Shown one piece after another: positions 1 through 64,000 of a DNA stretch of 64,000 nucleotides (its first letter is position 1; each line of letters begins with the position of its first letter). The position numbers and the translations under genes were made by a program. The stretch is from Roseococcus microcysteis (GTDB lineage: Bacteria > Pseudomonadota > Alphaproteobacteria > Acetobacterales > Acetobacteraceae), in contig NZ_CP061718.1 in the NCBI RefSeq assembly GCF_014764365.1, positions 620,001 through 684,000 of the forward strand, given 5' to 3'. The notes under the pieces are model-generated. The model was given only the letters and a program-made list of their open reading frames with translations. It was not told the origin of the DNA and searched no databases.

Positions 1-20
1 GCACGGCGGAAATCGGACAT
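1..20 (-). CDS. Start of an unidentified gene leaving the left edge
   Basis: An ATG on the minus strand (complement of 18-20) begins MSDFRR and runs off the window. A good Shine-Dalgarno sequence, AAGGAG on the minus strand, lies about 12 nt upstream inside the repeat arm at 24-37. Only six codons are visible, so no function can be given. It could be a chance ATG. Confidence 0.3.
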
Positions 21-23
21 GGG

Positions 24-159
24 GGGGTGAGACTCCTTCGCCGGAGCGGCGATCACGCGTCGCGCCGTCAACGTGCGGTGAAGTCCGGGGTTGCCGCCGA
101 AGCGTGAATCAGGCGTCCGCGCCCGAAGCGTGAATCACGCGCCCTAGGAGTCTCACCCC
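24..159. repeat. 108-bp segment bounded by perfect 14-bp inverted repeats, with an internal tandem repeat
   Basis: GGGGTGAGACTCCT at 24-37 is exactly inverted at 146-159. Between the arms, the 15-mer CCGAAGCGTGAATCA occurs at 97-111 and 123-137, a 26-bp period. The right arm contains the stop codon of the methyltransferase at 153-1046; the left arm contains the likely ribosome site of the gene leaving the left edge. The core GCGTGAATC recurs inverted in the duplicated repeat at 8951-9042, so it may belong to a dispersed intergenic repeat family. No coding potential is seen. Confidence 0.6.
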
Positions 160-1046
160 AGGCGGGCGAAGGTCAGCTCATGCTTGTTGTGGGCGCCGTG
201 GAACAACATGGCGCCCGGAATGGCCGCGAAATCCGCCACGATGGCGTGGTCGGTCGGCCCCTGGAACTTCACCGAGCAGACGATGTTCGTGGCCATGGGC
301 AGCCAGCGCCGCACCAGGGCCAGCAGGCGGGCGGGGTAGCAGATGACATCGCTGAACAGCCATTCCACCGGCTCGGGCTCGAGCGCGAAGGCGCTCTCCT
401 GCCGCCAGGTGACGCCGGGCATGGCCATCACGCGCGGATCGAGCGGCGCCTTGTCCACCGCCGTCACCTGCGCGCCGAGCTGGGCCAGCGCCCAGGTCCA
501 GCCGCCCGGCGAGGCACCGAGGTCGAGGCAGCGCGCCCCGGGCGCGGGGTGGCGGCCAAGCCGCGTCAGCGCCTCCCAGAGCTTCAGATAGGCGCGCGAG
601 GGCGGGCCCTCGCGGTCCTCCACGAAGCGCACGGCGCCGCCCGGAAAGGGCGAGGATTTGGTGGGCGAAGCCAGGATCAGCCCCGTCTCCAGCAAGGTCC
701 AGCCGCCCAGATGCCCGGTGGGCGCGGGTTCGGGGAAGACGAGCGGCCGCGCCTTCACCGGCGGCAGCCGCGCCTCGATGAGTGCCGCACGGCGATGATG
801 CAGGGCGGGCACCAGCGACCAGTTGCGCTGGATGGCGCGCAGCGCATCGGCGGCCTCCTTGATGGAGGCCACCGGAATTTCGCGCGGGGCATCCCAGACA
901 TCCAGCGCCCAGGCGGCGGGCGCCGGCGGGTCGGGCGAGAGGGCGAGGCGCCCATGCCAGCGCGTGACGGCGCGGCCGGAGAGGGCAAGCTCCTCCTCCA
1001 GCGCCGTCTCCAGCCCCTCATCGGCCAGGTAGGCGGCGCGGATCAT
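153..1046 (-). CDS. RlmM-like 2'-O-ribose rRNA methyltransferase (FtsJ fold)
   Basis: Predicted 297-residue SAM-dependent methyltransferase, cytosolic, resembling the 23S rRNA ribose methyltransferase RlmM. The N-terminal part (1-110) is the substrate-binding region of these enzymes; the C-terminal Rossmann domain carries LDLGASPGGWTWAL (about 174-187). A K-D-K-E tetrad typical of RrmJ/RlmM enzymes can be placed at K155, D233 (FSDVICYP), K260 (CSVKFQG) and E290 (KHELTF). The ATG at 1046 was chosen because MIRAAYLADEGLE is a natural N-terminus and overlaps the stop of the upstream DUF423 gene by 4 bp. It is shorter than the E. coli enzyme (about 366 residues), as I recall is common in alphaproteobacteria. 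The exact target nucleotide is inferred, not shown. Confidence 0.8.
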   Translation of the reverse strand: MIRAAYLADEGLETALEEELALSGRAVTRWHGRLALSPDPPAPAAWALDVWDAPREIPVASIKEAADALRAIQRNWSLVPALHHRRAALIEARLPPVKARPLVFPEPAPTGHLGGWTLLETGLILASPTKSSPFPGGAVRFVEDREGPPSRAYLKLWEALTRLGRHPAPGARCLDLGASPGGWTWALAQLGAQVTAVDKAPLDPRVMAMPGVTWRQESAFALEPEPVEWLFSDVICYPARLLALVRRWLPMATNIVCSVKFQGPTDHAIVADFAAIPGAMLFHGAHNKHELTFARLG

Positions 1047-1390
1047 GCGCGCGGGCTGCGCAGGGCGAGTGCCACCAATACGAGCCAGCCCGCCATCAGC
1101 GCGAAGCCGCCCAGCGGCGCGATGGGGCCGGGCGAGACGCCGGTGAAGGCGCGGAACAGCACGGCCCCCGAGAACAGCACCAGGCCCGGCAGCATGAGCG
1201 CCGCCACCGCCCGGCCCCGGGCGTCGTTCCACACGCCGAAGGCCAGCAGCGCCGGCGCGTGCCAGCCCAGGATCATGGCCACCGACTGCACCATTTCGCG
1301 CGCGTCGAGGGGCGCATGGGCGCCAAGAGCGGCCAAGGCGACCGCCGCGCAGCCCGCCAGGCCCGCCGCGCTGAACCAGAGTCTTTGCAT
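1043..1390 (-). CDS. DUF423 family small membrane protein
   Basis: 115-residue integral membrane protein of the DUF423/YgdD type, function unknown. Four hydrophobic stretches are visible, starting with MQRLWFSAAGLAGCAAVALA. The family-typical GAHAPLD segment follows the first helix, and FRAFTGVSPGPIAPLGG precedes the last. The ATG at 1390 puts the first helix at the N-terminus. It is cotranscribed with the methyltransferase downstream (ATGA overlap) and lies 8 bp from the endonuclease V gene upstream. Family membership is clear; nothing in the sequence gives a role. Confidence 0.85.
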   Translation of the reverse strand: MQRLWFSAAGLAGCAAVALAALGAHAPLDAREMVQSVAMILGWHAPALLAFGVWNDARGRAVAALMLPGLVLFSGAVLFRAFTGVSPGPIAPLGGFALMAGWLVLVALALRSPRA

Positions 1391-1398
1391 GCCCCTCT

Positions 1399-2100
1399 CT
1401 ACTGCGCGCCGGGCGGCGGCGCCATGGCCGCGCGGCGCGCCTGTCCGGCCCATTCATGCGCCGCACGCGTCGGCTCGGGCAGGCGGCGGCCGCGCAGCGT
1501 GGCCCGCACCCAATGCAGCGCGGTGTCGAGGCTGACACGGTGGCCGGGCGAGATGTGCAGCGGGTTGGCGCGCAGGCGGCTCCGCAGGAGGGCGCCCACC
1601 ACCTCGCCACGGTCCGTCACCTCGACCAGGGCGCCGGGCTCCTCGCCCAGCGGCGCCACGGGCTGGCCCACCAGCCGCGACTTCGCCACGCCGATGCTGG
1701 GCAGGTCCGTCACCACGCCCAGATGCGTGGCGATGCCGCAGCGGCGCGGGTGGGCGATGCCCTGGCCGTCCACCATCAACAGGTCCGGTGGCTCAGGGAG
1801 TTGCGCCAGCGCGGCCTGGATGGCCGGGATTTCCCGGAAGGCCAGCAGCCCGGTGATGTAGGGCATGGGCGCCGGCAGGCTCACCGCCGCGCGCGCCACG
1901 GGTTCCAGCGAGGGCCAATCCAACACCACCACCGCCGCATGCACCATGCGCGCCGGGTCGAAGCGCGAGGAGGAGACATCCACCCCCGCGATGCGCCGCA
2001 CCGCGCCCAGCGCATCCTCCCGCACCGCCCGCGCGGCCAGTTCCAACTGGCATCTACGCAGTTTCACGAGGTCGCTTCTGGGGGGTGCGCGGCTTGTCAT
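1399..2100 (-). CDS. nfi: Endonuclease V (deoxyinosine 3' endonuclease)
   Basis: 233-residue DNA repair enzyme that cuts one phosphodiester 3' to deoxyinosine in deaminated DNA, using Mg2+. The catalytic acidic residues sit in family context: D41 (AGVDVSSS), E90 (PYITGLLAFRE, with the wedge tyrosine Y81) and D111 (LLMVDGQGIAHPRRCGIA). Length matches the family (about 220-240). The ATG at 2100 was chosen because in-frame codons upstream do not resemble the family. It is first in a short minus-strand operon with the DUF423 and methyltransferase genes, divergent from the alcohol dehydrogenase that begins 52 bp away. Confidence 0.93.
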   Translation of the reverse strand: MTSRAPPRSDLVKLRRCQLELAARAVREDALGAVRRIAGVDVSSSRFDPARMVHAAVVVLDWPSLEPVARAAVSLPAPMPYITGLLAFREIPAIQAALAQLPEPPDLLMVDGQGIAHPRRCGIATHLGVVTDLPSIGVAKSRLVGQPVAPLGEEPGALVEVTDRGEVVGALLRSRLRANPLHISPGHRVSLDTALHWVRATLRGRRLPEPTRAAHEWAGQARRAAMAPPPGAQ

Positions 2101-2151
2101 GCGGACAAGGTGCAGTAGTTTCCAAGGCATCGCTGCACAAGACGGGAATGG

Positions 2152-3185
2152 ATGATGGCCGGAACGATGCGCGCGCTGCTGCTGCGCGAACATGGCGACC
2201 TCGACAAGCTCCAGGTGGTGGAAGACCACCCCATGCCGGTGGCCGATGAGGGGCATGTCGTCATCCGCGTCGGCGCCTCCTCCTTCAACTACCATGACGT
2301 GTTCACGGTGAAGGGCATGCCGGGCATCAAGGTGCCCATGCCGGTCGTGATCGGCCTCGACATGGCGGGGACCATCACCGAGGTGGGTGCCGGCGTCACC
2401 GGCTGGTCGGTGGGGACCGCGTGCTGGTCAACCCGCTGAACAAGAAGAAGGGGCTGATGGGCGAGATGCTCGATGGCGGCATGGCGCAATATTGCCGCGT
2501 CGCCGCCGACCAGCTCATCAAGATGCCCGCGGGCGTGACCTTCGCCCAGGCGGCCTCGCTGCCCGTGGCCTATGGCACGGCGCATCGCATGATCGTGACG
2601 CACAACACGATCAAGGCCGGCGACAAGGTGCTGATCCTCGGTGCCTCGGGCGGCGTGGGCACGGGCTGCGTCATCCTGGCCAAGCAGCTCGGCGCGCATG
2701 TCATCGCCTGCGCGGGCTCGGCCGAGAAGTGCGAGGCGCTGCTCAAGATGGGCGCCGACGAGGCCATCAACTACAATGAGGTGGACTTCTCCAAATGGGC
2801 CACCGAGAAGTATGGCAAGCCGCAGCGCCGCAACTATGAGGGCGGCGTGGATGTCGTCATCAACTTCACCGGCGGCGACACCTGGGCCAAGACGCTGCGC
2901 TGCGTGAAGCGGGGCGGCAAGATCCTGGTCTGCGGCGCCACCGCGGGCCACGACCCGAAGGAAGACCTGCGCTACGTCTGGTCCTTCGAGCTGCAGATCA
3001 TCGGCTCCAATTCCTTCTACGACGACAACCTGGCCGCGCTGATGGAGATGATCCAGGACGGGCGCATCGCGCCGGTTCTCGACAAGGTGCTGCCGCTCGA
3101 TGAAGCCGCGGAGGGTCTGCGCCTGATCCGCGACCGCGAGGTGCTGGGCAAGGTGGTGGTGCTGCCGAACGGAGACGAAGGATGA
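2152..3185 (+). pseudogene. MDR-family zinc-type alcohol dehydrogenase/quinone reductase, frameshifted near codon 88
   Basis: The reading frame starting MMAGTMRALLLREHGD matches the medium-chain dehydrogenase family to ...GAGVTGWSVG and then continues in another frame as RVLVNPLNKKKG to 3185. One extra G in the GGGG run at 2413-2416 would give VGDRVLVNP and a single protein of about 344 residues. The downstream part has the NAD(P) motif LILGASGGVGTG and a normal C-terminus. The cysteine cluster that binds structural zinc in classical members is not present after VNP, so zinc binding is doubtful. The gene overlaps the thioesterase by ATGA and heads a thioesterase/acyl-CoA-ligase operon, suggesting oxidation or reduction of an organic-acid substrate. 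It may be a true pseudogene or a homopolymer sequencing error. Confidence 0.85.
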
Positions 3186-3619
3186 GCGAGAAGAAGCCCC
3201 TCCCCACCCCCGCCGAGGTCGAGGCCATGCTGCTGCGTGGCCCCTACCACCAGTGGCTCGGCATCAAGGTGATCGCGGTTGGCGAAGGCACCATCGAGCT
3301 GAAGGCCACCTGGCGCGAGGAATGGGTGGTGAACCCCGACCGCCGCTACACCCATGGCGGCATCCTGGCCGCGCTGGTGGACCTGACGGCCGACTGGGCG
3401 CTGGTCTCGAGCACCGGGCGCGGCGTGCCCACCATCGACATGCGGGTGGACTATCACCGCGCCGCCATGCCGGGCGACCTGACCTGCAAGGGCAAGGTGG
3501 TGCGCGCGGGCGGGCAGTTCTCGGTGGCCGAGGCCTCGGTGTTCGACGGGGACGGCAAGCTCTGCGCCTCGGGCCGCGGCGTCTACCTCACGGCCCCCCC
3601 GGCCCCGCCGAAGGCATGA
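3182..3619 (+). CDS. PaaI-type hotdog-fold acyl-CoA thioesterase
   Basis: 145-residue thioesterase of the PaaI/YdiI hotdog superfamily, predicted to hydrolyse acyl- or aryl-CoA thioesters in the cytosol. The central helix signature YTHGGILAALVDLTADWAL (about 57-75) is typical, followed by the strands RVDYHRAAMPGDL and SVAEASVFDGDGKLCASG. Overlaps of 4 bp with both neighbours place it in one operon with the dehydrogenase and the acyl-CoA ligase, so it could release or proofread the CoA ester formed there. The substrate cannot be read from sequence. Confidence 0.88.
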   Translation: MSEKKPLPTPAEVEAMLLRGPYHQWLGIKVIAVGEGTIELKATWREEWVVNPDRRYTHGGILAALVDLTADWALVSSTGRGVPTIDMRVDYHRAAMPGDLTCKGKVVRAGGQFSVAEASVFDGDGKLCASGRGVYLTAPPAPPKA

Positions 3620-5112
3620 GCGGGTTCACGGCGCGCAACCTCGGCGCGCTGACGCCGGGCGATGTGGCGGGCGACAAGCCCGCCCTGGTCTTCCGGTCCG
3701 GTGGCGCCCGGCGCGTCGTGACCTATGCGGAGTTCGACGCCCTGGCCGATGCGGCCGGGCGTGGCCTGCTGCGCCGTGGCCTGGTCCGCGGCGACCGGTT
3801 GGGGCTGCTCGGCGCCAATTCGGTCGAGTTCCTGGCGCTGCTCTGCGGCGCCATGCGCGTGGGCGTGGTGGCGGTGCCGGTGAATTGGCGCTTCCCGCCC
3901 GAAACGATTGCCTATGTGCTGGGCAATGCGGAAGTCAGTCTGGTCGCGCATGACGCAGCCCTTGCCAACCAGGTGCCCGGTGGAATTCCCACCCTGCCCC
4001 TGGAAAGCCCTGATTGGCATGGATTTCTTGATGCGGGGGCATTGGACCCCGTCCTCCCCGCCCCGGCCGAGCCGGCGCTCTTCCTCTACACCTCGGGCAG
4101 CACGGGCAAGCCCAAGGGGGTGGTGCTGTCGCACCAATCCCATCTCTGGATCGTGGAACAACGCCTGAAGGCCGCGCCGCAGCGGGAGGAGCGTTTCCTC
4201 ATCGCGGCGCCCCTCTACCACATGAACGGGCTGGCGCTGGCGCAGCTGGCGCTGGCCGCGGGCGCCACCATCGTGCTGCTGCCGCAATTCCGCGAGGCCG
4301 ACTACATCCGCGCCATCGGCGAGGAGCGCTGCACCTGGCTCACCGCCGTGCCGCCCATGTTCGCCATGCTGCTGCGGGAGAAGGCGCTGCTGGCGGAGAC
4401 GGACACGACCAGCGTGCGCTCCATCCGCCTGGGCTCCGCCCCGGTCAGCGAGGCGCTGGCGGCCGCCATCAAGGCCGCCTTCCCCACCGCGCGCCTCATC
4501 AACGCCTATGGCACGACCGAGGCCGGGCCGGTGGTCTTCGGGCCACATCCCAAGGGCCTGCCCACGCCGCAGCTTTCCGTGGGCTACCCGCTGCCGGTGG
4601 TGGAGCTGCGCCTGCGCGCGCCCGATGGCACGCTGGGCGATGAGGGCGTGCTGGAACAGCGCACACCCGGCCTCATGAACGGCTATTTCAACCGGCCGGA
4701 CCTCAAGCCCCCCGTGACCGCGGACGGATTCTACGTCACGGGCGACGTGATGCGGCGCGATGCCGATGGCTTCTTCTACGTCGTCGGCCGGGCCGATGAC
4801 ATGTTCATCTCCGGCGGCGAGAACATCTTCCCCGGTGAGGTGGAGGCCGTCCTCGAACGCCACCCGGAGGTGGAGCAGGCCGCCGTCATCCCCGTGCCCG
4901 ACGACATCAAGGGCACCAAGCCCGTGGCCTTCGTGGTGCGCCGGCCGGGTGCGACGGTGGACGAAGCCACGCTCAAGGCCTTCACCCTGCGCCACGCGCC
5001 GGCCTTCATGCATCCGCGCCGGGTGTGGTTCCTGGAGGCGCTGCCGCTGGCGGGCACCAACAAGGTGGACAAGGCTATTCTACAGCGCAAGGCCGCGGAA
5101 ATATCGGCCTAG
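3616..5112 (+). CDS. AMP-binding acyl-CoA synthetase/ligase (ANL superfamily)
   Basis: 498-residue adenylate-forming enzyme that would activate a carboxylic acid with ATP and join it to CoA. Motifs in order are the P-loop YTSGSTGKPKG (158-168), NAYGTTEAGP, the hinge region YVTGDVMRRDADGFFYVVGR, the A8 segment DDMFISGGENIFPGEVE, and the catalytic lysine in TNKVDKAIL near the C-terminus. Length fits the medium/long-chain or cyclohexanecarboxylate-type ligases. The ATG at 3616 overlaps the thioesterase stop (ATGA). It is last in the dehydrogenase-thioesterase-ligase operon. Substrate is unknown. Confidence 0.9.
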   Translation: MSGFTARNLGALTPGDVAGDKPALVFRSGGARRVVTYAEFDALADAAGRGLLRRGLVRGDRLGLLGANSVEFLALLCGAMRVGVVAVPVNWRFPPETIAYVLGNAEVSLVAHDAALANQVPGGIPTLPLESPDWHGFLDAGALDPVLPAPAEPALFLYTSGSTGKPKGVVLSHQSHLWIVEQRLKAAPQREERFLIAAPLYHMNGLALAQLALAAGATIVLLPQFREADYIRAIGEERCTWLTAVPPMFAMLLREKALLAETDTTSVRSIRLGSAPVSEALAAAIKAAFPTARLINAYGTTEAGPVVFGPHPKGLPTPQLSVGYPLPVVELRLRAPDGTLGDEGVLEQRTPGLMNGYFNRPDLKPPVTADGFYVTGDVMRRDADGFFYVVGRADDMFISGGENIFPGEVEAVLERHPEVEQAAVIPVPDDIKGTKPVAFVVRRPGATVDEATLKAFTLRHAPAFMHPRRVWFLEALPLAGTNKVDKAILQRKAAEISA

Positions 5113-5218
5113 CTTTCCTACCAAATCAGATCGTGCAATAAAGGGTCTCGCGGCGGCGGGGCCCCTTGGCATGGTTCATGCCTACCTGGAGCCCCAAGCC
5201 GATCCAGGAGACTGCCCC

Positions 5219-6190
5219 ATGCTGCATCGCCGTTCCCTCCCCCTCCTCGCGGGGCTTGGCCTCGCCGCCCCCGGCATCGCCCGCGCCGCCTTTCCCGAGC
5301 GCCCGGTCACCATGGTCATTCCCTATGCCACCGGCGGCTCGGCCGATGTGCTGGGCCGGGTCATCGCGCCCGAGATGTCGCGCATCCTGGGCCAGACGGT
5401 GGTGGTGGAGCAGCGGCCGGGCGCCGGCGGGCATATCGGCGGCGCGCATGTCGCGCGCAGCGCGCCGGCCGATGGCTACAGCTTCGTCCTCGGCTCGGTC
5501 TCCAAGGCCACCGGGCCTTCCTTGCAGACGCTGAACTACGACCCGCTGAACGACCTGACGCCGCTGAGCGGCATCGGCGCCGTGCCCATGCTGCTGGTGG
5601 TCTCGCCGCAAGCCCCCTTCCAGAACCTGGGCGAGCTGCTGGCCGCCGCGCGGGCCCGGCCGGGCGAGATCAGCTATGGCTCCTCCGGCCCCGGCACGGG
5701 CAGCCACCTGGCCGGCGAATTGCTGGCGGCGGCGACGAACACCCAGCTGCTGCACGTGCCCTATCGCGGCTCGGGCGCGGTCTATCCGGACCTGATCAGC
5801 CAGCGCATCAACTTCCTGCTGGATGCGGCGGGCTCGGCCTCGGGCCAGGTGCGGGGCGGCGCGGTGCGGGCGCTGGGCGTGACCTCGGCGGCGCGCACCG
5901 CCGTCTTCCCCGACGTCCCGACCGTGGCCGAGCAGGGGGTGGCGGACTACGAATTCGGCCTGTGGCTGGGCTTCTTCACCCGTGCCGGCACGCCCCAGGC
6001 CGCCTTCCAGCGCCTGGAGGCCGCCTGCCGCGAGGCCATCGCCACCGCGGCCGTGCAGGAGCGCATGCGCCAGGCGCTGGTGGAACCCATTCCGACCGAC
6101 GCCGCGGGCTTCGCCGCCTATTTCCGCGCCGACGCGGCCCGCTGGGCGGAGCTGGTCCGCAGCGGCCGCCTGCGCCGGCTGGAGAGCTGA
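5219..6190 (+). CDS. Bug/TctC-family periplasmic substrate-binding protein
   Basis: 323-residue extracytoplasmic receptor of the tripartite tricarboxylate transporter (TTT) type. It starts with a signal peptide (MLHRRSLPLLAGLGLAAPGIARA). Mature-region hallmarks are FPERPVTMVIPYATGGSAD, VVVEQRPGAGGHIG and LLHVPYRGSGAVYPDLISQ. A GGAG ribosome site lies about 9 nt before the ATG. No TctA/TctB membrane genes are nearby; orphan receptors of this family are abundant in Betaproteobacteria and Acetobacteraceae. Ligand, probably a carboxylate, is unknown. It is convergent with the znuA-like gene 2 bp away. Confidence 0.9.
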   Translation: MLHRRSLPLLAGLGLAAPGIARAAFPERPVTMVIPYATGGSADVLGRVIAPEMSRILGQTVVVEQRPGAGGHIGGAHVARSAPADGYSFVLGSVSKATGPSLQTLNYDPLNDLTPLSGIGAVPMLLVVSPQAPFQNLGELLAAARARPGEISYGSSGPGTGSHLAGELLAAATNTQLLHVPYRGSGAVYPDLISQRINFLLDAAGSASGQVRGGAVRALGVTSAARTAVFPDVPTVAEQGVADYEFGLWLGFFTRAGTPQAAFQRLEAACREAIATAAVQERMRQALVEPIPTDAAGFAAYFRADAARWAELVRSGRLRRLES

Positions 6191-6192
6191 CT

Positions 6193-7080
6193 TTAGCCCG
6201 CCATGGCCCGGACCATCAGCCCGACATTGTGGCGCATCATCGCCTCATAGGTGGCGGCCGGGCCATCGGCGGCGGAAAGGGCGTCGGCGTAGAGCCGGCC
6301 CTGCACCGTCACACCCGCCTCGCGCGCCAGGCGTTCCAGCGTGGCGGGGTTGCTGATGTTTTCCACGAAGACGGCGGTGATGTTGTTCTCGCGGATCTGC
6401 CGGATGAGGCGCGCCACCTGCTGCGCCGAGGGCTCGGTGTTGCCGATGCCCTGGGGGGCGAGGAAGCGCACGCCATAGGCGGCGCCGAAATAGGCGAAGG
6501 CGTCATGGCTGGTGACGACGACGCGCCGCGCCTCCGGCACGGTTTGGATCTGGGCGCGCACCCAGCCATCCAGCGCCTCCAGCCGGGCTACGGCGGCCTC
6601 GGCGCGTTCGCGGTAATGGGCGGCGCCATCGGCGTCGGCGCGGGTCATGCCGGCCTCGATGTTGCGGATGTAGCGGGCGGCGAGGCGCGCATCCTGCCAG
6701 GCATGGGGGTCGTTGTGGCCGTGGTTGTGGCCGGGGCGTGGGGCCTCGCGCAGCAGCGTCAGGCCTTCCGTCGCCACCACCCGCGTGCCGCGGAAATTGG
6801 TGCTGCCCAGCAGGCGGTTGAACCAGTTGTCGAAGCCCGCCCCGTTGCGGATGGCGACATTGGCGGTGCGCACCGCCTCGGCATGGGAGGGGCGGGTCTG
6901 GAAATGATGCGCGTCCACATCGGGGCCGGCGATGACGCGCAGCTCGGCACGGTCACCCACCACCTGTTGGGTCAGGTCGCCCAGGATGGTGAAGGAGGCC
7001 GCCACGACGGGGCGCGACTGGGCGCGGACGGCGGTAAAGGGCAGCAGGGCCGGAAGGGCCAGGAGAAGGCGGCGGTTCAT
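6193..7080 (-). CDS. ZnuA/TroA-type metal ABC transporter substrate-binding protein
   Basis: 295-residue periplasmic metal-binding receptor (cluster A-I), probably for Zn2+ or Mn2+. A signal peptide covers residues 1-20. Candidate metal ligands in family positions are His in GPDVDAHHFQ (58-59), DPHAWQD (about 126) and TSHDAFAYFGAAYGV (about 190), with an acidic residue in the ENISNPATLERLA region. A short His-rich loop, PGHNHGHND (117-125), stands in for the longer loop of ZnuA. A GAGGTG ribosome site lies just before the ATG. No permease or ATPase gene is adjacent, so the partner transporter is elsewhere. The operator-like palindrome at 7094-7117 suggests Zur control, hence zinc. Confidence 0.85.
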   Translation of the reverse strand: MNRRLLLALPALLPFTAVRAQSRPVVAASFTILGDLTQQVVGDRAELRVIAGPDVDAHHFQTRPSHAEAVRTANVAIRNGAGFDNWFNRLLGSTNFRGTRVVATEGLTLLREAPRPGHNHGHNDPHAWQDARLAARYIRNIEAGMTRADADGAAHYRERAEAAVARLEALDGWVRAQIQTVPEARRVVVTSHDAFAYFGAAYGVRFLAPQGIGNTEPSAQQVARLIRQIRENNITAVFVENISNPATLERLAREAGVTVQGRLYADALSAADGPAATYEAMMRHNVGLMVRAMAG

Positions 7081-7093
7081 CGGGCACCTCGCG

Positions 7094-7117
7094 AGATAGG
7101 TATGTTATAACCTATCT
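7094..7117. promoter_or_regulatory. Zur/Fur-family operator-like palindrome upstream of the metal receptor
   Basis: AGATAGGT at 7094-7101 is perfectly inverted as ACCTATCT at 7110-7117 around an ATGTTATA spacer. The centre TATGTTATAAC closely resembles the TGTTATAACAT core of alphaproteobacterial Zur boxes. It lies 14-37 bp before the start codon of the ZnuA-like gene, where a repressor would block transcription. Zur rather than Mur or Fur is inferred from the core and the regulated gene. Confidence 0.65.
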
Positions 7118-7137
7118 GGACGGGGCGCCCCCGCAGG

Positions 7138-7890
7138 TCAACGCCGGAACAGCCGCCGCAGCCAACCGAAGAGCCCATCGCGGCGCGGCTGGCGGCGCTG
7201 GTGCGAGACATGCGGCCGGCGCGAGGGCGGCGGCAGGGCGGAGGCCACGCTGTGGCGGGCCGCGTCCTCGGCCTCGATCAGCCGCAACTCCAGGGCCAAT
7301 ACCTGGGCCACCGCCTCGGGCGGGTCGTCCTGCAACAGGGCGCGGGCGGTGTGGCCGGCATCCTCCCATTCCTCGGCGCGGCGCAGGGCGTCCACGACGC
7401 GGACGGTCTGCTCGGCATCCAGCGGCGGGCCGCTGCGCCAGAGTGCGACCGCCTCCAGCCGCCAGCTGCGCGCGAGTTCGGGACGGCCCAGATCATCGGC
7501 GGTCCAGGCGGCCTGGAGGGTGGCCTCGGCGGCGGCGTGCAGCGCGCCCGTCTCTTCCAGCACGAGCGCCCAGGCCAGGAAGCGCCGCGCCAGCGGCGGG
7601 TGCGAGGCATCGTTCAGCAGGGCGCGGTAATTCGCCCCGCCCACCGCCTGGGCCGCGGCCGGGTGGGCCTGGGTGATGTCCGGCGCCGAATATCCGCAAC
7701 TCGGGCATTGCTGCAGCCAGCGGCCCATGGTGGCGCGCAGCGGCTGGCCCGGCCGCAGGTCGAGGTCCGGCGCCTGCTCCGGCGCGGTGGCGCGGAACAG
7801 GGCCTGGCGGCTTTCGGTGCCGCAGACCGCGCACACGGCCCCCTGGGGTGCGGTGGACGCGGCGCTCTGGCCGGGTCGCGAAACTGGCAT
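7138..7890 (-). CDS. Hypothetical protein with a four-cysteine zinc-ribbon-like N-terminus
   Basis: 250-residue protein without recognised function. Two cysteine pairs, C20/C23 (VCAVCGTE) and C62/C65 (QCPSCGYSAPD), look like a split zinc ribbon, somewhat like the CPxCGY element of DUF2225 proteins. The middle (about 85-200) is alanine/leucine-rich helix of TPR-like character, and the C-terminus is very basic (HQRRQPRRDGLFGWLRRLFRR region). No signal peptide or membrane segment is seen. It is divergent from the iminopeptidase, 108 bp away. Codon use is like its neighbours. Confidence 0.7.
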   Translation of the reverse strand: MPVSRPGQSAASTAPQGAVCAVCGTESRQALFRATAPEQAPDLDLRPGQPLRATMGRWLQQCPSCGYSAPDITQAHPAAAQAVGGANYRALLNDASHPPLARRFLAWALVLEETGALHAAAEATLQAAWTADDLGRPELARSWRLEAVALWRSGPPLDAEQTVRVVDALRRAEEWEDAGHTARALLQDDPPEAVAQVLALELRLIEAEDAARHSVASALPPPSRRPHVSHQRRQPRRDGLFGWLRRLFRR

Positions 7891-7998
7891 AATGCTAAAC
7901 TAGGCAGTCCTGGGCCGAAGGCGAAGGGGGGAGAATGATGATCGGCGCAGATGGCCGAAGCCATTGCCCCGCGCGGCGCGGCGAAGGATAACTGTGGG

Positions 7999-8946
7999 AT
8001 GCCCCGTGGCGACCTTTTCCCCGATATCGCGCCCTTCGAGACCGGCCTGCTGCCGCTCGGCGACGGGCATGTCATGTATTGGGAGCAGGTGGGCAATCCC
8101 CGCGGCCAGCCCGTGCTGTTTCTCCATGGCGGCCCGGGTGCCGGGGCGGGCGCGGTGCACCGCCGCTTCTTCGACCCCACGCATTGGCGGCTGGTGGTGT
8201 TCGACCAGCGCGGCGCCGGCCGTTCGCGTCCCTTGGGGGAGCTCACGGCCAACACCACGCCGCATCTGGTCGAGGACATCGAGACGCTGCGCCGCTTCCT
8301 GGGGCTGGAGCGCTGGCTGCTGTTCGGCGGCTCCTGGGGCTCCACCCTCGCGCTGGCCTACGCCCAGGCGCACCCGGAACGGGTGACTGGCTGCGTGCTG
8401 CGCGGCGTCTTCCTCGGCCGCGACGCGGAGGTGGAGTGGTTCCTGCACGGGCTGCGGCGCTTCTTCCCCGATGCCTGGTCCGCCTTCGCCGAGCACATCC
8501 CGCCCGAGGAACGGCATGACCTGCTGGAGGCCTATCTGCGGCGCCTCACCAGCCCCGACCCCGCCTTGCACCTGCCCGCCGCCCGGGCCTGGAGCCATTA
8601 CGAGGGCAGTTGTTCCACCCTGCTGCCCTCGCCCGAGACGGTGGCGTCCTTCGCGCAGGACCGCACGGCGCTGGGGCTGGCGCGCATCGAGGCGCATTAC
8701 TTCAAGCACCGGCTCTTCCTGCCCGAGGGCGGGCTGCTGGGCGGCATGCACCGCATCGCGCACATGCCGGCCGAGATCATCCAGGGGCGCTACGACATGG
8801 TCTGCCCGGCCGAGACGGCCTTCGACCTGGCCGCCGCCTGGCCCCGCGCCCGGCTGACCGTGGTGGCCGATGCCGGGCATTCGGCGCTGGAACCCGGCAT
8901 CCGCACGGCGCTGGTGGCGGCGGTGGAGAGGTTCCGGCGAAGGTAG
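7999..8946 (+). CDS. pip: Proline iminopeptidase (alpha/beta hydrolase, S33)
   Basis: 315-residue serine peptidase that removes N-terminal proline. Visible features are the oxyanion motif HGGPGAGAG (43-51), FDQRGAGRSRP (68-78), the nucleophile S112 in GGSWGSTLAL, and a C-terminal Asp/His pair in IIQGRYDMVCP and VADAGHSALEPG. The ATG at 7999 was preferred over one 48 bp earlier because MPRGDLFPDIAPFETG is the family N-terminus and an AAGGA site lies 11 nt before it. Length is standard (about 315-320). It ends just before the duplicated repeat at 8951-9042. Confidence 0.93.
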   Translation: MPRGDLFPDIAPFETGLLPLGDGHVMYWEQVGNPRGQPVLFLHGGPGAGAGAVHRRFFDPTHWRLVVFDQRGAGRSRPLGELTANTTPHLVEDIETLRRFLGLERWLLFGGSWGSTLALAYAQAHPERVTGCVLRGVFLGRDAEVEWFLHGLRRFFPDAWSAFAEHIPPEERHDLLEAYLRRLTSPDPALHLPAARAWSHYEGSCSTLLPSPETVASFAQDRTALGLARIEAHYFKHRLFLPEGGLLGGMHRIAHMPAEIIQGRYDMVCPAETAFDLAAAWPRARLTVVADAGHSALEPGIRTALVAAVERFRRR

Positions 8947-8950
8947 GGGT

Positions 8951-9042
8951 GCGGCCGATTCACGCCCCGGCTGCGCCGGGACGATCGGACGCTTTCCCCG
9001 CGGCCGATTCACGCCCCGGCTGCGCCGGGACGATCGGACGCT
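8951..9042. repeat. Two 43-bp direct copies of an intergenic hairpin repeat
   Basis: The 43-bp units 8951-8993 and 9000-9042 are identical, separated by six bases. Each contains a perfect hairpin, CCCGGC-TGC-GCCGGG (first copy 8966-8980). The repeat lies between the convergent iminopeptidase and DSD1-type genes, where it could also stop transcription, though no T-run follows. The element GATTCACGC in each copy is the inverse of GCGTGAATC in the repeat at 97-137. Confidence 0.8.
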
Positions 9043-10149
9043 AGGCCATCCCCCCCGCGCCGCGACGGGCCAGAGGCATTCCACCCGCCCCTTCCGGACC
9101 CCCACATACCAGTCGTAGCGGTCCACCGTGGGGTCGCAATGGCCGGGGACGAGGCGCAGCTTTTCTCCAAGCCGCGGACGCAGCGACGGGTCCTCCACCG
9201 TCAGCTTCCCGTGCTCGTCGGACGCGCCGACATAGCGCACCCCTTCCCGCCCCCAGACCAAGGGATAACCGCTGTCGGTCGGCATCGCCTTGTGGCCGGC
9301 GTCCAGCACGGCGATGTGCGGCGTGGCGGCACTCATCACCGTCGCCAGCACGAAGAGCGCGTGCTGGAAGGGCGGTGCCTCCTCGTTGCGGGCGTAGTCG
9401 GCGTCCATCAGCGCGTAGGAGCCGGCTTGCAGTTCGGTATAGACGCCGCTCGCCAGCTCATGCGCGAAGGTGCCGGTGCCGGCGCCGCCCACCACGGGGC
9501 AGTCGAGGCCCTGCTGGCGCAATTGCTCCACCGTGCGCCGGGCTTCCTCGGCCGCGCCGCGGATGGCGGTGGCCCGGCCCTCGGGCGTGCGGATGTGCTG
9601 GGCGCTGCCGTGATAGGCCTGGATGCCGCCGAAGCTCAGATGCTTCGACGCCGCAATGCGCTGGGCCAGGGCCACAGCGGGCGGGCCAGGCTGCACGCCG
9701 CAGCGCGCCGCACCCACGTCAATTTCCACCAGCACGGGGATACGCACGCCGGCGGCCTCGGCCGCTTCCTCGATGGCGTCCACATGGGCAGGGTCGTCGG
9801 CGCAGATGGAGACGCGCGCCACCTTCGCCAGCGCCGCGAGCCGCGCCAGCTTGCGCGCGCCCACCACCTGGTTGGTCACCATCACATCGGGCACGCCGCC
9901 CCAGACCAGCGCCTCGGCCTCGGCCACCTTCTGCACGCATTGGCCGATGGCCCCGCGCGCCATCTGCATCCGCGCGATCACGGGCGATTTGTGCGTCTTG
10001 GCGTGGGCCCGCAGCTTCACATTGGTGGGCGCCAGCAGTGCGGCCATGGTGTCGAGGTTGTGCTCGAAGGCGTCGAGGTCGAGCAGCAAGGCGGGCGTGT
10101 CCACCTCGTCCTCGCGCATGCCGGGTTCGGCGGGGGGTGGCTGCAGCAT
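9041..10149 (-). CDS. DSD1-family PLP-dependent enzyme (D-threonine aldolase/D-serine dehydratase type), 3' end disturbed
   Basis: Fold-type III PLP enzyme of about 369 residues. Conserved parts are EDEVDTPALLLDLDAFEHN, the PLP lysine in LRAHAKTHKSPV (K51), VLVEIDVGAARCGV, VVGGAGTGTFA, LQAGSYALMDADYARN, and the C-terminal metal-site segment PGHCDPTVDRYDWYVG. Family resemblance ends at VECLWPVAARG. As given, the frame has no stop there: it reads on through the 43-bp repeats and antisense to the iminopeptidase as far as 7900. With one more G in the 7-G run (plus-strand C at 9050-9056) the protein would end ARGGMA at a TAG (9041-9043), which I take as the likely true end. Specific substrate is uncertain. 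Confidence 0.75.
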
Positions 10150-10183
10150 GGGCGTTCTCCGTGATCGGGGGCATGATGCGGGC

Positions 10184-11397
10184 ATGTCCGGAAGCGATCC
10201 AGAGGTGCTCATCATCGGCGCGGGCTGCGCCGGCATCGCGGCGGCGCGCGCGCTGCGCGCGGCGGGGCGAAGCTGCGTGGTGCTGGAGGCCTCGGGCCAT
10301 CTGGGCGGGCGGGCGCGGACCTGCACGACGCTTGGGGTGCCCTTCGACCATGGCGCCACCTGGCTGCACCAGGCGGATGAAAACCCGCTGGCGGCGCATG
10401 TGGCCGAGCACATTGACCACGACACGGTGCGCGAACGCCATCTGCATCTGGGCGACCGATTCGCGACGGCCGAGGAATTCCAGGACTACTGGCGCGCCCA
10501 TGGGGCCTTCGAGGATGCGCTGGCGGCGGCACCCCTCACGCCCGACCGCCCCGTGACTGAGGCCGCGCCGCGGGGCGGCCGCTGGGACGCCACCATCGCG
10601 CATTGGCTGGGCAGTCAGATCAACGGGGCCGAGCTGGGGCGCATCTCGCTGGAGGACTACGTCCGCACCGACCTGGACGGGCCCAACCTGCTGCCGCGCG
10701 AGGGCGTGGGCGGGCTCGTGGCGCGGCTGGCCGAGGGCCTCGACATCCGCCTCCACCACCCCGTGCGCCACCTGCGCTGGGAAGGGCCGGGCGTGGTGGC
10801 GGAGGGCGATTTCGGCACGCTGCGGGCCGCGCGCGCCATCGTCACCGTCTCGACCGGCGTGCTGGCGGCTGGCGGGCTGCGCTTCACACCCGAATTGCCT
10901 CCGGCCACACGCGACGCCATCGCGGGCCTGCCCATGGGGCTGCTGACGAAATTCGCCTTCCGGCTGCGGCGCGATGTGGGCGTGGCGCCCTTCCACTCCG
11001 CGCGCCGCGTCGTGACGGCGGCCGCGCCGCAGCCCATGTCCTGGGTGTTCCGCCCCTTCGACGCGCCGCTGGTCTTCGGCTTCGTGGGCGGGGCGCGGGC
11101 CTGGGCATTGCTGCGCGAGGGCGTGGCCGCCACCGAGGCCGCCGCCCGTGCCGATTTCGCCGCCATGTTCGGCAGCGACGCCGCGCTGGGCGAGGCGCTG
11201 GTCACGCGCTGGGGCGATGACCCTTTGTTCCTCGGCAGCTACAGCCATGCGCGGCCGGGGCACCATGCCTCGCGCGCCGTGCTGGCGGCGCCACTGGGCG
11301 AAGGGCGCCTCACCTTCGCGGGCGAGGCCACGCATAGCCGTTTCGCCGGCACCGTCGCCGGCGCCTGGCTGTCTGGCGAGGCGGCGGCGCGGGCGTC

Positions 11398-11401
<4 letters not shown>
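10184..11401 (+). CDS. FAD-dependent amine oxidase family protein
   Basis: 405-residue flavoprotein of the monoamine/polyamine oxidase family. The dinucleotide fold [20 protein letters not shown] is followed by [14 protein letters not shown]; the C-terminal FAD segment is [20 protein letters not shown]. No signal peptide is apparent. The ATG at 10184 directly precedes [13 protein letters not shown], and the gene is divergent from the DSD1-type gene 34 bp away. Its stop (11399-11401) interlocks with the stop of uvrA on the other strand through the shared CTAG. Substrate is unknown. Confidence 0.88.
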
Positions 11402-14316
<2,915 letters not shown>

Positions 14317-14463
14317 GGGGCGAACTCCGGCGGGCAAGGGTCATCGGCCCATCCTAGGGGGTGGTTGTGACAGTTATGGACGCAGTGCGGCGACGCCCTC
14401 GGCTTGGCGGGAGGGCGCCGAAAAGGTAGGTTGTCCGACCCGATTGCAAGGAGCTTTCCCCCC

Positions 14464-14979
14464 ATGGCCGGCGTGAACAAGGTGATCATCCTCGGCCGGC
14501 TCGGCAAGGACCCGGAAGTGCGGAACTTCCAGAATGGCGGCCGCGTGGTGAACCTGCGCCTCGCCACCTCCGAGCGCTACAAGGACCGTGATGGCAACAT
14601 GCAGGAGCGCACAGAGTGGCACTCCGTCGCCATCTTCAATGAGAAGTTGGGCGAAATCGCCGAGCGCTACCTGAAGAAGGGCAGCGAGGTCTACATCGAA
14701 GGCCAGCTCGAAACCCGCAAATGGCAGGACCAGGCGGGCCAGGAGCGCTACACCACCGAGATCGTGCTGCGGAACTTCCGCGGTGAGCTCACCCTTGTGG
14801 GCGGGCGCGGCGGCGGCGGTGGCGGCGACATGGGCGAGGAGCGTTCCTATGGCGGTGGCGACAGCCCTGCCCCCCAGCGCGCTGGCGGCTATGGCGGCGG
14901 CGGCCGGACGGGCGGCGCGCAGCGCTCGGGCTGGGACGCGCCCAAGAAGGCCGACCTGGACGACGACATCCCCTTCTGA
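14464..14979 (+). CDS. ssb: Single-stranded DNA-binding protein
   Basis: 171-residue SSB, binding ssDNA in replication, recombination and repair. The OB fold covers residues 1-110 ([40 protein letters not shown]). A glycine-rich linker (about 118-155) follows, and the acidic tip DLDDDIPF recruits partner proteins. An AAGGAG site lies 10 nt before the ATG. It is divergent from uvrA and 66 bp upstream of gyrA. Confidence 0.97.
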
Positions 14980-15045
14980 CCCCCTGCCCTCCCCCTACCC
15001 CTTGCCGAATGACCAGGCGCGCGCCCGCGCCATGAGGATTGCGAC

Positions 15046-17760
15046 TTGAGCGACACCGCCCCGGACGAACCGTCTTCGGACATCGCGCCCATCGCCCTCG
15101 AAGAGGAGATGCGGCGGTCCTATCTCGACTACGCGATGAGCGTCATCGTCAGCCGCGCGCTGCCCGATGTGCGCGACGGGCTGAAACCGGTGCACCGGCG
15201 CATCCTGTTTGCCATGGACGAGGCCGGCTACACGGCCGACAAGCCGCACCGCAAATCGGCCCGCGTGGTGGGCGACGTGATGGGCAAGTATCACCCGCAC
15301 GGCGACAGCGCGATCTATGACGCCATGGTCCGCATGGCGCAGCCCTTCTCCATGCGCGTGCCGCTGGTGGATGGGCAGGGCAATTTCGGCTCCATGGACG
15401 GCGACCCGCCGGCGGCCATGCGCTACACGGAGGTGCGGCTGGCCAAATCCGCCACCGCGCTGCTGGAAGGGATTGACGAGGACACGGTCGATTTCGCGCC
15501 CAACTACGATGAGAGCGCGAACGAGCCCAAAGTGCTCCCGGCCGCCTTCCCCAATTTGCTGGTGAATGGCGCGGGCGGCATCGCGGTGGGCATGGCCACC
15601 AACATCCCGACCCACAACCCGACCGAGGTGATCGACGCCACGCTGAAGCTGATCGCGGAGCCCGCGACCACGCTGCAGGAACTCATGGAGATCATCCCGG
15701 GGCCGGACTTCCCCACGGGCGGCATCATCCTGGGGCGCTCGGGCATCCGCTCCGCCTTCGAGACGGGGCGTGGTTCCATCCCGCTGCGCGCGGTCTGCGA
15801 CATCGAGGTGAAGGGCGCCCGCCAGGCCATCATCGTCACCGAGATTCCCTACCAGGTGAACAAGTCCACCCTGGTGGAGCGGATCGCGGAACTGGTGCGC
15901 TCCAAGCTGATCGAGGGCATCAGCGACCTGCGCGACGAAAGCGACCGTTCGGGGCTGCGCATCGTGATCGAGCTGAAGCGCGACGCGGTGGCGGAGATCG
16001 TGCTCAACACGCTGTATCGCATGACGCAGCTGCAGATCAGCTTCCCGGTGAATTTCCTGGCGCTGAATGGCGGCCGCCCGCAGCAGATGGGCATCCGCGA
16101 GGCGCTGCTGGCCTTCATCGCCTTCCGTGAGGAAGTGATCCTCCGCCGCTCGCGCCACCGCCTGATGAAGGCGCGGGAGCGGGCGCACAATCTGGTGGGC
16201 CTCGCCATCGCGGTGGCGAACATTGACGAGGTGATCCGCCTCATCCGCGAAAGCCCCGACGCGGCCGCGGCCCGCGTGGCGCTGATGGCGCGCGACTGGC
16301 CGGCGGCCGATGTGGCGCCGCTGGTGGCCCTGGTGCAGGACGAGGGGAACATCCTCTCCGACACCGGCACCATGCGCCTGACGGAAGCCCAGGCGCGCGG
16401 CATCCTGGAACTGCGCCTGCAACGCCTGACCGGGCTGGAACGCGCCAAGATCGAGGGCGAGCTGCAGGAAGTGGGCGCCCGCATCGTCGAACTGCTGGAC
16501 ATCCTGGGCAGCCGCCCCCGCCGCATGGAGGTGATGGCCGAGGAACTCACCGCCGTCCGCGCCACGCTGGCCAGCCCGCGCATGACGCGCATCGAGGACA
16601 TTGACGGCGACATTGACGACGAAAGCCTGATCGCCCCCGCCTCCATGGTCGTGACGCTGACACGCGACGGCTATGTGAAGCGCACCGCCCTCGACGTGTT
16701 CCGCGCGCAGCATCGCGGCGGGCGGGGCCGGAGTGCGGCCTCCACCCGCGCCGATGACGTGGTGGTGCGCAGCTTCGTGGCGCACACCCACCAATGGGTC
16801 ATCTTCTTCACCAGCCGCGGCATCGCCTTCCGCGAGAAGGTCTGGCAGCTGCCCGAGGGCGGTACCGGCGGCAAGGGCCGCTCCCTGCGGCAGGTGCTGC
16901 AATTGCAGGAGAACGAGACCATCACCGCCGTCCTGCCGCTGCCGCAGGATGAGACGCTGTGGGACGCGTTGCACCTGGTCTTCGCCACCGCGGGCGGCGA
17001 CGTGCGGCGCAACCGCTTGTCGGATTTCCGCAACATCCGTTCCTCCGGCCTCATCGCCATGAAGCTGGATGAGGGTGACAAGCTCATCGGCGTCGCCACC
17101 TGCCAGGAGGGCGATGACGTGCTGCTGGCCACCCGCCAGGGCAAGGCCATCCGCTTCGTGGCCGATGCCGACACGCTGCGCGTCTTCGCCGGCCGCGATT
17201 CGACGGGCGTGCGCGGCATCCGCCTCGCCCCTGGGGATGGCGTGATCGCGCTGGTGGTGCTGCGCCACGTGGAGGCGAGCCCCGCCGAGCGCGAAGCCTA
17301 TCTGCGCGCCCGCCGCCGCGCCGCCGGCGAGGAGATGGAGGCCGTGCCCGCCGTGATCGAGGACGCGGAGGTGTCGGAGGAAATCACCCTCTCGGCCGAG
17401 CGCATGGCCGAGATGGAGCAGGCGGAGCAATTCCTCCTCACCGTCACCGATCGCGGCTTCGGCAAGCGCAGCAGCGCCTATGAATATCGCGTGACGGGCC
17501 GTGGTGGGCAGGGCATCGCCAACCTCACCCTGTCGGCCCGCACCGGTTCTGCGGTGGTGGCCAATTTCGTCGTCCATCCGGGCGACCACATCATGCTGAT
17601 GACCGATGGCGGCCAGGCCATCCGCTTCGCGGCGGAACAGGTCCGCAAGACCGGAAGGCAGTCGCAGGGCGTCATGCTGCAGAGGCTGGACGAGGGCGAG
17701 CGGGTGACGAGCTGCTTCCCCGTCCTGGAAGAAGTCGAGGAAACGCAAGAAGATGGTTGA
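15046..17760 (+). CDS. gyrA: DNA gyrase subunit A
   Basis: 904-residue type II topoisomerase subunit that introduces negative supercoils with GyrB. The N-terminal breakage domain has the active-site tyrosine Y127 ([10 protein letters not shown]). The quinolone region [15 protein letters not shown] keeps Ser88 and Asp92 (E. coli Ser83/Asp87), so it looks quinolone-sensitive at these sites. The C-terminal half is the beta-pinwheel, with the GyrA-box-like segment [10 protein letters not shown] at about 560. The start is a TTG at 15046: an upstream ATG at 15032 hits a stop after five codons, and GAGG at 15034-15037 gives good spacing. The 3' end overlaps coaD by 8 bp. Confidence 0.97.
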
Positions 17761-18256
17761 ACGCACGGCCCTCTACCCGGGCACTTTCGACCCCGTCACC
17801 AATGGCCACCTGGACGTGATCGGCCGCGCCGCGCGGCTGGTGGACCGGCTGGTGGTGGGTGTGGCGATGAACGCCGGCAAGGGCCCCCTCTTCCCCCTGG
17901 AGGAGCGCGCGGAGCTGGTCCGCGCCGAAACCGACGCCATCGCCGCGCGCACGGGCTGCAACATCGAGGTGGTGCCCTTCACCGGCCTGCTCGTGCATTT
18001 CGCGCGCGAGGTGGGCGCGCAGATGATCGTGCGCGGGCTGCGCGCCGTCACCGATTTCGACTATGAGTTCCAGATGGCCGGGATGAATGCCCGTCTCGAT
18101 CCCGAGATCGAGACGGTCTATCTGATGGCCAGCGAGCGGAACCACTTCATCTCCTCGCGCTTCGTGAAGGAGATCGCGCAGCTGGGCGGTGACATCCACA
18201 GCTTCGTCCCCCCGCTGACGCTCGAACGCACCCTCGCCCGCACGCGCAAGGCCTGA
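17753..18256 (+). CDS. coaD: Phosphopantetheine adenylyltransferase
   Basis: 167-residue enzyme of coenzyme A synthesis that transfers AMP from ATP to 4'-phosphopantetheine. The nucleotidyltransferase signature [16 protein letters not shown] is at the N-terminus, [19 protein letters not shown] in the middle and [15 protein letters not shown] near the end. Length is exactly typical. The start overlaps gyrA by 8 bp, so the two are translationally coupled. The cyclophilin gene follows 38 bp downstream. Confidence 0.97.
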
Positions 18257-18294
18257 CCGGCAAGCGCGCGCCAAACCCGAACAGGAGGCCCGAC

Positions 18295-18884
<590 letters not shown>

Positions 18885-18885
<1 letters not shown>

Positions 18886-18898
18886 ACCCTCTCGGGTT
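18885..18898 (+). terminator. Short hairpin after the cyclophilin gene
   Basis: AACCC (18885-18889), TCTC loop, GGGTT (18894-18898) starts on the last base of the stop codon. The stem is only 5 bp and no T-run follows, so termination is possible but weakly supported. Confidence 0.35.
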
Positions 18899-18941
18899 GA
18901 CTTGCCGCGCGCGGTGGCGTTTCTCCGCCCCGCGCGCGTGC

Positions 18942-19016
18942 GAACCGGTAGCTCAGTGGTAGAGCATTCGACTTTTAATCGAATGGCCGTGGGTTCGAAT
19001 CCCACCCGGTTCACCA
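18942..19016 (+). tRNA. tRNA-Lys (anticodon TTT)
   Basis: A full cloverleaf can be folded: acceptor stem GAACCGG/CCGGTTC, D arm GCTC...GAGC, anticodon stem TTCGA/TCGAA with loop CTTTTAA (anticodon TTT at 18974-18976), T arm GTGGG TTCGAAT CCCAC, discriminator A, and an encoded CCA. Antisense reading of this gene produces a well-known false peptide (…RLKVECSTTELP), which should not be annotated. Confidence 0.98.
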
Positions 19017-19422
19017 CCGCGCAGGCCCCTGACCCCTCCCATACGATGCACCGCTTCGCGCATGAGGGGATGGTGGCACGGCCCTTCCGGTCCTGACCCA
19101 GGACCTGTCGCGCCTGTTCCGGCGAAGGCCACCTGATGGCCGCCACCCGCGCCAGGACCTCGCTCCCAGCGCCGAGCCAAGGGCCCGTGATGACGCGGAT
19201 CGCCGAGGCATCCGGCATTGCCGGTCATCGGGTCCCGCACCATCAGGCCTGCCTCATTATCGCCGGTGTGATCTGGTGATGATCTTGCCGGGGCTGAAGC
19301 TCCTTCATATTCTTCGTTCCGCTTCCATCATCGGTTTTGTCGGCATGAGACTTGGCGGCCTTCAAGCCAGCCATGATGGTCATGGGGAAGCGGCGCGCGG
19401 TTGAGGCAGGAAAGATCTGACG
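19017..19422. other. 406-bp intergenic stretch between tRNA-Lys and galE
   Basis: No convincing gene is visible on either strand; the frames present lack a family resemblance and a ribosome site. The last 130 bp become less GC-rich and probably hold the galE promoter, with an AGGA ribosome site at about 19410. This gap marks the left border of the surface-polysaccharide region. Confidence 0.6.
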
Positions 19423-20418
19423 ATGCGATATCTGGTTTCCGGCGGCGCGGGCTATGTGGGCAGCCATCTCGTGCTGGCCCTGCTCGACGCGGGGCATGAG
19501 GTGGTGGTGCTGGACGATCTCAGCATGGGCCACCGTGCGGCCGTGCCGGCGTCAGCGGAATTCGTGCAGGCCACCCTGTCCGATCGCGCGCGGGTGCAGG
19601 AGGTCTTCGCCGCCTGGTCCTTCGACGCGGTCTTCCACATGGCCGCCCTCTCGCTGGTGGGCGACAGCATGAAGGAGCCGCTGCGCTACTGCCGCGAGAA
19701 TGTGGCGAATAGCCTCTTCCTGGCCGAAACGGCGGCGCGGGCGGGCTGCACCAAGTTCGTGCTGTCCTCGACGGCGGCGGTGTTCGGCGTGCCGCGCGAG
19801 GTGCCCATCACCGAGGAGGCCCCCACCACCCCGGTCAACCCCTATGGCCTCTCCAAGCTGATGGTGGAGCAGGCGCTGGCCTGGGCGGAAGGCGCGCATG
19901 GGCTGCGCTCGGCCGCCCTGCGCTATTTCAACGCGGCGGGTGCGGACCCGGCCGGCCGCGCGGGCGAGGACCATGACCCCGAGACGCATCTGATCCCGCG
20001 CGCCATCCTGGCCACGCTGGGCGAACTGCCGCCGCTGCACGTCTTCGGCACCGACTACGACACGCCCGACGGCACGGCGGTGCGCGACTATGTGCATGTG
20101 GCGGACCTCGCGGCCGCCCATATCGCGGTGCTTCCACGGCTGGACCAGGGTTCGGTGCGCTACAATATCGGCAATGGCGCCGGGCATTCGGTGCGCGAAG
20201 TCATGGCGGCTGTGGAGCGCGTGGCCGGCCGGCCCGTGCCGCATGAGAACGGCCCCCGCCGCGCGGGTGACCCGCCCGCGCTGGTGGCATCCTCGGCCCG
20301 GCTGCGGGCGGAGACGGGCTGGACGCCCCGCTTCGCGGAGCTCGACCAGATCGTCCGCACGGCCTGGGACTGGCATGCGGCCCAACCCAATGGCTACCGG
20401 GCGCGCGCCGCGGCGTGA
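19423..20418 (+). CDS. galE: UDP-glucose 4-epimerase
   Basis: 331-residue extended short-chain dehydrogenase interconverting UDP-glucose and UDP-galactose. It has the NAD motif SGGAGYVGSHLV at the N-terminus, the catalytic serine in VLSSTAAVFG, YxxxK in NPYGLSKLMVEQ, and the GalE-typical ALRYFNAAGADP and GTAVRDYVHVADLAAAHI. Length is typical (about 330). It is monocistronic as far as can be seen and supplies UDP-Gal for surface glycans made by the neighbouring genes. Confidence 0.93.
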   Translation: MRYLVSGGAGYVGSHLVLALLDAGHEVVVLDDLSMGHRAAVPASAEFVQATLSDRARVQEVFAAWSFDAVFHMAALSLVGDSMKEPLRYCRENVANSLFLAETAARAGCTKFVLSSTAAVFGVPREVPITEEAPTTPVNPYGLSKLMVEQALAWAEGAHGLRSAALRYFNAAGADPAGRAGEDHDPETHLIPRAILATLGELPPLHVFGTDYDTPDGTAVRDYVHVADLAAAHIAVLPRLDQGSVRYNIGNGAGHSVREVMAAVERVAGRPVPHENGPRRAGDPPALVASSARLRAETGWTPRFAELDQIVRTAWDWHAAQPNGYRARAAA

Positions 20419-20436
20419 GGCCCCGTCGGTGGGACG

Positions 20437-20456
20437 GTGCGCCCGGCTTGTCGGGC
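20437..20456 (+). terminator. GC-rich hairpin downstream of galE
   Basis: GCGCCCG-GCTTGT-CGGGCGC forms a perfect 7-bp stem 18 bp after the galE stop, followed by TTCGGTCT rather than a clear T-run. The rest of the 300-bp gap up to 20718 holds nothing I can identify. Confidence 0.5.
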
Positions 20457-20718
20457 GCTTCGGTCTCACCGTGCCAGATTTCGCACTCCTCAACCGGGCC
20501 GGACAGGGGCTGTCGCCGAAGCCTGGATATGTCCGCTCGCAGGGCACGGCCCTGGAGGCGCATCGGCGCAGCGGCGGGATACGCCCCCTCCCAAGCGAGC
20601 AACACCGTTGGTGTGGTTTGCCGCTTCGCCAGGAGGCCAGCTCCTTGTGCCGCGTGGCGCCCCTTCCCCTGCCCCCGGGACGCACCTCACCGCGGGCTGC
20701 ACCCGAACAAGGGGGGCG

Positions 20719-21783
20719 TCAGAACAGGCGAAAACGGTCGATCCAGTCGAGATCCGGGCAGAGGATGAACTCATCGCGGCGGTCGGGCCGCATCAAGGCT
20801 CGGCGCAGCGCGACCTTCATCATCACCTCGTCGAGCAGGGCGATGGGTTCGTTCGATGCGCCGAAGGCGACCACATGGGCGAAGGTGGCGCAGCATTCGG
20901 CCAGCAGGCTGAGTGGGCTTGGCCCTGGCTGGAGCAGAAGCTGCGTCAGGTCGAAGCCGATGATCACGAAGGTGCCATGCGCCCGCAGCAGAGGCGCGTT
21001 CTCGAGCGCGAGGCGCAGCGCGCCGGGCTCGGCCAGGCGCAGCAGGTCCAGGCGCTCCAGCCCTTCCCGCTCCATCATCGGCGCGATCCCGCCCATCTCG
21101 AAATCGCGCACATGCGCCGTTGAGAGGCGGTTGCCGGCGACGTTCTCCGCCAGCGTCGCGGCCTTGCGGAGCGATGGCTCATGCGTGAGCAGCATTGCGT
21201 GGCGTGGTGCGCCCATGGCGAGCCCGAGGGTCACCACGCCGATACCGGCCTCGCTCTCCACCATGACACGCCCCTCGCCACCATCAGCCCAGGCGGCCTG
21301 CAGCAGCGCCGCATAGCGCGGGGCAAAGCCGGGAGCGCCGACGAATTCCGGATCACGGGGGTCGCCCCACAGCCGTGCCAGGCCGCCTGGAAGCACGAGT
21401 TGCCGGCTGCCGGAATGGGCATCCCGCGGCATTCGCCCATTGATCGAAGGGCTGAGCAGCAGGGCGCGGCGCATGTCCAGGAGGTTGGCATGCTGCGCTT
21501 GAAAGGCTTCCATCACCCCGGCGCCAGGGGGCTGACCGTCGCGTAGCATGAGGAGGGTGAAAACGGCCTCCTCCGTCACCTCATCATCCATCCACCCCCC
21601 CGTCTCCGGGAACCCTGCTATCGAGAGTTCCGCCATTTCCGGACTGGAGAGGATGCCTTCGCGCAGGTCGTGGAAGCTGCCCACGCCGCACCAGTTGTCG
21701 ATGGTCGCCTGGCTCTCCGGTTCGCGGCCAAGCAGTAGGCGATAGGCCCAGCGCACCATCACCGGCGTGAGATGAACTTGCAT
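20719..21783 (-). CDS. DUF4214-like plus methyltransferase-like protein of the surface-glycan locus
   Basis: 354-residue protein. The N-terminus MVRWAYRLLLGREPESQATI resembles the DUF4214 repeat ('YR..LGREPD') seen in secreted or glycan-related proteins. From about residue 150 an FkbM-like Rossmann region appears: EFVGAPGFAPRYAALLQAA, VMVESEAGIGVVTLGLAMG, LTHEPSLRKAATLAENVAGN, LDLLRLAEPGALRLALENA. A classical SAM GxGxG is not evident, so catalysis is uncertain. The ATG at 21783 was chosen as start of the conserved part; an ATG at 21909 is possible. It has no close same-strand partner; the GT4 gene lies 407 bp upstream. Confidence 0.65.
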   Translation of the reverse strand: MQVHLTPVMVRWAYRLLLGREPESQATIDNWCGVGSFHDLREGILSSPEMAELSIAGFPETGGWMDDEVTEEAVFTLLMLRDGQPPGAGVMEAFQAQHANLLDMRRALLLSPSINGRMPRDAHSGSRQLVLPGGLARLWGDPRDPEFVGAPGFAPRYAALLQAAWADGGEGRVMVESEAGIGVVTLGLAMGAPRHAMLLTHEPSLRKAATLAENVAGNRLSTAHVRDFEMGGIAPMMEREGLERLDLLRLAEPGALRLALENAPLLRAHGTFVIIGFDLTQLLLQPGPSPLSLLAECCATFAHVVAFGASNEPIALLDEVMMKVALRRALMRPDRRDEFILCPDLDWIDRFRLF

Positions 21784-22190
21784 GCTTCTGAAACTGCTGC
21801 CCCGCTTCGGTGGATGCGATGTGATGTGTGGCGAGTCCTGGAAAGCCCTTCGCGGTGCGGCGTCATTCAGACGCACGGTCGGAACTTGCCACCTCGACCA
21901 TGCGTTCAAAATGCGATGCGCGACACCACTATTCCGAATGAATTTTACCAGAACATATCAAAAATACAAAAATGACTGAAGTCCTTGAGTGGACTTCCCA
22001 AAGGACCTGCCGTTACAGCCTGGCCGGTCGTCCTCCATGAACCGAAGCGGAATGGGAAGAACGTCAGCCAATTCCCTGCTTGACTGTCATGCCTGACCAT
22101 TCCGCTCCAGCTCGGGAGAGATTTCCCGCAACCTCACCGGCATCTGTACAAGCAAGCTGAAACTATCGGGCACGGTTCTCTCACGCAAGC
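21784..22190. other. 407-bp AT-richer intergenic stretch
   Basis: Clearly less GC-rich than its surroundings, especially at 21890-21985. It holds the upstream region of the methyltransferase-like gene and the terminator for the glycosyltransferase transcript. No gene is seen. Confidence 0.6.
21978..21997 (-). terminator. Rho-independent terminator for the glycosyltransferase transcript
   Basis: Perfect 7-bp stem GAAGTCC/GGACTTC with a 6-nt loop. Read on the minus strand, it is followed within a few bases by a T-rich tract (ATTTTTGTATTTTT). It lies about 195 nt after the stop of the minus-strand GT4 gene. Confidence 0.7.
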
Positions 22191-23501
22191 TCAGCTGACA
22201 GCCTCTTGTTGCTGGCGGAAAGGCGCGCGGGCGGCCGTGGGCGCATAGGCTTCGGCAAGCCCCGCCAGGAAGGTGTCCCGGTCAATGACATCTTCCACCG
22301 AGGCGGCGAACTGCGCCCGCACCGTGGATTTGGACGCGTATTCCAACGTCTCGGCCAGGTCGGTGGCGGAGTTGCGGCGGAAATGCAGACCGTCGCGTCC
22401 GGGCGTGACCTTCTCGGCCATGCCGCCGATGTCCGAGACGATGAGCGGCGTACCGGCGCGGCGCGCCTCCTGGATGACCACGGGGGAATTCTCCCACCAG
22501 ATGGAGGGCACGACGACCCACCCGACCGATCGCATCAACGGGATCACGTCGCTGGATTCATAACGTCCGGCAAAGATCACGGATTGGCCGAGCGCTTCGA
22601 TGACGGGCGCCAAGTTGGGGAACAGGCGCAGCACATCGGCCTGTTCGGCCCCGAAGACGAGCAGCAATGGGCTGGTACCGGCCTTGCGGCCGGCCTTCGG
22701 CAGCAGGGCCATGGCGCGCAGCAGCACGTCGAGCCCCTTGAAGGCGGTGGGTTGGCCGAAGAAGGCGAAGCGATGCGAATTCGTCCCGCTGGGCTTGGGG
22801 CGCGGCAGGGCCAGCATGTCGTCGCCCAGATAGTTTTCCAGCACCGAGCCGCGATTGTGCAAGCCCCAGTCCAGGTATCGCGCCTGCAGGAATTCGGAGC
22901 AGTAGATCAGGTGGTCCATGCACTGCAGGCCCTTCAGCATGTAGGCCTTGCGCAGCACCAGCGCATCAATGCCCTCCGACGGAAAGCAGGAGAGACAGCG
23001 CACCGCCGACTGCGTGTTGCACAACTCGCGACCTCGCGTCTTGATCATCTGACCATGGTGCAGACATATCGCCAGCATTTCATGCAGGGTCATGACGAAA
23101 TGAGCGTCTGGCCGCGCCTCCACAAGATCGGCGATCATGTCCATGCCGAGCCGCCAGTAATGGTGGAAATGGTACACATCCACCTGGAGCCCGGCCAGGA
23201 AACGCACCAGCGCCCGCCTCTGATCCGCATCCTCCCAGTACAGCCGGTCCTCGGTCATCCGGTCGGTGGTGATGAGGTGTTCGCCCTCGGCATAGGGCAT
23301 GACGACGGGCAGCGGCGGCAGGCCGGCCTTTGTCCCCGCGGGGCGCAGATCGGCGGCGGCCACGAAGGTGGTGTTCCAGCCCGCCCCTCGCATCGTCTGG
23401 TAGTGCCGATACGCCGCGATCTCGCCACCGCCCTTCGAGAAATCCGGATGGGCATGGGAAAGGACGCAGACCGAGGGCCGCGTCAGGGATACGCCGCTCA
23501 T
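22191..23501 (-). CDS. GT4-type glycosyltransferase
   Basis: 436-residue GT-B fold enzyme predicted to add a sugar to a surface glycan in the cytoplasm. The N-domain begins SVCVLSHAHPDFSKGGGEIA and contains VYHFHHYWRLG and a cysteine-containing insert (CNTQSAVRCLSCFPSEG). The C-domain has FAFFGQPTAFKGLDVLLRAM, a G-rich start of the donor site, and the E-x7-E-like segment PSIWWENSPVVIQEARRAGTP, typical of GT4. It overlaps the 515-residue gene upstream by ATGA. The ligated sugar cannot be inferred. Confidence 0.88.
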   Translation of the reverse strand: MSGVSLTRPSVCVLSHAHPDFSKGGGEIAAYRHYQTMRGAGWNTTFVAAADLRPAGTKAGLPPLPVVMPYAEGEHLITTDRMTEDRLYWEDADQRRALVRFLAGLQVDVYHFHHYWRLGMDMIADLVEARPDAHFVMTLHEMLAICLHHGQMIKTRGRELCNTQSAVRCLSCFPSEGIDALVLRKAYMLKGLQCMDHLIYCSEFLQARYLDWGLHNRGSVLENYLGDDMLALPRPKPSGTNSHRFAFFGQPTAFKGLDVLLRAMALLPKAGRKAGTSPLLLVFGAEQADVLRLFPNLAPVIEALGQSVIFAGRYESSDVIPLMRSVGWVVVPSIWWENSPVVIQEARRAGTPLIVSDIGGMAEKVTPGRDGLHFRRNSATDLAETLEYASKSTVRAQFAASVEDVIDRDTFLAGLAEAYAPTAARAPFRQQQEAVS

Positions 23502-25045
23502 GCTTCGATCTCCAGGACCGTCAGGGCAGGTTCAGGGCTGACTCCCGATGACGACACCGCCAGGACGTCCCGCCAGATCACTTCCAGATGCTCGTTCACC
23601 AGTTCCGCGGCCAGCGAGGTCCGCCAGTCATGGGCAACCGGCAGCCAGGGCAGGTTCGGATCGCGCAGCATCGCCCCATAGCGCGTGAGGGTCTCGCCCA
23701 GAGCCCTGGTTGGCCCGGCGAGCGAATGCAGCAGCAGAAGGTATGCCAGACCCCCCACCCGGACCTGCCGCAACAGGCCGGACACCCCGCCCTCGATGGC
23801 GGCGGCGGCCAGGGAGGGCACATCAACGGCGACGAGATTGGTCGGTCCGACCTCCGCCACCCGCGCAAGGATGGCGCCACCCTCGCGTGCCACGACGGCG
23901 GACAGGCGGCCACGCCGGTTGAAGATCTGGGCTGCGGTCTCCGCGGCCTCTCCCAGCACCATGAGCCGGCTGGCGCCGGACTCCAGCTCCGGAGCGAGCA
24001 GATGCAGGAGACGGCATGCGCTCACGTCTTCCACGCCGACCAGCGCGAGTTCGGGCAACTCCAGCATCGGGAAGGAGGGCGTACCCGCCGCCCTCTCCTG
24101 CTCCGCCTCGATCAGGGCGGTGACGAGGGCGATGCGCCGCTCGGCCACATCGGCAATGAGGGTTGTCTGACCGGTCTGGCCGGCCAGGGCGGAACTGAGC
24201 ATGTCCAGGAAGGCTGGAACCGACTCGACGCGGGGCTGGCAGCGCAGCCAGACGCGTTCATCGTCGAAGGTGATCTGCACCAGGAGATCCACGCCGCGCA
24301 GCCTCGCGACATGCTCCCATTGCATTCTGCCATAGAAGGCGCTGGCCCCAGGGACATGCCGCGTCAGGACATCGTGAAACGGCATCAGCGAAATCTCGTC
24401 CGGCCCGCCATCGTCGCTGCGCAAGCGCGCGATGGCAACGGCGTCTATGCGGACGGTGCTGCGCGACCGCCCGATGAAGCGCAGGTCCAGGGCGACCTCG
24501 CCCGCCGGGGAGCAGGAGCATGCCACCTGCGCGACGATGCCGAAATTCTCGGCCTCCCCCTGGACTACGGGCAAATGCGCCATCCATCCGGCGAAGGCCC
24601 CAAAAGGGCGATACTGATATTGCAGCAGCGGCAAAAGTTCAGGCTGCCCGATGCACTCCCTCAGCAGGTCGAAGGTCACACCCCAGTCACGCACCTCGTT
24701 CGCGGCGAAGAGATCTGTCGTGGCCGGCGCGTCCAGATTGACGGACGCCACCTCATCGCCCGCGGTCACCGTCATGATCAGGCCACGCGCCGCATGCGGC
24801 AGCGCGACGATGATCGAGAAACCCCCCACCGTGGCGGCGCCAGGGTCCTCCGGAACCACGTCCGCGCGGGCGTGACGGGAAATGTGGCAAATCCGGCAGG
24901 CGCGGCCATCGGGCGTCGAGAAGCCGAGGCTGACGGGGACACCCCGCGGCGTCATGTGCCAGCCATAGACCACCCGCTTCGACGCACCGAGCGCGGCCAC
25001 ACAATCAATTCCTAGTTGAAAATTTTCATCGAAAGAACGAAACAT
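23498..25045 (-). CDS. Unrecognised 515-residue protein coupled to a glycosyltransferase
   Basis: Large cytosolic-looking protein without a known catalytic motif. The N-terminal 110 residues (CVAALGASKRVVYGWHMTP, GGFSIIVALPHA) resemble the 'GW' accessory domain found at the ends of many Rhizobiales/Acetobacteraceae glycosyltransferases. The C-terminal half (from about 330) is Rossmann-like: LPELALVGVEDVSACRLLHL, SRLMVLGEAAETA, ILARVAEVGPTNLVAVDVPS. The ATG at 25045 has GGGAG a few bases upstream; a GTG at 25057 is an alternative. It precedes and overlaps the GT4 gene, so the two probably act together in glycan assembly. Function unknown. Confidence 0.65.
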   Translation of the reverse strand: MFRSFDENFQLGIDCVAALGASKRVVYGWHMTPRGVPVSLGFSTPDGRACRICHISRHARADVVPEDPGAATVGGFSIIVALPHAARGLIMTVTAGDEVASVNLDAPATTDLFAANEVRDWGVTFDLLRECIGQPELLPLLQYQYRPFGAFAGWMAHLPVVQGEAENFGIVAQVACSCSPAGEVALDLRFIGRSRSTVRIDAVAIARLRSDDGGPDEISLMPFHDVLTRHVPGASAFYGRMQWEHVARLRGVDLLVQITFDDERVWLRCQPRVESVPAFLDMLSSALAGQTGQTTLIADVAERRIALVTALIEAEQERAAGTPSFPMLELPELALVGVEDVSACRLLHLLAPELESGASRLMVLGEAAETAAQIFNRRGRLSAVVAREGGAILARVAEVGPTNLVAVDVPSLAAAAIEGGVSGLLRQVRVGGLAYLLLLHSLAGPTRALGETLTRYGAMLRDPNLPWLPVAHDWRTSLAAELVNEHLEVIWRDVLAVSSSGVSPEPALTVLEIEA

Positions 25046-25243
25046 TTGCTCTCCCACGCGGCGACCTACCGAGGCGGTAAATTTGACGATCCCAAATGAT
25101 GTTTACCGTAATTTTCCCGACCAGAAAAGTGTTTTGACTACGTTATGCAACGCTTCGCGCCCCTACTCGGCTTTGGCGCGAGCGGGTGTGACGATCCCGC
25201 ATGCACAGATTTTCATGGCGTACCCTATTGACTTCACTCATCA

Positions 25244-25263
25244 TACTGTAGCTACCTACAGTA
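25244..25263 (+). promoter_or_regulatory. Perfect 8-bp stem-loop directly before the Shine-Dalgarno of the GWIY-domain gene
   Basis: TACTGTAG (25244-25251), CTAC loop, CTACAGTA (25256-25263). It sits 5 bp before a strong AGGAGG (25269-25274) and the ATG at 25279. TTGACT at 25228-25233 could be a -35 element. It could be an operator or a 5'-end hairpin in the mRNA. The surrounding 233-bp divergent gap is AT-richer than the genome. Confidence 0.5.
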
Positions 25264-25278
25264 GCAATAGGAGGTCCC

Positions 25279-26193
25279 ATGCTCAGAGGCGCAATTGAAA
25301 AAGTTCAGGGCAACACTGTTGGTGGATGGATCTACTCTCCGTCGGTTGACCTGAGGGGATTGACCGTCCTTGCCTTCGTGGACTCGCTGTGTGTCGGCGG
25401 GGGCAAGGTCGAAATCAAGCGTAACGATCTGGCCGAAGCCGGCCTGGACGATGGTCGGTTCGGGTTTTCCTTCCCCGTCACCCTTGCGGATCCAGCGGAT
25501 GGCAAGCGGCTCATCGTCAAGCTCGAAGGCAGCGACGCCCTCCTGGTGCAGGCGACGAGCCGGATCGTCGGTGCCGCCGGGCCGGCCCCCAAGCTGCCTC
25601 AGGGGGCGCTTGCGATGACGCTTGAGACTTTGCAATGGATGCAGGGCCGCGGCTGGCTTTCCCAGTCGGACTACGACTTCCTGCGCTTCTTCCGGCAGCT
25701 TGGGGTTTATGATCGCACGCTGACCATCCCGGTTGAGCGTCCCGACCGGCTCGAGGCAGATGTGCGCGACCCGGCCCATGCGGTTGGCGAGTTGATGGGC
25801 CTCATGAATCTGGGCAGCGTCGAGACGGTCAGGGTGAACCTTCCCAGCACGGGTGACGTCGTCGCCTTCCTGAAGAAGCAAGGCACCCTGCCCTCCGTCA
25901 TCGCCCTTTGGGCGCGGGAGCGAGCTCGTCTGGATATCGTTGAAGGTTCCCACCTGCAGGCGGATCGTGCCTCTTCGAAGGCGTCCGTCGAATATGCGCT
26001 GGGTCCCGACCGGCTGCTGTTCATTGACGCGCGATGCACCTTCGGCGAGCAGATGCTGCCGCCCCCGCCGAGCGGCATCGAGGTCTTCATGAATGCGGCG
26101 GAGGTTTCCCCCGAGGCCATTGCACCGTTCAAGACGGAATCGGCCGAGATGCCCAAGAGCCCCATGCGGGCCTCGGCCGGCGCCCGGAGGTAA
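25279..26193 (+). CDS. Unrecognised protein with N-terminal GWIY domain (paralogue of 33057-33920)
   Basis: 304 residues. The first about 95 residues (GAIEKVQGNTVGGWIYSP, DLAEAGLDDGRFGFSFPV, VKLEGSDALLVQA) form a beta-rich domain that matches the N-terminus of the protein at 33057-33920 at about 50 of 91 positions by eye. The same pattern ('GW..D', 'DL..AG.GDG..GF') is familiar as a domain next to alphaproteobacterial glycosyltransferases. The remainder has no recognised motif and the two paralogues diverge there. No signal peptide. It has a strong AGGAGG site, stands alone ahead of rfbBACD, and is divergent from the 515-residue gene. Confidence 0.65.
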   Translation: MLRGAIEKVQGNTVGGWIYSPSVDLRGLTVLAFVDSLCVGGGKVEIKRNDLAEAGLDDGRFGFSFPVTLADPADGKRLIVKLEGSDALLVQATSRIVGAAGPAPKLPQGALAMTLETLQWMQGRGWLSQSDYDFLRFFRQLGVYDRTLTIPVERPDRLEADVRDPAHAVGELMGLMNLGSVETVRVNLPSTGDVVAFLKKQGTLPSVIALWARERARLDIVEGSHLQADRASSKASVEYALGPDRLLFIDARCTFGEQMLPPPPSGIEVFMNAAEVSPEAIAPFKTESAEMPKSPMRASAGARR

Positions 26194-26409
26194 GGCGCTT
26201 CTCACGACCGGGATCGAGACGCCAGTCACGCGGACAATGCCGGGACACGACGGCATTGCCCGCATCCGGCCAAGGGCCGCGGGCGCCTCGCTGTATGGCT
26301 CACCGCATAGCGGCAACACCCAGGACCGCCCGTGCCCGCCCCCCCGACCCGGCCTTGTTTTCTCCCACGCCGGATGCGAATGATCTCGGAGTAAACGGGA
26401 TCGTATGCG

Positions 26410-27465
26410 GTGACAATTTTACTGACAGGTGGCTTTGGCTTCATCGGTTCAGCCGTTGTCCGCCATATTCTTGCCACTTCGGACGAGACGGTCGTCAATG
26501 TTGACAAGATGACCTACGCGGCAAGTCCTGCCGCCCTCGCCATGCACGCGGGTGACCCCCGATGCATCCATATCCAGGCCGATATCTGCGACATCGAGGC
26601 GATGCGGATGGTGTTCCGCACCCACAGCCCCAGCCACGTGATGCACTTGGCCGCGGAAAGCCATGTGGACCGCTCGATCGACGGTCCGGCGGAGTTCGTC
26701 CGCACGAACGTCGTGGGGACGCAAGTGCTGCTGGAAGCCGCCCGCGAACACTGGGCGGCGCTGCCTGAGCCGGCGAAGTCCGCCTTCCGCTTCCACCATG
26801 TCTCCACCGACGAGGTGTTCGGCTCGCTCTATCCCGGCGACCCGCCCTTCACGCCGGAAACGCCCTATGACCCGCGCAGCCCCTACAGCGCGTCGAAGGC
26901 TGCGTCCGACCACCTGGTGCGGGCCTGGAAGCACACCTACGGCTTTCCCTCCTTCGTCTCCAACACCACGAACAACTACGGCCCCTGGCAATTCCCCGAG
27001 AAGCTTATCCCGCTCGTCACGCTGAACGCGCTGGAGGGCCGGCCGCTGCCCGTCTACGGCAAGGGCGACAACATCCGTGACTGGCTCCATGTCGAGGACC
27101 ACGCCGAGGCGCTGGTGCTTGCCCTGATGCGGGGCACGCCGGGTGCCACCTATTGCATCGGACCGCGCCAGGAACGCACCAACCTCGAAGTGGTGCGCGC
27201 GATCTGCGCGACCCTCGATCGCCTGCGGCCCGACGCCGCCGGTCCGCGCGAGCGGCTGATCACCTATGTGAAGGATCGGCCGGGCCACGATTTCCGCTAC
27301 GCGATGGACCCCTCCGGTGCCGAAGCGGCGCTGGGCTGGAAGCCTCGCTATGATTTCGAAACGGGTCTCGAGCATACGATCCGCTGGTACCTGGACAACG
27401 AGGCGTGGTGGCGGCCGATCCGTGACAAGGCCTATGCGGGCCAGCGCCTGGGAGTGAAGGCATGA
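26410..27465 (+). CDS. rfbB: dTDP-glucose 4,6-dehydratase
   Basis: 351-residue NAD+-dependent enzyme for the second step of dTDP-L-rhamnose synthesis. It has the NAD motif [31 protein letters not shown], the active-site segment STDEVFGSL (Asp/Glu acid-base pair) and [11 protein letters not shown] (YxxxK). The start is a GTG at 26410; the nearby ATG at 26405 is out of frame and stops at once. It is first of the compact rfbBACD operon, overlapping rfbA by ATGA. Confidence 0.96.
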
Positions 27466-28346
27466 AGGGCATCATCCTCGCCGGGGGATCCGGCACGCGG
27501 CTGCACCCGATGACCTTGGCGGCGTCGAAGCAGTTGCTGCCGGTCTATGACAAGCCGATGGTCTACTATCCGCTGGGCACGCTGATGCTGGCCGGCATCC
27601 GTGACATCCTGGTGATCTCGACGCCGCAGGATCTGCCGGCTTTTCAACGCCTGCTCGGCGACGGCAGTGCCTTCGGCATCACATTGTCCTATGCCGAGCA
27701 GCCCTCCCCCGACGGTCTCGCCCAGGCCTTCCTGATCGGCGAGGATTTCATCGGCGGCGAGCCCTGCGCCCTGGCGCTCGGCGACAACATCATCTACGGC
27801 GAGGGCCTGTCGCGGATGCTGCTCAGCGCCGGCAACCGGGCGCAGAACGGGGTCGCGACGGTCTTCGGCTACCGCGTCGTCGACCCGGAGCGATACGGCG
27901 TTGCCGAGTTCGACGCCACCGGCCGCGTCACCTCCATCGAGGAGAAGCCGAGCAAGCCCAAATCCGACTGGGCGGTGATCGGGCTTTACTTCTACGACCG
28001 GCGCGTGGTGGAGATGGCGAAGCAGGTGCGCCCCTCGGCGCGCGGCGAGCTCGAGATCACGGATCTCAACCTGCTCTACATGCAGGACGGGGCGCTTGCA
28101 TGCGAGCAGCTTGGCCGGGGCTTCGCTTGGCTCGATGCCGGCACGCCGGCCAGCATGCTGCAGGCCGCGACCTTCGTGCAGACCGTGCAGGAGCGGCAGG
28201 GCCTGTTCGTCTCGGCGCCGGAGGAAATCGGCTTCCGCCGCGGCTTCCTCTCCGCGGAAGAACTGCGCACGCGCGGCGAGGCGCTCGGCAAGACCGCCTA
28301 TGGCCGCTACCTGATCGACGTCGCGAACGGATCGCACCCCGAATGA
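27462..28346 (+). CDS. rfbA: Glucose-1-phosphate thymidylyltransferase
   Basis: 294-residue nucleotidyltransferase making dTDP-glucose from glucose-1-phosphate and dTTP, the first step of the rhamnose pathway. The signature [17 protein letters not shown] is N-terminal, followed by [30 protein letters not shown] and [12 protein letters not shown]. Length is standard (about 290). It overlaps rfbB and rfbC by 4 bp each, indicating coupled translation. Confidence 0.96.
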
Positions 28347-28909
28347 AGGTCACGCCGCTCGCCATCCCCGACGTGCTGCTGATCGAACCGTCCCGCTTCG
28401 GCGACGCGCGGGGATTTTTCAGCGAGGTGTGGAAGAAAAGCGCGCTCTCCGCCGCGGGGCTCGCTGTGGAGTTCGTGCAGGACAACCACTCCTTCTCGCG
28501 TGATGTCGGCGTGCTGCGGGGGCTGCATTTCCAGCGTCCCCCGCATGCGCAGGGCAAGCTGGTCCGCGTGGTGCGCGGGCGCATCCTGGATGTGGTCGTG
28601 GACATCCGCGAAGGCAGCCCGACCTACGGACAGCACGTGACGGCGGAGATTTCGGCGGCCAACTGGCGCCAGATCTGGGTGCCGCGCGGCTTCGCGCACG
28701 GCCTCATCACCCTCGAACCCGACACCGAGGTGCTCTACAAGGTGGATGGCGAGTACAACGCCGAGGCCGATGGCGGCATCGCCTGGAACGACCCCGCACT
28801 TGGCATCGAATGGCCGCTGCCAGTGGAGGGCCCTACCCTGTCCGCCAAGGACGCGAATGCGCCGCGTCTCGCGGAGGCTGGGGTCATCTTTCCGCGTGGG
28901 AGCTGGTGA
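28343..28909 (+). CDS. rfbC: dTDP-4-dehydrorhamnose 3,5-epimerase
   Basis: 188-residue cupin-fold epimerase, third step of the pathway. Family features are [33 protein letters not shown] with the catalytic histidine, [27 protein letters not shown] and the tyrosine-containing LYKVDGEYN. It overlaps rfbA (ATGA) and rfbD (TGATG). Confidence 0.95.
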
Positions 28910-29805
28910 TGCGGCGAATTCTCGTCACCGGCCGCGGCGGTCAGCTTGCCACCGGCCTCGAGGCAAGCCTTCCGGCACAGGGCTTCGAGGCGTTCCTGGT
29001 CGGGCAACCTGACTTCGAGTTCGACAAGCCAGAGACCGTCCGCGCCGCCTTCGCCGCAACCCGGCCCGATGCGGTGGTGAACTGCGCCGCCTGGACCGCG
29101 GTGGACGCCGCCGAGGATGATGAACCGGGCGCCTTCCGCGCCAATGCCCTCGGCCCCGCGCTTTTGGCCGGGCTGTGCGCGGCTGCCCGGATCCCGTTGA
29201 TCCAGGTGAGCACCGACTACGTCTATGATGGCTTGAAGGGCGAGCCCTATCACGAGTCGGACTTGCCCCATCCGGTTTCCGCCTATGGCCGCACGAAGCT
29301 CGCGGGAGAATGGGCGGCGCTGGCGGGCAATCCGATGACCACCGTGCTGCGCACCGCCTGGGTCTTCTCGCCGATCGGCAGGAACTTCGTCCGGACCATG
29401 CTGGCTGTCGGCGCGCAGCGGCCGGAATTGCGCGTGGTGGCGGACCAGCATGGACATCCCACCGCGGCGCCCGACCTTGCCGACGCCATCGCCGCCATCC
29501 TGGCCCGCACCCGGGAGACCGGCTGGCGCGCCGAGTATCGCGGTGTGTTTCATGCCGTCGCGCAGGGCGCCACCACCTGGCATGCCTTCGCCGAAGCGAT
29601 CTTCGCCGCGGCGCAGCCCTTCGGCGGACCGCGACCGGTCGTGCACCCCATTGCGACGCAGGACTATCCGGTGAAGGCGACACGCCCCGCGGACGGACGC
29701 CTCGAGCTCGGCAAGCTGCACGCGACCTTCGGTGTCACCTTGCCGCCCTGGCAGGACGGATTGATGCGCGTGATCGGCGCCCTGCACCAGGTGGAGCGTT
29801 CGTGA
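28909..29805 (+). CDS. rfbD: dTDP-4-dehydrorhamnose reductase
   Basis: 298-residue NAD(P)H-dependent reductase that completes dTDP-L-rhamnose. It has the N-terminal RILVTGRGGQLATGL, VNCAAWTAVDAAEDD, STDYVYDGLKGEPYHE and YGRTKLAGE (YxxxK), with the C-terminal RPADGRLELGKL segment typical of RfbD. The ATG shares one base with the rfbC stop. It is last gene of the operon and convergent with the CMP-transferase gene. Confidence 0.95.
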   Translation: MRRILVTGRGGQLATGLEASLPAQGFEAFLVGQPDFEFDKPETVRAAFAATRPDAVVNCAAWTAVDAAEDDEPGAFRANALGPALLAGLCAAARIPLIQVSTDYVYDGLKGEPYHESDLPHPVSAYGRTKLAGEWAALAGNPMTTVLRTAWVFSPIGRNFVRTMLAVGAQRPELRVVADQHGHPTAAPDLADAIAAILARTRETGWRAEYRGVFHAVAQGATTWHAFAEAIFAAAQPFGGPRPVVHPIATQDYPVKATRPADGRLELGKLHATFGVTLPPWQDGLMRVIGALHQVERS

Positions 29806-29942
29806 GGCGCAGAATGACGCGTCAGCGGGATAATGCTGCCCTGTTTCGTTGACATCGCAGCGTATTCGCCACGGATTGGCGGAACGCTCCGATCTCTTTC
29901 CTTATTCGGGGTACGAGAGCAGCACCCGCAAAGGTGGAACTA

Positions 29943-29962
29943 GCGGAACCGTTGAGTTCCGC
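29943..29962. terminator. Stem-loop between the convergent rfbD and CMP-transferase genes
   Basis: GCGGAAC-CGTTGA-GTTCCGC gives a perfect 7-bp stem in the 200-bp convergent gap. There is no T-run on either side, so it may be a bidirectional or Rho-assisted stop. A similar imperfect hairpin lies at about 29863-29884. Confidence 0.4.
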
Positions 29963-30005
29963 CCTCCACAATAGCTGGAGCAGGCATATCGCACCCCGCG
30001 GCAGA

Positions 30006-30701
30006 TCAGCGCGGGGCGTGGCGAAGTTGCCAGATATCCGAAGCCAACACGAAGTCCTCCTCCCAGTCCACGTCGAAGGATCGGTCCTTTGACACCGACC
30101 ACAGCAGCGGCGTCCGGCCGATCCGGTCGCCCGTTTCGACATAGGTGGCGCGCGGGGCCAGGAAGACCGAGGAGTTCACTTCGTAATAGACCGGCAGTGT
30201 CTGGGTGCGCGGCCATTTCTCGACATTGCGGTCGTAGTTCAGCGGCCCGTCCTGTGTCCAGATGAAGGTCCGAAGTTCCAGCACGCCCATCAGGCTGTCA
30301 TGCGTGCCGGCCGCCCGTGCCTCACGGTAGAGGCGGATCGCCTCCGAATAGTCGGTGCTGCCAAGGAAGGGGGAAGTGACATGGGTCCAGAGCACATCGC
30401 CCTCGGCGATCACCGTCGGCAGATAGGCGATGACCTCGTCGGTCGAAGTGGCGGAGGAGCAGAGATGATCCGGCCGGCGGTCCAGCACCATCCGGCCGGG
30501 GTTGGCGGCCAGGAAGGGCTCCGCCAAGGCGATCACCTCGGGATCATTGGTGGAGAGCAGGATGCGATCCAGCTCCGGCACTGCCAGAAGCTGCCGCAGC
30601 TTGATGCCCAGCAGCCCAGTCCTATCACCGCCAAAGGTGCGCGTGTTCTTGTGGGGAACCCTCTGGCTGCCGGCACGGCAGGGAAGAAAGGCCGTCAGCA
30701 T
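30006..30701 (-). CDS. Acylneuraminate cytidylyltransferase-family protein
   Basis: 231-residue nucleotidyltransferase of the NeuA/CMP-sugar-acid synthetase family, expected to couple CMP to an acidic sugar. The N-terminal motif AFLPCRAGSQRVPHKNTRTF is the family's 'PARGGSKRIPRKN' site; LLSTNDPEVIALAE, STDEVIAYLP and WTHVTSPFLG follow. The C-terminal SFDVDWEEDFVLAS matches the family end. It overlaps the HAD gene upstream by 7 bp and is the last gene of the cassette aldolase-HAD-CMP transferase. The acid activated is unknown; no NeuB or NeuC is present. Confidence 0.82.
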   Translation of the reverse strand: MLTAFLPCRAGSQRVPHKNTRTFGGDRTGLLGIKLRQLLAVPELDRILLSTNDPEVIALAEPFLAANPGRMVLDRRPDHLCSSATSTDEVIAYLPTVIAEGDVLWTHVTSPFLGSTDYSEAIRLYREARAAGTHDSLMGVLELRTFIWTQDGPLNYDRNVEKWPRTQTLPVYYEVNSSVFLAPRATYVETGDRIGRTPLLWSVSKDRSFDVDWEEDFVLASDIWQLRHAPR

Positions 30702-31408
30702 GCGGGTGAACCATCCTCAGGTTGCGTCATGCCCAGCGCGGCGGGCAGGCCCCGCAGGTCCTCGATCACGGGGAAGCCCTCCTCGATGGCGAGCGCGCGC
30801 ATCCGGGCCTGGACCGTCGAGAAGCGGTCCATATAGACGAAGCGGCATCCGGTCTCGCGCGCCGCCTTCCAATCCGCCTCGGCATCGCCCACGAAGGTGA
30901 TGGCGGAGCGTGGCAGAGCCACCAGTTCGGGCCGGGCGAAAAGTGTGAGCAGGTTCTCGACCTTGGTACGCGGGGAGCCGAGGATCAGGCGGAACATGGC
31001 CGCGTCGCCCCGCGTGGCCAGCACGTCACGCAGTTCCGCCTCGTCTGAGCCGGAGACCACGTAGGTGGGAAGCTTCGCGGCCAGCCGACCCACGACCGCC
31101 CGCATGTCCGGGGTGGCGGCGGCTTCGACATAGAGGTGGCGCAGCCGCTCCGCATAGAGCGCGACCAGACCGTCACGATCCACCGGTGGGCGCCGCTCCA
31201 GATCCCAACCCAGCAGAGCCTCGAAAAGCCGAAACCGCGAGGTCCCGAAATTGGCACGCTGGAAGGCGCTGAAGCGCTCGACATCGCCCGGTGAGAAGCC
31301 GGCCGCTTCCACGGCATCGCGGAAGCAGGCCACCTTCATCTCGTTCGAGTCGAGTAACACGCCGTCGCAGTCAAAGACGACTGCCTGGACCTCGCCGTCT
31401 TCGATCAT
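30695..31408 (-). CDS. HAD-superfamily phosphatase
   Basis: 237-residue haloacid-dehalogenase-type hydrolase. Motif I is VVFDCDGVLLDSN (D13, D15), motif II YVVSGSDEAEL, the motif III lysine is in SPRTKVENLL, and motif IV is TFVGDAEADWKAA. The helical cap (about 25-95) is of the beta-phosphoglucomutase/phosphoglycolate-phosphatase type. It lies 6 bp after the aldolase gene and overlaps the CMP-transferase gene, so a likely role is removing phosphate from the aldolase product before CMP activation, as KdsC or NANP do in the Kdo and sialic acid routes. That role is inference. Confidence 0.82.
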   Translation of the reverse strand: MIEDGEVQAVVFDCDGVLLDSNEMKVACFRDAVEAAGFSPGDVERFSAFQRANFGTSRFRLFEALLGWDLERRPPVDRDGLVALYAERLRHLYVEAAATPDMRAVVGRLAAKLPTYVVSGSDEAELRDVLATRGDAAMFRLILGSPRTKVENLLTLFARPELVALPRSAITFVGDAEADWKAARETGCRFVYMDRFSTVQARMRALAIEEGFPVIEDLRGLPAALGMTQPEDGSPAC

Positions 31409-31414
31409 CAGTGA

Positions 31415-32983
31415 TCAGCTGAGCGCAGCCAGCTCGGCGTACACGGAGAAGGCGTCGATGTCGTAGAAGGTCGGCGTCAGGCTGCGCAGCCGCGTGCCGG
31501 GGTACTTCTGACGGAAGACGTCAAGCATGCTCTGCACCTCGCGCGCCAGGCTCTGCTCGGCGGTGCTGGCGGTTTCGTAGCCGTCGAAGCCGACCAGCAG
31601 GCAGTCCTTCGTGGCGAGGGCCACCACCGCGCCCAGCGCCAGGTCCAGCGGGCTGACATCCGAGACAGGGCCGATCGTGTCGCCGGTTCCGGCGGCGGTG
31701 AGCTGCGCGGCCTGCTGCACCTGGAGCGGGAAGCCGGCGGGCACGCAGCCATCCACCCGCGGCGGCGTGGGTACGATGGCGGCCGTCATGCGACCGAGAT
31801 TGTCCGTCACCTCGACGCGCATGGCATCATGGCCCGGCAGGCACAGCAGCTGTTCGCCGCCCAGCTGGTCACACAGGTCGATGTGCCGCGAGGAGGAGAA
31901 CAGGACCAGCGCGCCGCTGCGGTCCACGAAGCGGGCGATCGCATCGGCGTGGCGCCGAACCGAGGGGCCACCGCCCACGACCACCACGGGGCGGGTCGAA
32001 TTGGCCAGCGGCTGCAGCGAGGGATAGGCACGGCTATCGGTCTCGCTCGCCGCCTGGCGCTGCAGGGCCTGGATGATGGAAAGCACCGAGTAACGCTTCT
32101 TGCCGATCCAATCCATCACGTCGCGCTGCGGCAGGTTGTTCACGCCGCTGATCATGTAGGGGAGATTGGTGCCCCAGCCATATTCACGCTGAAGCGCGTC
32201 AAAAGGCTCCACCACGGAGGAGAGCGCCTCGTAGTCAACCGGCATGTTGCCCGGGCGGCCGTCCAGATAGGCCAGCATCGCCTCCAGGCGCAGGTTGCCC
32301 GCGCCACGGCCCATGCCGATCAGCGTGCCATCCACCACATCGGCGCCGCCCGCGATCGCCGCGATGGAATTCGCCATGGCAAGGCACATGTTGTCATGGC
32401 CGTGGAAACCGATGGTCTTGTCAGGCAGCGCGGCGCGCATCTCGCGGAACAGGCTTTCCACGCGTTCCGGGGTGCAGCCGCCATAGCTGTCCACCAGGGC
32501 AATGCTGTCGAACACCTCAGGCACCTCGAACGCCGCGGAGATCTTCGAAAGCTGCGTCTGGAAGGTGGACAGGTACATGACGTTGAAGCCGGCCTTCATC
32601 CCGGTCGCCTTGATGGCGCGCGCCAGGGCGATGCCGTGGTCCAGCTTGTCGGGCGATACGGTGATCCGCACCATGTCCACGAGCCCGACCAAGTGGCCGA
32701 ACAGCGGCGCCATGCGCTCGGGCGTCGTGCCCTTGCCGTCGATCATCACAACGAGGGATTGGTCGGGACGCAGTGCGGCGCGCGCCTGGCGCAGCCGCTC
32801 GGGAGAGAGGAAGAAGAACTCGCCCGCATAGCCGGGCATGGGGTCGTTCACATAGCCGAGCTCAATGTGACGAACCGGCAGCTTGGCCATCGCGGCGAGA
32901 TAGGTGCGCACCAGACCGGGCTCGAAGTCCCAGGCCGTGTAATAGCCACCATCGCGGAGGGTGCAATCCAGGAGCTCGACCAT
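31415..32983 (-). CDS. HMGL-like (DRE-TIM) aldolase with a C-terminal Rossmann-like domain
   Basis: 522 residues. The N-terminal 300 form a DRE-TIM metallolyase barrel: ELLDCTLRDGGYYTAWDF, HIELGYVND, SYGGCTPERVESLF, the metal-binding FHGHDNMCLAMAN and GTLIGMGRGAGNLRLE, which is the arrangement of 4-hydroxy-2-oxoacid aldolases. The C-terminal 200 residues start VVVVGGGPSVRRHADAIARF, resembling the DUF115/MptE-like domain of glycan enzymes such as Maf. The ATG at 32983 was chosen; a GTG 6 bp upstream is also possible, since AAGGA fits both. Context with a HAD phosphatase and a CMP transferase suggests synthesis of an ulosonic acid from pyruvate and an aldehyde, by inference only. Confidence 0.78.
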   Translation of the reverse strand: MVELLDCTLRDGGYYTAWDFEPGLVRTYLAAMAKLPVRHIELGYVNDPMPGYAGEFFFLSPERLRQARAALRPDQSLVVMIDGKGTTPERMAPLFGHLVGLVDMVRITVSPDKLDHGIALARAIKATGMKAGFNVMYLSTFQTQLSKISAAFEVPEVFDSIALVDSYGGCTPERVESLFREMRAALPDKTIGFHGHDNMCLAMANSIAAIAGGADVVDGTLIGMGRGAGNLRLEAMLAYLDGRPGNMPVDYEALSSVVEPFDALQREYGWGTNLPYMISGVNNLPQRDVMDWIGKKRYSVLSIIQALQRQAASETDSRAYPSLQPLANSTRPVVVVGGGPSVRRHADAIARFVDRSGALVLFSSSRHIDLCDQLGGEQLLCLPGHDAMRVEVTDNLGRMTAAIVPTPPRVDGCVPAGFPLQVQQAAQLTAAGTGDTIGPVSDVSPLDLALGAVVALATKDCLLVGFDGYETASTAEQSLAREVQSMLDVFRQKYPGTRLRSLTPTFYDIDAFSVYAELAALS

Positions 32984-33056
32984 CGCCACGATTTCCTTCT
33001 TCCAATGTTCTCTACGCTACCTTGAATCCCCGGCGACCCACAAGCGGCCCACCTTG

Positions 33057-33920
33057 TCAGGCCGGCACCGTAGCCCCTGTCTGTGCCGCATCGGCGGGCT
33101 GGCCCGCGGCCACCGGATAATGCAGCAGCAACTTGCCTTCGCCGGCCACGCGGCCGGGTGCGAAGTGCACCCAACGGCGTACCGCCAGCATGCTGCGCTG
33201 GTCCAACGGATAATCGAGCGCGCCTGAGAGGTCGGCTTCCTCCAGCAACGTCTCGGGCGAGCAACCGGCCATCTCCACGACCCGCAAGGTCAGCCGTCGC
33301 TCGGCCGAGAGCACGAACAGGCCCGTGTTCGCCCATGGCGCGGTGGGGTCCAGCAGGCGGGCCCGCATGCCCTTGATGGGCCCGAGATCCACAGTCGCAA
33401 TCTCGACAGGCGCCAGCGTCACCGCCTCGAAGAGGTTGCGTGCCGCATCCGCCGGGGCCTGCCGGCTGGCGTCAATCGGAAGGGTGACGGCACCGAAGTC
33501 CTCGAGCGTCGCGAGAAGGTCGGCGGTACCGGTATCAAGCCACCCACGATTGTGACGCCAGGCGCGCACCGGTTCGGACGGCATGACGCCGGCGATGAAA
33601 GCCGAGGCGGGGCGCGGCGTGAGCCGGCTGCCGACATGCGCGTCGGCCTGCAGCAGCACGGCCTCACACCCTTCCAGCCTCACGGTCACGCGCAGCGCAT
33701 CGGCCGGCCGCGGCAGGGTGATGCCGAAGCGGAATCCCAGATGGCCATCACCCAGGCCCGCGGCCTTCAGGTCCTCGCGAAACAGACCCACGCGGCCCGA
33801 GCCCACGCATTGCCGGTCCAGGAAGGCCAGCACGGTGGCATCGCGCAAATCCGCGTTACGAACGTAGATCCAGCCCGCGACAGCGTTGGGCTCCACTTCT
33901 TCGATGGCGCCTAGGATCAT
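33057..33920 (-). CDS. Unrecognised protein with N-terminal GWIY domain (paralogue of 25279-26193)
   Basis: 287 residues. Residues 1-95 (GAIEEVEPNAVAGWIYVRN, DLKAAGLGDGHLGFRFGI, VRLEGCEAVLLQADA) align without a gap to the protein at 25279-26193; the rest (about 110-287) has no recognised motif and differs from the paralogue. The ATG at 33920 starts the conserved domain exactly as in the paralogue; upstream in-frame codons are not conserved. It lies between the unknown-family gene at 34185 and the aldolase gene (73 bp), probably in one transcript. Role in surface-glycan assembly is inferred from context. Confidence 0.65.
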   Translation of the reverse strand: MILGAIEEVEPNAVAGWIYVRNADLRDATVLAFLDRQCVGSGRVGLFREDLKAAGLGDGHLGFRFGITLPRPADALRVTVRLEGCEAVLLQADAHVGSRLTPRPASAFIAGVMPSEPVRAWRHNRGWLDTGTADLLATLEDFGAVTLPIDASRQAPADAARNLFEAVTLAPVEIATVDLGPIKGMRARLLDPTAPWANTGLFVLSAERRLTLRVVEMAGCSPETLLEEADLSGALDYPLDQRSMLAVRRWVHFAPGRVAGEGKLLLHYPVAAGQPADAAQTGATVPA

Positions 33921-34184
33921 GGCTGTGGTCTCCGGATGACGTGGGGTGGAACGATGCGACCGTGGCGGGCGTCGGCGTGCCGCAGTCATGGGAAAAATGT
34001 CCATGAACGGAAGGGGTGCTCTCGCATCCCAGGCATCCCCGCGGGTGGCGATGCAGGAACGTTCACGCTCCGCGTGCCCAGTTCACTGTATTCGACATGC
34101 CATGCAGCCCGAAGATCATTCCATGATCATCAAGGTGAACAGACATGGGGTCAATCGCCTTGTGCTGCAGTGCAAAAAAAACCG

Positions 34185-35279
34185 TCAGGCGGACCGATAG
34201 CGAAGGAGGTGGGCTTCCAGTTCCGGCACGTATCCGCCTTCGAGAAGCTTCTGCAATGGCCCCGTCACAGCCGAAGGCTCGATGGAGGCGTCCGCATCGA
34301 GCACCGGTTGCCTGGGGTCGGAGTGCAGCAGGCGCAGCCTTACCAGGGCGATGAAGCATTGACGCCCCACAGCCATGACGTTCATCAGGTCGCCAATGAC
34401 CCAGACGTTTTCCAACAGGTCCTGCGCCTGGACGGAGGGCTTCACGGTCTCAAGGCCCTGTATGAGGCTGCGCCGCGCATCCTCCGTCCGGCCCGCCAAG
34501 TGCGAGAGCAGGCCATGCATGAAGCAGCCGACGACGAGGTTCAGGGCACTGACCCGCGCGACTTCCACCGTGCCGGTCTGCCGGCCATGCACGGCGAAGA
34601 ACTCCCGTGCGCGATCCGGCTGCTGGCGGATCAGGGCGATGTAGCCGCAAACCGTGGCGAGGGAGGTGGTCCACCGGGCGATCTCCCAGTCCAACGGTCC
34701 GTTGAGCAGCGCCGCCTCGCCCTCCGGCAACAGCTTCTCCGCGGCATCCATCAGCCAGTCCAGCCGCCGCTCATCCTGGGCCGTGAAGCGGCCTGGCAGG
34801 CGCTCCAGGTAGCGGTGGGCGATGATGGTCAGCGCGCTGGCGCGCACCCGGTAGTCCGCCCAGGCCGACCCGAAGGCCAGGCGGGCGCCGAGTTCCAGCA
34901 GGAAGAGAGAGCGAAAGCGGGTGTGGTGCTGCTGCAGCCGCGTGAAGAACTCCTCCGCGCTGCCGATGCGCAAGGCGGCGAACAATTCGCCCTCGCCCTT
35001 CAGCTGCACCCAGTCCGAGACGTCCTTGCCCTGGTCGTCATGAATTTCCAGAAGGCCGTGGGCGGTTTCATACAGCTCCGCCAGCGGGACGACAGCGCTG
35101 ACCGGTGCCAGCATGTCCGCCGGGAAGCGCGCGAGCACCCTGCCACCCAACGAGACCACCCATTGCCGGGAGGACTTTCCCGGCAAGCGCAGCCCTGGCT
35201 GCAACGAAAAAACCGCGGTCCGGGCGGCTTCATCCAATACGGCGGTGACCTCGATGACGGAAGGAATGCTCGAGATCAT
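34185..35279 (-). CDS. Unrecognised helical protein, family A member 1
   Basis: 364 residues. A beta-rich N-terminal about 100 residues (VTAVLDEAARTAVFSLQPG) leads into an all-helical region with EFFTRLQQHHTRFRSLFLLE, ALTIIAHRYLE, RWTTSLATVCGYIALI, VSALNLVVGCFMHGLL and LENVWVIGDLMNVMA. These blocks recur in the next gene (35276-36469) and, more weakly, at 41229-42899. The helical part looks like TPR-type solenoid, but no standard repeat can be scored by eye. No signal peptide. It overlaps its neighbour by ATGA; part of the minus-strand glycan operon. Function unknown. Confidence 0.65.
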   Translation of the reverse strand: MISSIPSVIEVTAVLDEAARTAVFSLQPGLRLPGKSSRQWVVSLGGRVLARFPADMLAPVSAVVPLAELYETAHGLLEIHDDQGKDVSDWVQLKGEGELFAALRIGSAEEFFTRLQQHHTRFRSLFLLELGARLAFGSAWADYRVRASALTIIAHRYLERLPGRFTAQDERRLDWLMDAAEKLLPEGEAALLNGPLDWEIARWTTSLATVCGYIALIRQQPDRAREFFAVHGRQTGTVEVARVSALNLVVGCFMHGLLSHLAGRTEDARRSLIQGLETVKPSVQAQDLLENVWVIGDLMNVMAVGRQCFIALVRLRLLHSDPRQPVLDADASIEPSAVTGPLQKLLEGGYVPELEAHLLRYRSA

Positions 35280-36469
35280 GAGGCAAGAACCTTTGGCGAC
35301 ACCTCGGCGACGGAAGCGACGAATTCCGCGAGACGCCGGGCGTGGCCGGCCGCCAGGATGCGCGCCACCGGAGACTGGACGCCGCCGAGATCAAGATGGG
35401 AACCGGGACTGATCACCGGCTCGTTACTTGGCGGCAACAGACCACAACGGGCGAGTGCGATGAAACAGAGGCGTGACGCGCGCGCGACGTTGATCAGATC
35501 GCCGATCACCCATACGTTCAGCATCACGTTCTGCGCTGCCACGCAGGGGGGGAAGGCCTTTACGCCCCGCTCGAAATGCTCCCGCGCTTCCTCCATCCGA
35601 TCGTCCATGGCCAGCAGGAGGCCCTTGAACAGGCACGCATTCACGAGATTCAAGGCGCTCACGGGGGCAACAGCCACATGATGCGTCTGGGCCGCCGCGA
35701 TCCCGAAATGGTGATGCGCGCCCTCGATATCGTCCCGGCAAAGGCTTAGCAGAGCGCAAACGGTGGCCAGTGAGACGGTCCAGCGGACATCGCTCCAGGC
35801 CGCCTCCCGCGCCTGCGCAAGCCGCGCCGCGCCTTCAGTCACCAATATGTCGCCTTCGGACAACACCCAGGCGGCCAGCGCGGACGCGAATTTGGACGGC
35901 GGCTCGGCCGGATCGGCCTCCAGCAGGCGGTGGGCCACCACGGTCAGGGCGGCGCAGCGCGCCTCGAACGAGGCCAGGTGAGGAAAAGACGCGCGGGCCC
36001 CCAGCACCAGCAGCCGTCGGTCGCGGAAGCGGCTGTGATGCAACTGGATGCGCTCGAAAAAGACGGCTTCGTCCCGGAGGGTCATCGCCTCCATCACCTC
36101 GCCCGTGCCGTGATGGACCGTAACGGCAGCCTGAGCAGTCGCGTCATCGGGCCGAAGGGTCAAGACATGCGAGTTGAGCAACACCACGTTCGCATAGTCC
36201 AGACGGGTCGGCCCGAAGCGCAGCGGATGCGTAGTGGGCCTGTCGGGCGGCGTGAATGTCATCACCGTCACAGGCCCCAAGGCCAGCCGCATCCGCACCC
36301 CCAACAGGGAGGGCGGCACGTCTGTCACCTCGACTAGAAAGGCAATGCGATCTTCACCTTCGACAAATTCGGCGTGCACCTTGACGTTGACACTGAGCGC
36401 ATCAAGGTCCGGTTGTTGATCAGGCCACAGGTTCGTTTCCTCCCGAGACATGATTTCGCTATTAGGCAT
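35276..36469 (-). CDS. Unrecognised helical protein, family A member 2
   Basis: 397 residues, clearly paralogous to the product of 34185-35279: VFFERIQLHHSRFRDRRLL, ALTVVAHRLLE, RWTVSLATVCALLSL, VSALNLVNACLFKGLL and LNVWVIGDLINVARASRLCF are in the same order. The N-terminal beta domain (about 25-125) includes VKVHAEFVEGEDRIAFLVEV. Starts at 36469 (MPNSE) or 36451 (MSREE) are possible. The pair overlaps by ATGA and looks like a tandem duplication that has diverged. No known domain is recognised; a scaffolding or partner-binding role would fit the helical solenoid. Confidence 0.65.
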   Translation of the reverse strand: MPNSEIMSREETNLWPDQQPDLDALSVNVKVHAEFVEGEDRIAFLVEVTDVPPSLLGVRMRLALGPVTVMTFTPPDRPTTHPLRFGPTRLDYANVVLLNSHVLTLRPDDATAQAAVTVHHGTGEVMEAMTLRDEAVFFERIQLHHSRFRDRRLLVLGARASFPHLASFEARCAALTVVAHRLLEADPAEPPSKFASALAAWVLSEGDILVTEGAARLAQAREAAWSDVRWTVSLATVCALLSLCRDDIEGAHHHFGIAAAQTHHVAVAPVSALNLVNACLFKGLLLAMDDRMEEAREHFERGVKAFPPCVAAQNVMLNVWVIGDLINVARASRLCFIALARCGLLPPSNEPVISPGSHLDLGGVQSPVARILAAGHARRLAEFVASVAEVSPKVLAS

Positions 36470-36515
36470 TTACCTCACCTGCGTAAAGCACTTCACGGTA
36501 ACCCCTCACCCCGAT

Positions 36516-37712
36516 TCAGGTACGAATCAATCCCCGCCAGGGCGAGGTGCCGGCGGCATCCGGGAAGGCCCGCGACAATGCGGCGCCCGACAAGCCGAGC
36601 TGGTCGGCCAGAACTCCCGCGAGGACGCCACGCAGGTCGGCCGTGGGGCGAAGGTCCCGCCCCTCGTGAAGCTGGTGCGGAGCCAGCCCAGGCCAGTCCG
36701 CCAGGACCCGCCCGCCCGCGACCCGGCCGCCCAGCAGCAGGGCGCAGGTCGCCATCCCGTGGTCGGTGCCAGCGCTGCCGTTCATCCTCACCGTGCGGCC
36801 GAATTCCGTCACGATCGCCACGACCGTATCGCCCCATACCGGCCCCAGGCCGGTATGGATGGCGCCGATGGCATCGTCCAGCGCGCCGAGACGGTTGGCC
36901 AGGTTGCCGCGCGCCGTCCCCTGCCCCGCATGCGTGTCCCAGCCGGTCAGCCCCAGCGCGGCCACGCGTGGCCCATCCGGCAGAGCCATGATGCGCGCCG
37001 CCCCGGCGGCTTCCGTGACAAAGTCGGGGCGCCCGGGGATGCGGGTCGTACCTGGCTGGCCGGCCGGCACCTCCTGCATGGCGCGGTCCAGATCGGCGCC
37101 CGCGCGCAAGGCGGCCGCGAGGCCAGGGTCGCGTGCTTCGTAGAGGTCCAGAAGGCGGGCCACCAAGTCCTCATCGGCATAGCGGAAGGCCTGGGGCTGC
37201 CAGGTCTCCACCGCCGCCGGCCCCTGCATGATGACGGGCACGACGGGCGAGACCGCGAGGCCCCGTGGCGCCGGAAGGCGTGCCCCGCGCGGGATCTCCG
37301 CCAGGGCGCGGTTCAGCCAACCGGTGCGCGCGCCGGCCATCACCCGGGGCAGGCCGGTTTCCAGCACATCCTGCCCGTCGAAATGCGACCGCTCGCGATA
37401 GGGGGTATGAACGGCGTGGATCGGCAGCGCCTGCCCCGCGCGGAACAGCGCGAGCAGGTTGGGCATGCCCTGATGCAGCGCGAAGAGACCGTCCAGCGGC
37501 ACGGCCTCGCCGGCATCGGCGCCGCGCAGGGCGGCGAAGGCGGGGTCACCCACGGGCTGGATCATGGAGATCCCGTCCAGCCCGCCGCGCAGCAGGATGA
37601 CGAGCAGCCGCGGGTCACCGGCCGCGGCGGTGGCGAGGCGGGGTGCGAAGCCCCAGGCGAAGAGCGAGCCCAGCCCCGCAAGGGCGGTGCGGCGGGCAAT
37701 GGGATGCATCAT
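36516..37712 (-). CDS. DUF1501 family exported protein
   Basis: 398 residues. The N-terminus HPIARRTALAGLGSLFAWGF is a Tat-like signal peptide. The body has the alkaline-phosphatase-superfamily-like features of DUF1501: LLVILLRGGLDGISMIQP, SHFDGQDVLETGL, GWDTHAGQG and VTEFGRTVRMNGSAGTDHGM. It overlaps the DUF1800 gene by ATGA; the two families nearly always occur together and are thought to be secreted or periplasmic partners. It lies 46 bp before the family A genes on the same strand, so readthrough is possible. Activity is unproven for the family. Confidence 0.88.
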   Translation of the reverse strand: MMHPIARRTALAGLGSLFAWGFAPRLATAAAGDPRLLVILLRGGLDGISMIQPVGDPAFAALRGADAGEAVPLDGLFALHQGMPNLLALFRAGQALPIHAVHTPYRERSHFDGQDVLETGLPRVMAGARTGWLNRALAEIPRGARLPAPRGLAVSPVVPVIMQGPAAVETWQPQAFRYADEDLVARLLDLYEARDPGLAAALRAGADLDRAMQEVPAGQPGTTRIPGRPDFVTEAAGAARIMALPDGPRVAALGLTGWDTHAGQGTARGNLANRLGALDDAIGAIHTGLGPVWGDTVVAIVTEFGRTVRMNGSAGTDHGMATCALLLGGRVAGGRVLADWPGLAPHQLHEGRDLRPTADLRGVLAGVLADQLGLSGAALSRAFPDAAGTSPWRGLIRT

Positions 37713-39085
37713 CGGCGCTGGAACTCCGGCGAGAGGAGCAGCAGGGCGAGGCCCTGCCGACGATCGGCGGCGCGGGCCACGGCGCGGCGGGTCTCCGGGC
37801 TGGCGGCGGAGCCGTAGGTGGCGTCGAGCAAGGCCACGGGGTCCAGCGTAGGCGGCACTTGCGCCGCCACCTCCTTCGCCCAATCGAGCCGCGTCTTGAT
37901 GGCGTCGGGCGCGGCCCAGGCCTCGTCCTCGAGGGGCCAGCCCTTGGGCGAGGACGGGGACCAGAAGGGTTGGCCCATGGCCGTCAAGGCACTGGTGGGC
38001 TTCACAGCCGCGGGCAAGCCGCCGAGCAGCCGCGCCGTGGCGAAGAGGAACTCCATGGGGGAGCGCACTTTGCGCGGCGGGCCCCATGCCTCCACATCCT
38101 CGACCAGCGCGCGGGTCACGGCGCCCAGATCCCCCTGCGTGCGGAGGAACGTCGCCTCAAGCCGCGCTTCCAGCCCTGGCAGGCCATGCCCGACGAAGTG
38201 CCGGACCATGCGGCGCGTGACGTTTCTGGCAGTGGCGGGATGGTGGGCAAGATCGTCCAGGATGGCGAGGGCAAGGTCAGGCCCCGTCTGCGTGTAGACG
38301 CGCCCCAGAACACGGCGCGGCCCTGGCTCCTGCCGCTCCGGGAAAAAGCCGAGACGCTGACCGGTGGGGGCCTGGGGGCTGACGTCCATGGACCAGCCGG
38401 TCAAGGCCAACGCAAATTCCGACACATCCTCCTGGGTGTACCCACCGTCCGCACCCAACGTGTGCAATTCGAGGATTTCGCGCGCGAGGTTTTCATTCAA
38501 GCCGAGGCGTCCGCGGAATCGCGCTCCCAATTCGGAGTTCGGGCCCAGCGACCGACGCTGATCGAGGTAGAAGATCATGGACGGGTGCAGCACCGCACCC
38601 TTGAGCAAACTGGCAAACGAACCCCGCAGCCCCGGGCGGATCACCGCCTGCTCGCGGTCGGGCAGGAAGTAGGCCACGAAGATGATGGCGGCGCTGGCGG
38701 TGAAGTGATCATTCCAGAACCAGACCAACCTCTCGGCGAAGCCTGCCTGTGTGGTTGCCGCGGCGTCCAGCCGCGCCTTGAGGACTTGCTCGGCCACCTC
38801 GCCTGGTGTCAGCCAGTCCCGACCCTCTCCAGGCCGCCCACCTCGGGCGCGCGTGGCGATCACCGACGCGCGCCGCCGCAGGAAGTGATCCAGCCCCTCA
38901 ACCGCGTTCAGTGTTCCCGGAGGTAGCGGATCTGCCATCCGCTGCGTCCAGTCTTGCGGCGTGCTGCGCTGCGCGCCGTGGGCAGACAGTGCTTCACGCG
39001 GCGATAGCCCCAGCCCGAAGCGGGCCTCCATGGCGACGTGATGGGAGCGAGGTTCCAAGCCATGCTTCCTAGATTCTCTGCTCAT
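37709..39085 (-). CDS. DUF1800 family protein
   Basis: 458 residues, partner of DUF1501. Family features are ARFGLGLSPREAL near the start, RLVWFWNDHFTAS, LNENLAREILELHTLGADGG, YTQEDVSEFALALTGWS and RRMVRHFVGHGLP. The ATG at 39085 was selected because longer frames run into the IS3 remnant at 39156-39564; a start at 39031 (MEARFGLG) is possible and no clear ribosome site decides. No signal peptide is evident. The insertion remnant directly upstream may have displaced the original promoter or 5' end. Confidence 0.85.
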   Translation of the reverse strand: MSRESRKHGLEPRSHHVAMEARFGLGLSPREALSAHGAQRSTPQDWTQRMADPLPPGTLNAVEGLDHFLRRRASVIATRARGGRPGEGRDWLTPGEVAEQVLKARLDAAATTQAGFAERLVWFWNDHFTASAAIIFVAYFLPDREQAVIRPGLRGSFASLLKGAVLHPSMIFYLDQRRSLGPNSELGARFRGRLGLNENLAREILELHTLGADGGYTQEDVSEFALALTGWSMDVSPQAPTGQRLGFFPERQEPGPRRVLGRVYTQTGPDLALAILDDLAHHPATARNVTRRMVRHFVGHGLPGLEARLEATFLRTQGDLGAVTRALVEDVEAWGPPRKVRSPMEFLFATARLLGGLPAAVKPTSALTAMGQPFWSPSSPKGWPLEDEAWAAPDAIKTRLDWAKEVAAQVPPTLDPVALLDATYGSAASPETRRAVARAADRRQGLALLLLSPEFQRR

Positions 39086-39155
39086 ATACACATGGATGCG
39101 GCTCAAATGCACGACAAGCTGGAACCTCCCCCATTTCGACCGGGCAGTCGGCAGG

Positions 39156-39564
39156 CTTGAGGTGACCGAGGCCAAACGGCTTCAGGTGCATGAGGAGCCG
39201 AATGCCAGGCGGAAGAAACCGTTGGCGGAGGCGATCGCCCATGCCGAGGATGTCACGGGCTGAGCGAGCGTCTGGCGTGATCTGATCCGCCTTGCCCCGA
39301 GCGGCCAAGCGTCAGCCGATGCCTGGCAGACGATACGGGCCTACGCCAGCTGCGGTGGTTTGGGTATTATCGCTTGGGCCGTTTGCTGGCGCGCGAGGGC
39401 CTGGCGCCGATCCGCAAGAAGCTGTTGCGGCGTTATCGAGAGGAAGAGCCGAAGGTGGCCAATGCGGCGCCCGGAAACGGGCATGGGGCACCCGGGCGCC
39501 AATGGCGCAGCCGCGGGGGGTGAACCAGCGCTGGCCGTTCGATTTCGTGTCTGGCGCATTACGC
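39156..39564 (+). pseudogene. Degraded IS3-family transposase (OrfA/OrfB pieces)
   Basis: Three out-of-frame pieces in natural order match IS3-type transposases: LEVTEAKRLQVHEEPNARRK up to a stop at 39261-39263 (OrfA), RWFGYYRLGRLLAREGLAPI and KKLLRRYREEEPKV from 39353 (OrfB start), and in another frame RKRAWGTRAPMAQPRGVNQR, WPFDFVSGAL to 39564. The DDE domain beyond is missing. No intact inverted repeats were found. The 218 bp that follow up to the next gene hold nothing recognisable. Confidence 0.75.
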
Positions 39565-39782
39565 TGTGTCGGCGTCCTCGCATTCTTCGCACAATGGACG
39601 ACTACATAGGCACTGCTTGGCGTTGCTGGACGTCACATCGCTTTCAAACCATCGACGCAGAGGAATTTCCGACTGGGTGGACACATTCAGCGGAGCAGGT
39701 CGAAAACCAAGTGTCCGCTTGGAGGGAAACAGTCCAAAAGCAAGCATTGCGGCTCCACCACTTACGGTGTTAATTTAAGTGC

Positions 39783-40973
39783 ATGGCAAAAGATGCGATT
39801 ACACAAACCGGACAGATCATCTTTTCCGGTCAGGACATACGCGTCCGTCTGGTGCCAGGCGGTAGCCATACTTTGGTGGTCACGTTCCCTGCCTCCAGCG
39901 CGGGAAACAGGCTCGATCGGAAGGGGTTTGCCGAGGCCCTGCTGGCGAAGGAGAACATCGCCGCGGCGCATGTCACGGTGTCGTTCGATCACTGGTTCCA
40001 GACGCCTGAGACCTACCAAGCTCTCGCTGCGATTCGAGAACATGCCCGCGGATTCGAGCGGGTTGTGACTTACGGGTCGAGCATGGGGGGCTATGCAGCC
40101 GCGGTTTGCAGCAAGGCCCTCGGAGCGGCTGCGATCATATCGATCTCACCGCAATTTTCCATTGACCCGGCCAAAGCACCCTGGGATCCGCGCTACCTGT
40201 CGCATGCAAAGCGCATCCTCGCAGGCCCCGGTTTCTTGCGGGATGAGATGAGTGAGCTCCTTTGCCCGGACGCGGAATTTCATATCACATACGATCCAGT
40301 CATGACATCCGAGCAACTGCATGCGACGAATTTGCTGACTTTTTCAGCAAATAGCATGCCGTTGGTCATTCCATTCGGGGGGCATCCCGTCGGAAAGACT
40401 CTTGCCAAGGCGGGGCTTCTGAAGCCGTGGGTACTTGCTGCCATTCATGGCAAGCCAGCGGGCGACATACGGAACAAGTTCCGTGAGATGCGCCGCAACA
40501 ACGCACTCTGGTGGACGCGCCTCGCGATACTCGCCAGTCGCCGCCGTCCCGCCCTATCGACCTTCGCCGCGCAGACGGCTCTGCGGCTTGCGCCTCAAGA
40601 CAAGGGCGTCGCCTTTGCCGTGGCCATGCCACTGCGGCGCGCCGGGCGAGTGGAAGAGGCTCTCTCCGCCTACGATACCGCCTGTCGTCTCGCCCCACGC
40701 TCTGGCAAGTTCCGGGTCGAACGCGGCCGCACGCTGCTGCAGATGCGCAGGCTGTCAGATGCAATGGCCGATTTCGAAAAAGCCCGTGATCTTGGCGAGA
40801 CAAGGCTTGCCCTGCCGGCTCTTTCAGAGCTGCATGCCCGGATGGGTCGCCACGCAGAGGCCAGGGCCGTGGCGCAAGACGCTGTTTTGGTGGGAGCAAA
40901 CCCATCCATCCATGACCGTATCGAGAAACTTTTGGCTGCCGCGGAAAGGCAGAGCATCCGCGAGCGGCAATGA
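39783..40973 (+). CDS. Alpha/beta-hydrolase-like protein fused to a TPR-like C-terminus
   Basis: 396 residues. The N-terminal part has a nucleophile elbow VTYGSSMGGYAA (S100) after the strand THTLVVTF-like segment LVVTFPASSAG, and a possible catalytic histidine in VIPFGGHPVGKT; a second acidic residue cannot be fixed by eye. From about residue 245 tandem helices appear (ALRLAPQDKGVAFAVAMPLR, ACRLAPRSGKFRVERGRTLL, MRRLSDAMADFEKARDLGET), typical of TPRs. No signal peptide. Codon use is AT-richer than the flanking housekeeping genes. It stands alone between the IS3 remnant and family A member 3; role unknown, perhaps glycan acylation or deacylation. Confidence 0.65.
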   Translation: MAKDAITQTGQIIFSGQDIRVRLVPGGSHTLVVTFPASSAGNRLDRKGFAEALLAKENIAAAHVTVSFDHWFQTPETYQALAAIREHARGFERVVTYGSSMGGYAAAVCSKALGAAAIISISPQFSIDPAKAPWDPRYLSHAKRILAGPGFLRDEMSELLCPDAEFHITYDPVMTSEQLHATNLLTFSANSMPLVIPFGGHPVGKTLAKAGLLKPWVLAAIHGKPAGDIRNKFREMRRNNALWWTRLAILASRRRPALSTFAAQTALRLAPQDKGVAFAVAMPLRRAGRVEEALSAYDTACRLAPRSGKFRVERGRTLLQMRRLSDAMADFEKARDLGETRLALPALSELHARMGRHAEARAVAQDAVLVGANPSIHDRIEKLLAAAERQSIRERQ

Positions 40974-41228
40974 TGTGAACTGCAGCGCTGCGGGGAACTG
41001 GCCGAGAAGCGCAGGGGCGCCGTGCATCGCGAAACTCGGCCTGACGGTCAGTGCGCTGGAGGCAGTTGGCCCAGGCATATGCCGATGCGCGCGCCCAAGA
41101 TGGCGGGATGGTTCAAGAAATTCGCCCTAAGTGGTAAACGCACCCCCACCAAAAGCAAATGAATCTCCCTCTATTGGCCAATAGCGGCGTCGAGGCAACA
41201 CAATACCACTACGCAATATCAAGATTCA

Positions 41229-42899
41229 TCAATTTAATCCCTTTACTTGCGACTCGTTTTTTGTTTTTTTCTTCAACAATTGAACTCCCGAAGATGACCT
41301 TAAGCCAGCATAAATATCATCTTCGCTTAAATGAAGCTGCAGGAATTCATCAAGTAACTTAGGCAAAACTGGATCCTGCAATACACGATTGGTTGTTTTG
41401 ATAAATTCTTGTCCTGCCAAATTATCTTTCAGCAAAGGCGGCAAGGGCCGAAGGAAGCGGTGAGCAAAGAGGAAACTGGAGGATGCACAGAGAACCATCA
41501 GTCCAGCTGCATCAAAATCCTCCGAAGCGTTGAGACTGCCTACAGACAGCAAATTTTTGATGCGCGGCCCCGCTTCGGCGGCAAGATCAAAGGCCAAATT
41601 CTCATCATTCTGTACGCGGGCCAGCAACGCCAGACATAGGCGGGCCCGTGACAGCTCCAAAGCGGCTTGCCAATCAAAACGTCCCCGCCGATGGTTCGCG
41701 TCGAGCTCCGCGTCAAGGTCGGCAAGCCCATCGGATCGGGGCGCCTCCCCACCCGCGGACAGGGCGGCCAACGCGGCGCGCCACAAGGCTTCCGCGTTGG
41801 CGGAGAGGGGCGTTGCCGCCGCCGGCGCCGGCGCCGGCGCCGCAGCCATCATACGTTGCGGAGATGGCAATTCCTCATCGCCATCGCGTCCGGCGGCGCG
41901 CATCAACAGACGGGACCAATGCCCCTTTGCCTCCAGCCCCCGGGTGATGTTCGTCACTTCGCCGATTGATATGCCGAGCGCGAAACGAAGCATCTGCTCG
42001 CCATTGGTTGCCTGTGGCAACCCCTGAGCGATGCCGTGGGCGATGCGGAGCGACTTGATGACCGCGAAGATCTCGCTGAACTGGCTGCGACCCTTCATGG
42101 GATTGTCGATATGGCTGTGGGCGACGCCGGTGCGGGCGACGTCCGGCACGTCCTTCAGCAGCAGCGCTGCGCCATGACTGTCCCCTCGCGCCAAACGAAT
42201 GAGGGCCAGCAACATGTCACTACGAGAAAAATTGGTGTGCAGGAGAGACAATTTGGGCAGGAACGACCGGTAGGACAGTGTCTTGCGCAGCAGCGCTTCC
42301 GCCTCGACGTCGTTTTGCAACAAGATCGCCACGTAGGTGGCGCACATGGTGACCGAGGTCGTCCATCGAACCAGGTCCTCGCCGCCCTCAACTTCGGCGA
42401 GGAGGCAACCCACTTCGCGCCAGAACAGCGGCAGGTCAGGGTCGAGTTGATCGAGGCTCTCGGCAATACGGTAGCCAATGGCGCAGAGCGCCGCGGCGCG
42501 CAGCGCGGGCGATGCGGCGGGCCGGCGATGCAGGAGGCGGCGGGCGCAGAAACGAACCGCGGCGGGGTCCTTGATGCGGTTCCGGAGAGATTGGACGCGG
42601 TCCAGAAACTCCGCGTCGGTGCGGATATCAACCCGCGTCATGAGCGGCACCGACAAGGTGGCGGATGTCCCGTCGGCCAGCAGAAGCTGCACCTCATGCT
42701 CCAGCGAGGCCTCCTCCTGGAGATCGGCCAGCAGGAATGTCGCCTCGGCGCGGTGCTGGGCATCGAAGCCGGTCGTGTGCATCTTCGTGCCGACCCGCAC
42801 CGTCATGGCAAGCGCGCCGGGTCGAATGGCGATGATGTGCAGACGAGCGAGGTCGAAACGGCAAGAAAGATCGGCGTTCGCCGGCGGGGGTTTGGACAT
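41229..42899 (-). CDS. Unrecognised two-part helical protein, distant family A member 3
   Basis: 556 residues. The N-terminal 330 follow the same order as the paralogues at 34185-36469 but are more diverged: EFLDRVQSLRNRIKDP, ALCAIGYRIAE, RWTTSVTMCATYVAILLQN, LLHTNFSRSDMLLALIRLA. An Ala/Pro linker (APAPAPAAATPL, about 350) joins an extra helical region (LWRAALAALSAGGE, RARLCLALLARVQNDENLAF). The C-terminus ends in a lysine-rich tail and the 3' end is AT-rich. It lies 6 bp downstream of the extra kdsB, so both are probably cotranscribed. Function unknown. Confidence 0.6.
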   Translation of the reverse strand: MSKPPPANADLSCRFDLARLHIIAIRPGALAMTVRVGTKMHTTGFDAQHRAEATFLLADLQEEASLEHEVQLLLADGTSATLSVPLMTRVDIRTDAEFLDRVQSLRNRIKDPAAVRFCARRLLHRRPAASPALRAAALCAIGYRIAESLDQLDPDLPLFWREVGCLLAEVEGGEDLVRWTTSVTMCATYVAILLQNDVEAEALLRKTLSYRSFLPKLSLLHTNFSRSDMLLALIRLARGDSHGAALLLKDVPDVARTGVAHSHIDNPMKGRSQFSEIFAVIKSLRIAHGIAQGLPQATNGEQMLRFALGISIGEVTNITRGLEAKGHWSRLLMRAAGRDGDEELPSPQRMMAAAPAPAPAAATPLSANAEALWRAALAALSAGGEAPRSDGLADLDAELDANHRRGRFDWQAALELSRARLCLALLARVQNDENLAFDLAAEAGPRIKNLLSVGSLNASEDFDAAGLMVLCASSSFLFAHRFLRPLPPLLKDNLAGQEFIKTTNRVLQDPVLPKLLDEFLQLHLSEDDIYAGLRSSSGVQLLKKKTKNESQVKGLN

Positions 42900-42905
42900 C
42901 CGCCT

Positions 42906-43643
42906 TCAGTCCGTGGAAGCCGAGGCCCGCAGCACGGCCAATACGCGCTCCACATCCTCTGGCGTGTCCACGGCAATGGAATGGTCGGACAGCGGCACCA
43001 TCTGCACCTCGAACCCCAGTTCCAGGAAGCGGAGAATCTCGATGTCCTCCAGGCTCTCCAGGGGGGTCTTGCCGCCAGCCGCTGCGAAGGCGCGCAGCGT
43101 CTCGGGAGGAAACGCATAGATGCAGATCTGCCGCCGCGCACCCTCGAAGGAGAGCCGCTTGGTCGTCGGGATCGCGCCGCGCGACATGTAGAGAAGGCGC
43201 CCATCGGGGCGCATCACCACCTTCGGAATCGTGGGATTGCGGAACAGCGCTTCATCCGTGAACGGCGCGAAACCGTTGAGGACGCTGCCGGGCGCACGTC
43301 GCGCCGCATCGAGGATGACCTCGATGTCCCCTGGATTGAACAGCGGCTCGTCGCCCTGCACGTTCACGTAGAGATCGGCCGGAATTCGGGTCGCCACCTC
43401 CGCGACACGATCCGTGCCGGTCGGGCAGTCGGGCGAAGTCATGATGTACTGCATGCCATGGGCCCTGCAGTGGTCCGCGATGCGTTCATCGTCCGTCGCG
43501 ACGTAAATAAACTCCTGCGGCACCACCTTCGCGCACTGCAGATAGGTACGCAGCACCAGGGACTTCCCCATAAGGTCTACAAGCGGCTTGCCGGGGAGAC
43601 GAACTGACCGATAGCGGGCAGGGATCACGACGACGAAACGCAT
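42906..43643 (-). CDS. 3-deoxy-manno-octulosonate cytidylyltransferase, second copy
   Basis: 245-residue KdsB-type enzyme: FVVVIPARYRSVRLPGKPLV, YVATDDERIADHCRAHG, SPDCPTGTDRVAEVA, YVNVQGDEPLFNPGD and HSIAVDTPEDVERV. It would activate Kdo or a similar sugar acid with CTP. A second kdsB lies in the canonical kdsA-kdsB-kdsD operon (51568-52305), and the two differ widely, for example PARYRSVRLPGK against [12 protein letters not shown]. Being next to an IS and to unknown-family genes, this copy may serve a capsule or another ulosonate (such as 8-amino-Kdo or Ko) rather than lipid A core. The specificity is inference. Confidence 0.85.
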   Translation of the reverse strand: MRFVVVIPARYRSVRLPGKPLVDLMGKSLVLRTYLQCAKVVPQEFIYVATDDERIADHCRAHGMQYIMTSPDCPTGTDRVAEVATRIPADLYVNVQGDEPLFNPGDIEVILDAARRAPGSVLNGFAPFTDEALFRNPTIPKVVMRPDGRLLYMSRGAIPTTKRLSFEGARRQICIYAFPPETLRAFAAAGGKTPLESLEDIEILRFLELGFEVQMVPLSDHSIAVDTPEDVERVLAVLRASASTD

Positions 43644-43754
43644 ACGATGCCTTTCCTGACGGTGACGCCCACGGCGAGGCGCCAGGGCTCTGCGCCTTCC
43701 TTACAAAGCTAGCTTTTTTTTCTTGCAGGGGAAAGGGCTTGGGGCATTCTGTCA

Positions 43755-44699
43755 GAGCCCATCCGGAAAGGAATTGAATCGTCTGAATCGGATGTGATTC
43801 TCTGGTCCTACGGACGGTTCGCGGGAGCAGACGGATGGCGTGGACGGCGGAGCATCGACGTGCGGCGGATCGGCGCGGGCTGCGTTACCCCTCTGACCTG
43901 ACGGATGCGGAATGGGCGCTGGTGGCGCCGCTGATCCGACCCGCGAAGCACGGAGGCAGGCCGCGCAGGGTGGATGTGCGCGAGGTGCTGAACGCGGTGT
44001 TCTATGTGCTCTCGACCGGCTGCCAGTGGAGCGCGCTGCCGAAGGACCTGCCGCCGAAGAGCACGGTGTGGGACTACTTCTCGCGCTGGGAGTGGGAAGG
44101 GACCATCGAGCGCCTGCACCACGTGCTCTTTGTCGCGGTGCGCGAGCAGGCAGGCCGTGAGGCCAGCCCTACGACGGCGATCATCGACAGCCAGACGGCA
44201 AAGGCGGCGCAAAAGGGGGCTCTACGCTTGATCCGTCCGGCTATGACGCGGGCAAGAAGATCGTCGGCCGCAAGCGTCACCTGCTGACCGATACGCTGGG
44301 CTTGCTGCTCGGTGTGGTTGTTCACCCAGCCAGCGTGCAAGACCGCGACGGCGCCGAGCCGCTGCTGCGCCAGGCGCGCAGGCTGTTCCCCTTTGTCGAG
44401 CGCATCATCGGCGATGCGGGCTATGGGGGGCCGAAGATGGCTGCTGTCGTTGCCCGCACCGGATTGTGGAAGATGGAGATCGTCCGCCGCTGCGACAGGC
44501 ACAAATTCGTCGTGCTGCCGAAGCGCTGGATCGTGGAGCGCACCATCGGCTGGATCAGCCGCAACCGACGGCTGGCCCGCGATTTCGAGCGCCACTGCCG
44601 TATCGCTGCCGCCTTCGTGCGCATGGCCATGATCCGCATCATGCTTCGGCGTCTGGCCCCAAGACGCTCAGCGTGAAAGCAAACTTCCCGGATGGGCTG
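43755..44699 (+). mobile_element. IS5-family (IS427-like) insertion sequence, about 945 bp
   Basis: The left end GAGCCCATCCGGAAAG at 43755 matches, inverted, the right end at 44699 (reads CAGCCCATCCGGGAAG on the minus strand) with two mismatches in 16. Both ends are flanked by TCA (43752-43754 and 44700-44702), a 3-bp TNA-type target duplication as made by IS427/IS1031 elements. It carries one transposase in two frames and looks complete. It is inserted upstream of the extra kdsB. Confidence 0.82.
43835..44676 (+). CDS. IS5/IS427-family transposase, two frames joined by a probable -1 frameshift
   Basis: The first frame encodes RYPSDLTDAEWALVAPLIRP, TGCQWSALPKDLPPKSTVWD and the DDE aspartate in TAIIDSQTAKAAQKG. 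The homology then moves -1 at CAAAAGGGGG (about 44211-44220) into GSTLDPSGYDAGK, KIVGRKRHLLTDTLGLLL, ERIIGDAGYGG (second D) and RWIVERTIGWISRNRRLARD (E). The slippery A4G5 run and the -1 direction fit programmed frameshifting known in this group, so the enzyme may be active. Confidence 0.8.
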
Positions 44700-44702
44700 T
44701 CA

Positions 44703-45238
44703 GACAAAGCCGTTCAACCCCAATGGTAGCCAAGTTCTGGTGTTGAGCCGAAGATAAAGGCAGCAAGACCGCATATTAATCGCGCGCCGTTTCCGTCGTA
44801 AATGTGAAATGGCCGGTTTTGCGCAATCTGGCATCAGAGGTGGCATAACCCAACCCTTGCGTGCGATTTGCGATCTTGAACATAGGCTTGCGCTCCAGCG
44901 AAAACCGAACCGTCAACCCGACGGACCACAATTTCTACCACAATGGTATCATTCACGAACAAGCACATATATTAAACGTCCCAAGTAAAAATTGGAACGG
45001 AGCCAAGTCAAGGCGGACATATCGCTTTGGAAATTGATGGTGTTGTAATCCTCGAACCACTCACTGAAGTGTGGGGGACAGAAATGGCATCGGGGCGAGT
45101 GTGGCCTTGCCCCGCATGTGGGGACATCATTGCGAAATCGGATCAATAAGATGGAAAGCTGCGATCTTTAGGGTCCGCAGGAGAGCGGCCACCCAAGCGG
45201 GGCAGTTTGCATTGCCATGATGGCAGGCGCGTATCCAC
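44703..45238. other. 536-bp gap with a possible transposase scrap
   Basis: AT-richer than the genome. On the minus strand at about 44975-45095 the peptide HFSEWFEDYNTINF resembles the C-terminus of IS3/IS2-type OrfB ('W..DYN..HPHSAL'), within a small frame 44949-45146. It lacks upstream transposase domains, so it is at best a remnant. Nothing else is recognised; the leader of the neighbouring genes is not obvious. Confidence 0.35.
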
Positions 45239-47098
45239 TCACTCCGCCCCCAAGCGCCGGTTCACCACCTCCAATACCTGCTGCGCCAAGGCCTCCGGCT
45301 GGGAGCTGCCGCCGTCGAGCACGATGTCCGCCGCCCCCGGCGGCTCATAGCGGCTGGTCACGCCGGTGAAGTTGGCGATCTCGCCGCGCCTGGCCTTGGC
45401 ATACAGCCCCTTCACGTCGCGCTGCATGCAGATTTCGATCGGCGTATCCACGAAGATCTCGAGGAACTCGCCCTCGCCCAGCATCTCGCGCACCATCTGC
45501 CGCTCCGCGCGGAAGGGCGAGATGAAGGAGGCCAGCACGATCAGCCCCGCATCCACCATCAGCTTCGCGACTTCGCCCACGCGGCGGATGTTCTCCACAC
45601 GGTCCTGGTCAGTGAAGCCAAGGTCGCGATTCAGCCCATGGCGCAGGTTGTCACCGTCCAGGGAATAGGTGTGGCGCCCGGCACGGTGCAACGCCTGCTC
45701 GACCAGCTTCGCCACCGTGGATTTGCCCGAGCCGGAAAGCCCCGTGAACCATAGCAGCATGGGCTTCTGGTGCAGCGCCGTGGCGCGCGCCGCCTTGTCC
45801 ACCAGGAAGTGCTCATGGTGGACATTGGTCGCGCGGCGCAGCGCGAAATTGATCATCCCGCAGCCGGAGGTACGATTGGTGAAACGGTCCACCAGGATGA
45901 AGGCGCCGGTCAGCCGGTTCCGCGCGTAGGGATCCATCGCCACGCGCTGCGCCGTGCTGAGGTTGCACAGCCCGATCTCGTTCAGCGACAGCCGCGTGGC
46001 CGATTGGTGGTCCAGCGTCGTCACGTCCACCCGGTGCTTGATGGAAGTGACCGAGGCCGAGGTCCAGACATTGCCGATGCGCATCATGTACTGGCGGCCC
46101 GGAAGCATCGGCTCCTCGTCCATCCAGAGCAGGTGCGCGGCGAGCTGGTCGGCCACGGCGGGCCGGTCCGCGATGGGGGCGAGGACGTCGCCGCGCGCCA
46201 CGTCCACCTCGTCGGCGAGGCAGATGGTGACGGCTTCGCCCGCCACCGCACGCTCCTGCTCGCCCGCCGGGCCCAGGATACGCGTCACATGGCTGGTCAC
46301 CCCCGAGGCCGCGACCACGATGTTCTCGCCCAGCGCCACGACGCCGCTGGCCACCGTGCCGGAGAAGCCGCGGAAATCCTGGCTGGGGCGGTTCACCCAC
46401 TGCACCGGGAAGCGGAAGGCAAGCTGCGTGAGTTGTTCCTCGACGCTGACGCTTTCCAGGTGCTCCAGCAGCGTCTCGCCGCGATACCAGGGCGTGTTGC
46501 CGGAGCGGGTGCTGACATTGTCGCCATAGCGGCCTGAAACCGGAATGGGCACCATGGTGTGGAAGCCGAACCCGGCCGCGAAGGTCGCGTATTCGCCCAC
46601 GATGCGGTCGAAGACCTGCTGGTCGAAATTGACCAGGTCCACCTTGTTCACCGCCAGCACGACATGCCGGATGCCCAACAGTGAGCAGATGTAGGAATGA
46701 CGCCGCGTCTGGGTCAGCAACCCCTTGCGCGCATCCACCAGGATGATGGCGAGCTCGGAGTTGGAAGCCCCCGTCGCCATGTTGCGCGTGTACTGCTCAT
46801 GGCCCGGACAGTCGGCCACGATGAAGCTGCGTCGCGGTGTGGTGAAGAAGCGATAGGCGACATCAATCGTGATGCCTTGCTGCCGCTCCGCCTCCAGCCC
46901 GTCCACGAGAAGGGCGAGGTCCACCTCCTCCCCCACCGTGCCGTGCTTGCGGCTGTCGCGGGTGATGGCGGCGAGCGTGTCGTCCATGATCATCTGGCTG
47001 TCATGGAGAAGCCGGCCGATCAGCGTGGACTTGCCGTCATCCACCGAGCCGCAGGTGAGAACGCGCAGCAGGCCGCGCAACATGGTGCTGCCGTCCAT
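45239..47098 (-). CDS. cysN: Bifunctional sulfate adenylyltransferase subunit 1 / APS kinase (CysN/C)
   Basis: 619-residue fusion. Residues 1-430 are the GTPase subunit of ATP sulfurylase: [48 protein letters not shown]. Residues 440-619 are APS kinase: [51 protein letters not shown]. Together with CysD it converts sulfate to APS and then PAPS. The ATG at 47098 lies 1 bp after the cysD stop. No reductive-assimilation genes (cysH, cysI) are adjacent; placement among glycan genes suggests PAPS for polysaccharide sulfation as with rhizobial NodPQ, but no sulfotransferase is in the window. Confidence 0.94.
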
Positions 47099-47099
47099 C

Positions 47100-48020
47100 T
47101 CAGAAATACCCCTCGCGCTTCTTGCGTTCCATGGAGGCTTCCTGGTCGTTGTCAATCAGGCGGCCGTGGCGTTCGGAGACGCGGGAGAGGCGGAGTTCCT
47201 CCAGCACCTGCTCCATGGTCTGGGCGCGGCTCTCATGCGCGCCGGTCAGCGGCCAGTCGCCCATGGTGCGGAAGCGCACCCACATCTTCTCCACCTGCTC
47301 GCCCTCGTTCAGCGGCATGCGGTCGTCGTCGCGCATGATCAGCGCGCCGCTGCGGCGCAGCACGGGCCGCTCGGCCGCGAAATAGAGGGGTACGACGGGG
47401 ATCTGCTCGGCCGCGATGTAGTCCCACACGTCGAACTCGGTCCAGTTGGAAAGGGGGAAGACGCGCATGGTCTCGCCCGGCGCGATGCGCGTGTTGTAGA
47501 GGCCCCAGAGTTCCGGCCGCTGGCCGCGCGGTTCCCAGACATGGCCGGGGGCGCGGTGGGAGAAGACGCGCTCCTTCGCGCGGGCCTTTTCCTCGTCGCG
47601 CCGCGCGCCGCCCAGGGCCGCGTCATAGCCGCCGATGTCCAGCGCCTGCTTCAGCGCCTGGGTGCCCATCACATCCATATGGACCTGGCTGCCATGGGTC
47701 AGCGGACCGATGCCGCGTGCGAGGCCGTCAGGGTTGGTGTGCACGATCAAACGGGCACCGAGCTCCGCCGCGCGGCGGTCGCGGAATTCCAGCATGTCAC
47801 GGAAATCCCAGCCGGTCGCGATGTGCAGCAACGGGAAAGGTATGCGGCCGGGCGCGAAGGCCTTCATGGCCAAATGCAGCACGACCGAGCTGTCCTTGCC
47901 GATCGAGTAGAGCAGGACGGGGTTGCGGAAACTGGCAACCGTCTCCCGGATGATGGCGATCCCCTCGGCCTCAAGCCGCCGCAGATGAGGGCTGAGGCTT
48001 TGGGTCTGGACGGGTTGCAT
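47100..48020 (-). CDS. cysD: Sulfate adenylyltransferase subunit 2
   Basis: 306-residue PP-loop ATP pyrophosphatase that forms APS with CysN. The PP-loop [19 protein letters not shown] follows [47 protein letters not shown] and [16 protein letters not shown] are typical. Length is normal (about 300). It is first gene of the cysD-cysN/C pair, 60 bp from the epimerase gene upstream on the same strand. Confidence 0.95.
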
Positions 48021-48080
48021 GACATTGTCCTCGTGGATCGCGGCAGTCCCGGAAGGTCGTCTTTCAGATCATGGTGATGA

Positions 48081-49079
48081 TCAAGCCCTTCCGGGGCCAT
48101 CGCCGAAATAAGCACGCCACCAGGTGACGAAGCGCGTCAGCCCGGTGCGCAGGTCGGTGGTGGGGGCCCAGCCGAAATCCCGCCGCATCGCGGAGATGTC
48201 GGCATAGGTGGCGGGCACATCGCCCGGCTGCATGGGCTTCAGCACGCGCTGGGCCCGCACGCCCAGCAATTCCTCCAGGATGGCGACGAGGTCGAGCAGC
48301 TGTTCCGGCCGATTGTTCCCGATGTTGTAGAGCCGGTGCCCGCCGCCCGGCGCCGGGTTGTCCAGCGCGGCCATCACGCCCTGGACGATATCGTCCACAT
48401 AGGTGAAGTCGCGCAGCATCCGCCCCTCGTTGAAGAGCTGGATGGGCCGCCCGGCCAGCATGGCCTCGGTGAACAGCCAATAGGCCATGTCCGGCCGCCC
48501 CCAGGGGCCATAGACGGTGAAGAAGCGCAGCCCCGTGAGCGACAGGCCGAACAGGTCCGCATAGGCGCTGCTCATCGCCTCATCGGCCAGCTTGGTCGCG
48601 GCGTAGAGCGAGGCGGGGCGGTCCACGCGGTCCGTCTCGCGGAAGGCGCCATCGGTGCGGCTGCCATAGACCGAACTGGTGGAGGCATAGACGACATGCC
48701 GGATTCGCCCTTCCGCCCGGCGCACCGCCTCCAGCACCGAGAGGTGCCCCGTGACGTTGGCGGCGGTGTAGGCGAAGGGCGCCTCCAGCGACCAGCGCAC
48801 GCCCGCCTGGGCGCCCAGATGGGCCACGCGGTCAATGTCGGGGTTCTCCCGCAGCAGCGCCAGCACCGCCTCATGGTCGGCGAGGTCCAGGCGGGCCATC
48901 CGGAACCGGTCCGCCGGCGCCTGGCCGGTCAGCGCCGCGAGGCGCGCCTGCTTCAGCGAAGGGTCATAATAGGCGTTGAAATTGTCGAGGCCGAGCACCG
49001 CCTCGCCCCGTGCCAGCAACGCCTGGCAGAGATGCGCCCCGATGAACCCGGCCGCCCCCGTGACGAGAATCCTGCCCAT
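48081..49079 (-). CDS. NAD-dependent epimerase, UDP-glucuronate 4-epimerase type
   Basis: 332-residue extended SDR. It has the NAD motif RILVTGAAGFIGAHLCQALL, DNFNAYYDPSLKQARLAAL and HLGAQAGVRWSLEAPFAY (both typical of UDP-GlcA 4-epimerases), YASTSSVYGSRTD, YAATKLADEAM (YxxxK) and TVYGPWGRPDMAYWLFT. It would convert UDP-GlcA to UDP-GalA. It is divergent from UDP-glucose dehydrogenase, which makes its substrate, across a 181-bp shared promoter gap. The ATG at 49079 gives the natural MGRILVTGAAG start. Confidence 0.87.
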   Translation of the reverse strand: MGRILVTGAAGFIGAHLCQALLARGEAVLGLDNFNAYYDPSLKQARLAALTGQAPADRFRMARLDLADHEAVLALLRENPDIDRVAHLGAQAGVRWSLEAPFAYTAANVTGHLSVLEAVRRAEGRIRHVVYASTSSVYGSRTDGAFRETDRVDRPASLYAATKLADEAMSSAYADLFGLSLTGLRFFTVYGPWGRPDMAYWLFTEAMLAGRPIQLFNEGRMLRDFTYVDDIVQGVMAALDNPAPGGGHRLYNIGNNRPEQLLDLVAILEELLGVRAQRVLKPMQPGDVPATYADISAMRRDFGWAPTTDLRTGLTRFVTWWRAYFGDGPGRA

Positions 49080-49260
49080 GATCCAAACTCCCCTGCACCG
49101 CCGATCATGCCAGCCGCCCGCCAGCGGGACGCGCCGTGATTTCTGCCGGTCGGCCAAGTGTTGTGCAATATACGCAACTTCCGATAATGGGGTTTGTGGC
49201 GGCGCCATTGCCCGCTCTGCTTTCCCGCCCGCAAATATATTGTGACCGAAAGGTTAAAAT

Positions 49261-50580
49261 ATGCGTATCGCGATCCTCGGTGCCGGCTATGTCGGTCTCG
49301 TGTCGGCGGCCTGCTTTGCCGAATTCGGCACGGAAGTCACGCTGGTGGACACCGATGCCGGGCGGATCAGCATGCTGCGTGAGGGCCGCATGCCCATCTA
49401 CGAGCCCGGGCTCGAAGCCCTGGTCACGGATAATGTGCGCGAGGGCCGCCTCTCCTTCACCCAGGACCTGGCCGCGGCCATGCAGGGGGCGGAGGCCGTC
49501 TTCCTGGCCGTCGGCACGCCCACCCGCCGCGGGGATGGCCATGCCGACCTCACCTATGTCTTCGCGGCCGCCGAGGAGGTGGCCCGCACCGCCACCAAGC
49601 CGCTGGTGCTGGTGACGAAGTCCACCGTGCCGGTGGGCACGGGGCGCGAGGTGAAGCGGCGCGTCCAGGCGGTGCGGCCCGACCTCGACATCGCCGTCGC
49701 CTCCAACCCCGAATTCCTGCGCGAGGGGGCCGCGATCGGTGACTTCATGCGCCCCGACCGTGTCGTGATCGGCGTGGAGGATGGCGAGGCGGGGGCGCGG
49801 GCCGAGGCGGTGCTGCGGCGCCTCTACCGTCCGCTCTTCCTCATCGAGACGCCCATGGTGGCCACGCGCCTCGAGACGGCCGAGATCATCAAATACGCCG
49901 CCAATGCCTTTCTCGCCATGAAGATCAGCTTCATCAACGAGGTGGCTGATCTGTGCGAGGCGGCGGGCGGCGATGTGCACGACGTGGCGCGCGGCATCGG
50001 CCTCGATGGCCGAATCGGTCGGAAATTCCTGCATGCGGGGCCGGGCTATGGCGGCTCCTGCTTTCCCAAGGACACGCTGGCCTTCGCGCGGTCGGCGCAG
50101 GATTTCGGCACGCCGCTGCGCCTGATCGAGACGACCATCGCGGTGAATGATTCGCGCAAGATGGCGATGGCCGACCGCGTCATCCGTGCCTGCGGCGGGA
50201 ATGTGGACGGCAAGGTCATCGCCATCCTGGGCCTGACCTTCAAGCCCGAGACGGATGACATGCGCGATGCTCCCTCGCTTGAGATCATCCCGCGCCTCGT
50301 GGCCGCCGGCGCGCATATCCGCGCGCATGATCCGGAGGGCATGGATGCCGCGCGCCGCCTGCTGCCGGCCACGGTGGAATACACCTCGGGCGCGCTGAAC
50401 GCGGCCCAGGGGGCGGATGCCGTCGTTTTGTTGACCGAGTGGAACGAATACCGCAACATCGCCCCCACCAAGCTGCGCAACATGATGCGCGGAGACCTGC
50501 TGCTGGATCTGCGCAATGTCTATGACCCGCCGGCCATGCGCGAGGCGGGCTTCACCTACCACTCCATCGGACGGCCGTGA
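49261..50580 (+). CDS. ugd: UDP-glucose 6-dehydrogenase
   Basis: 439-residue NAD+-dependent dehydrogenase oxidising UDP-glucose to UDP-glucuronate. Motifs are MRIAILGAGYVGLVSAACF, FLAVGTPTRRGDGHADL, STVPVGTGREV, SNPEFLREGAAI, the catalytic cysteine in GPGYGGSCFPKDTLAF and LGLTFKPETDDMRDAPS. The ATG has an AAAGG site about 8 nt upstream. It is divergent from the epimerase gene and upstream of the Kdo operon by 154 bp. Provides UDP-GlcA/GalA for surface polysaccharides. Confidence 0.96.
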   Translation: MRIAILGAGYVGLVSAACFAEFGTEVTLVDTDAGRISMLREGRMPIYEPGLEALVTDNVREGRLSFTQDLAAAMQGAEAVFLAVGTPTRRGDGHADLTYVFAAAEEVARTATKPLVLVTKSTVPVGTGREVKRRVQAVRPDLDIAVASNPEFLREGAAIGDFMRPDRVVIGVEDGEAGARAEAVLRRLYRPLFLIETPMVATRLETAEIIKYAANAFLAMKISFINEVADLCEAAGGDVHDVARGIGLDGRIGRKFLHAGPGYGGSCFPKDTLAFARSAQDFGTPLRLIETTIAVNDSRKMAMADRVIRACGGNVDGKVIAILGLTFKPETDDMRDAPSLEIIPRLVAAGAHIRAHDPEGMDAARRLLPATVEYTSGALNAAQGADAVVLLTEWNEYRNIAPTKLRNMMRGDLLLDLRNVYDPPAMREAGFTYHSIGRP

Positions 50581-50734
50581 GCGTCAGTGGGGACCCTGGC
50601 GGCGATGCTCTCCATGGACGAAGGGCGCCCGGGCGCCGCGGCCTGAGGGGCGGTAGCCCGGACAGCCCCGCTGCCCTATGTAGCGGCTTTGCTGCCCCGC
50701 CGCGGCAAAGCCTGCCAGGATCGGAACTGCCCTG

Positions 50735-51571
50735 ATGCCCGCCTCTCCCATCACCATCGGCCCGGTGGCCTTCGCCTCGCATCTGCCCATCGCGCTCATC
50801 GCCGGGCCCTGCCAGATGGAAAGCCGGGAACATGCGCTGGAGATGGCCGCGGCGCTGAAGGACATCGCCGCCCGGCGCGGCATCGGGCTGATCTACAAGA
50901 CCAGCTTCGACAAGGCGAACCGCACCTCCGGCCAGGCGCCGCGCGGCATGGGGCTGGAGGCCGCCCTGCCCGTCTTCGCCGAAATCCGCGACCGCCTGGG
51001 CCTGCCCTGCCTGACCGATGTGCACGAAGCCGCCCATTGCGCGGCCGTGGCCCCGGTGGTGGATGTGCTGCAGATCCCGGCCTTCCTCTGCCGCCAGACC
51101 GACCTTCTGCTGGCCGCCGCCGCCACGGGCCGCGCGGTGAATGTGAAGAAGGGCCAGTTCCTCGCCCCCTGGGACATGAAGCATGTGGCGGCCAAGATCA
51201 CGGGCGCCGGCAATCCGCGCGTGCTGCTGACCGAGCGCGGCACCTCCTTCGGCTACAACACCCTGGTCTCGGACATGCGGGGCCTGCCCGTGATGGCGGA
51301 GGAGACGGGGCTGCCCGTGATCTTCGACGCCACCCATTCGGTGCAGCAGCCTGGCGGCCAGGGCGGCGCCTCGGGCGGTCAGCGGCAATTCGTGGAAACC
51401 CTGTCGCGCGCGGCCGTGGCCGTGGGCGTGGCCGGCCTCTTCATCGAGACCCATGAAGATCCTGATCGCGCGCCCTCCGACGGCCCCAACATGGTGCCGC
51501 TGGCGCGGTTCGAGGCGCTGATCACCCGCCTCCAGGCGCTCGATGCCGTGGTGAAGGGCTGGGCCGCGTGA
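50735..51571 (+). CDS. kdsA: 3-deoxy-8-phosphooctulonate synthase
   Basis: 278-residue Kdo-8-phosphate synthase, condensing PEP with arabinose-5-phosphate. It has [95 protein letters not shown] and a C-terminal [18 protein letters not shown]. The Cys in AGPC suggests the metal-dependent class. It is first gene of kdsA-kdsB-kdsD, overlapping kdsB by 4 bp (GTGA). Confidence 0.96.
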
Positions 51572-52305
51572 GCCGCCCCCTCGTCCTCATCCCCGCGCGC
51601 ATGAGTGCCACCCGCCTGCCCGGCAAGCCGCTCGCCGAGATCGGCGGCCTGCCCATGATAGTGCAGGTGCTGCACCGCGCCCAGGAGGCCGATCTCGGCC
51701 CCGTGGTGGTGGCGACCGACAGCGCGGAGGTGGCGGATGTGGTGCGCGCCGCCGGCGGCAAGGCGCAAATGACCGCGGCCCACCACCCCTCCGGCAGCGA
51801 CCGCATCCATGAGGCCGTGACGCAGCTCGACCCCGAGGGCCGCCACGACCTGGTCGTGAACGTGCAGGGCGACCTGCCTCTCATCGCCCCTCGCGCCATT
51901 CGCGCGGTGCTGGAGGTGATGGACCCGCCCGAGGTGGCACTCGGCACGCTGGTCGCCCCCATCACGCGCGAGGAGGAGCGGACCGCTTCCTCCGTCGTGA
52001 AGATGGTGGGGACCGAGCGCGCGCCCGGCCGCTTCCGCTGCCTCTACTTCACCCGCGCCACCGCCCCCTGGGGCGAGGGCCCGCTGTGGCACCATATCGG
52101 CCTCTATGCCTGGCGGCGGGATGCGCTGGCGCGTTTCGTCGCCCTGCCGCCCTCGCCCCTCGAACAGCGTGAGAAGCTGGAACAGCTCCGCGCGCTGGAG
52201 AATGGCATGCGGGTGGACGCGGCGGTGGTGGACGACATCCCCCTCGGCGTGGACACGCCCGAGGACCTGGCACGCGCCCGCGCCCTGTGGGAGGCCCGCG
52301 CATGA
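51568..52305 (+). CDS. kdsB: 3-deoxy-manno-octulosonate cytidylyltransferase
   Basis: 245-residue CMP-Kdo synthetase activating Kdo with CTP. Motifs are [80 protein letters not shown] and [16 protein letters not shown]. It starts with a GTG that overlaps kdsA by 4 bp and overlaps kdsD by 4 bp. This is the operon copy, distinct from the lone copy at 42906-43643. Confidence 0.95.
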
Positions 52306-53291
52306 GCCCGCTCGACACCCCGATCGGCCAGCGCCTGCGCGAGAGCGCCCTTCGCACCATCGAGCTGGAGGCCGCGGGGCTGAACGCCCTGCGCGCGGCG
52401 CTGGAAGACGAGCTGGGCGCGCGCCTCGTCGCCGCCGTGCAGATGATGCTGCGCCGCAAGGGGCGCTGCGTGGTCACCGGCATGGGCAAGTCCGGCCATG
52501 TGGCGCGCAAGATCGCGGCGACGCTGGCCTCCACCGGCACGGCGGCCCTCTACGTCCATCCGGGCGAGGCGAGCCACGGCGACCTCGGCATGATCGTGCC
52601 CGAGGATGTGGTCCTGGCCCTCTCCTGGTCGGGCGACACGCCTGAACTGGCGACCATCATCGCCTATGCGCGGCGCTTCGACGTCTCGCTCATCGGCATC
52701 ACCTCGCGCGCCGAAAGCCAGCTGGGCAGTGCGGCGGACTATCCGCTGATCCTGCCCTCCTCGGCCGAGGCCTGCCCGAACGGCCTGGCGCCCACCACCA
52801 GCACCACCATGCAGATGGCGCTGGGCGATGCCTTCGCCATGTGCCTCCTGGAGGCGCGGGGCTTCTCGGCCTCCGATTTTCGGGTCTTTCATCCTGGCGG
52901 CAAGCTCGGCGCGCAGTTGCTGCGCGCGGCGGATCTGATGCAGAGCGGCGACAACCTGCCGCTGCTTGGCCCGGAGGCGATGCTGTCGGAGGCGATCGTG
53001 GCCATGACATCGCGCCGCTCTGGCATCGGCGGCGTGGTGGGGGCGGAGGGGGAATTGCTCGGCGTCATCACCGATGGCGACATCCGTCGCGCCTTCAACC
53101 AAGGGTTCGTGGACCGCAAGGTCACGGAGGTGATGACGGCGACACCCACCATCGCGCGGCTGGATTCACTGGCGCCGGAGCTGGTGACGCTGATGAACAC
53201 GCGGGCCATTACCTCCATGTTCGTGATGGACCAGCGCCGCCCCGTGGGCATTTTGCACCTGCATGACCTGTTGCGTGCTGGTGTTGTCTAG
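52302..53291 (+). CDS. kdsD: D-arabinose-5-phosphate isomerase
   Basis: 329-residue enzyme isomerising ribulose-5-phosphate to arabinose-5-phosphate, the entry step of Kdo synthesis. The N-terminal SIS domain shows [33 protein letters not shown] and [14 protein letters not shown]; two CBS domains follow ([11 protein letters not shown] to [10 protein letters not shown], and [11 protein letters not shown] to [11 protein letters not shown]). Length is typical. ATG at 52302 overlaps the kdsB stop. Confidence 0.95.
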
Positions 53292-53324
53292 CCTGCCCTC
53301 CCATTAACATCCTGAAAGCCCCAT

Positions 53325-54539
53325 ATGGGGCGGGATGGATATCGCCCCGCACGCCCCCCAGGCGCCGACACCCAGGTCCCCGGTCTGGAACTGACCATCC
53401 TCATGCCCTGCCTCAACGAGGCGGAGACGCTGGCGCTGTGCATCCGCGAGGCACAGGATTTCCTCGCGCGCAGCGGCATCGCGGGCGAGGTTCTGATAGC
53501 CGACAATGGCAGCACCGATGGCTCGCAGGAGATCGCGCAGCGCCTAGGGGCGCGCGTGGTCCCCATCACGGAGCGCGGCTATGGCGCGGCGCTGCGCGGA
53601 GGCATCGCGGCGGCGCGGGGCCGCTTCGTCATCATGGGCGACAGCGACAATTCCTATGACTTCGCAAACCTCGACGGCTTCGTGGCGGAGCTGCGCGCGG
53701 GGGCGGACCTCGTCATGGGCAACCGCTTCCGCGGCGGCATCGAGAAGGGCGCCATGCCCTTCCTGCACCGCTATCTGGGCAACCCGGTGCTGAGCTTCAT
53801 CGGAAGGCTGCTCTTCCGCGTGCCGGCGGGCGACTTCCATTGCGGGCTGCGCGGCTTCTCCCGCGCGCGCATCATGGAACTCGGCCTGACCACGCCGGGG
53901 ATGGAATTCGCCTCAGAGATGGTGGTGCGTGCCGCCCTGGCCCGCTACCGCATCGTGGAGGTGCCCACGCGGCTGCGCCCCGATGGCCGGTCGCGTCCGC
54001 CGCACCTGCGCACCTGGCGCGATGGCTGGCGGCACCTGCGCTTCCTGCTGTTCTATTCGCCGCGCTGGCTGTTCCTGTATCCGGGGCTGCTCCTGCTGGG
54101 ATTGGGCGCGCTGGTTTCGGGACTGCTCTTCCCCGGCCCGCTGCGGGTCGCGGGCGTCACCTTCGACATGCACTCCTTCATGGCGGGGTGTCTTGCCGTT
54201 CTGGTGGGGCTGCAGGTGGTGACCTTCGCCGTGATCTCGAAGCAGGTCGGCGTGCGGCGCGGCTACCTGCCGCCACCCACCGGGCTGGATGCGCGGTTGC
54301 TCGGACTGATGAACTTCGAACGCGGACTGATCCTGGGCGCCTTCCTGGTCCTGCTGGGCGGCGCGGGCATGGCCGATACGCTGACCGATTGGGTGGGGCG
54401 CGGCCTCGGGCCCCTGGAGGATCCACGTTCCCCCCGCCTCTTCCTCGCCTCGATGACGGTGCTGGTGGCGGGGATCCAGTTGGCTTTCACCGCCTCGCTG
54501 GCCAGCATCATCGAGATGGCGCAGCCCGCGCGGCGCTGA
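53325..54539 (+). CDS. GT2-type glycosyltransferase with C-terminal membrane helices
   Basis: 404 residues. The GT-A catalytic domain (about 20-240) has LTILMPCLNEAETLALCIRE, IADNGSTDGSQEIAQRLGA, FVIMGDSDNSYDFANLDGF (DxD-like) and FHCGLRGFSRARI, as in dolichol-phosphate-mannose-synthase-like enzymes. Three or four hydrophobic segments follow (FLYPGLLLLGLGALVSGLLF, SFMAGCLAVLVGLQVV, LILGAFLVLLGGAG, LFLASMTVLVAGIQ). It is probably an inner-membrane enzyme charging a lipid carrier or glycan. It lies 33 bp after kdsD on the same strand. The donor sugar is not evident. Confidence 0.88.
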   Translation: MGRDGYRPARPPGADTQVPGLELTILMPCLNEAETLALCIREAQDFLARSGIAGEVLIADNGSTDGSQEIAQRLGARVVPITERGYGAALRGGIAAARGRFVIMGDSDNSYDFANLDGFVAELRAGADLVMGNRFRGGIEKGAMPFLHRYLGNPVLSFIGRLLFRVPAGDFHCGLRGFSRARIMELGLTTPGMEFASEMVVRAALARYRIVEVPTRLRPDGRSRPPHLRTWRDGWRHLRFLLFYSPRWLFLYPGLLLLGLGALVSGLLFPGPLRVAGVTFDMHSFMAGCLAVLVGLQVVTFAVISKQVGVRRGYLPPPTGLDARLLGLMNFERGLILGAFLVLLGGAGMADTLTDWVGRGLGPLEDPRSPRLFLASMTVLVAGIQLAFTASLASIIEMAQPARR

Positions 54540-54543
54540 GGCC

Positions 54544-55668
54544 TCAGCCGAAGCGCGCGGCGGCGGATGGCGCGATCCAGGCGGGTTCGCCGCCCAGGAA
54601 GACAGCCGCGAGCGACCCATCCGGCGTGACGAGTGCCAAATCGCCGCGCAGCCCGGGTGCGATCCGTCCGCGGTCGTTCAGACCCAGCGCCCGCGCCGGA
54701 TTCTCCGACACCAGCGCCCAGGCCTGCGCCAGCGTCATCACCCCGCGCGCCGCCATGCGGAAGGGGGCCGCCAGCAGCGCCGGCCAGTGGTAGTCGGAGG
54801 CCAGCACGGTGACGAGGCCGCGCTCGGCCAGCGGCGCGGCGCTGGCCCAGCCCAGATGGCTGCCGCCGCGCACCACATTGGGCGCACCCATCACCACGGG
54901 CTCGGCATGGGCGCGCGCGTCTTCGGCAACGGCCTCGGCCATGGGGAATTCGCAGATATGGGCGCCGAGGGCGCGGAACTTTGCGCGTTGGTCGAGCGTG
55001 GCATCGTCATGGCTCAGCATGGGCAAGCCCGCCGCGCGGCAGGCGGCGGCCATGCGGGCGCGGCTTTCCGGCACCTCGCCGCGGCGGGACTTGGCGCGCA
55101 GCGCCAGCGCCTCGAACTCCGCCTCGCCCACGCCCGCGCGGCCGGCATATTTGCCGAGTTCCTTGGGGTTGGAGAGCTTCTTTACGATGCCGGGCGTGTG
55201 GTCGTTGAAGCCCAGCACATGCACGCGGCCGGCGGAGATGGCGGCCAGGGCGTCGGGCTCCGCGTCCAGGTTGTCGGCCTCGAAGCGCAGGTGGACGAGG
55301 AGGTCCGTGCCCGGCGGGGGCTTGGCCAGGGCGTCGAGGGTGGCCCGGAAGGTCTCGACCGAACGCAGCCCCGGCTCCCAGGACAGCGTCACCCCCAGGC
55401 AGGCCGTGGTGATGCCCGAGGCCAAGCATTGCGCGGCGGCGTCACGCAGCGCGAAATCGGTGGGGAAGGCGACGCCAGGACGTGGCTGGATCGCGCGTTC
55501 ATGCGCGTCGCCATGGATGTCCACCAGGCCCGGCATGACGCACAGGCCCGTGGCGTCGAAGCCCCGCCCCGCGCCCCCCTCGGCGATGGTATCGCCGGAG
55601 AGATGCAGCTCGCCCGGGACGAGCCGGCCCTCGCGCAGCACCTGGCCGCCGGTGATGCGCCAGCTCAT
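54544..55668 (-). CDS. PhnM-like amidohydrolase, paralogue beside phnF
   Basis: 374-residue amidohydrolase-superfamily protein similar to alpha-D-ribose-1-methylphosphonate-5-triphosphate diphosphohydrolase. Seen are VMPGLVDIHGDAHERAIQP (metal HxxxxH-type site in place of HTDNLE), HVLGFNDHTPG, PMLSHDDATLDQRAKF, VMGAPNVVRGGSHLGWASAA and VLASDYHWPALLAAPFR. The canonical phnM of the operon is at 60929-62092. It overlaps phnF by ATGA and so is under the same promoter, divergent from phnG. It may process a different phosphonate intermediate. Confidence 0.85.
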   Translation of the reverse strand: MSWRITGGQVLREGRLVPGELHLSGDTIAEGGAGRGFDATGLCVMPGLVDIHGDAHERAIQPRPGVAFPTDFALRDAAAQCLASGITTACLGVTLSWEPGLRSVETFRATLDALAKPPPGTDLLVHLRFEADNLDAEPDALAAISAGRVHVLGFNDHTPGIVKKLSNPKELGKYAGRAGVGEAEFEALALRAKSRRGEVPESRARMAAACRAAGLPMLSHDDATLDQRAKFRALGAHICEFPMAEAVAEDARAHAEPVVMGAPNVVRGGSHLGWASAAPLAERGLVTVLASDYHWPALLAAPFRMAARGVMTLAQAWALVSENPARALGLNDRGRIAPGLRGDLALVTPDGSLAAVFLGGEPAWIAPSAAARFG

Positions 55669-56402
55669 GGCTCGACCACCAGCTGGGCGCGGCCGGCGGC
55701 ATATCGGGTGATGGTGGCGTCCACGGGCTCGCCCTCGCTGTCGATGTTGAGCGCCTCGCTGACGAGCAGCGGGCGGGCACGGGATTGCTGGAGCAGGGCA
55801 GCCTCCTCGGCGGTGGGCATGCGGGCGGTGATGCGGGTCGATTTGCGGCGGTAGTCGGGCACGCCGCAGGCGGCCAGCGCGCGGCTGATGGAGGCGTCCT
55901 CGCGCAGCAGGGCGGCCATCTGCGGGAAGCGCTGGGCGGGGAAGTGGTGCAGGCCGATGGCCAGCGGCCTTCCATCGGCCAGGGCCAGGCGCTCCACCTG
56001 CAGCACGGTGCGGCCGCGGCGCAGGCCGAGCAATTCTGCGATTCGCGCCTCGGGCGGCACCTCGGCCATCCGCAGCACGCGGCCCGCCGGTTCGCGGTTC
56101 TGCGCGCGGATGATCTCGCTGAAGCGGGTGCGGGGGCCGAGCGGGTAGTCCAGCACATCCTCGGCCACGAAGCTGCCGCGCCCCTGCTCGATGCGGACGA
56201 GGCCCCTGCCCTCCAGCTCCTCCATGGCGCGGCGGATGGTGTGGCGGTTCACCGCGAAGCGGGCCGAGAGCTCGGCCTCGGTGGGCAGGCGCGCGCCAGG
56301 GCGGTGCGTGCCGTCGCGGATGGTGGCTTCGAGGCTGGCCGCGATCTGCCGCCACAGCGCGAGACCGGCGCCGCGCTGAAGGGGATAGGGATCAGGTGTC
56401 AC
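55665..56402 (-). CDS. phnF: GntR/HutC-family regulator PhnF
   Basis: 245-residue transcription factor. The N-terminal GntR winged helix includes LPTEAELSARFAVNRHTIRR and AMEELEGRGLVRIEQGRGSF; the C-terminal UTRA effector domain covers about 95-240 (ARIAELLGLRRGRTVLQVER, ADGRPLAIGLHHFPAQRFPQ). It is divergent from phnG, as is usual for PhnF, and probably represses both directions through the palindrome at 56472-56479. The inducer would be a phosphonate or intermediate. Confidence 0.92.
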   Translation of the reverse strand: MTPDPYPLQRGAGLALWRQIAASLEATIRDGTHRPGARLPTEAELSARFAVNRHTIRRAMEELEGRGLVRIEQGRGSFVAEDVLDYPLGPRTRFSEIIRAQNREPAGRVLRMAEVPPEARIAELLGLRRGRTVLQVERLALADGRPLAIGLHHFPAQRFPQMAALLREDASISRALAACGVPDYRRKSTRITARMPTAEEAALLQQSRARPLLVSEALNIDSEGEPVDATITRYAAGRAQLVVEP

Positions 56403-56471
56403 GGAAGCTTCAAGCCCATGGATGTCTGCGCGGCGTCATTGGCATTGACCCTGCCCGAAAGATGTGTAGCT

Positions 56472-56479
56472 GTCTAGAC
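56472..56479. promoter_or_regulatory. PhnF-like operator before phnG
   Basis: GTCTAGAC is a perfect 8-bp palindrome 2 bp before the phnG ATG. On the minus strand the context TTGGTCTAGACAGC resembles the TGGTATAGACCA-type site of PhnF regulators. A possible -35 TTGACC (56445-56450) and -10-like TAGCTG (56467-56472) would place the site over the start of transcription. Also GTCAT-N5-TTGAC at 56435-56449 is a weak Pho-box candidate. Confidence 0.55.
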
Positions 56480-56481
56480 CA

Positions 56482-56916
56482 ATGATGGACCGCCCCTCCT
56501 GGATGGCCGTGCTGGCCCGCGCCACCGAAGCCGAGATCGAGGCCGCCCTCGCCGGCGCCCCGCCCCTGCCCCCGCATCGCCGCGTGCGCGGCCCCGAGGT
56601 GGGGCTGACCATGCTGCGCGGTCGCGCCGGCGGCGATGGCGCCGTCTTCAACCTGAGCGAAGCCACCGTCGCGCGCTGCACCGTGGCGCTGGAGGATGGC
56701 ACGCTCGGCCATGGCTGGCGGCTGGGTCGCAGCAAGCGCGCCGCCGAATGGGCCGCCGTGCTGGACGCGCTGTTGCAGGGCGAGGCAAGGCGGGCCGAAT
56801 GGCTGGAACGGGTGGTGACGCCCCTGGCCGAGGCCCAGCGCGCCGCCACCGCCCGCGACGCCCGCCGCACCGCCGCGACCGAGGTGCGCTTCGCCACCCT
56901 GGCGGCCATGCGATGA
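56482..56916 (+). CDS. phnG: C-P lyase core subunit PhnG
   Basis: 144-residue subunit of the PhnGHIJ carbon-phosphorus lyase complex that, with PhnI, attaches phosphonate to ribose. Family features are WMAVLARATEAEIEAAL, VRGPEVGLTMLRGRAGGDG, FNLSEATVARCTVAL and GHGWRLGRSKRAAEWAAVLD. It is first gene of phnGHIJKL; overlaps phnH by 4 bp. Two adjacent ATGs (56482, 56485) are possible starts. Confidence 0.95.
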   Translation: MMDRPSWMAVLARATEAEIEAALAGAPPLPPHRRVRGPEVGLTMLRGRAGGDGAVFNLSEATVARCTVALEDGTLGHGWRLGRSKRAAEWAAVLDALLQGEARRAEWLERVVTPLAEAQRAATARDARRTAATEVRFATLAAMR

Positions 56917-57485
56917 AGCCCGCCTTCTCAGACCCCGTCCTCGACGCCCAGGCCGGCTTCCGCGCGCTGATGGAGGCCATGGCCCGGCCGGGCCGGATCC
57001 AGCAGGTCATTCCGCCGCCCGAACTGCCGGCCGGGCTGGAAGCCGCCGCCGCCGCCGCCATCCTGACGCTGGCCGATGCCGAGACGCCGCTCTGGACAGA
57101 TGCGGGCGAGGAGGCCCGCGCCTGGATCACCTTCCACACTGGGGCACCGCTGGTGGCGGAGGCGGGTTCCGCCATGCTGCTGCTGAACACCGGGGCCACC
57201 ATGCCCGCACTGGCCACGCTGCACGCGGGCCAGGACGAGACGCCGCAGGACGGCGCCACGCTCATCCGCCAGGTCACGGGGCTGGCGGAGGGGTCGGGCT
57301 GGCGGCTGACGGGGCCGGGCATCCAGCGCGAGCATCGCCTGTCCGCCACGGGCATGCCCGCGGATTTCCCCGCGCAATGGCGCGCCAATGCGGCGCGCTT
57401 CCCTTGCGGCGTGGATGTGGTGCTCTGCGCGGGGGGCCGGTTGGCCGCGTTGCCGCGCAGCGTGGCGCTCAGGGAGGGTGGCTGA
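56913..57485 (+). CDS. phnH: C-P lyase core subunit PhnH
   Basis: 190-residue structural subunit of the C-P lyase complex. It has FSDPVLDAQAGFRALMEAMA, RPGRIQQVIPPPELP, LTLADAETPLWT and GPGIQREHRLSATGMPADFP. The ATG overlaps phnG by ATGA, and its stop shares a base with the phnI start (TGATG). Confidence 0.95.
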   Translation: MKPAFSDPVLDAQAGFRALMEAMARPGRIQQVIPPPELPAGLEAAAAAAILTLADAETPLWTDAGEEARAWITFHTGAPLVAEAGSAMLLLNTGATMPALATLHAGQDETPQDGATLIRQVTGLAEGSGWRLTGPGIQREHRLSATGMPADFPAQWRANAARFPCGVDVVLCAGGRLAALPRSVALREGG

Positions 57486-58581
57486 TGTATGTCGCGGTCA
57501 AGGGCGGCGATGCGGCCATCGCCGCCGCCCATGCCTGGCTGGCCGAGCAGCGGCGCGGGAACACCGCCCTGCCCGAGCTCTCCGCGGCACAGCTTCAGGA
57601 ACAGCTGGGCCTCGCGGTGGACCGCGTGATGGCGGAAGGCAGCTGCCATGACCGGGAGCTGGCGGCACTGGCCATCAAGCAGGCGCGCGGCGACCTGATC
57701 GAGGCCGCCTTCCTGCTGCGCGCCTACCGCAACACCCTGACGCGCTTCCCGGCGGCCGAGCCGGTGGACACGGGGGCCATGCGCGTGCGCCGGCGCATCA
57801 GCGCCACCTACAAGGACATGCCTGGCGGTCAGGTTCTGGGCCCGACCTTCGACTACACCCACCGCCTGCTGGACTTCGCGCTGCTGGCGGAAGGCGAGGC
57901 GCCACCGCCCCCGAAGAGGCCGAAGCCACGGGCGCGCCCATGCCGCGCGTCAGTGACATCCTGGCGCAGGAGGGGCTGATGCGCCGCGAACCACCCGGCG
58001 ACGATGCCCCGCCGCCCGACCTGACGCGCGACCCCCTGCCCTTCCCCGCCCCGCGCGCGCTGCGCCTGCAATCGCTCGCGCGCGGCGATGAGGGCTTCCT
58101 GCTGGGCCTCGGCTATTCCACCCAGCGCGGCTACGGCAACGCCCATCCCTTCGTGGCCGAGCTGCGCATGGGTGAGGTGGAGGTGTTGATCACCCCGCCG
58201 GAGCTGGGCTTTCCCATCAGCCTGGGCGAGATCACCGTGACCGAATGCCAGATGGTGAACCAGTTCGCGGGCCAGGCCGACACGCCGCCGCAATTCACCC
58301 GCGGCTACGGGCTCTCGCTCGGCCACAGCGAGCGCAAGGCGATGGCCATGGCGCTGGTGGACCGCGCCCTGATGGCGCGCGACCTGGGCGAGGAGGTCAC
58401 GGCCCCCGCCCAGGACCACGAATTCGTGCTGCTGCACGCGGACAATGTGGAGGCGACGGGCTTCGTGGAACATCTCAAGCTGCCGCACCACGTGGATTTC
58501 CAAAGCGAGCTGGAGAAGCTGCGGAGCATCCGCGCGCGCTGGGAAGCGGCGCGGGGCGGCAGCGCGGAGGCGGCGGAATGA
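57485..58581 (+). pseudogene. phnI: C-P lyase core subunit PhnI, frameshifted at about 57910
   Basis: PhnI is the nucleosidase-like subunit that forms ribose-1-phosphonate triphosphate. The first part (YVAVKGGDAAIAAAHAWLAE, IKQARGDLIEAAFLLRAYRN, QVLGPTFDYTHRLLDFALL) is in frame from 57485. After EGEAPPPP the frame goes wrong, and homology resumes one frame away as MPRVSDILAQEGL up to the end (GLGYSTQRGYGNAHPFVAEL, QFTRGYGLSLGHSERKAM). One extra C in the five-C run 57908-57912 would restore a 365-residue protein of normal length. Since phnJ starts by ATGA overlap and the rest of the operon is intact, a sequencing error is as likely as a true mutation. If real, the C-P lyase would be inactive. 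Confidence 0.9.
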
Positions 58582-59426
58582 GCGACCCCGGCTACAACTT
58601 CGCCTACCTGGACGAAGCCACGAAGCGGATGATCCGTCGCACGCTCCTCAAGGCCATCGCCATCCCGGGCCACCAGATCCCCTTCGGCGCACGCGAGATG
58701 CCGCTGCCCTATGGCTGGGGCACGGGCGGCATCCAGGTCACGGCCAGCATCCTCGGCCCCGACGACACGCTGAAGGTGATCGACCAGGGCGCGGATGACA
58801 CGACCAACGCCGTCTCCATCCGTCGCTTCTTCCACCGCGTGGCCGGCGTGCGCACCACGACGCGCACGGCCGAGGCGACCATCATCCAGACCCGCCACCG
58901 CATCCCCGAGCGGCCGTTGACCGAGGGCCAGGTGATGGTCTTCCAGGTGCCGATGCCGGAGCCGCTGTTCAAGCTGGAACCGCGCCTCGCGGAAACCCGG
59001 CGCCTGCACGCCCTTGGCGACTACAGCCTCGCGCAGGTGAAGCTCTATGAGGACATCGCGCGGCAGGGCGAGGGCGGGTCCGCCTACAGCCATCCGGTCA
59101 TGGTGAACCACCGCTACCTCATGTCGCCCTCGCCCATCCCGGGCTTCGACAACCCGAAGCTGCACATGTCACCGGCGCTGATGCTGTTTGGCGCGGGGCG
59201 CGAAAAGAAGATCTACGCCGTGCCGCCCTACACCAGCGTCGTCAGCCTCGACTTCGACGACCATCCCTTCCGGCCGGTCCGCGCCCTGCATGCCTGCGCG
59301 GCCTGCGGCAGTACGACCAGCTACTTGGACGAAATCGTCACCGACGACCGCGGCGGGCGCATGTTCGTCTGCTCCGACACCGATCATTGCGCCGAAAACC
59401 AGATGGCGCGGAAGGCCGCGGAATGA
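58578..59426 (+). CDS. phnJ: Carbon-phosphorus lyase PhnJ (radical SAM)
   Basis: 282-residue radical-SAM enzyme that cleaves the C-P bond of ribose-1-phosphonate-5-phosphate. The iron-sulfur cysteines are C240, C243, C265 and C271, i.e. Cx2Cx21Cx5C as in known PhnJ. Other blocks are YNFAYLDEATKRMIRRTLLK, PYGWGTGGIQVTASI and YAVPPYTSVVSLDFDDHPF. It overlaps phnI and phnK by 4 bp each. Confidence 0.97.
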   Translation: MSDPGYNFAYLDEATKRMIRRTLLKAIAIPGHQIPFGAREMPLPYGWGTGGIQVTASILGPDDTLKVIDQGADDTTNAVSIRRFFHRVAGVRTTTRTAEATIIQTRHRIPERPLTEGQVMVFQVPMPEPLFKLEPRLAETRRLHALGDYSLAQVKLYEDIARQGEGGSAYSHPVMVNHRYLMSPSPIPGFDNPKLHMSPALMLFGAGREKKIYAVPPYTSVVSLDFDDHPFRPVRALHACAACGSTTSYLDEIVTDDRGGRMFVCSDTDHCAENQMARKAAE

Positions 59427-60193
59427 GCCCGATCCTGGAAGGCCAGAATCTCGCGCTGCGCTTCGGCGCGGTGCGCGCGCTGGATGATGTGTCGCTCTCG
59501 CTCTGGCCCGGCGAGGTGGTGGCCATCGTGGGTGAGAGTGGATCGGGCAAGTCCACCTTGCTGCGCGTGCTGGCGGGGCTCATGGAACCCCAGGCCGGGC
59601 GCGTGCTCTACCACGACGCCAAGGGTGCCACGCAGGATGTCCACGCCCTGCGCGAGGCCGAGCGCCGCACGCTGATGCGCCGCGACTGGGGCTTCGTGCA
59701 CCAGAATGCCCGCGACGGGCTGCGCATGGGCGTCTCGGCCGGCGGCAACATTGGCGAGCGGCTGATGGCGGCGGGCGGCCGGCACTACGGCAATATCCGC
59801 ACGGCCGCCGCCGAATGGATGGCGCGCGTGGAAATGGACCCCGCCCGGATGGACGAGGCGCCGCGCAACTTTTCGGGCGGCATGCAGCAGCGACTGCAGA
59901 TCGCGCGCTGCCTGGTCACGCGCCCGCGCCTGGTCTTCATGGATGAACCCACGGGCGGGCTCGATGTCAGCGTGCAGGCGCGGCTGCTGGACCTGATCCG
60001 TTCCCTGGTGGCGGAGTTGAACCTGGCCGTTCTGTTCGTGACGCATGACATCGCGGCCGCCCGGCTGCTCGCGCACCGCATCGTGGTGATGCGCCATGGC
60101 CGCATCGTGGAGGAAGGCCTGGCCGACCGTGTGCTGGATGACCCGCGGCACCCCTACACCCAGCTTCTCGTCGCCTCGGTGCTGGCGGCATGA
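59423..60193 (+). CDS. phnK: ABC-type ATPase PhnK of the C-P lyase system
   Basis: 256-residue ABC ATPase that docks on the C-P lyase core rather than driving transport. It has Walker [19 protein letters not shown]-loop region [20 protein letters not shown], signature [15 protein letters not shown], Walker [18 protein letters not shown] and the H-loop [11 protein letters not shown]. Overlaps phnJ and phnL by 4 bp. Confidence 0.95.
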
Positions 60194-60891
60194 GCGACGT
60201 GGCATTGGAGGTGGCGGCGCTGTCCAAGCGCTTCACCCTGCACCTGCGCGGCGGCGTGAGCTTTCCCGTGCTGGAGGATGCGGCGCTGGTGCTGCACGCG
60301 GGCGAATGCGTGGCACTGACCGGGCCCTCGGGCGCCGGCAAGTCCACGCTGATGCGCTGCATCGCGGGCAATTACGGCGCGGATTCGGGCCATATCCGCC
60401 TGCGGCATCGGGACGCCATGGTGGACCTCGCGGCCGCCGATGCGCGGTTGATGCGGGAAATCCGTGCGGAAAGCCTCGGCCATGTCTCGCAATTCCTGCG
60501 CGTGATCCCGCGCGTGCCGGCGCTGGAGGTGGTGGCCGAACCCCTGCGCCTCCGTGGCGTCCCGCGCGCCGAGGCCGAAGCCCAGGCCGCTGGCCTGCTG
60601 GCCCGACTCAACCTGCCCGAACGCCTGCACGGCCTGCCGCCCGCCACCTTCTCGGGCGGCGAGCAGCAGCGGGTGAACATCGCCCGCGGCTTCGTGGCCC
60701 ATTACCCGCTGATGCTGCTGGACGAGCCCACCGCCAGCCTCGACCCCGCCAACCGCGAGGTGGTGATCGCCCTGATCGCCGAAGCCAAGGCGCGTGGGGC
60801 GGCCATTCTGGGAATTTTCCATGACAGCGAGGTGCGCGCCCGCGTCGCGGATCGCCTGCATGAGGTGCGGCCGCTAGAAGACGCGGCATGA
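60190..60891 (+). CDS. phnL: ABC-type ATPase PhnL of the C-P lyase system
   Basis: 233-residue ABC ATPase, companion of PhnK. Walker A is [20 protein letters not shown], signature [15 protein letters not shown], Walker [18 protein letters not shown], and H-loop-like [30 protein letters not shown] is the typical Q-loop segment of PhnL. phnM follows after 37 bp. Confidence 0.95.
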
Positions 60892-60928
60892 GCGCCCACA
60901 TACACGTCACACCCCACAGCGAGGCCCG

Positions 60929-62092
60929 ATGAGCGCCATCCTTCACCGCGCCCCCGCCGCGCGCGAAACCATCCTGACCCATGCGCGCCTCATCCTGCCT
61001 GACCAGGAGCTGGATGGCACGCTGGTGCTGCGCGATGGCGTCATCGCCGATGTGCAGCCCGGCCGCGCCCACCACCCCTCGGCGGTGGATTGCGGCGGCG
61101 AGGTGCTGATGCCGGGCGTGGTGGACGTCCACACCGACAACCTCGAACGCCAGGTGATGCCGCGCAACAATGCGCGCTGGCCCTCGCGCTCGGCCTTCCT
61201 CAGCCATGACGCGCAATGCGCGGTGGCCGGCGTCACCACCGTGCTGGACGCGCTCTGCCTGGGCGATCTCGGCTTCGACGTGGAACGCGGCAAGACCTTC
61301 GAGGACGGGGTGCGCGACATCACGGCACTGACCACCGAGGGCGTGCTGAAGGTGGACCACCTGCTACATCTGCGCTGCGAATTGCCGGCGGCCGACATGC
61401 CCGCCCTGCTCGACCCCGTGGCGGAGCATCCGCTCGTCGCCATGGTCAGCCTGATGGATCATTCGCCGGGCGTGGGCCAGTACCGCGACCTCGTGCGCTA
61501 CCGTGCGATGCGGCTGCGCACCACCCGAATGACCGAGGCGCAGATCGAGGCGCGCATCGCGGAACTGCTGGAACAGCGTGGCCGCCTGCGCGAACCGCAA
61601 CGCCGCATGGTGCTGGACCGCTTCGCCGGCCGGAACGTGCCCCTGGCCAGCCATGATGACGAGGTGCCCGCCGAAGTCGCGCGCAACGCGGCCGACGGCA
61701 TCATGGTCAGCGAATTCCCCGTGACCATGGAAGCGGCGGCGGAGGCGGCGCGGCTGGGTGTTTCCGTCATCGCGGGCGCACCCAACATCGTCCGCGGCGG
61801 CAGCCATTCGGGCAATGTGGCGGCCATGGACCTGGTGCGCGCCGGCGCCGTGGACGTGCTGGCCAGCGACTACGTGCCGCCCGCGCTGATCGAGGCCGCC
61901 TTCGCCATGGCGGAGGTCACGGGCCTGCCCGCCGCCATCGCCACCATCACCGCCAATGCCGCCGACATGTGCCGCCTGCAGGATCGCGGGCGGCTGGCAA
62001 TCGGGCAGCGTGCCGACATCGTGCGCGTGCTGCCGCACCAGGGCATTCCGGTGATTCGCGCCGTGTGGCGCGGCGGGGAGCGGGTGGCGTGA
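60929..62092 (+). CDS. phnM: Alpha-D-ribose 1-methylphosphonate 5-triphosphate diphosphatase PhnM
   Basis: 387-residue amidohydrolase that removes pyrophosphate from the triphosphate intermediate before PhnJ. The metal-site segment is MPGVVDVHTDNLERQVMPR, with SLMDHSPGVGQYRD, PLASHDDEVPAEVARNAADG, IAGAPNIVRGGSHSGNVAAM and VDVLASDYVPPALIEAAF. This is the canonical copy of the operon. phnN and phnP are absent, and phnCDE transporter genes are not in the window. Confidence 0.95.
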   Translation: MSAILHRAPAARETILTHARLILPDQELDGTLVLRDGVIADVQPGRAHHPSAVDCGGEVLMPGVVDVHTDNLERQVMPRNNARWPSRSAFLSHDAQCAVAGVTTVLDALCLGDLGFDVERGKTFEDGVRDITALTTEGVLKVDHLLHLRCELPAADMPALLDPVAEHPLVAMVSLMDHSPGVGQYRDLVRYRAMRLRTTRMTEAQIEARIAELLEQRGRLREPQRRMVLDRFAGRNVPLASHDDEVPAEVARNAADGIMVSEFPVTMEAAAEAARLGVSVIAGAPNIVRGGSHSGNVAAMDLVRAGAVDVLASDYVPPALIEAAFAMAEVTGLPAAIATITANAADMCRLQDRGRLAIGQRADIVRVLPHQGIPVIRAVWRGGERVA

Positions 62093-62094
62093 CG

Positions 62095-62760
62095 ATGCGC
62101 GCCGCCCTCTACTGGGCGCCGGAGCTGGACGATCCGCTGCACGCGGCGGGCAGCGCCTGGCTGGGGCGCGATGCCGAGACGGGGGCCACCCTGCCCCAGC
62201 CCCCCGTCCCCGACCTGCATGCGATCACCGCTGATGCGCGGGGATATGGGCTGCACGCGACACTGAAGCCGCCCTTCCGCCTCGCCACCTCCTATGCCGC
62301 GCTGCGCCAGGACGCGGCGGTGTTCGCGGCCCGCACGGCGCCATTCGACCTGCCGCCGCTCGCGGTGATGGATCTGAAGGGGTTTCTGGCCCTGCGGGAG
62401 ACGACGCCCTGCCCCGCCCTGCGCGCACTGACCGATGGCGCGGTGGCCGCGCTGGACGCCCATCGCGCGCCCCCATCGGAGGAGGAGCTTGCACGGCGCC
62501 GCAAAGCCGGGCTCTCTGCCCGCCAGGAGGCGATGCTGGCGCGCTGGGGCTATCCCTATCTCGAAGAGGATTGGCAGTTCCACGTGACGCTGACGCGCCG
62601 CCTCACGCCCGAGGAAACCGCAGTGGTGCGCCCGGCCGCCGCGGCGCATTTCGCAACCGTGGCCGGCCGGGCGCGGCGGGTGCGCGAGGTCTGCCTGTTC
62701 ACCCAGGCCGGCCCCGGCGCCCCCTTCCTGATCGCCGAGCGCCTGGCGCTCGGCGGGTAG
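62095..62760 (+). CDS. DUF1045 phosphonate-operon protein (2H phosphoesterase-like)
   Basis: 221-residue protein of the DUF1045 family regularly encoded after phnM. It has two His-x-Thr motifs of the 2H phosphoesterase superfamily, GLHATLKPPF (about 45-54) and WQFHVTLTRRL (about 159-169), so hydrolysis of a cyclic ribose phosphate, the reaction of PhnP, is a reasonable idea as no phnP is seen. The ATG at 62095 lies 2 bp after the phnM stop; a GTG at 62089 is an alternative. Confidence 0.87.
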   Translation: MRAALYWAPELDDPLHAAGSAWLGRDAETGATLPQPPVPDLHAITADARGYGLHATLKPPFRLATSYAALRQDAAVFAARTAPFDLPPLAVMDLKGFLALRETTPCPALRALTDGAVAALDAHRAPPSEEELARRRKAGLSARQEAMLARWGYPYLEEDWQFHVTLTRRLTPEETAVVRPAAAAHFATVAGRARRVREVCLFTQAGPGAPFLIAERLALGG

Positions 62761-62765
62761 CCGCC

Positions 62766-63341
62766 TTACCGCGTGGCGGGGGCGGCGGGCGCACCCGGCT
62801 GGCCGGGCTGCCCGGGGCCGCGGCCCTCGCCACGGGGGGCGCGGCGGGGCAGCTCGTCACGGGTGATGGCGCCATCGCCATTCACATCGGCCATGCGGAA
62901 GCGCATCTCGGCCGGGGCACGCATCTCCTCCAGCGTCACGACGCCGTCGCGGTTGGCGTCGAGGCCGCGGAAGAGGGCGGCGCGGTGCCGCTGCATGCGC
63001 TCGGCGCGGGGGCCGGCCTCGGGACGACCTTCACGCTGCGGACGGCCCTCGCGCTGCGGGCGGCCCTCACGCTGAGGGAACATGTTGCCGAATTCCTCCA
63101 GCGTGAGCCCGCCGCTGCGGTCGGCATCGGCGGCCTGGAAGCGCTGGGTGATCACACCCCAGGCCTCGTCCCAGGTGATGCGGCCGTCATTGTTGGTGTC
63201 GAGCTGCTGGAACATACGGGCGCCGGGGCCACCGCCCGGACCGGCGCCGGGGCCAGGCTGGGCGAAGGCAACGCCGCCCGCGAGCAGGCCGGCGCCCAGG
63301 ATGGCGGCACCGAACAGGGAGGGAATGCGAAACTGGGCCAT
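62766..63341 (-). CDS. Secreted protein with four EF-hand loops
   Basis: 191 residues. A signal peptide (IPSLFGAAILGAGLLAGGVAFA) is followed by a Gly/Pro linker and two pairs of canonical calcium-binding loops: DTNNDGRITWDE (48-59), DADRSGGLTLEE (72-83), DANRDGVVTLEE (128-139) and DVNGDGAITRDE (152-163). The pairs are separated by three tandem REGRPQ units (91-107). The C-terminus is Pro/Gly/Ala-rich and basic. Probably a periplasmic Ca2+ buffer or sensor. It is convergent with the phn operon. Confidence 0.88.
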   Translation of the reverse strand: MAQFRIPSLFGAAILGAGLLAGGVAFAQPGPGAGPGGGPGARMFQQLDTNNDGRITWDEAWGVITQRFQAADADRSGGLTLEEFGNMFPQREGRPQREGRPQREGRPEAGPRAERMQRHRAALFRGLDANRDGVVTLEEMRAPAEMRFRMADVNGDGAITRDELPRRAPRGEGRGPGQPGQPGAPAAPATR

Positions 63342-63456
63342 GGTGGTCTCCTCAATGCCGGGCGGAATGTTCCGTCCGATGAGCCAACCATGCACCCCGC
63401 TTGTAACGCCTGCGTGGCGAAGCGGGCCCCGGGAGGTGATGAAATGTGACGGGCCC

Positions 63457-63528
63457 TGCCGGGTGTCGGGATTGAACCGACGACCTACCGCTTACAAGGC
63501 GGTTGCTCTACCGCTGAGCTAACCCGGC
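63457..63528 (-). tRNA. tRNA-Thr (anticodon TGT)
   Basis: On the minus strand: acceptor GCCGGGT/ACCCGGC, D arm GCTC...GAGC, anticodon stem ACCGC/GCGGT with loop CTTGTAA (anticodon TGT), T arm GTCGG TTCAATC CCGAC, discriminator A. The 3' CCA is not encoded, unlike tRNA-Lys at 18942. Confidence 0.97.
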
Positions 63529-63595
63529 CAGGCGCGTCCTTCTACGGCAGGGGGCCATGGGTTGTCAGCAGGCGACGGGCGCGCTTCATGGGGCC

Positions 63596-64000
63596 ATGCG
63601 CCCCAACCGTCCCTCGCCGCGCGCCCGCGGCCCCGCCCACCACCGCCCGGCCGAGGGCCAAAGGGGGAACGCGGAGGGCGTCTGGCTGCACGGCCTGCAC
63701 CCGGTCGCCGCCGCCCTGGCCAACCCCGCCCGCCGCCTGCGCCGCCTGCTGGTGACGCGCGAGGCCGAGCGCGAGCTGGCCGAGCGGGTGCCCAACCCCT
63801 GGCGCATCACGCCCGAACTGGTGGAGCGGGACCGGCTGGCGGCCCTGCTGCCACCCGAATCCGTCCACCAGGGCGCGGCCCTGCTGGTCGAGCCGCTGCC
63901 CGAGCTGTTGTTGGAGAAGGTGCTGGAAGGCTCCACCGGCCCCGTGCTGGTGCTGGACCAGGTGACGGACCCGCGCAATGTCGGCGCCATCCTCCGTTCC
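63596..64000 (+). CDS. rlmB: 23S rRNA (guanosine-2'-O-)-methyltransferase RlmB, 5' part
   Basis: SpoU-family methyltransferase, open at the right edge (135 codons visible). A basic Pro/Arg-rich N-terminal tail (1-25) precedes the substrate-binding domain EGVWLHGLHPVAAALANPAR, then ESVHQGAALLVEPLPE and the start of the SPOUT catalytic domain VLVLDQVTDPRNVGAILRS (motif 1, N-R pair). The ATG at 63596 is the first in frame. It would methylate G2251 of 23S rRNA; a TrmH-like assignment is the alternative. Confidence 0.88.
   Translation, partial: MRPNRPSPRARGPAHHRPAEGQRGNAEGVWLHGLHPVAAALANPARRLRRLLVTREAERELAERVPNPWRITPELVERDRLAALLPPESVHQGAALLVEPLPELLLEKVLEGSTGPVLVLDQVTDPRNVGAILRS

Follow-up and report, generated by a model that had tools for sequence, protein, structure and literature searches.

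The closest described counterparts of the locus presented here are the pathways to Kdo (KdsD-KdsA-KdsC-KdsB) and to sialic, pseudaminic, and legionaminic acids (NeuB-NeuA and PseI-PseF), the class II pyruvate aldolases DmpG and BphI, and the MptE/Maf (PF01973) and GT42 sialyltransferase families. HOA aldolases are catabolic, and the HpcH/HpaI, DHDPS, and PfkB families include 2-keto-3-deoxy-acid enzymes. In DmpG, D18, H200, and H202 are presumably the metal ligands and R17 the catalytic Arg; H21 we take to be the catalytic base His of HOA aldolases. The enzyme that appears to make the C–C bond in the present locus differs from those of the textbook sialic acid and Kdo pathways, and the gene set looks like a little-known route common to distant bacteria. 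On our best reading, this cassette is a conserved and apparently uncharacterized pathway leading to a CMP-activated ulosonic acid distinct from both Neu5Ac and ordinary Kdo. We put at roughly 60% the probability that the three genes together make up a short pathway whose product is a CMP-activated 3-deoxy-2-ulosonic acid destined for surface polysaccharide. The open-access PMC literature, searched by title and start of abstract and leaving most subscription papers outside, gave no description of the gene set.

The window (the whole stretch of DNA analyzed, 64,000 nucleotides) belongs to a 4.21-Mb genome of the Acetobacteraceae type. An earlier note on this DNA had described three tightly packed minus-strand genes at 30006–32983, encoding an aldolase, a HAD phosphatase, and a CMP transferase; the ORFs and their spacing confirm the arrangement, and all three family calls hold up, with scores over the Pfam cut-offs. 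The aldolase gene is an ORF at 31415–32989 (−), 524 aa when counted from a GTG, and its likely start is an ATG at 32983, two codons inside the GTG, in agreement with the end given in the earlier note. It encodes a fusion of a DRE-TIM/HMGL-like aldolase domain (residues 1–310; 32060–32989, −; 84.5 bits against Pfam HMGL-like, cut-off 29) and a C-terminal domain of about 210 residues (31415–32056, −). It is followed by the gene for a HAD phosphatase (HAD_2/Hydrolase) of 237 aa (30695–31408, −; 48.2 bits against Pfam Hydrolase, cut-off 26.4), in which the HAD motifs DCDG, VVSGSD, K, and GDAEAD can be read by eye and whose closest NCBIfam subfamilies, below cut-off, are of type IA. The third gene encodes a CMP-sugar synthetase of 231 aa (30006–30701, −; 36.2 bits against Pfam CTP_transf_3, cut-off 22.6). 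Since only 6 bases separate the aldolase stop from the HAD start, and the HAD and CMP genes overlap by 7 bases, a single operon is likely.

Within the fusion protein, residues 4 to 312 match PDB 3dxi, a “putative aldolase,” with 298 bits. The best characterized PDB matches are HOA (pyruvate) aldolases, the 4-hydroxy-2-oxovalerate aldolases scoring 51 to 61 bits, and the best NCBIfam match is also an HOA aldolase, with scores below the 4-hydroxy-2-oxovalerate aldolase cut-offs (103.1 of 229 and 89.5 of 286). Residues R12, D13, H196, H198, and N232 are invariant in all 74 long members of the family, and the first four of these align with R17, D18, H200, and H202 of DmpG. At the level of sequence, the predicted metal and enolate positions are therefore present; their absence from a model was one of the findings that the earlier note had named as fatal to its proposal. 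The position of the HOA base His is occupied by Tyr16, which is Tyr in 74/74 long members.

Long relatives of the aldolase are rare (about 0.3–2% of the genomes sampled) yet occur in several phyla. Loci were found by a scan with two aldolase motifs; of the 564 stretches confirmed, the analysis used the 80 closest. In this set, a same-strand CMP synthetase lies within 4 kb of the long aldolase in 52 of the 54 loci with room, and both CMP and HAD genes do so in 42 of the 54, so that the three families recur together elsewhere, as the earlier note had asked to be checked. The association is local: among 48 loci, a CMP gene was found within 4 kb in 47 vs 8 at 5 to 9 kb, and a HAD gene in 37 vs none. 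Short paralogues of the aldolase had a CMP or HAD neighbor in 0/5 cases; one of them, L083, comes after a KDPG-aldolase-like gene (read by eye). A fresh sample of six loci, without DNA match to the loci behind the profiles (L110 was excluded as the same DNA as L021), had the CMP gene in 6/6. At two Pelagibacteraceae loci, the long aldolase has no CMP or HAD gene nearby, and among plasmids and phages nothing matched P0001 at E ≤ 1e-30 or 1e-20. The genome of L009 (G536) seems identical to G291.

The CMP genes of the cassettes are of two non-orthologous types, N-type (NeuA-like) and K-type (KdsB-like). These labels denote clade membership in the CMP tree and replaced E-value labels, which were noisy. 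With the exceptions of L017, L054, L059, L065, and L075, each type clusters on its own, and the NeuA genes near NeuB as well as the kdsB of the window fall outside these clades. The CMP synthetase of the triad falls in the N-type (NeuA/PseF-like) cassette clade; it scores far under the cut-off of the PseF equivalog TIGR03584 (47.7 bits, cut-off 205.7). The window contains a second CMP-sugar synthetase (42906–43643, −) that groups with the cassette K-type clade, apart from the window's kdsB, and is possibly an associated part. All trees were made with FastTree. In the CMP tree, eight “reference” rows (L09x/L10x) were longest open frames (381–587 aa) and their placement was left out of consideration; one of these, L095, falls beside the window's kdsB. 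On the aldolase tree, which has two long branches (L055 and L069) and uneven letter make-up, the type of CMP gene switches at least 13 times over 65 rows. A NeuA-like and a KdsB-like gene have thus been exchanged repeatedly, and hence the constant need would be activation of an ulosonic-type acid.

Scored against R12, K21, D209, and D211 of the Neisseria enzyme, the CTP/Mg residues are kept in the N-type cassette enzymes (R9 31/32, K18 32/32, D210 31/32, and D212 32/32). The position of the carboxylate-binding Arg165 is Arg in 29/32 and that of the Neisseria Gln104 is His in 30/32. K-type enzymes have Q[VI]C[IV]Y in 27/31 cases, at a place where the window's kdsB has HIGLY.

In the route that we propose, the metal-dependent HMGL-type domain would join an enolate derived from pyruvate to an aldehyde, which is most probably an aldose phosphate drawn from central metabolism, yielding a 2-keto-3-deoxy acid (phosphate). 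The HAD enzyme would then remove the phosphate, a step that some variants may lack, and the CMP synthetase, judging from its family and residues, would couple the acid to CMP. The proposal is also favored by the HpcH/HpaI, DHDPS, and PfkB genes of variant loci, by the sialyltransferase and polysialyltransferase genes downstream of some cassettes, and by the stand-alone triad of Shewanella abyssi (all described below). Given that the three families co-occur elsewhere, that metal and enolate residues are invariant, and that no NeuB was found in the genome, the order aldol bond, phosphatase, CMP transfer put forward in the earlier note is the best reading. This order is only partly supported, because Tyr stands at the HOA base position, so that donor and acceptor are putative, because 12 of the 54 loci have no HAD gene inside 4 kb, and because in some loci a second aldolase (HpcH/HpaI or DHDPS type) could make the bond. 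In five HAD-less cassette genomes, a genome-wide search for the HAD family gave 0/5 matches at E ≤ 1e-12. A wider version of the proposal is held more tentatively, namely that a DRE-TIM pyruvate aldolase route evolved separately and is present in distant phyla, that its acid is neither Kdo nor a NeuB-family nonulosonic acid, that the C-terminal tail reads or transfers the CMP-sugar, and that phosphatase and CMP synthetase are swappable modules.

The inconstancy of the HAD gene and the invariant Tyr would also fit a rather unlikely alternative, in which the ulosonate synthase is an enzyme other than the HMGL-type one and the pyruvate aldol step falls to HpcH/HpaI or DHDPS enzymes encoded nearby or elsewhere. 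A CMP-ulosonic acid would still be made, and the HMGL-type enzyme would perform another C–C step (with another 2-oxo acid, an acyl-CoA donor, or in side-chain elongation). Second aldolase genes of the HpcH/HpaI or DHDPS type do occur among the cassette genes of some loci, so another enzyme could form the bond there: L134 and L135 have an HpcH/HpaI-like aldolase in the place usually taken by HAD, and L012, L023, L054, L059, L065, and L075 have a second aldolase besides HAD and CMP genes. PfkB (sugar-kinase) genes are present in some variant loci. A 519-aa gene in the window (23498–25057) was suspected by position to be the counterpart of L140:2233–4038, and the comparison gave no match. However, a survey of 67 loci, made by Pfam or by eye on part of their genes, showed a second aldolase in 6, the ones listed above from L012 to L075, and the best NCBIfam and characterized PDB matches of the cassette enzyme are themselves pyruvate aldolases. 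Moreover, the triad of Shewanella abyssi (L070) stands alone between opposite-strand genes, so that no dedicated precursor genes adjoin it, and that of L078 likewise has opposite-strand flanks and no further gene in its unit.

The tail aligns across 72 long members, and 10 short paralogues end before it. The DUF115/MptE-like domain that the earlier note had seen here stands as a distant homology and falls short as a Pfam assignment: the window's tail alone scores 15.8 bits against PF01973 (cut-off 34.6), the same family is hit at E ≤ 1 by 44 of the 72 members, the best of them at 2e-7, and a tail profile compared with a profile of 18 DUF115/Maf domains gave 96.6% probability over 42 columns (hhalign). 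By these comparisons, the tail is possibly a divergent, CMP-sugar-binding MptE/Maf-like domain, distantly akin to transferases for which CMP-ulosonic acids are substrates; it would probably bind the CMP-sugar end product, as a feedback sensor or a transferase. Compatible with our preferred reading, and scored separately, is the idea that the tail is a catalytic glycosyltransferase, such that one polypeptide makes the sugar and transfers it after CMP activation by the neighboring enzyme. According to a study on Maf enzymes (PMC11339370), the Maf central domain (pfam01973) is similar to the sialyltransferase Cst-II, and one Maf enzyme takes both CMP-Neu5Ac and CMP-Kdo. The tail has conserved residues (D469, E484, and Y509), and its profile hits MptE, CstII, and Maf structures weakly, but no match is above cut-off, unrelated structures score about equally, and the aligned part of the profiles is no longer than 42 columns. 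Separate transferase genes also follow the cassette (6 GT29 sialyltransferases and 6 polysialyltransferases, PF07388, among 105 downstream genes), and we regard a catalytic tail as unlikely. No glycosyltransferase using the cassette product was identified in the window.

As to other sources of the acid, the earlier note had found no NeuB in the window and had allowed that a homologue elsewhere might feed the CMP transferase. With no match to PF03102 in the whole 4.21-Mb genome, NeuB is ruled out as a feeder here. In other cassette genomes, NeuB and the cassette are commonly found together: NeuB was present in 24 and absent from 10 of the 34 tested (34 of the 80 fetched loci), and in a first set of genomes it was present in 2/6, once as two partial matches. 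The window does hold kdsA (50735–51571, +) in its own operon about 18 kb away, as the earlier note had stated, followed by kdsB and an SIS-CBS gene. The CMP synthetase could thus activate or support Kdo, with aldolase and HAD serving an unrelated function; since the genome has no match to KdsC (TIGR01670), the HAD enzyme could in principle act on Kdo-8-phosphate. We consider this very improbable, as the genome has its own kdsB adjoining kdsA, and most of the cassette CMP enzymes fall into clades of their own, in which sugar-site residues have changed. In addition, KdsC was over cut-off in none of eight same-family genomes (two weak matches), four of which are without the cassette, and its absence is therefore not tied to the cassette. 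A degradative role, in which the aldolase would cleave or recycle a 2-keto-3-deoxy acid as HOA and KDPG aldolases do, is hardly credible despite the catabolic nature of HOA aldolases and the position of the short paralogue L083, given the constant presence of CMP-sugar synthetases beside the long aldolase, the frequent glycosyltransferase and polysaccharide-synthesis genes near it, and the lack of a catabolic operon around the long form in the neighborhoods listed.

If the proposed synthesis route is correct, the enzyme families that form the key C–C bond would number three, and Bacteroidales, Shewanella, Prochlorococcus, and Pelagibacteraceae would carry a class of acidic surface sugars that NeuB-based genome surveys would miss. 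The long aldolase would be a marker for finding this class and would offer a pyruvate aldolase that accepts sugar substrates, and the products would be candidate donors for some of the sialyltransferase-family genes adjoining the cassette.

Compared with known systems, the cassette shares with the Kdo pathway the logic of C–C bond formation, HAD phosphatase, and CMP coupling, and K-type cassettes use a KdsB homologue. It differs in having an HMGL-type aldolase where the Kdo pathway has the PEP enzyme KdsA, in a HAD without match to TIGR01670, in a triad without isomerase gene, and in CMP synthetases that are mostly in a separate clade, with one sugar-site residue changed. The sialic, pseudaminic, and legionaminic acid pathways resemble it in the NeuA/PseF-like CMP synthetase and, at some loci, in sialyltransferase-family neighbors, whereas the window's genome lacks NeuB and, in a low-identity pairwise alignment, the window's enzyme has His at the Neisseria Gln104 position and Arg-Ile in place of the N-acetyl-pocket residues Phe192-Phe193. 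With DmpG and BphI, the aldolase shares the metal Asp/His/His and enolate Arg positions, but it is far under the family cut-offs, has the invariant Tyr for the base His, and carries an extra C-terminal domain. The likeness to MptE/Maf and GT42 sialyltransferases lies in a GGGPS motif region and, by eye, in a G-F-D-G-Y stretch resembling the second MptE/Maf motif, which falls outside the hhalign alignment; the tail differs in scoring under the Pfam cut-off and in its fusion to an aldolase. Finally, PDB 3dxi, a structure listed without stated function and found in the open-access PMC literature only in unrelated uses of “3DXI,” belongs to the same family as the cassette aldolase domain, and its solved chain (320 residues) stops where the second domain of the cassette protein starts.

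The Roseococcus genome is a single contig of 4.21 Mb, of which the window spans bases 620001–684000, and its cassette consists of three minus-strand genes encoding an aldolase fusion of 524 aa (31415–32989), a HAD phosphatase of 237 aa (30695–31408), and a CMP-sugar synthetase of 231 aa (30006–30701), which match the Pfam families HMGL-like, HAD Hydrolase, and CTP_transf_3, respectively, above cut-off. The first two genes are 6 bases apart and the last two overlap by 7 bases; an ATG at 32983 is a more likely aldolase start than the GTG at 32989. The top NCBIfam matches, HOA aldolase for the aldolase and PseF for the CMP synthetase, lie below cut-off, and the closest solved structure to the aldolase is 3dxi, a “putative aldolase” (298 bits, residues 4–312). 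Two paralogues without a Pfam match (33057–34004, minus strand, and 25279–26193, plus strand; 40% identity over 189 residues) lie on either side of the cassette region, and two adjacent ones, also without a Pfam match (34185–35279 and 35276–36469, both minus strand; 40% over 258 residues), lie upstream of the aldolase. In another cassette genome, a relative of the first pair was recognized by eye (L140:5417–6328), and L140:8106–9269, beside the cassette there, is a 47% relative of the second.

The loci compared number 86, being the best 80 of at least 564 stretches confirmed in a contig scan plus six from a genome search; 74 encode a long aldolase (≥480 aa), which carries a C-terminal MptE/Maf-like domain before which the short paralogues end. 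Leaving out our own locus and near-duplicates (L001, L003, and L009), 54 loci offer 4 kb or more of sequence to either side, a sample that leans to the closest relatives and keeps three pairs that are >90% alike (L006–L008, L031–L034, and L076–L080); a same-strand CMP synthetase lies within 4 kb of the long aldolase in 52 of them, the cassette HAD in 42, and both in 42. At 48 loci with 9 kb on each side, CMP synthetases were found within 4 kb in 47 cases versus 8 at 5–9 kb, and HADs in 37 versus none. Neither gene lies within 4 kb of any of the five short paralogues with room. The two long aldolases without a CMP synthetase within 4 kb (L076 and L080) are both from Pelagibacteraceae; going by their titles, the ten loci that have a CMP synthetase but lack the HAD all belong to Bacteroidota. 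The HAD family gave no match at E ≤ 1e-12 in five genomes from among these ten (Dysgonomonas twice, Prevotella, and two MAGs), and four control genomes matched at 1e-86 or better. In a fresh set of six later-found long aldolases with no DNA match to the first 86 loci (L111, L134–L136, L138, and L139), a CMP synthetase was present in all six; three showed a HAD within the ≤1.5 kb of flanking sequence covered. In the relative G530 (L140), an opposite-strand gene separates the HAD and CMP synthetase genes from the aldolase. The three-gene cassette of the earlier note is borne out: it is conserved across loci and is not a feature of a single one.

The aldolase itself is rare in the genomes sampled: a search at E ≤ 1e-40 across 289 members of the class found it in 2 (1/288 without our own), and one at E ≤ 1e-20 across 249 members of the family found it in 5 (4/248 without our own); our genome has no second member at E ≤ 1e-20. 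With a family profile at E ≤ 1e-80, the classes of a Chitinophaga and a Shewanella genome, both picked for having the cassette and counted here, gave 4/295 (one a short form; 2 long in 294 without the centre) and 6/321 (5/320 without the centre). The best 80 stretches come from Bacteroidota, Alpha- and Gammaproteobacteria, Nitrosomonadales, Prochlorococcus, and Omnitrophota, and include two bins titled Bacillus and Clostridia; the nearest named loci among them are mainly Roseomonas-type Acetobacteraceae, with one Sphingomonas.

Residues R12, D13, H196, and H198 of the aldolase align with DmpG R17, a catalytic residue, and with its metal ligands D18, H200, and H202. All four are invariant in 74/74 long and 10/10 short aldolases, which makes formation of a pyruvate enolate plausible. 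R108, D167, R228, N232, W272, and Y278 are equally invariant, and one may speculate that R108 and R228 are phosphate ligands. Tyr16, which replaces the catalytic base His21 of DmpG, occurs in all 74 long aldolases; all 10 short ones have Leu or Ile there. BphI, an orthologue of DmpG (1NVM), is classed among the class II pyruvate aldolases, and its Tyr-290 acts in stereocontrol (PMC3962088). At L083:9235–9900, a short paralogue directly follows a gene that by eye is KDPG-aldolase-like.

NeuB, which the earlier note had not seen in the window, is absent from our entire genome, as from the cassette-bearing relatives G409, G291, and G487; the relative G053 has it, and G530 gave two partial matches. 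Of a further 34 cassette genomes tested, 10 lack NeuB. Genes for kdsA, kdsB, and a SIS-CBS protein stand in a row at 50735–53291 (plus strand). KdsC had no match in our genome, and the cut-off was reached in none of eight genomes of the same family (ours included), half of which carry the cassette.

In a FastTree tree, the cassette CMP synthetases form an N-type clade (NeuA/PseF-like, support 0.97) and a K-type clade (KdsB-like, 0.98), set apart from NeuB-neighbouring NeuA genes and the kdsB of the window. The enzymes of L017, L054, and L059 depart from this pattern by falling beside kdsB, and those of L065 and L075 by falling beside ordinary NeuA. Mapping type onto the aldolase tree (65 rows) required no fewer than 13 changes, compared with a mean of 21.7 and a minimum of 16 in 200 label shuffles; hence, type partly tracks ancestry, yet has often been exchanged. 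Based on low-identity pairwise alignment to the Neisseria CMP-Neu5Ac synthetase, N-type enzymes keep the positions of R12 (31/32), K21 (32/32), R165 (29/32), D209 (31/32), and D211 (32/32), and have His at the Gln104 position (30/32) and Arg at the Phe192 position (30/32). The roles of these Neisseria residues, Gln104 in sugar binding and Phe192 in the N-acetyl pocket, follow PMC2901514. K-type enzymes read Q[VI]C[IV]Y in 27/31 where the window's kdsB reads HIGLY. Because these positions have changed, we infer that the substrate is probably neither Neu5Ac nor Kdo. A second, K-type synthetase (P0005; 42906–43643, minus strand), adjoined by a 556-aa gene without a Pfam match (41229–42899, minus strand), groups with the cassette enzyme of L073 and with a Sphingomonas enzyme (L007:7333) that shares its locus with a complete N-type cassette. 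Two cassette-type synthetases can therefore share one genome, possibly serving the same or a sister sugar.

Variant cassettes carry PfkB kinases with a KDG-kinase-like start (L026, L036, and L069), HpcH/HpaI aldolases (L012, L023, and L059; by eye L054, L134, and L135, the last two with the gene in the HAD's place between aldolase and CMP synthetase), and aldolases of the DHDPS type (L065 and, by eye, L075). Since these families include 2-keto-3-deoxy-acid enzymes, they support an ulosonate product; the same aldolases open the alternative that they, rather than the HMGL-type enzyme, form the C–C bond in some loci. In Shewanella abyssi (L070), opposite-strand genes flank the triad, so the acceptor of its HMGL-type aldolase may come from central metabolism. 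A scan covered 105 of the 114 downstream genes chosen from 67 loci: six match the polysialyltransferase family PF07388, and six, immediately 3′ of the cassette, match the eukaryotic-type sialyltransferase family GT29 (L013, L015, L016, L027, L043, and L048; cluster c26); a GT29-like motif was seen by eye upstream in L135 (L135:3105–4484). Ferredoxin/LdpA-like proteins of ~340 aa recur nearby across Omnitrophota, Prochlorococcus, and Nitrosomonadales (L054:13209–14225, L058:15295–16329, L059:11624–12652; by eye L057:13197–14225). In L065, L073, L076, and L080 (cluster c31; by eye L075), genes of the B12-binding/radical SAM type come after the aldolase or the cassette; in L076 and L080, it is the aldolase that precedes such a gene, and neither a CMP synthetase nor a HAD lies within 4 kb.

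Aldolase residues 312–524 form a divergent MptE/Maf-like domain, with a Pfam score below cut-off for the window protein; PF01973 was matched at E ≤ 1 by 44 of 72 family members (best 2e-7). A profile search of solved structures gave weak matches to MptE (8sd5, E 0.011), Maf (5mu5, 0.24), and Campylobacter sialyltransferases (from E 0.06), with unrelated oxidoreductase and ribose-binding chains at 0.05–0.08. Profile–profile comparison with 18 DUF115 domains, taken from genomes in the family of a Shewanella, gave 96.6% probability over 42 columns. Conserved positions (n = 72) are G341, D469, and G470 (71 each), E484 (69), and Y509 and S515 (68 each). A Maf study describes the pfam01973 domain of Maf as similar to the sialyltransferase Cst-II, and CMP-Neu5Ac and CMP-Kdo as donors used by a Maf enzyme (PMC11339370). 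By this analogy, CMP-sugar binding may fairly be inferred for the domain, and nothing beyond it.

The earlier note had an aldol bond followed by dephosphorylation and CMP transfer, with a pyruvate-type aldolase replacing NeuB or KdsA. Co-occurrence and residues, rather than any activity, make this putative route the best explanation, with a probability of about 0.6. No description of the gene set was found in the open PMC literature searched, outside which most subscription papers lie. The CMP-ulosonate pathway is already known as a kind; new are the enzyme proposed for the C–C bond and the domain fused to it.
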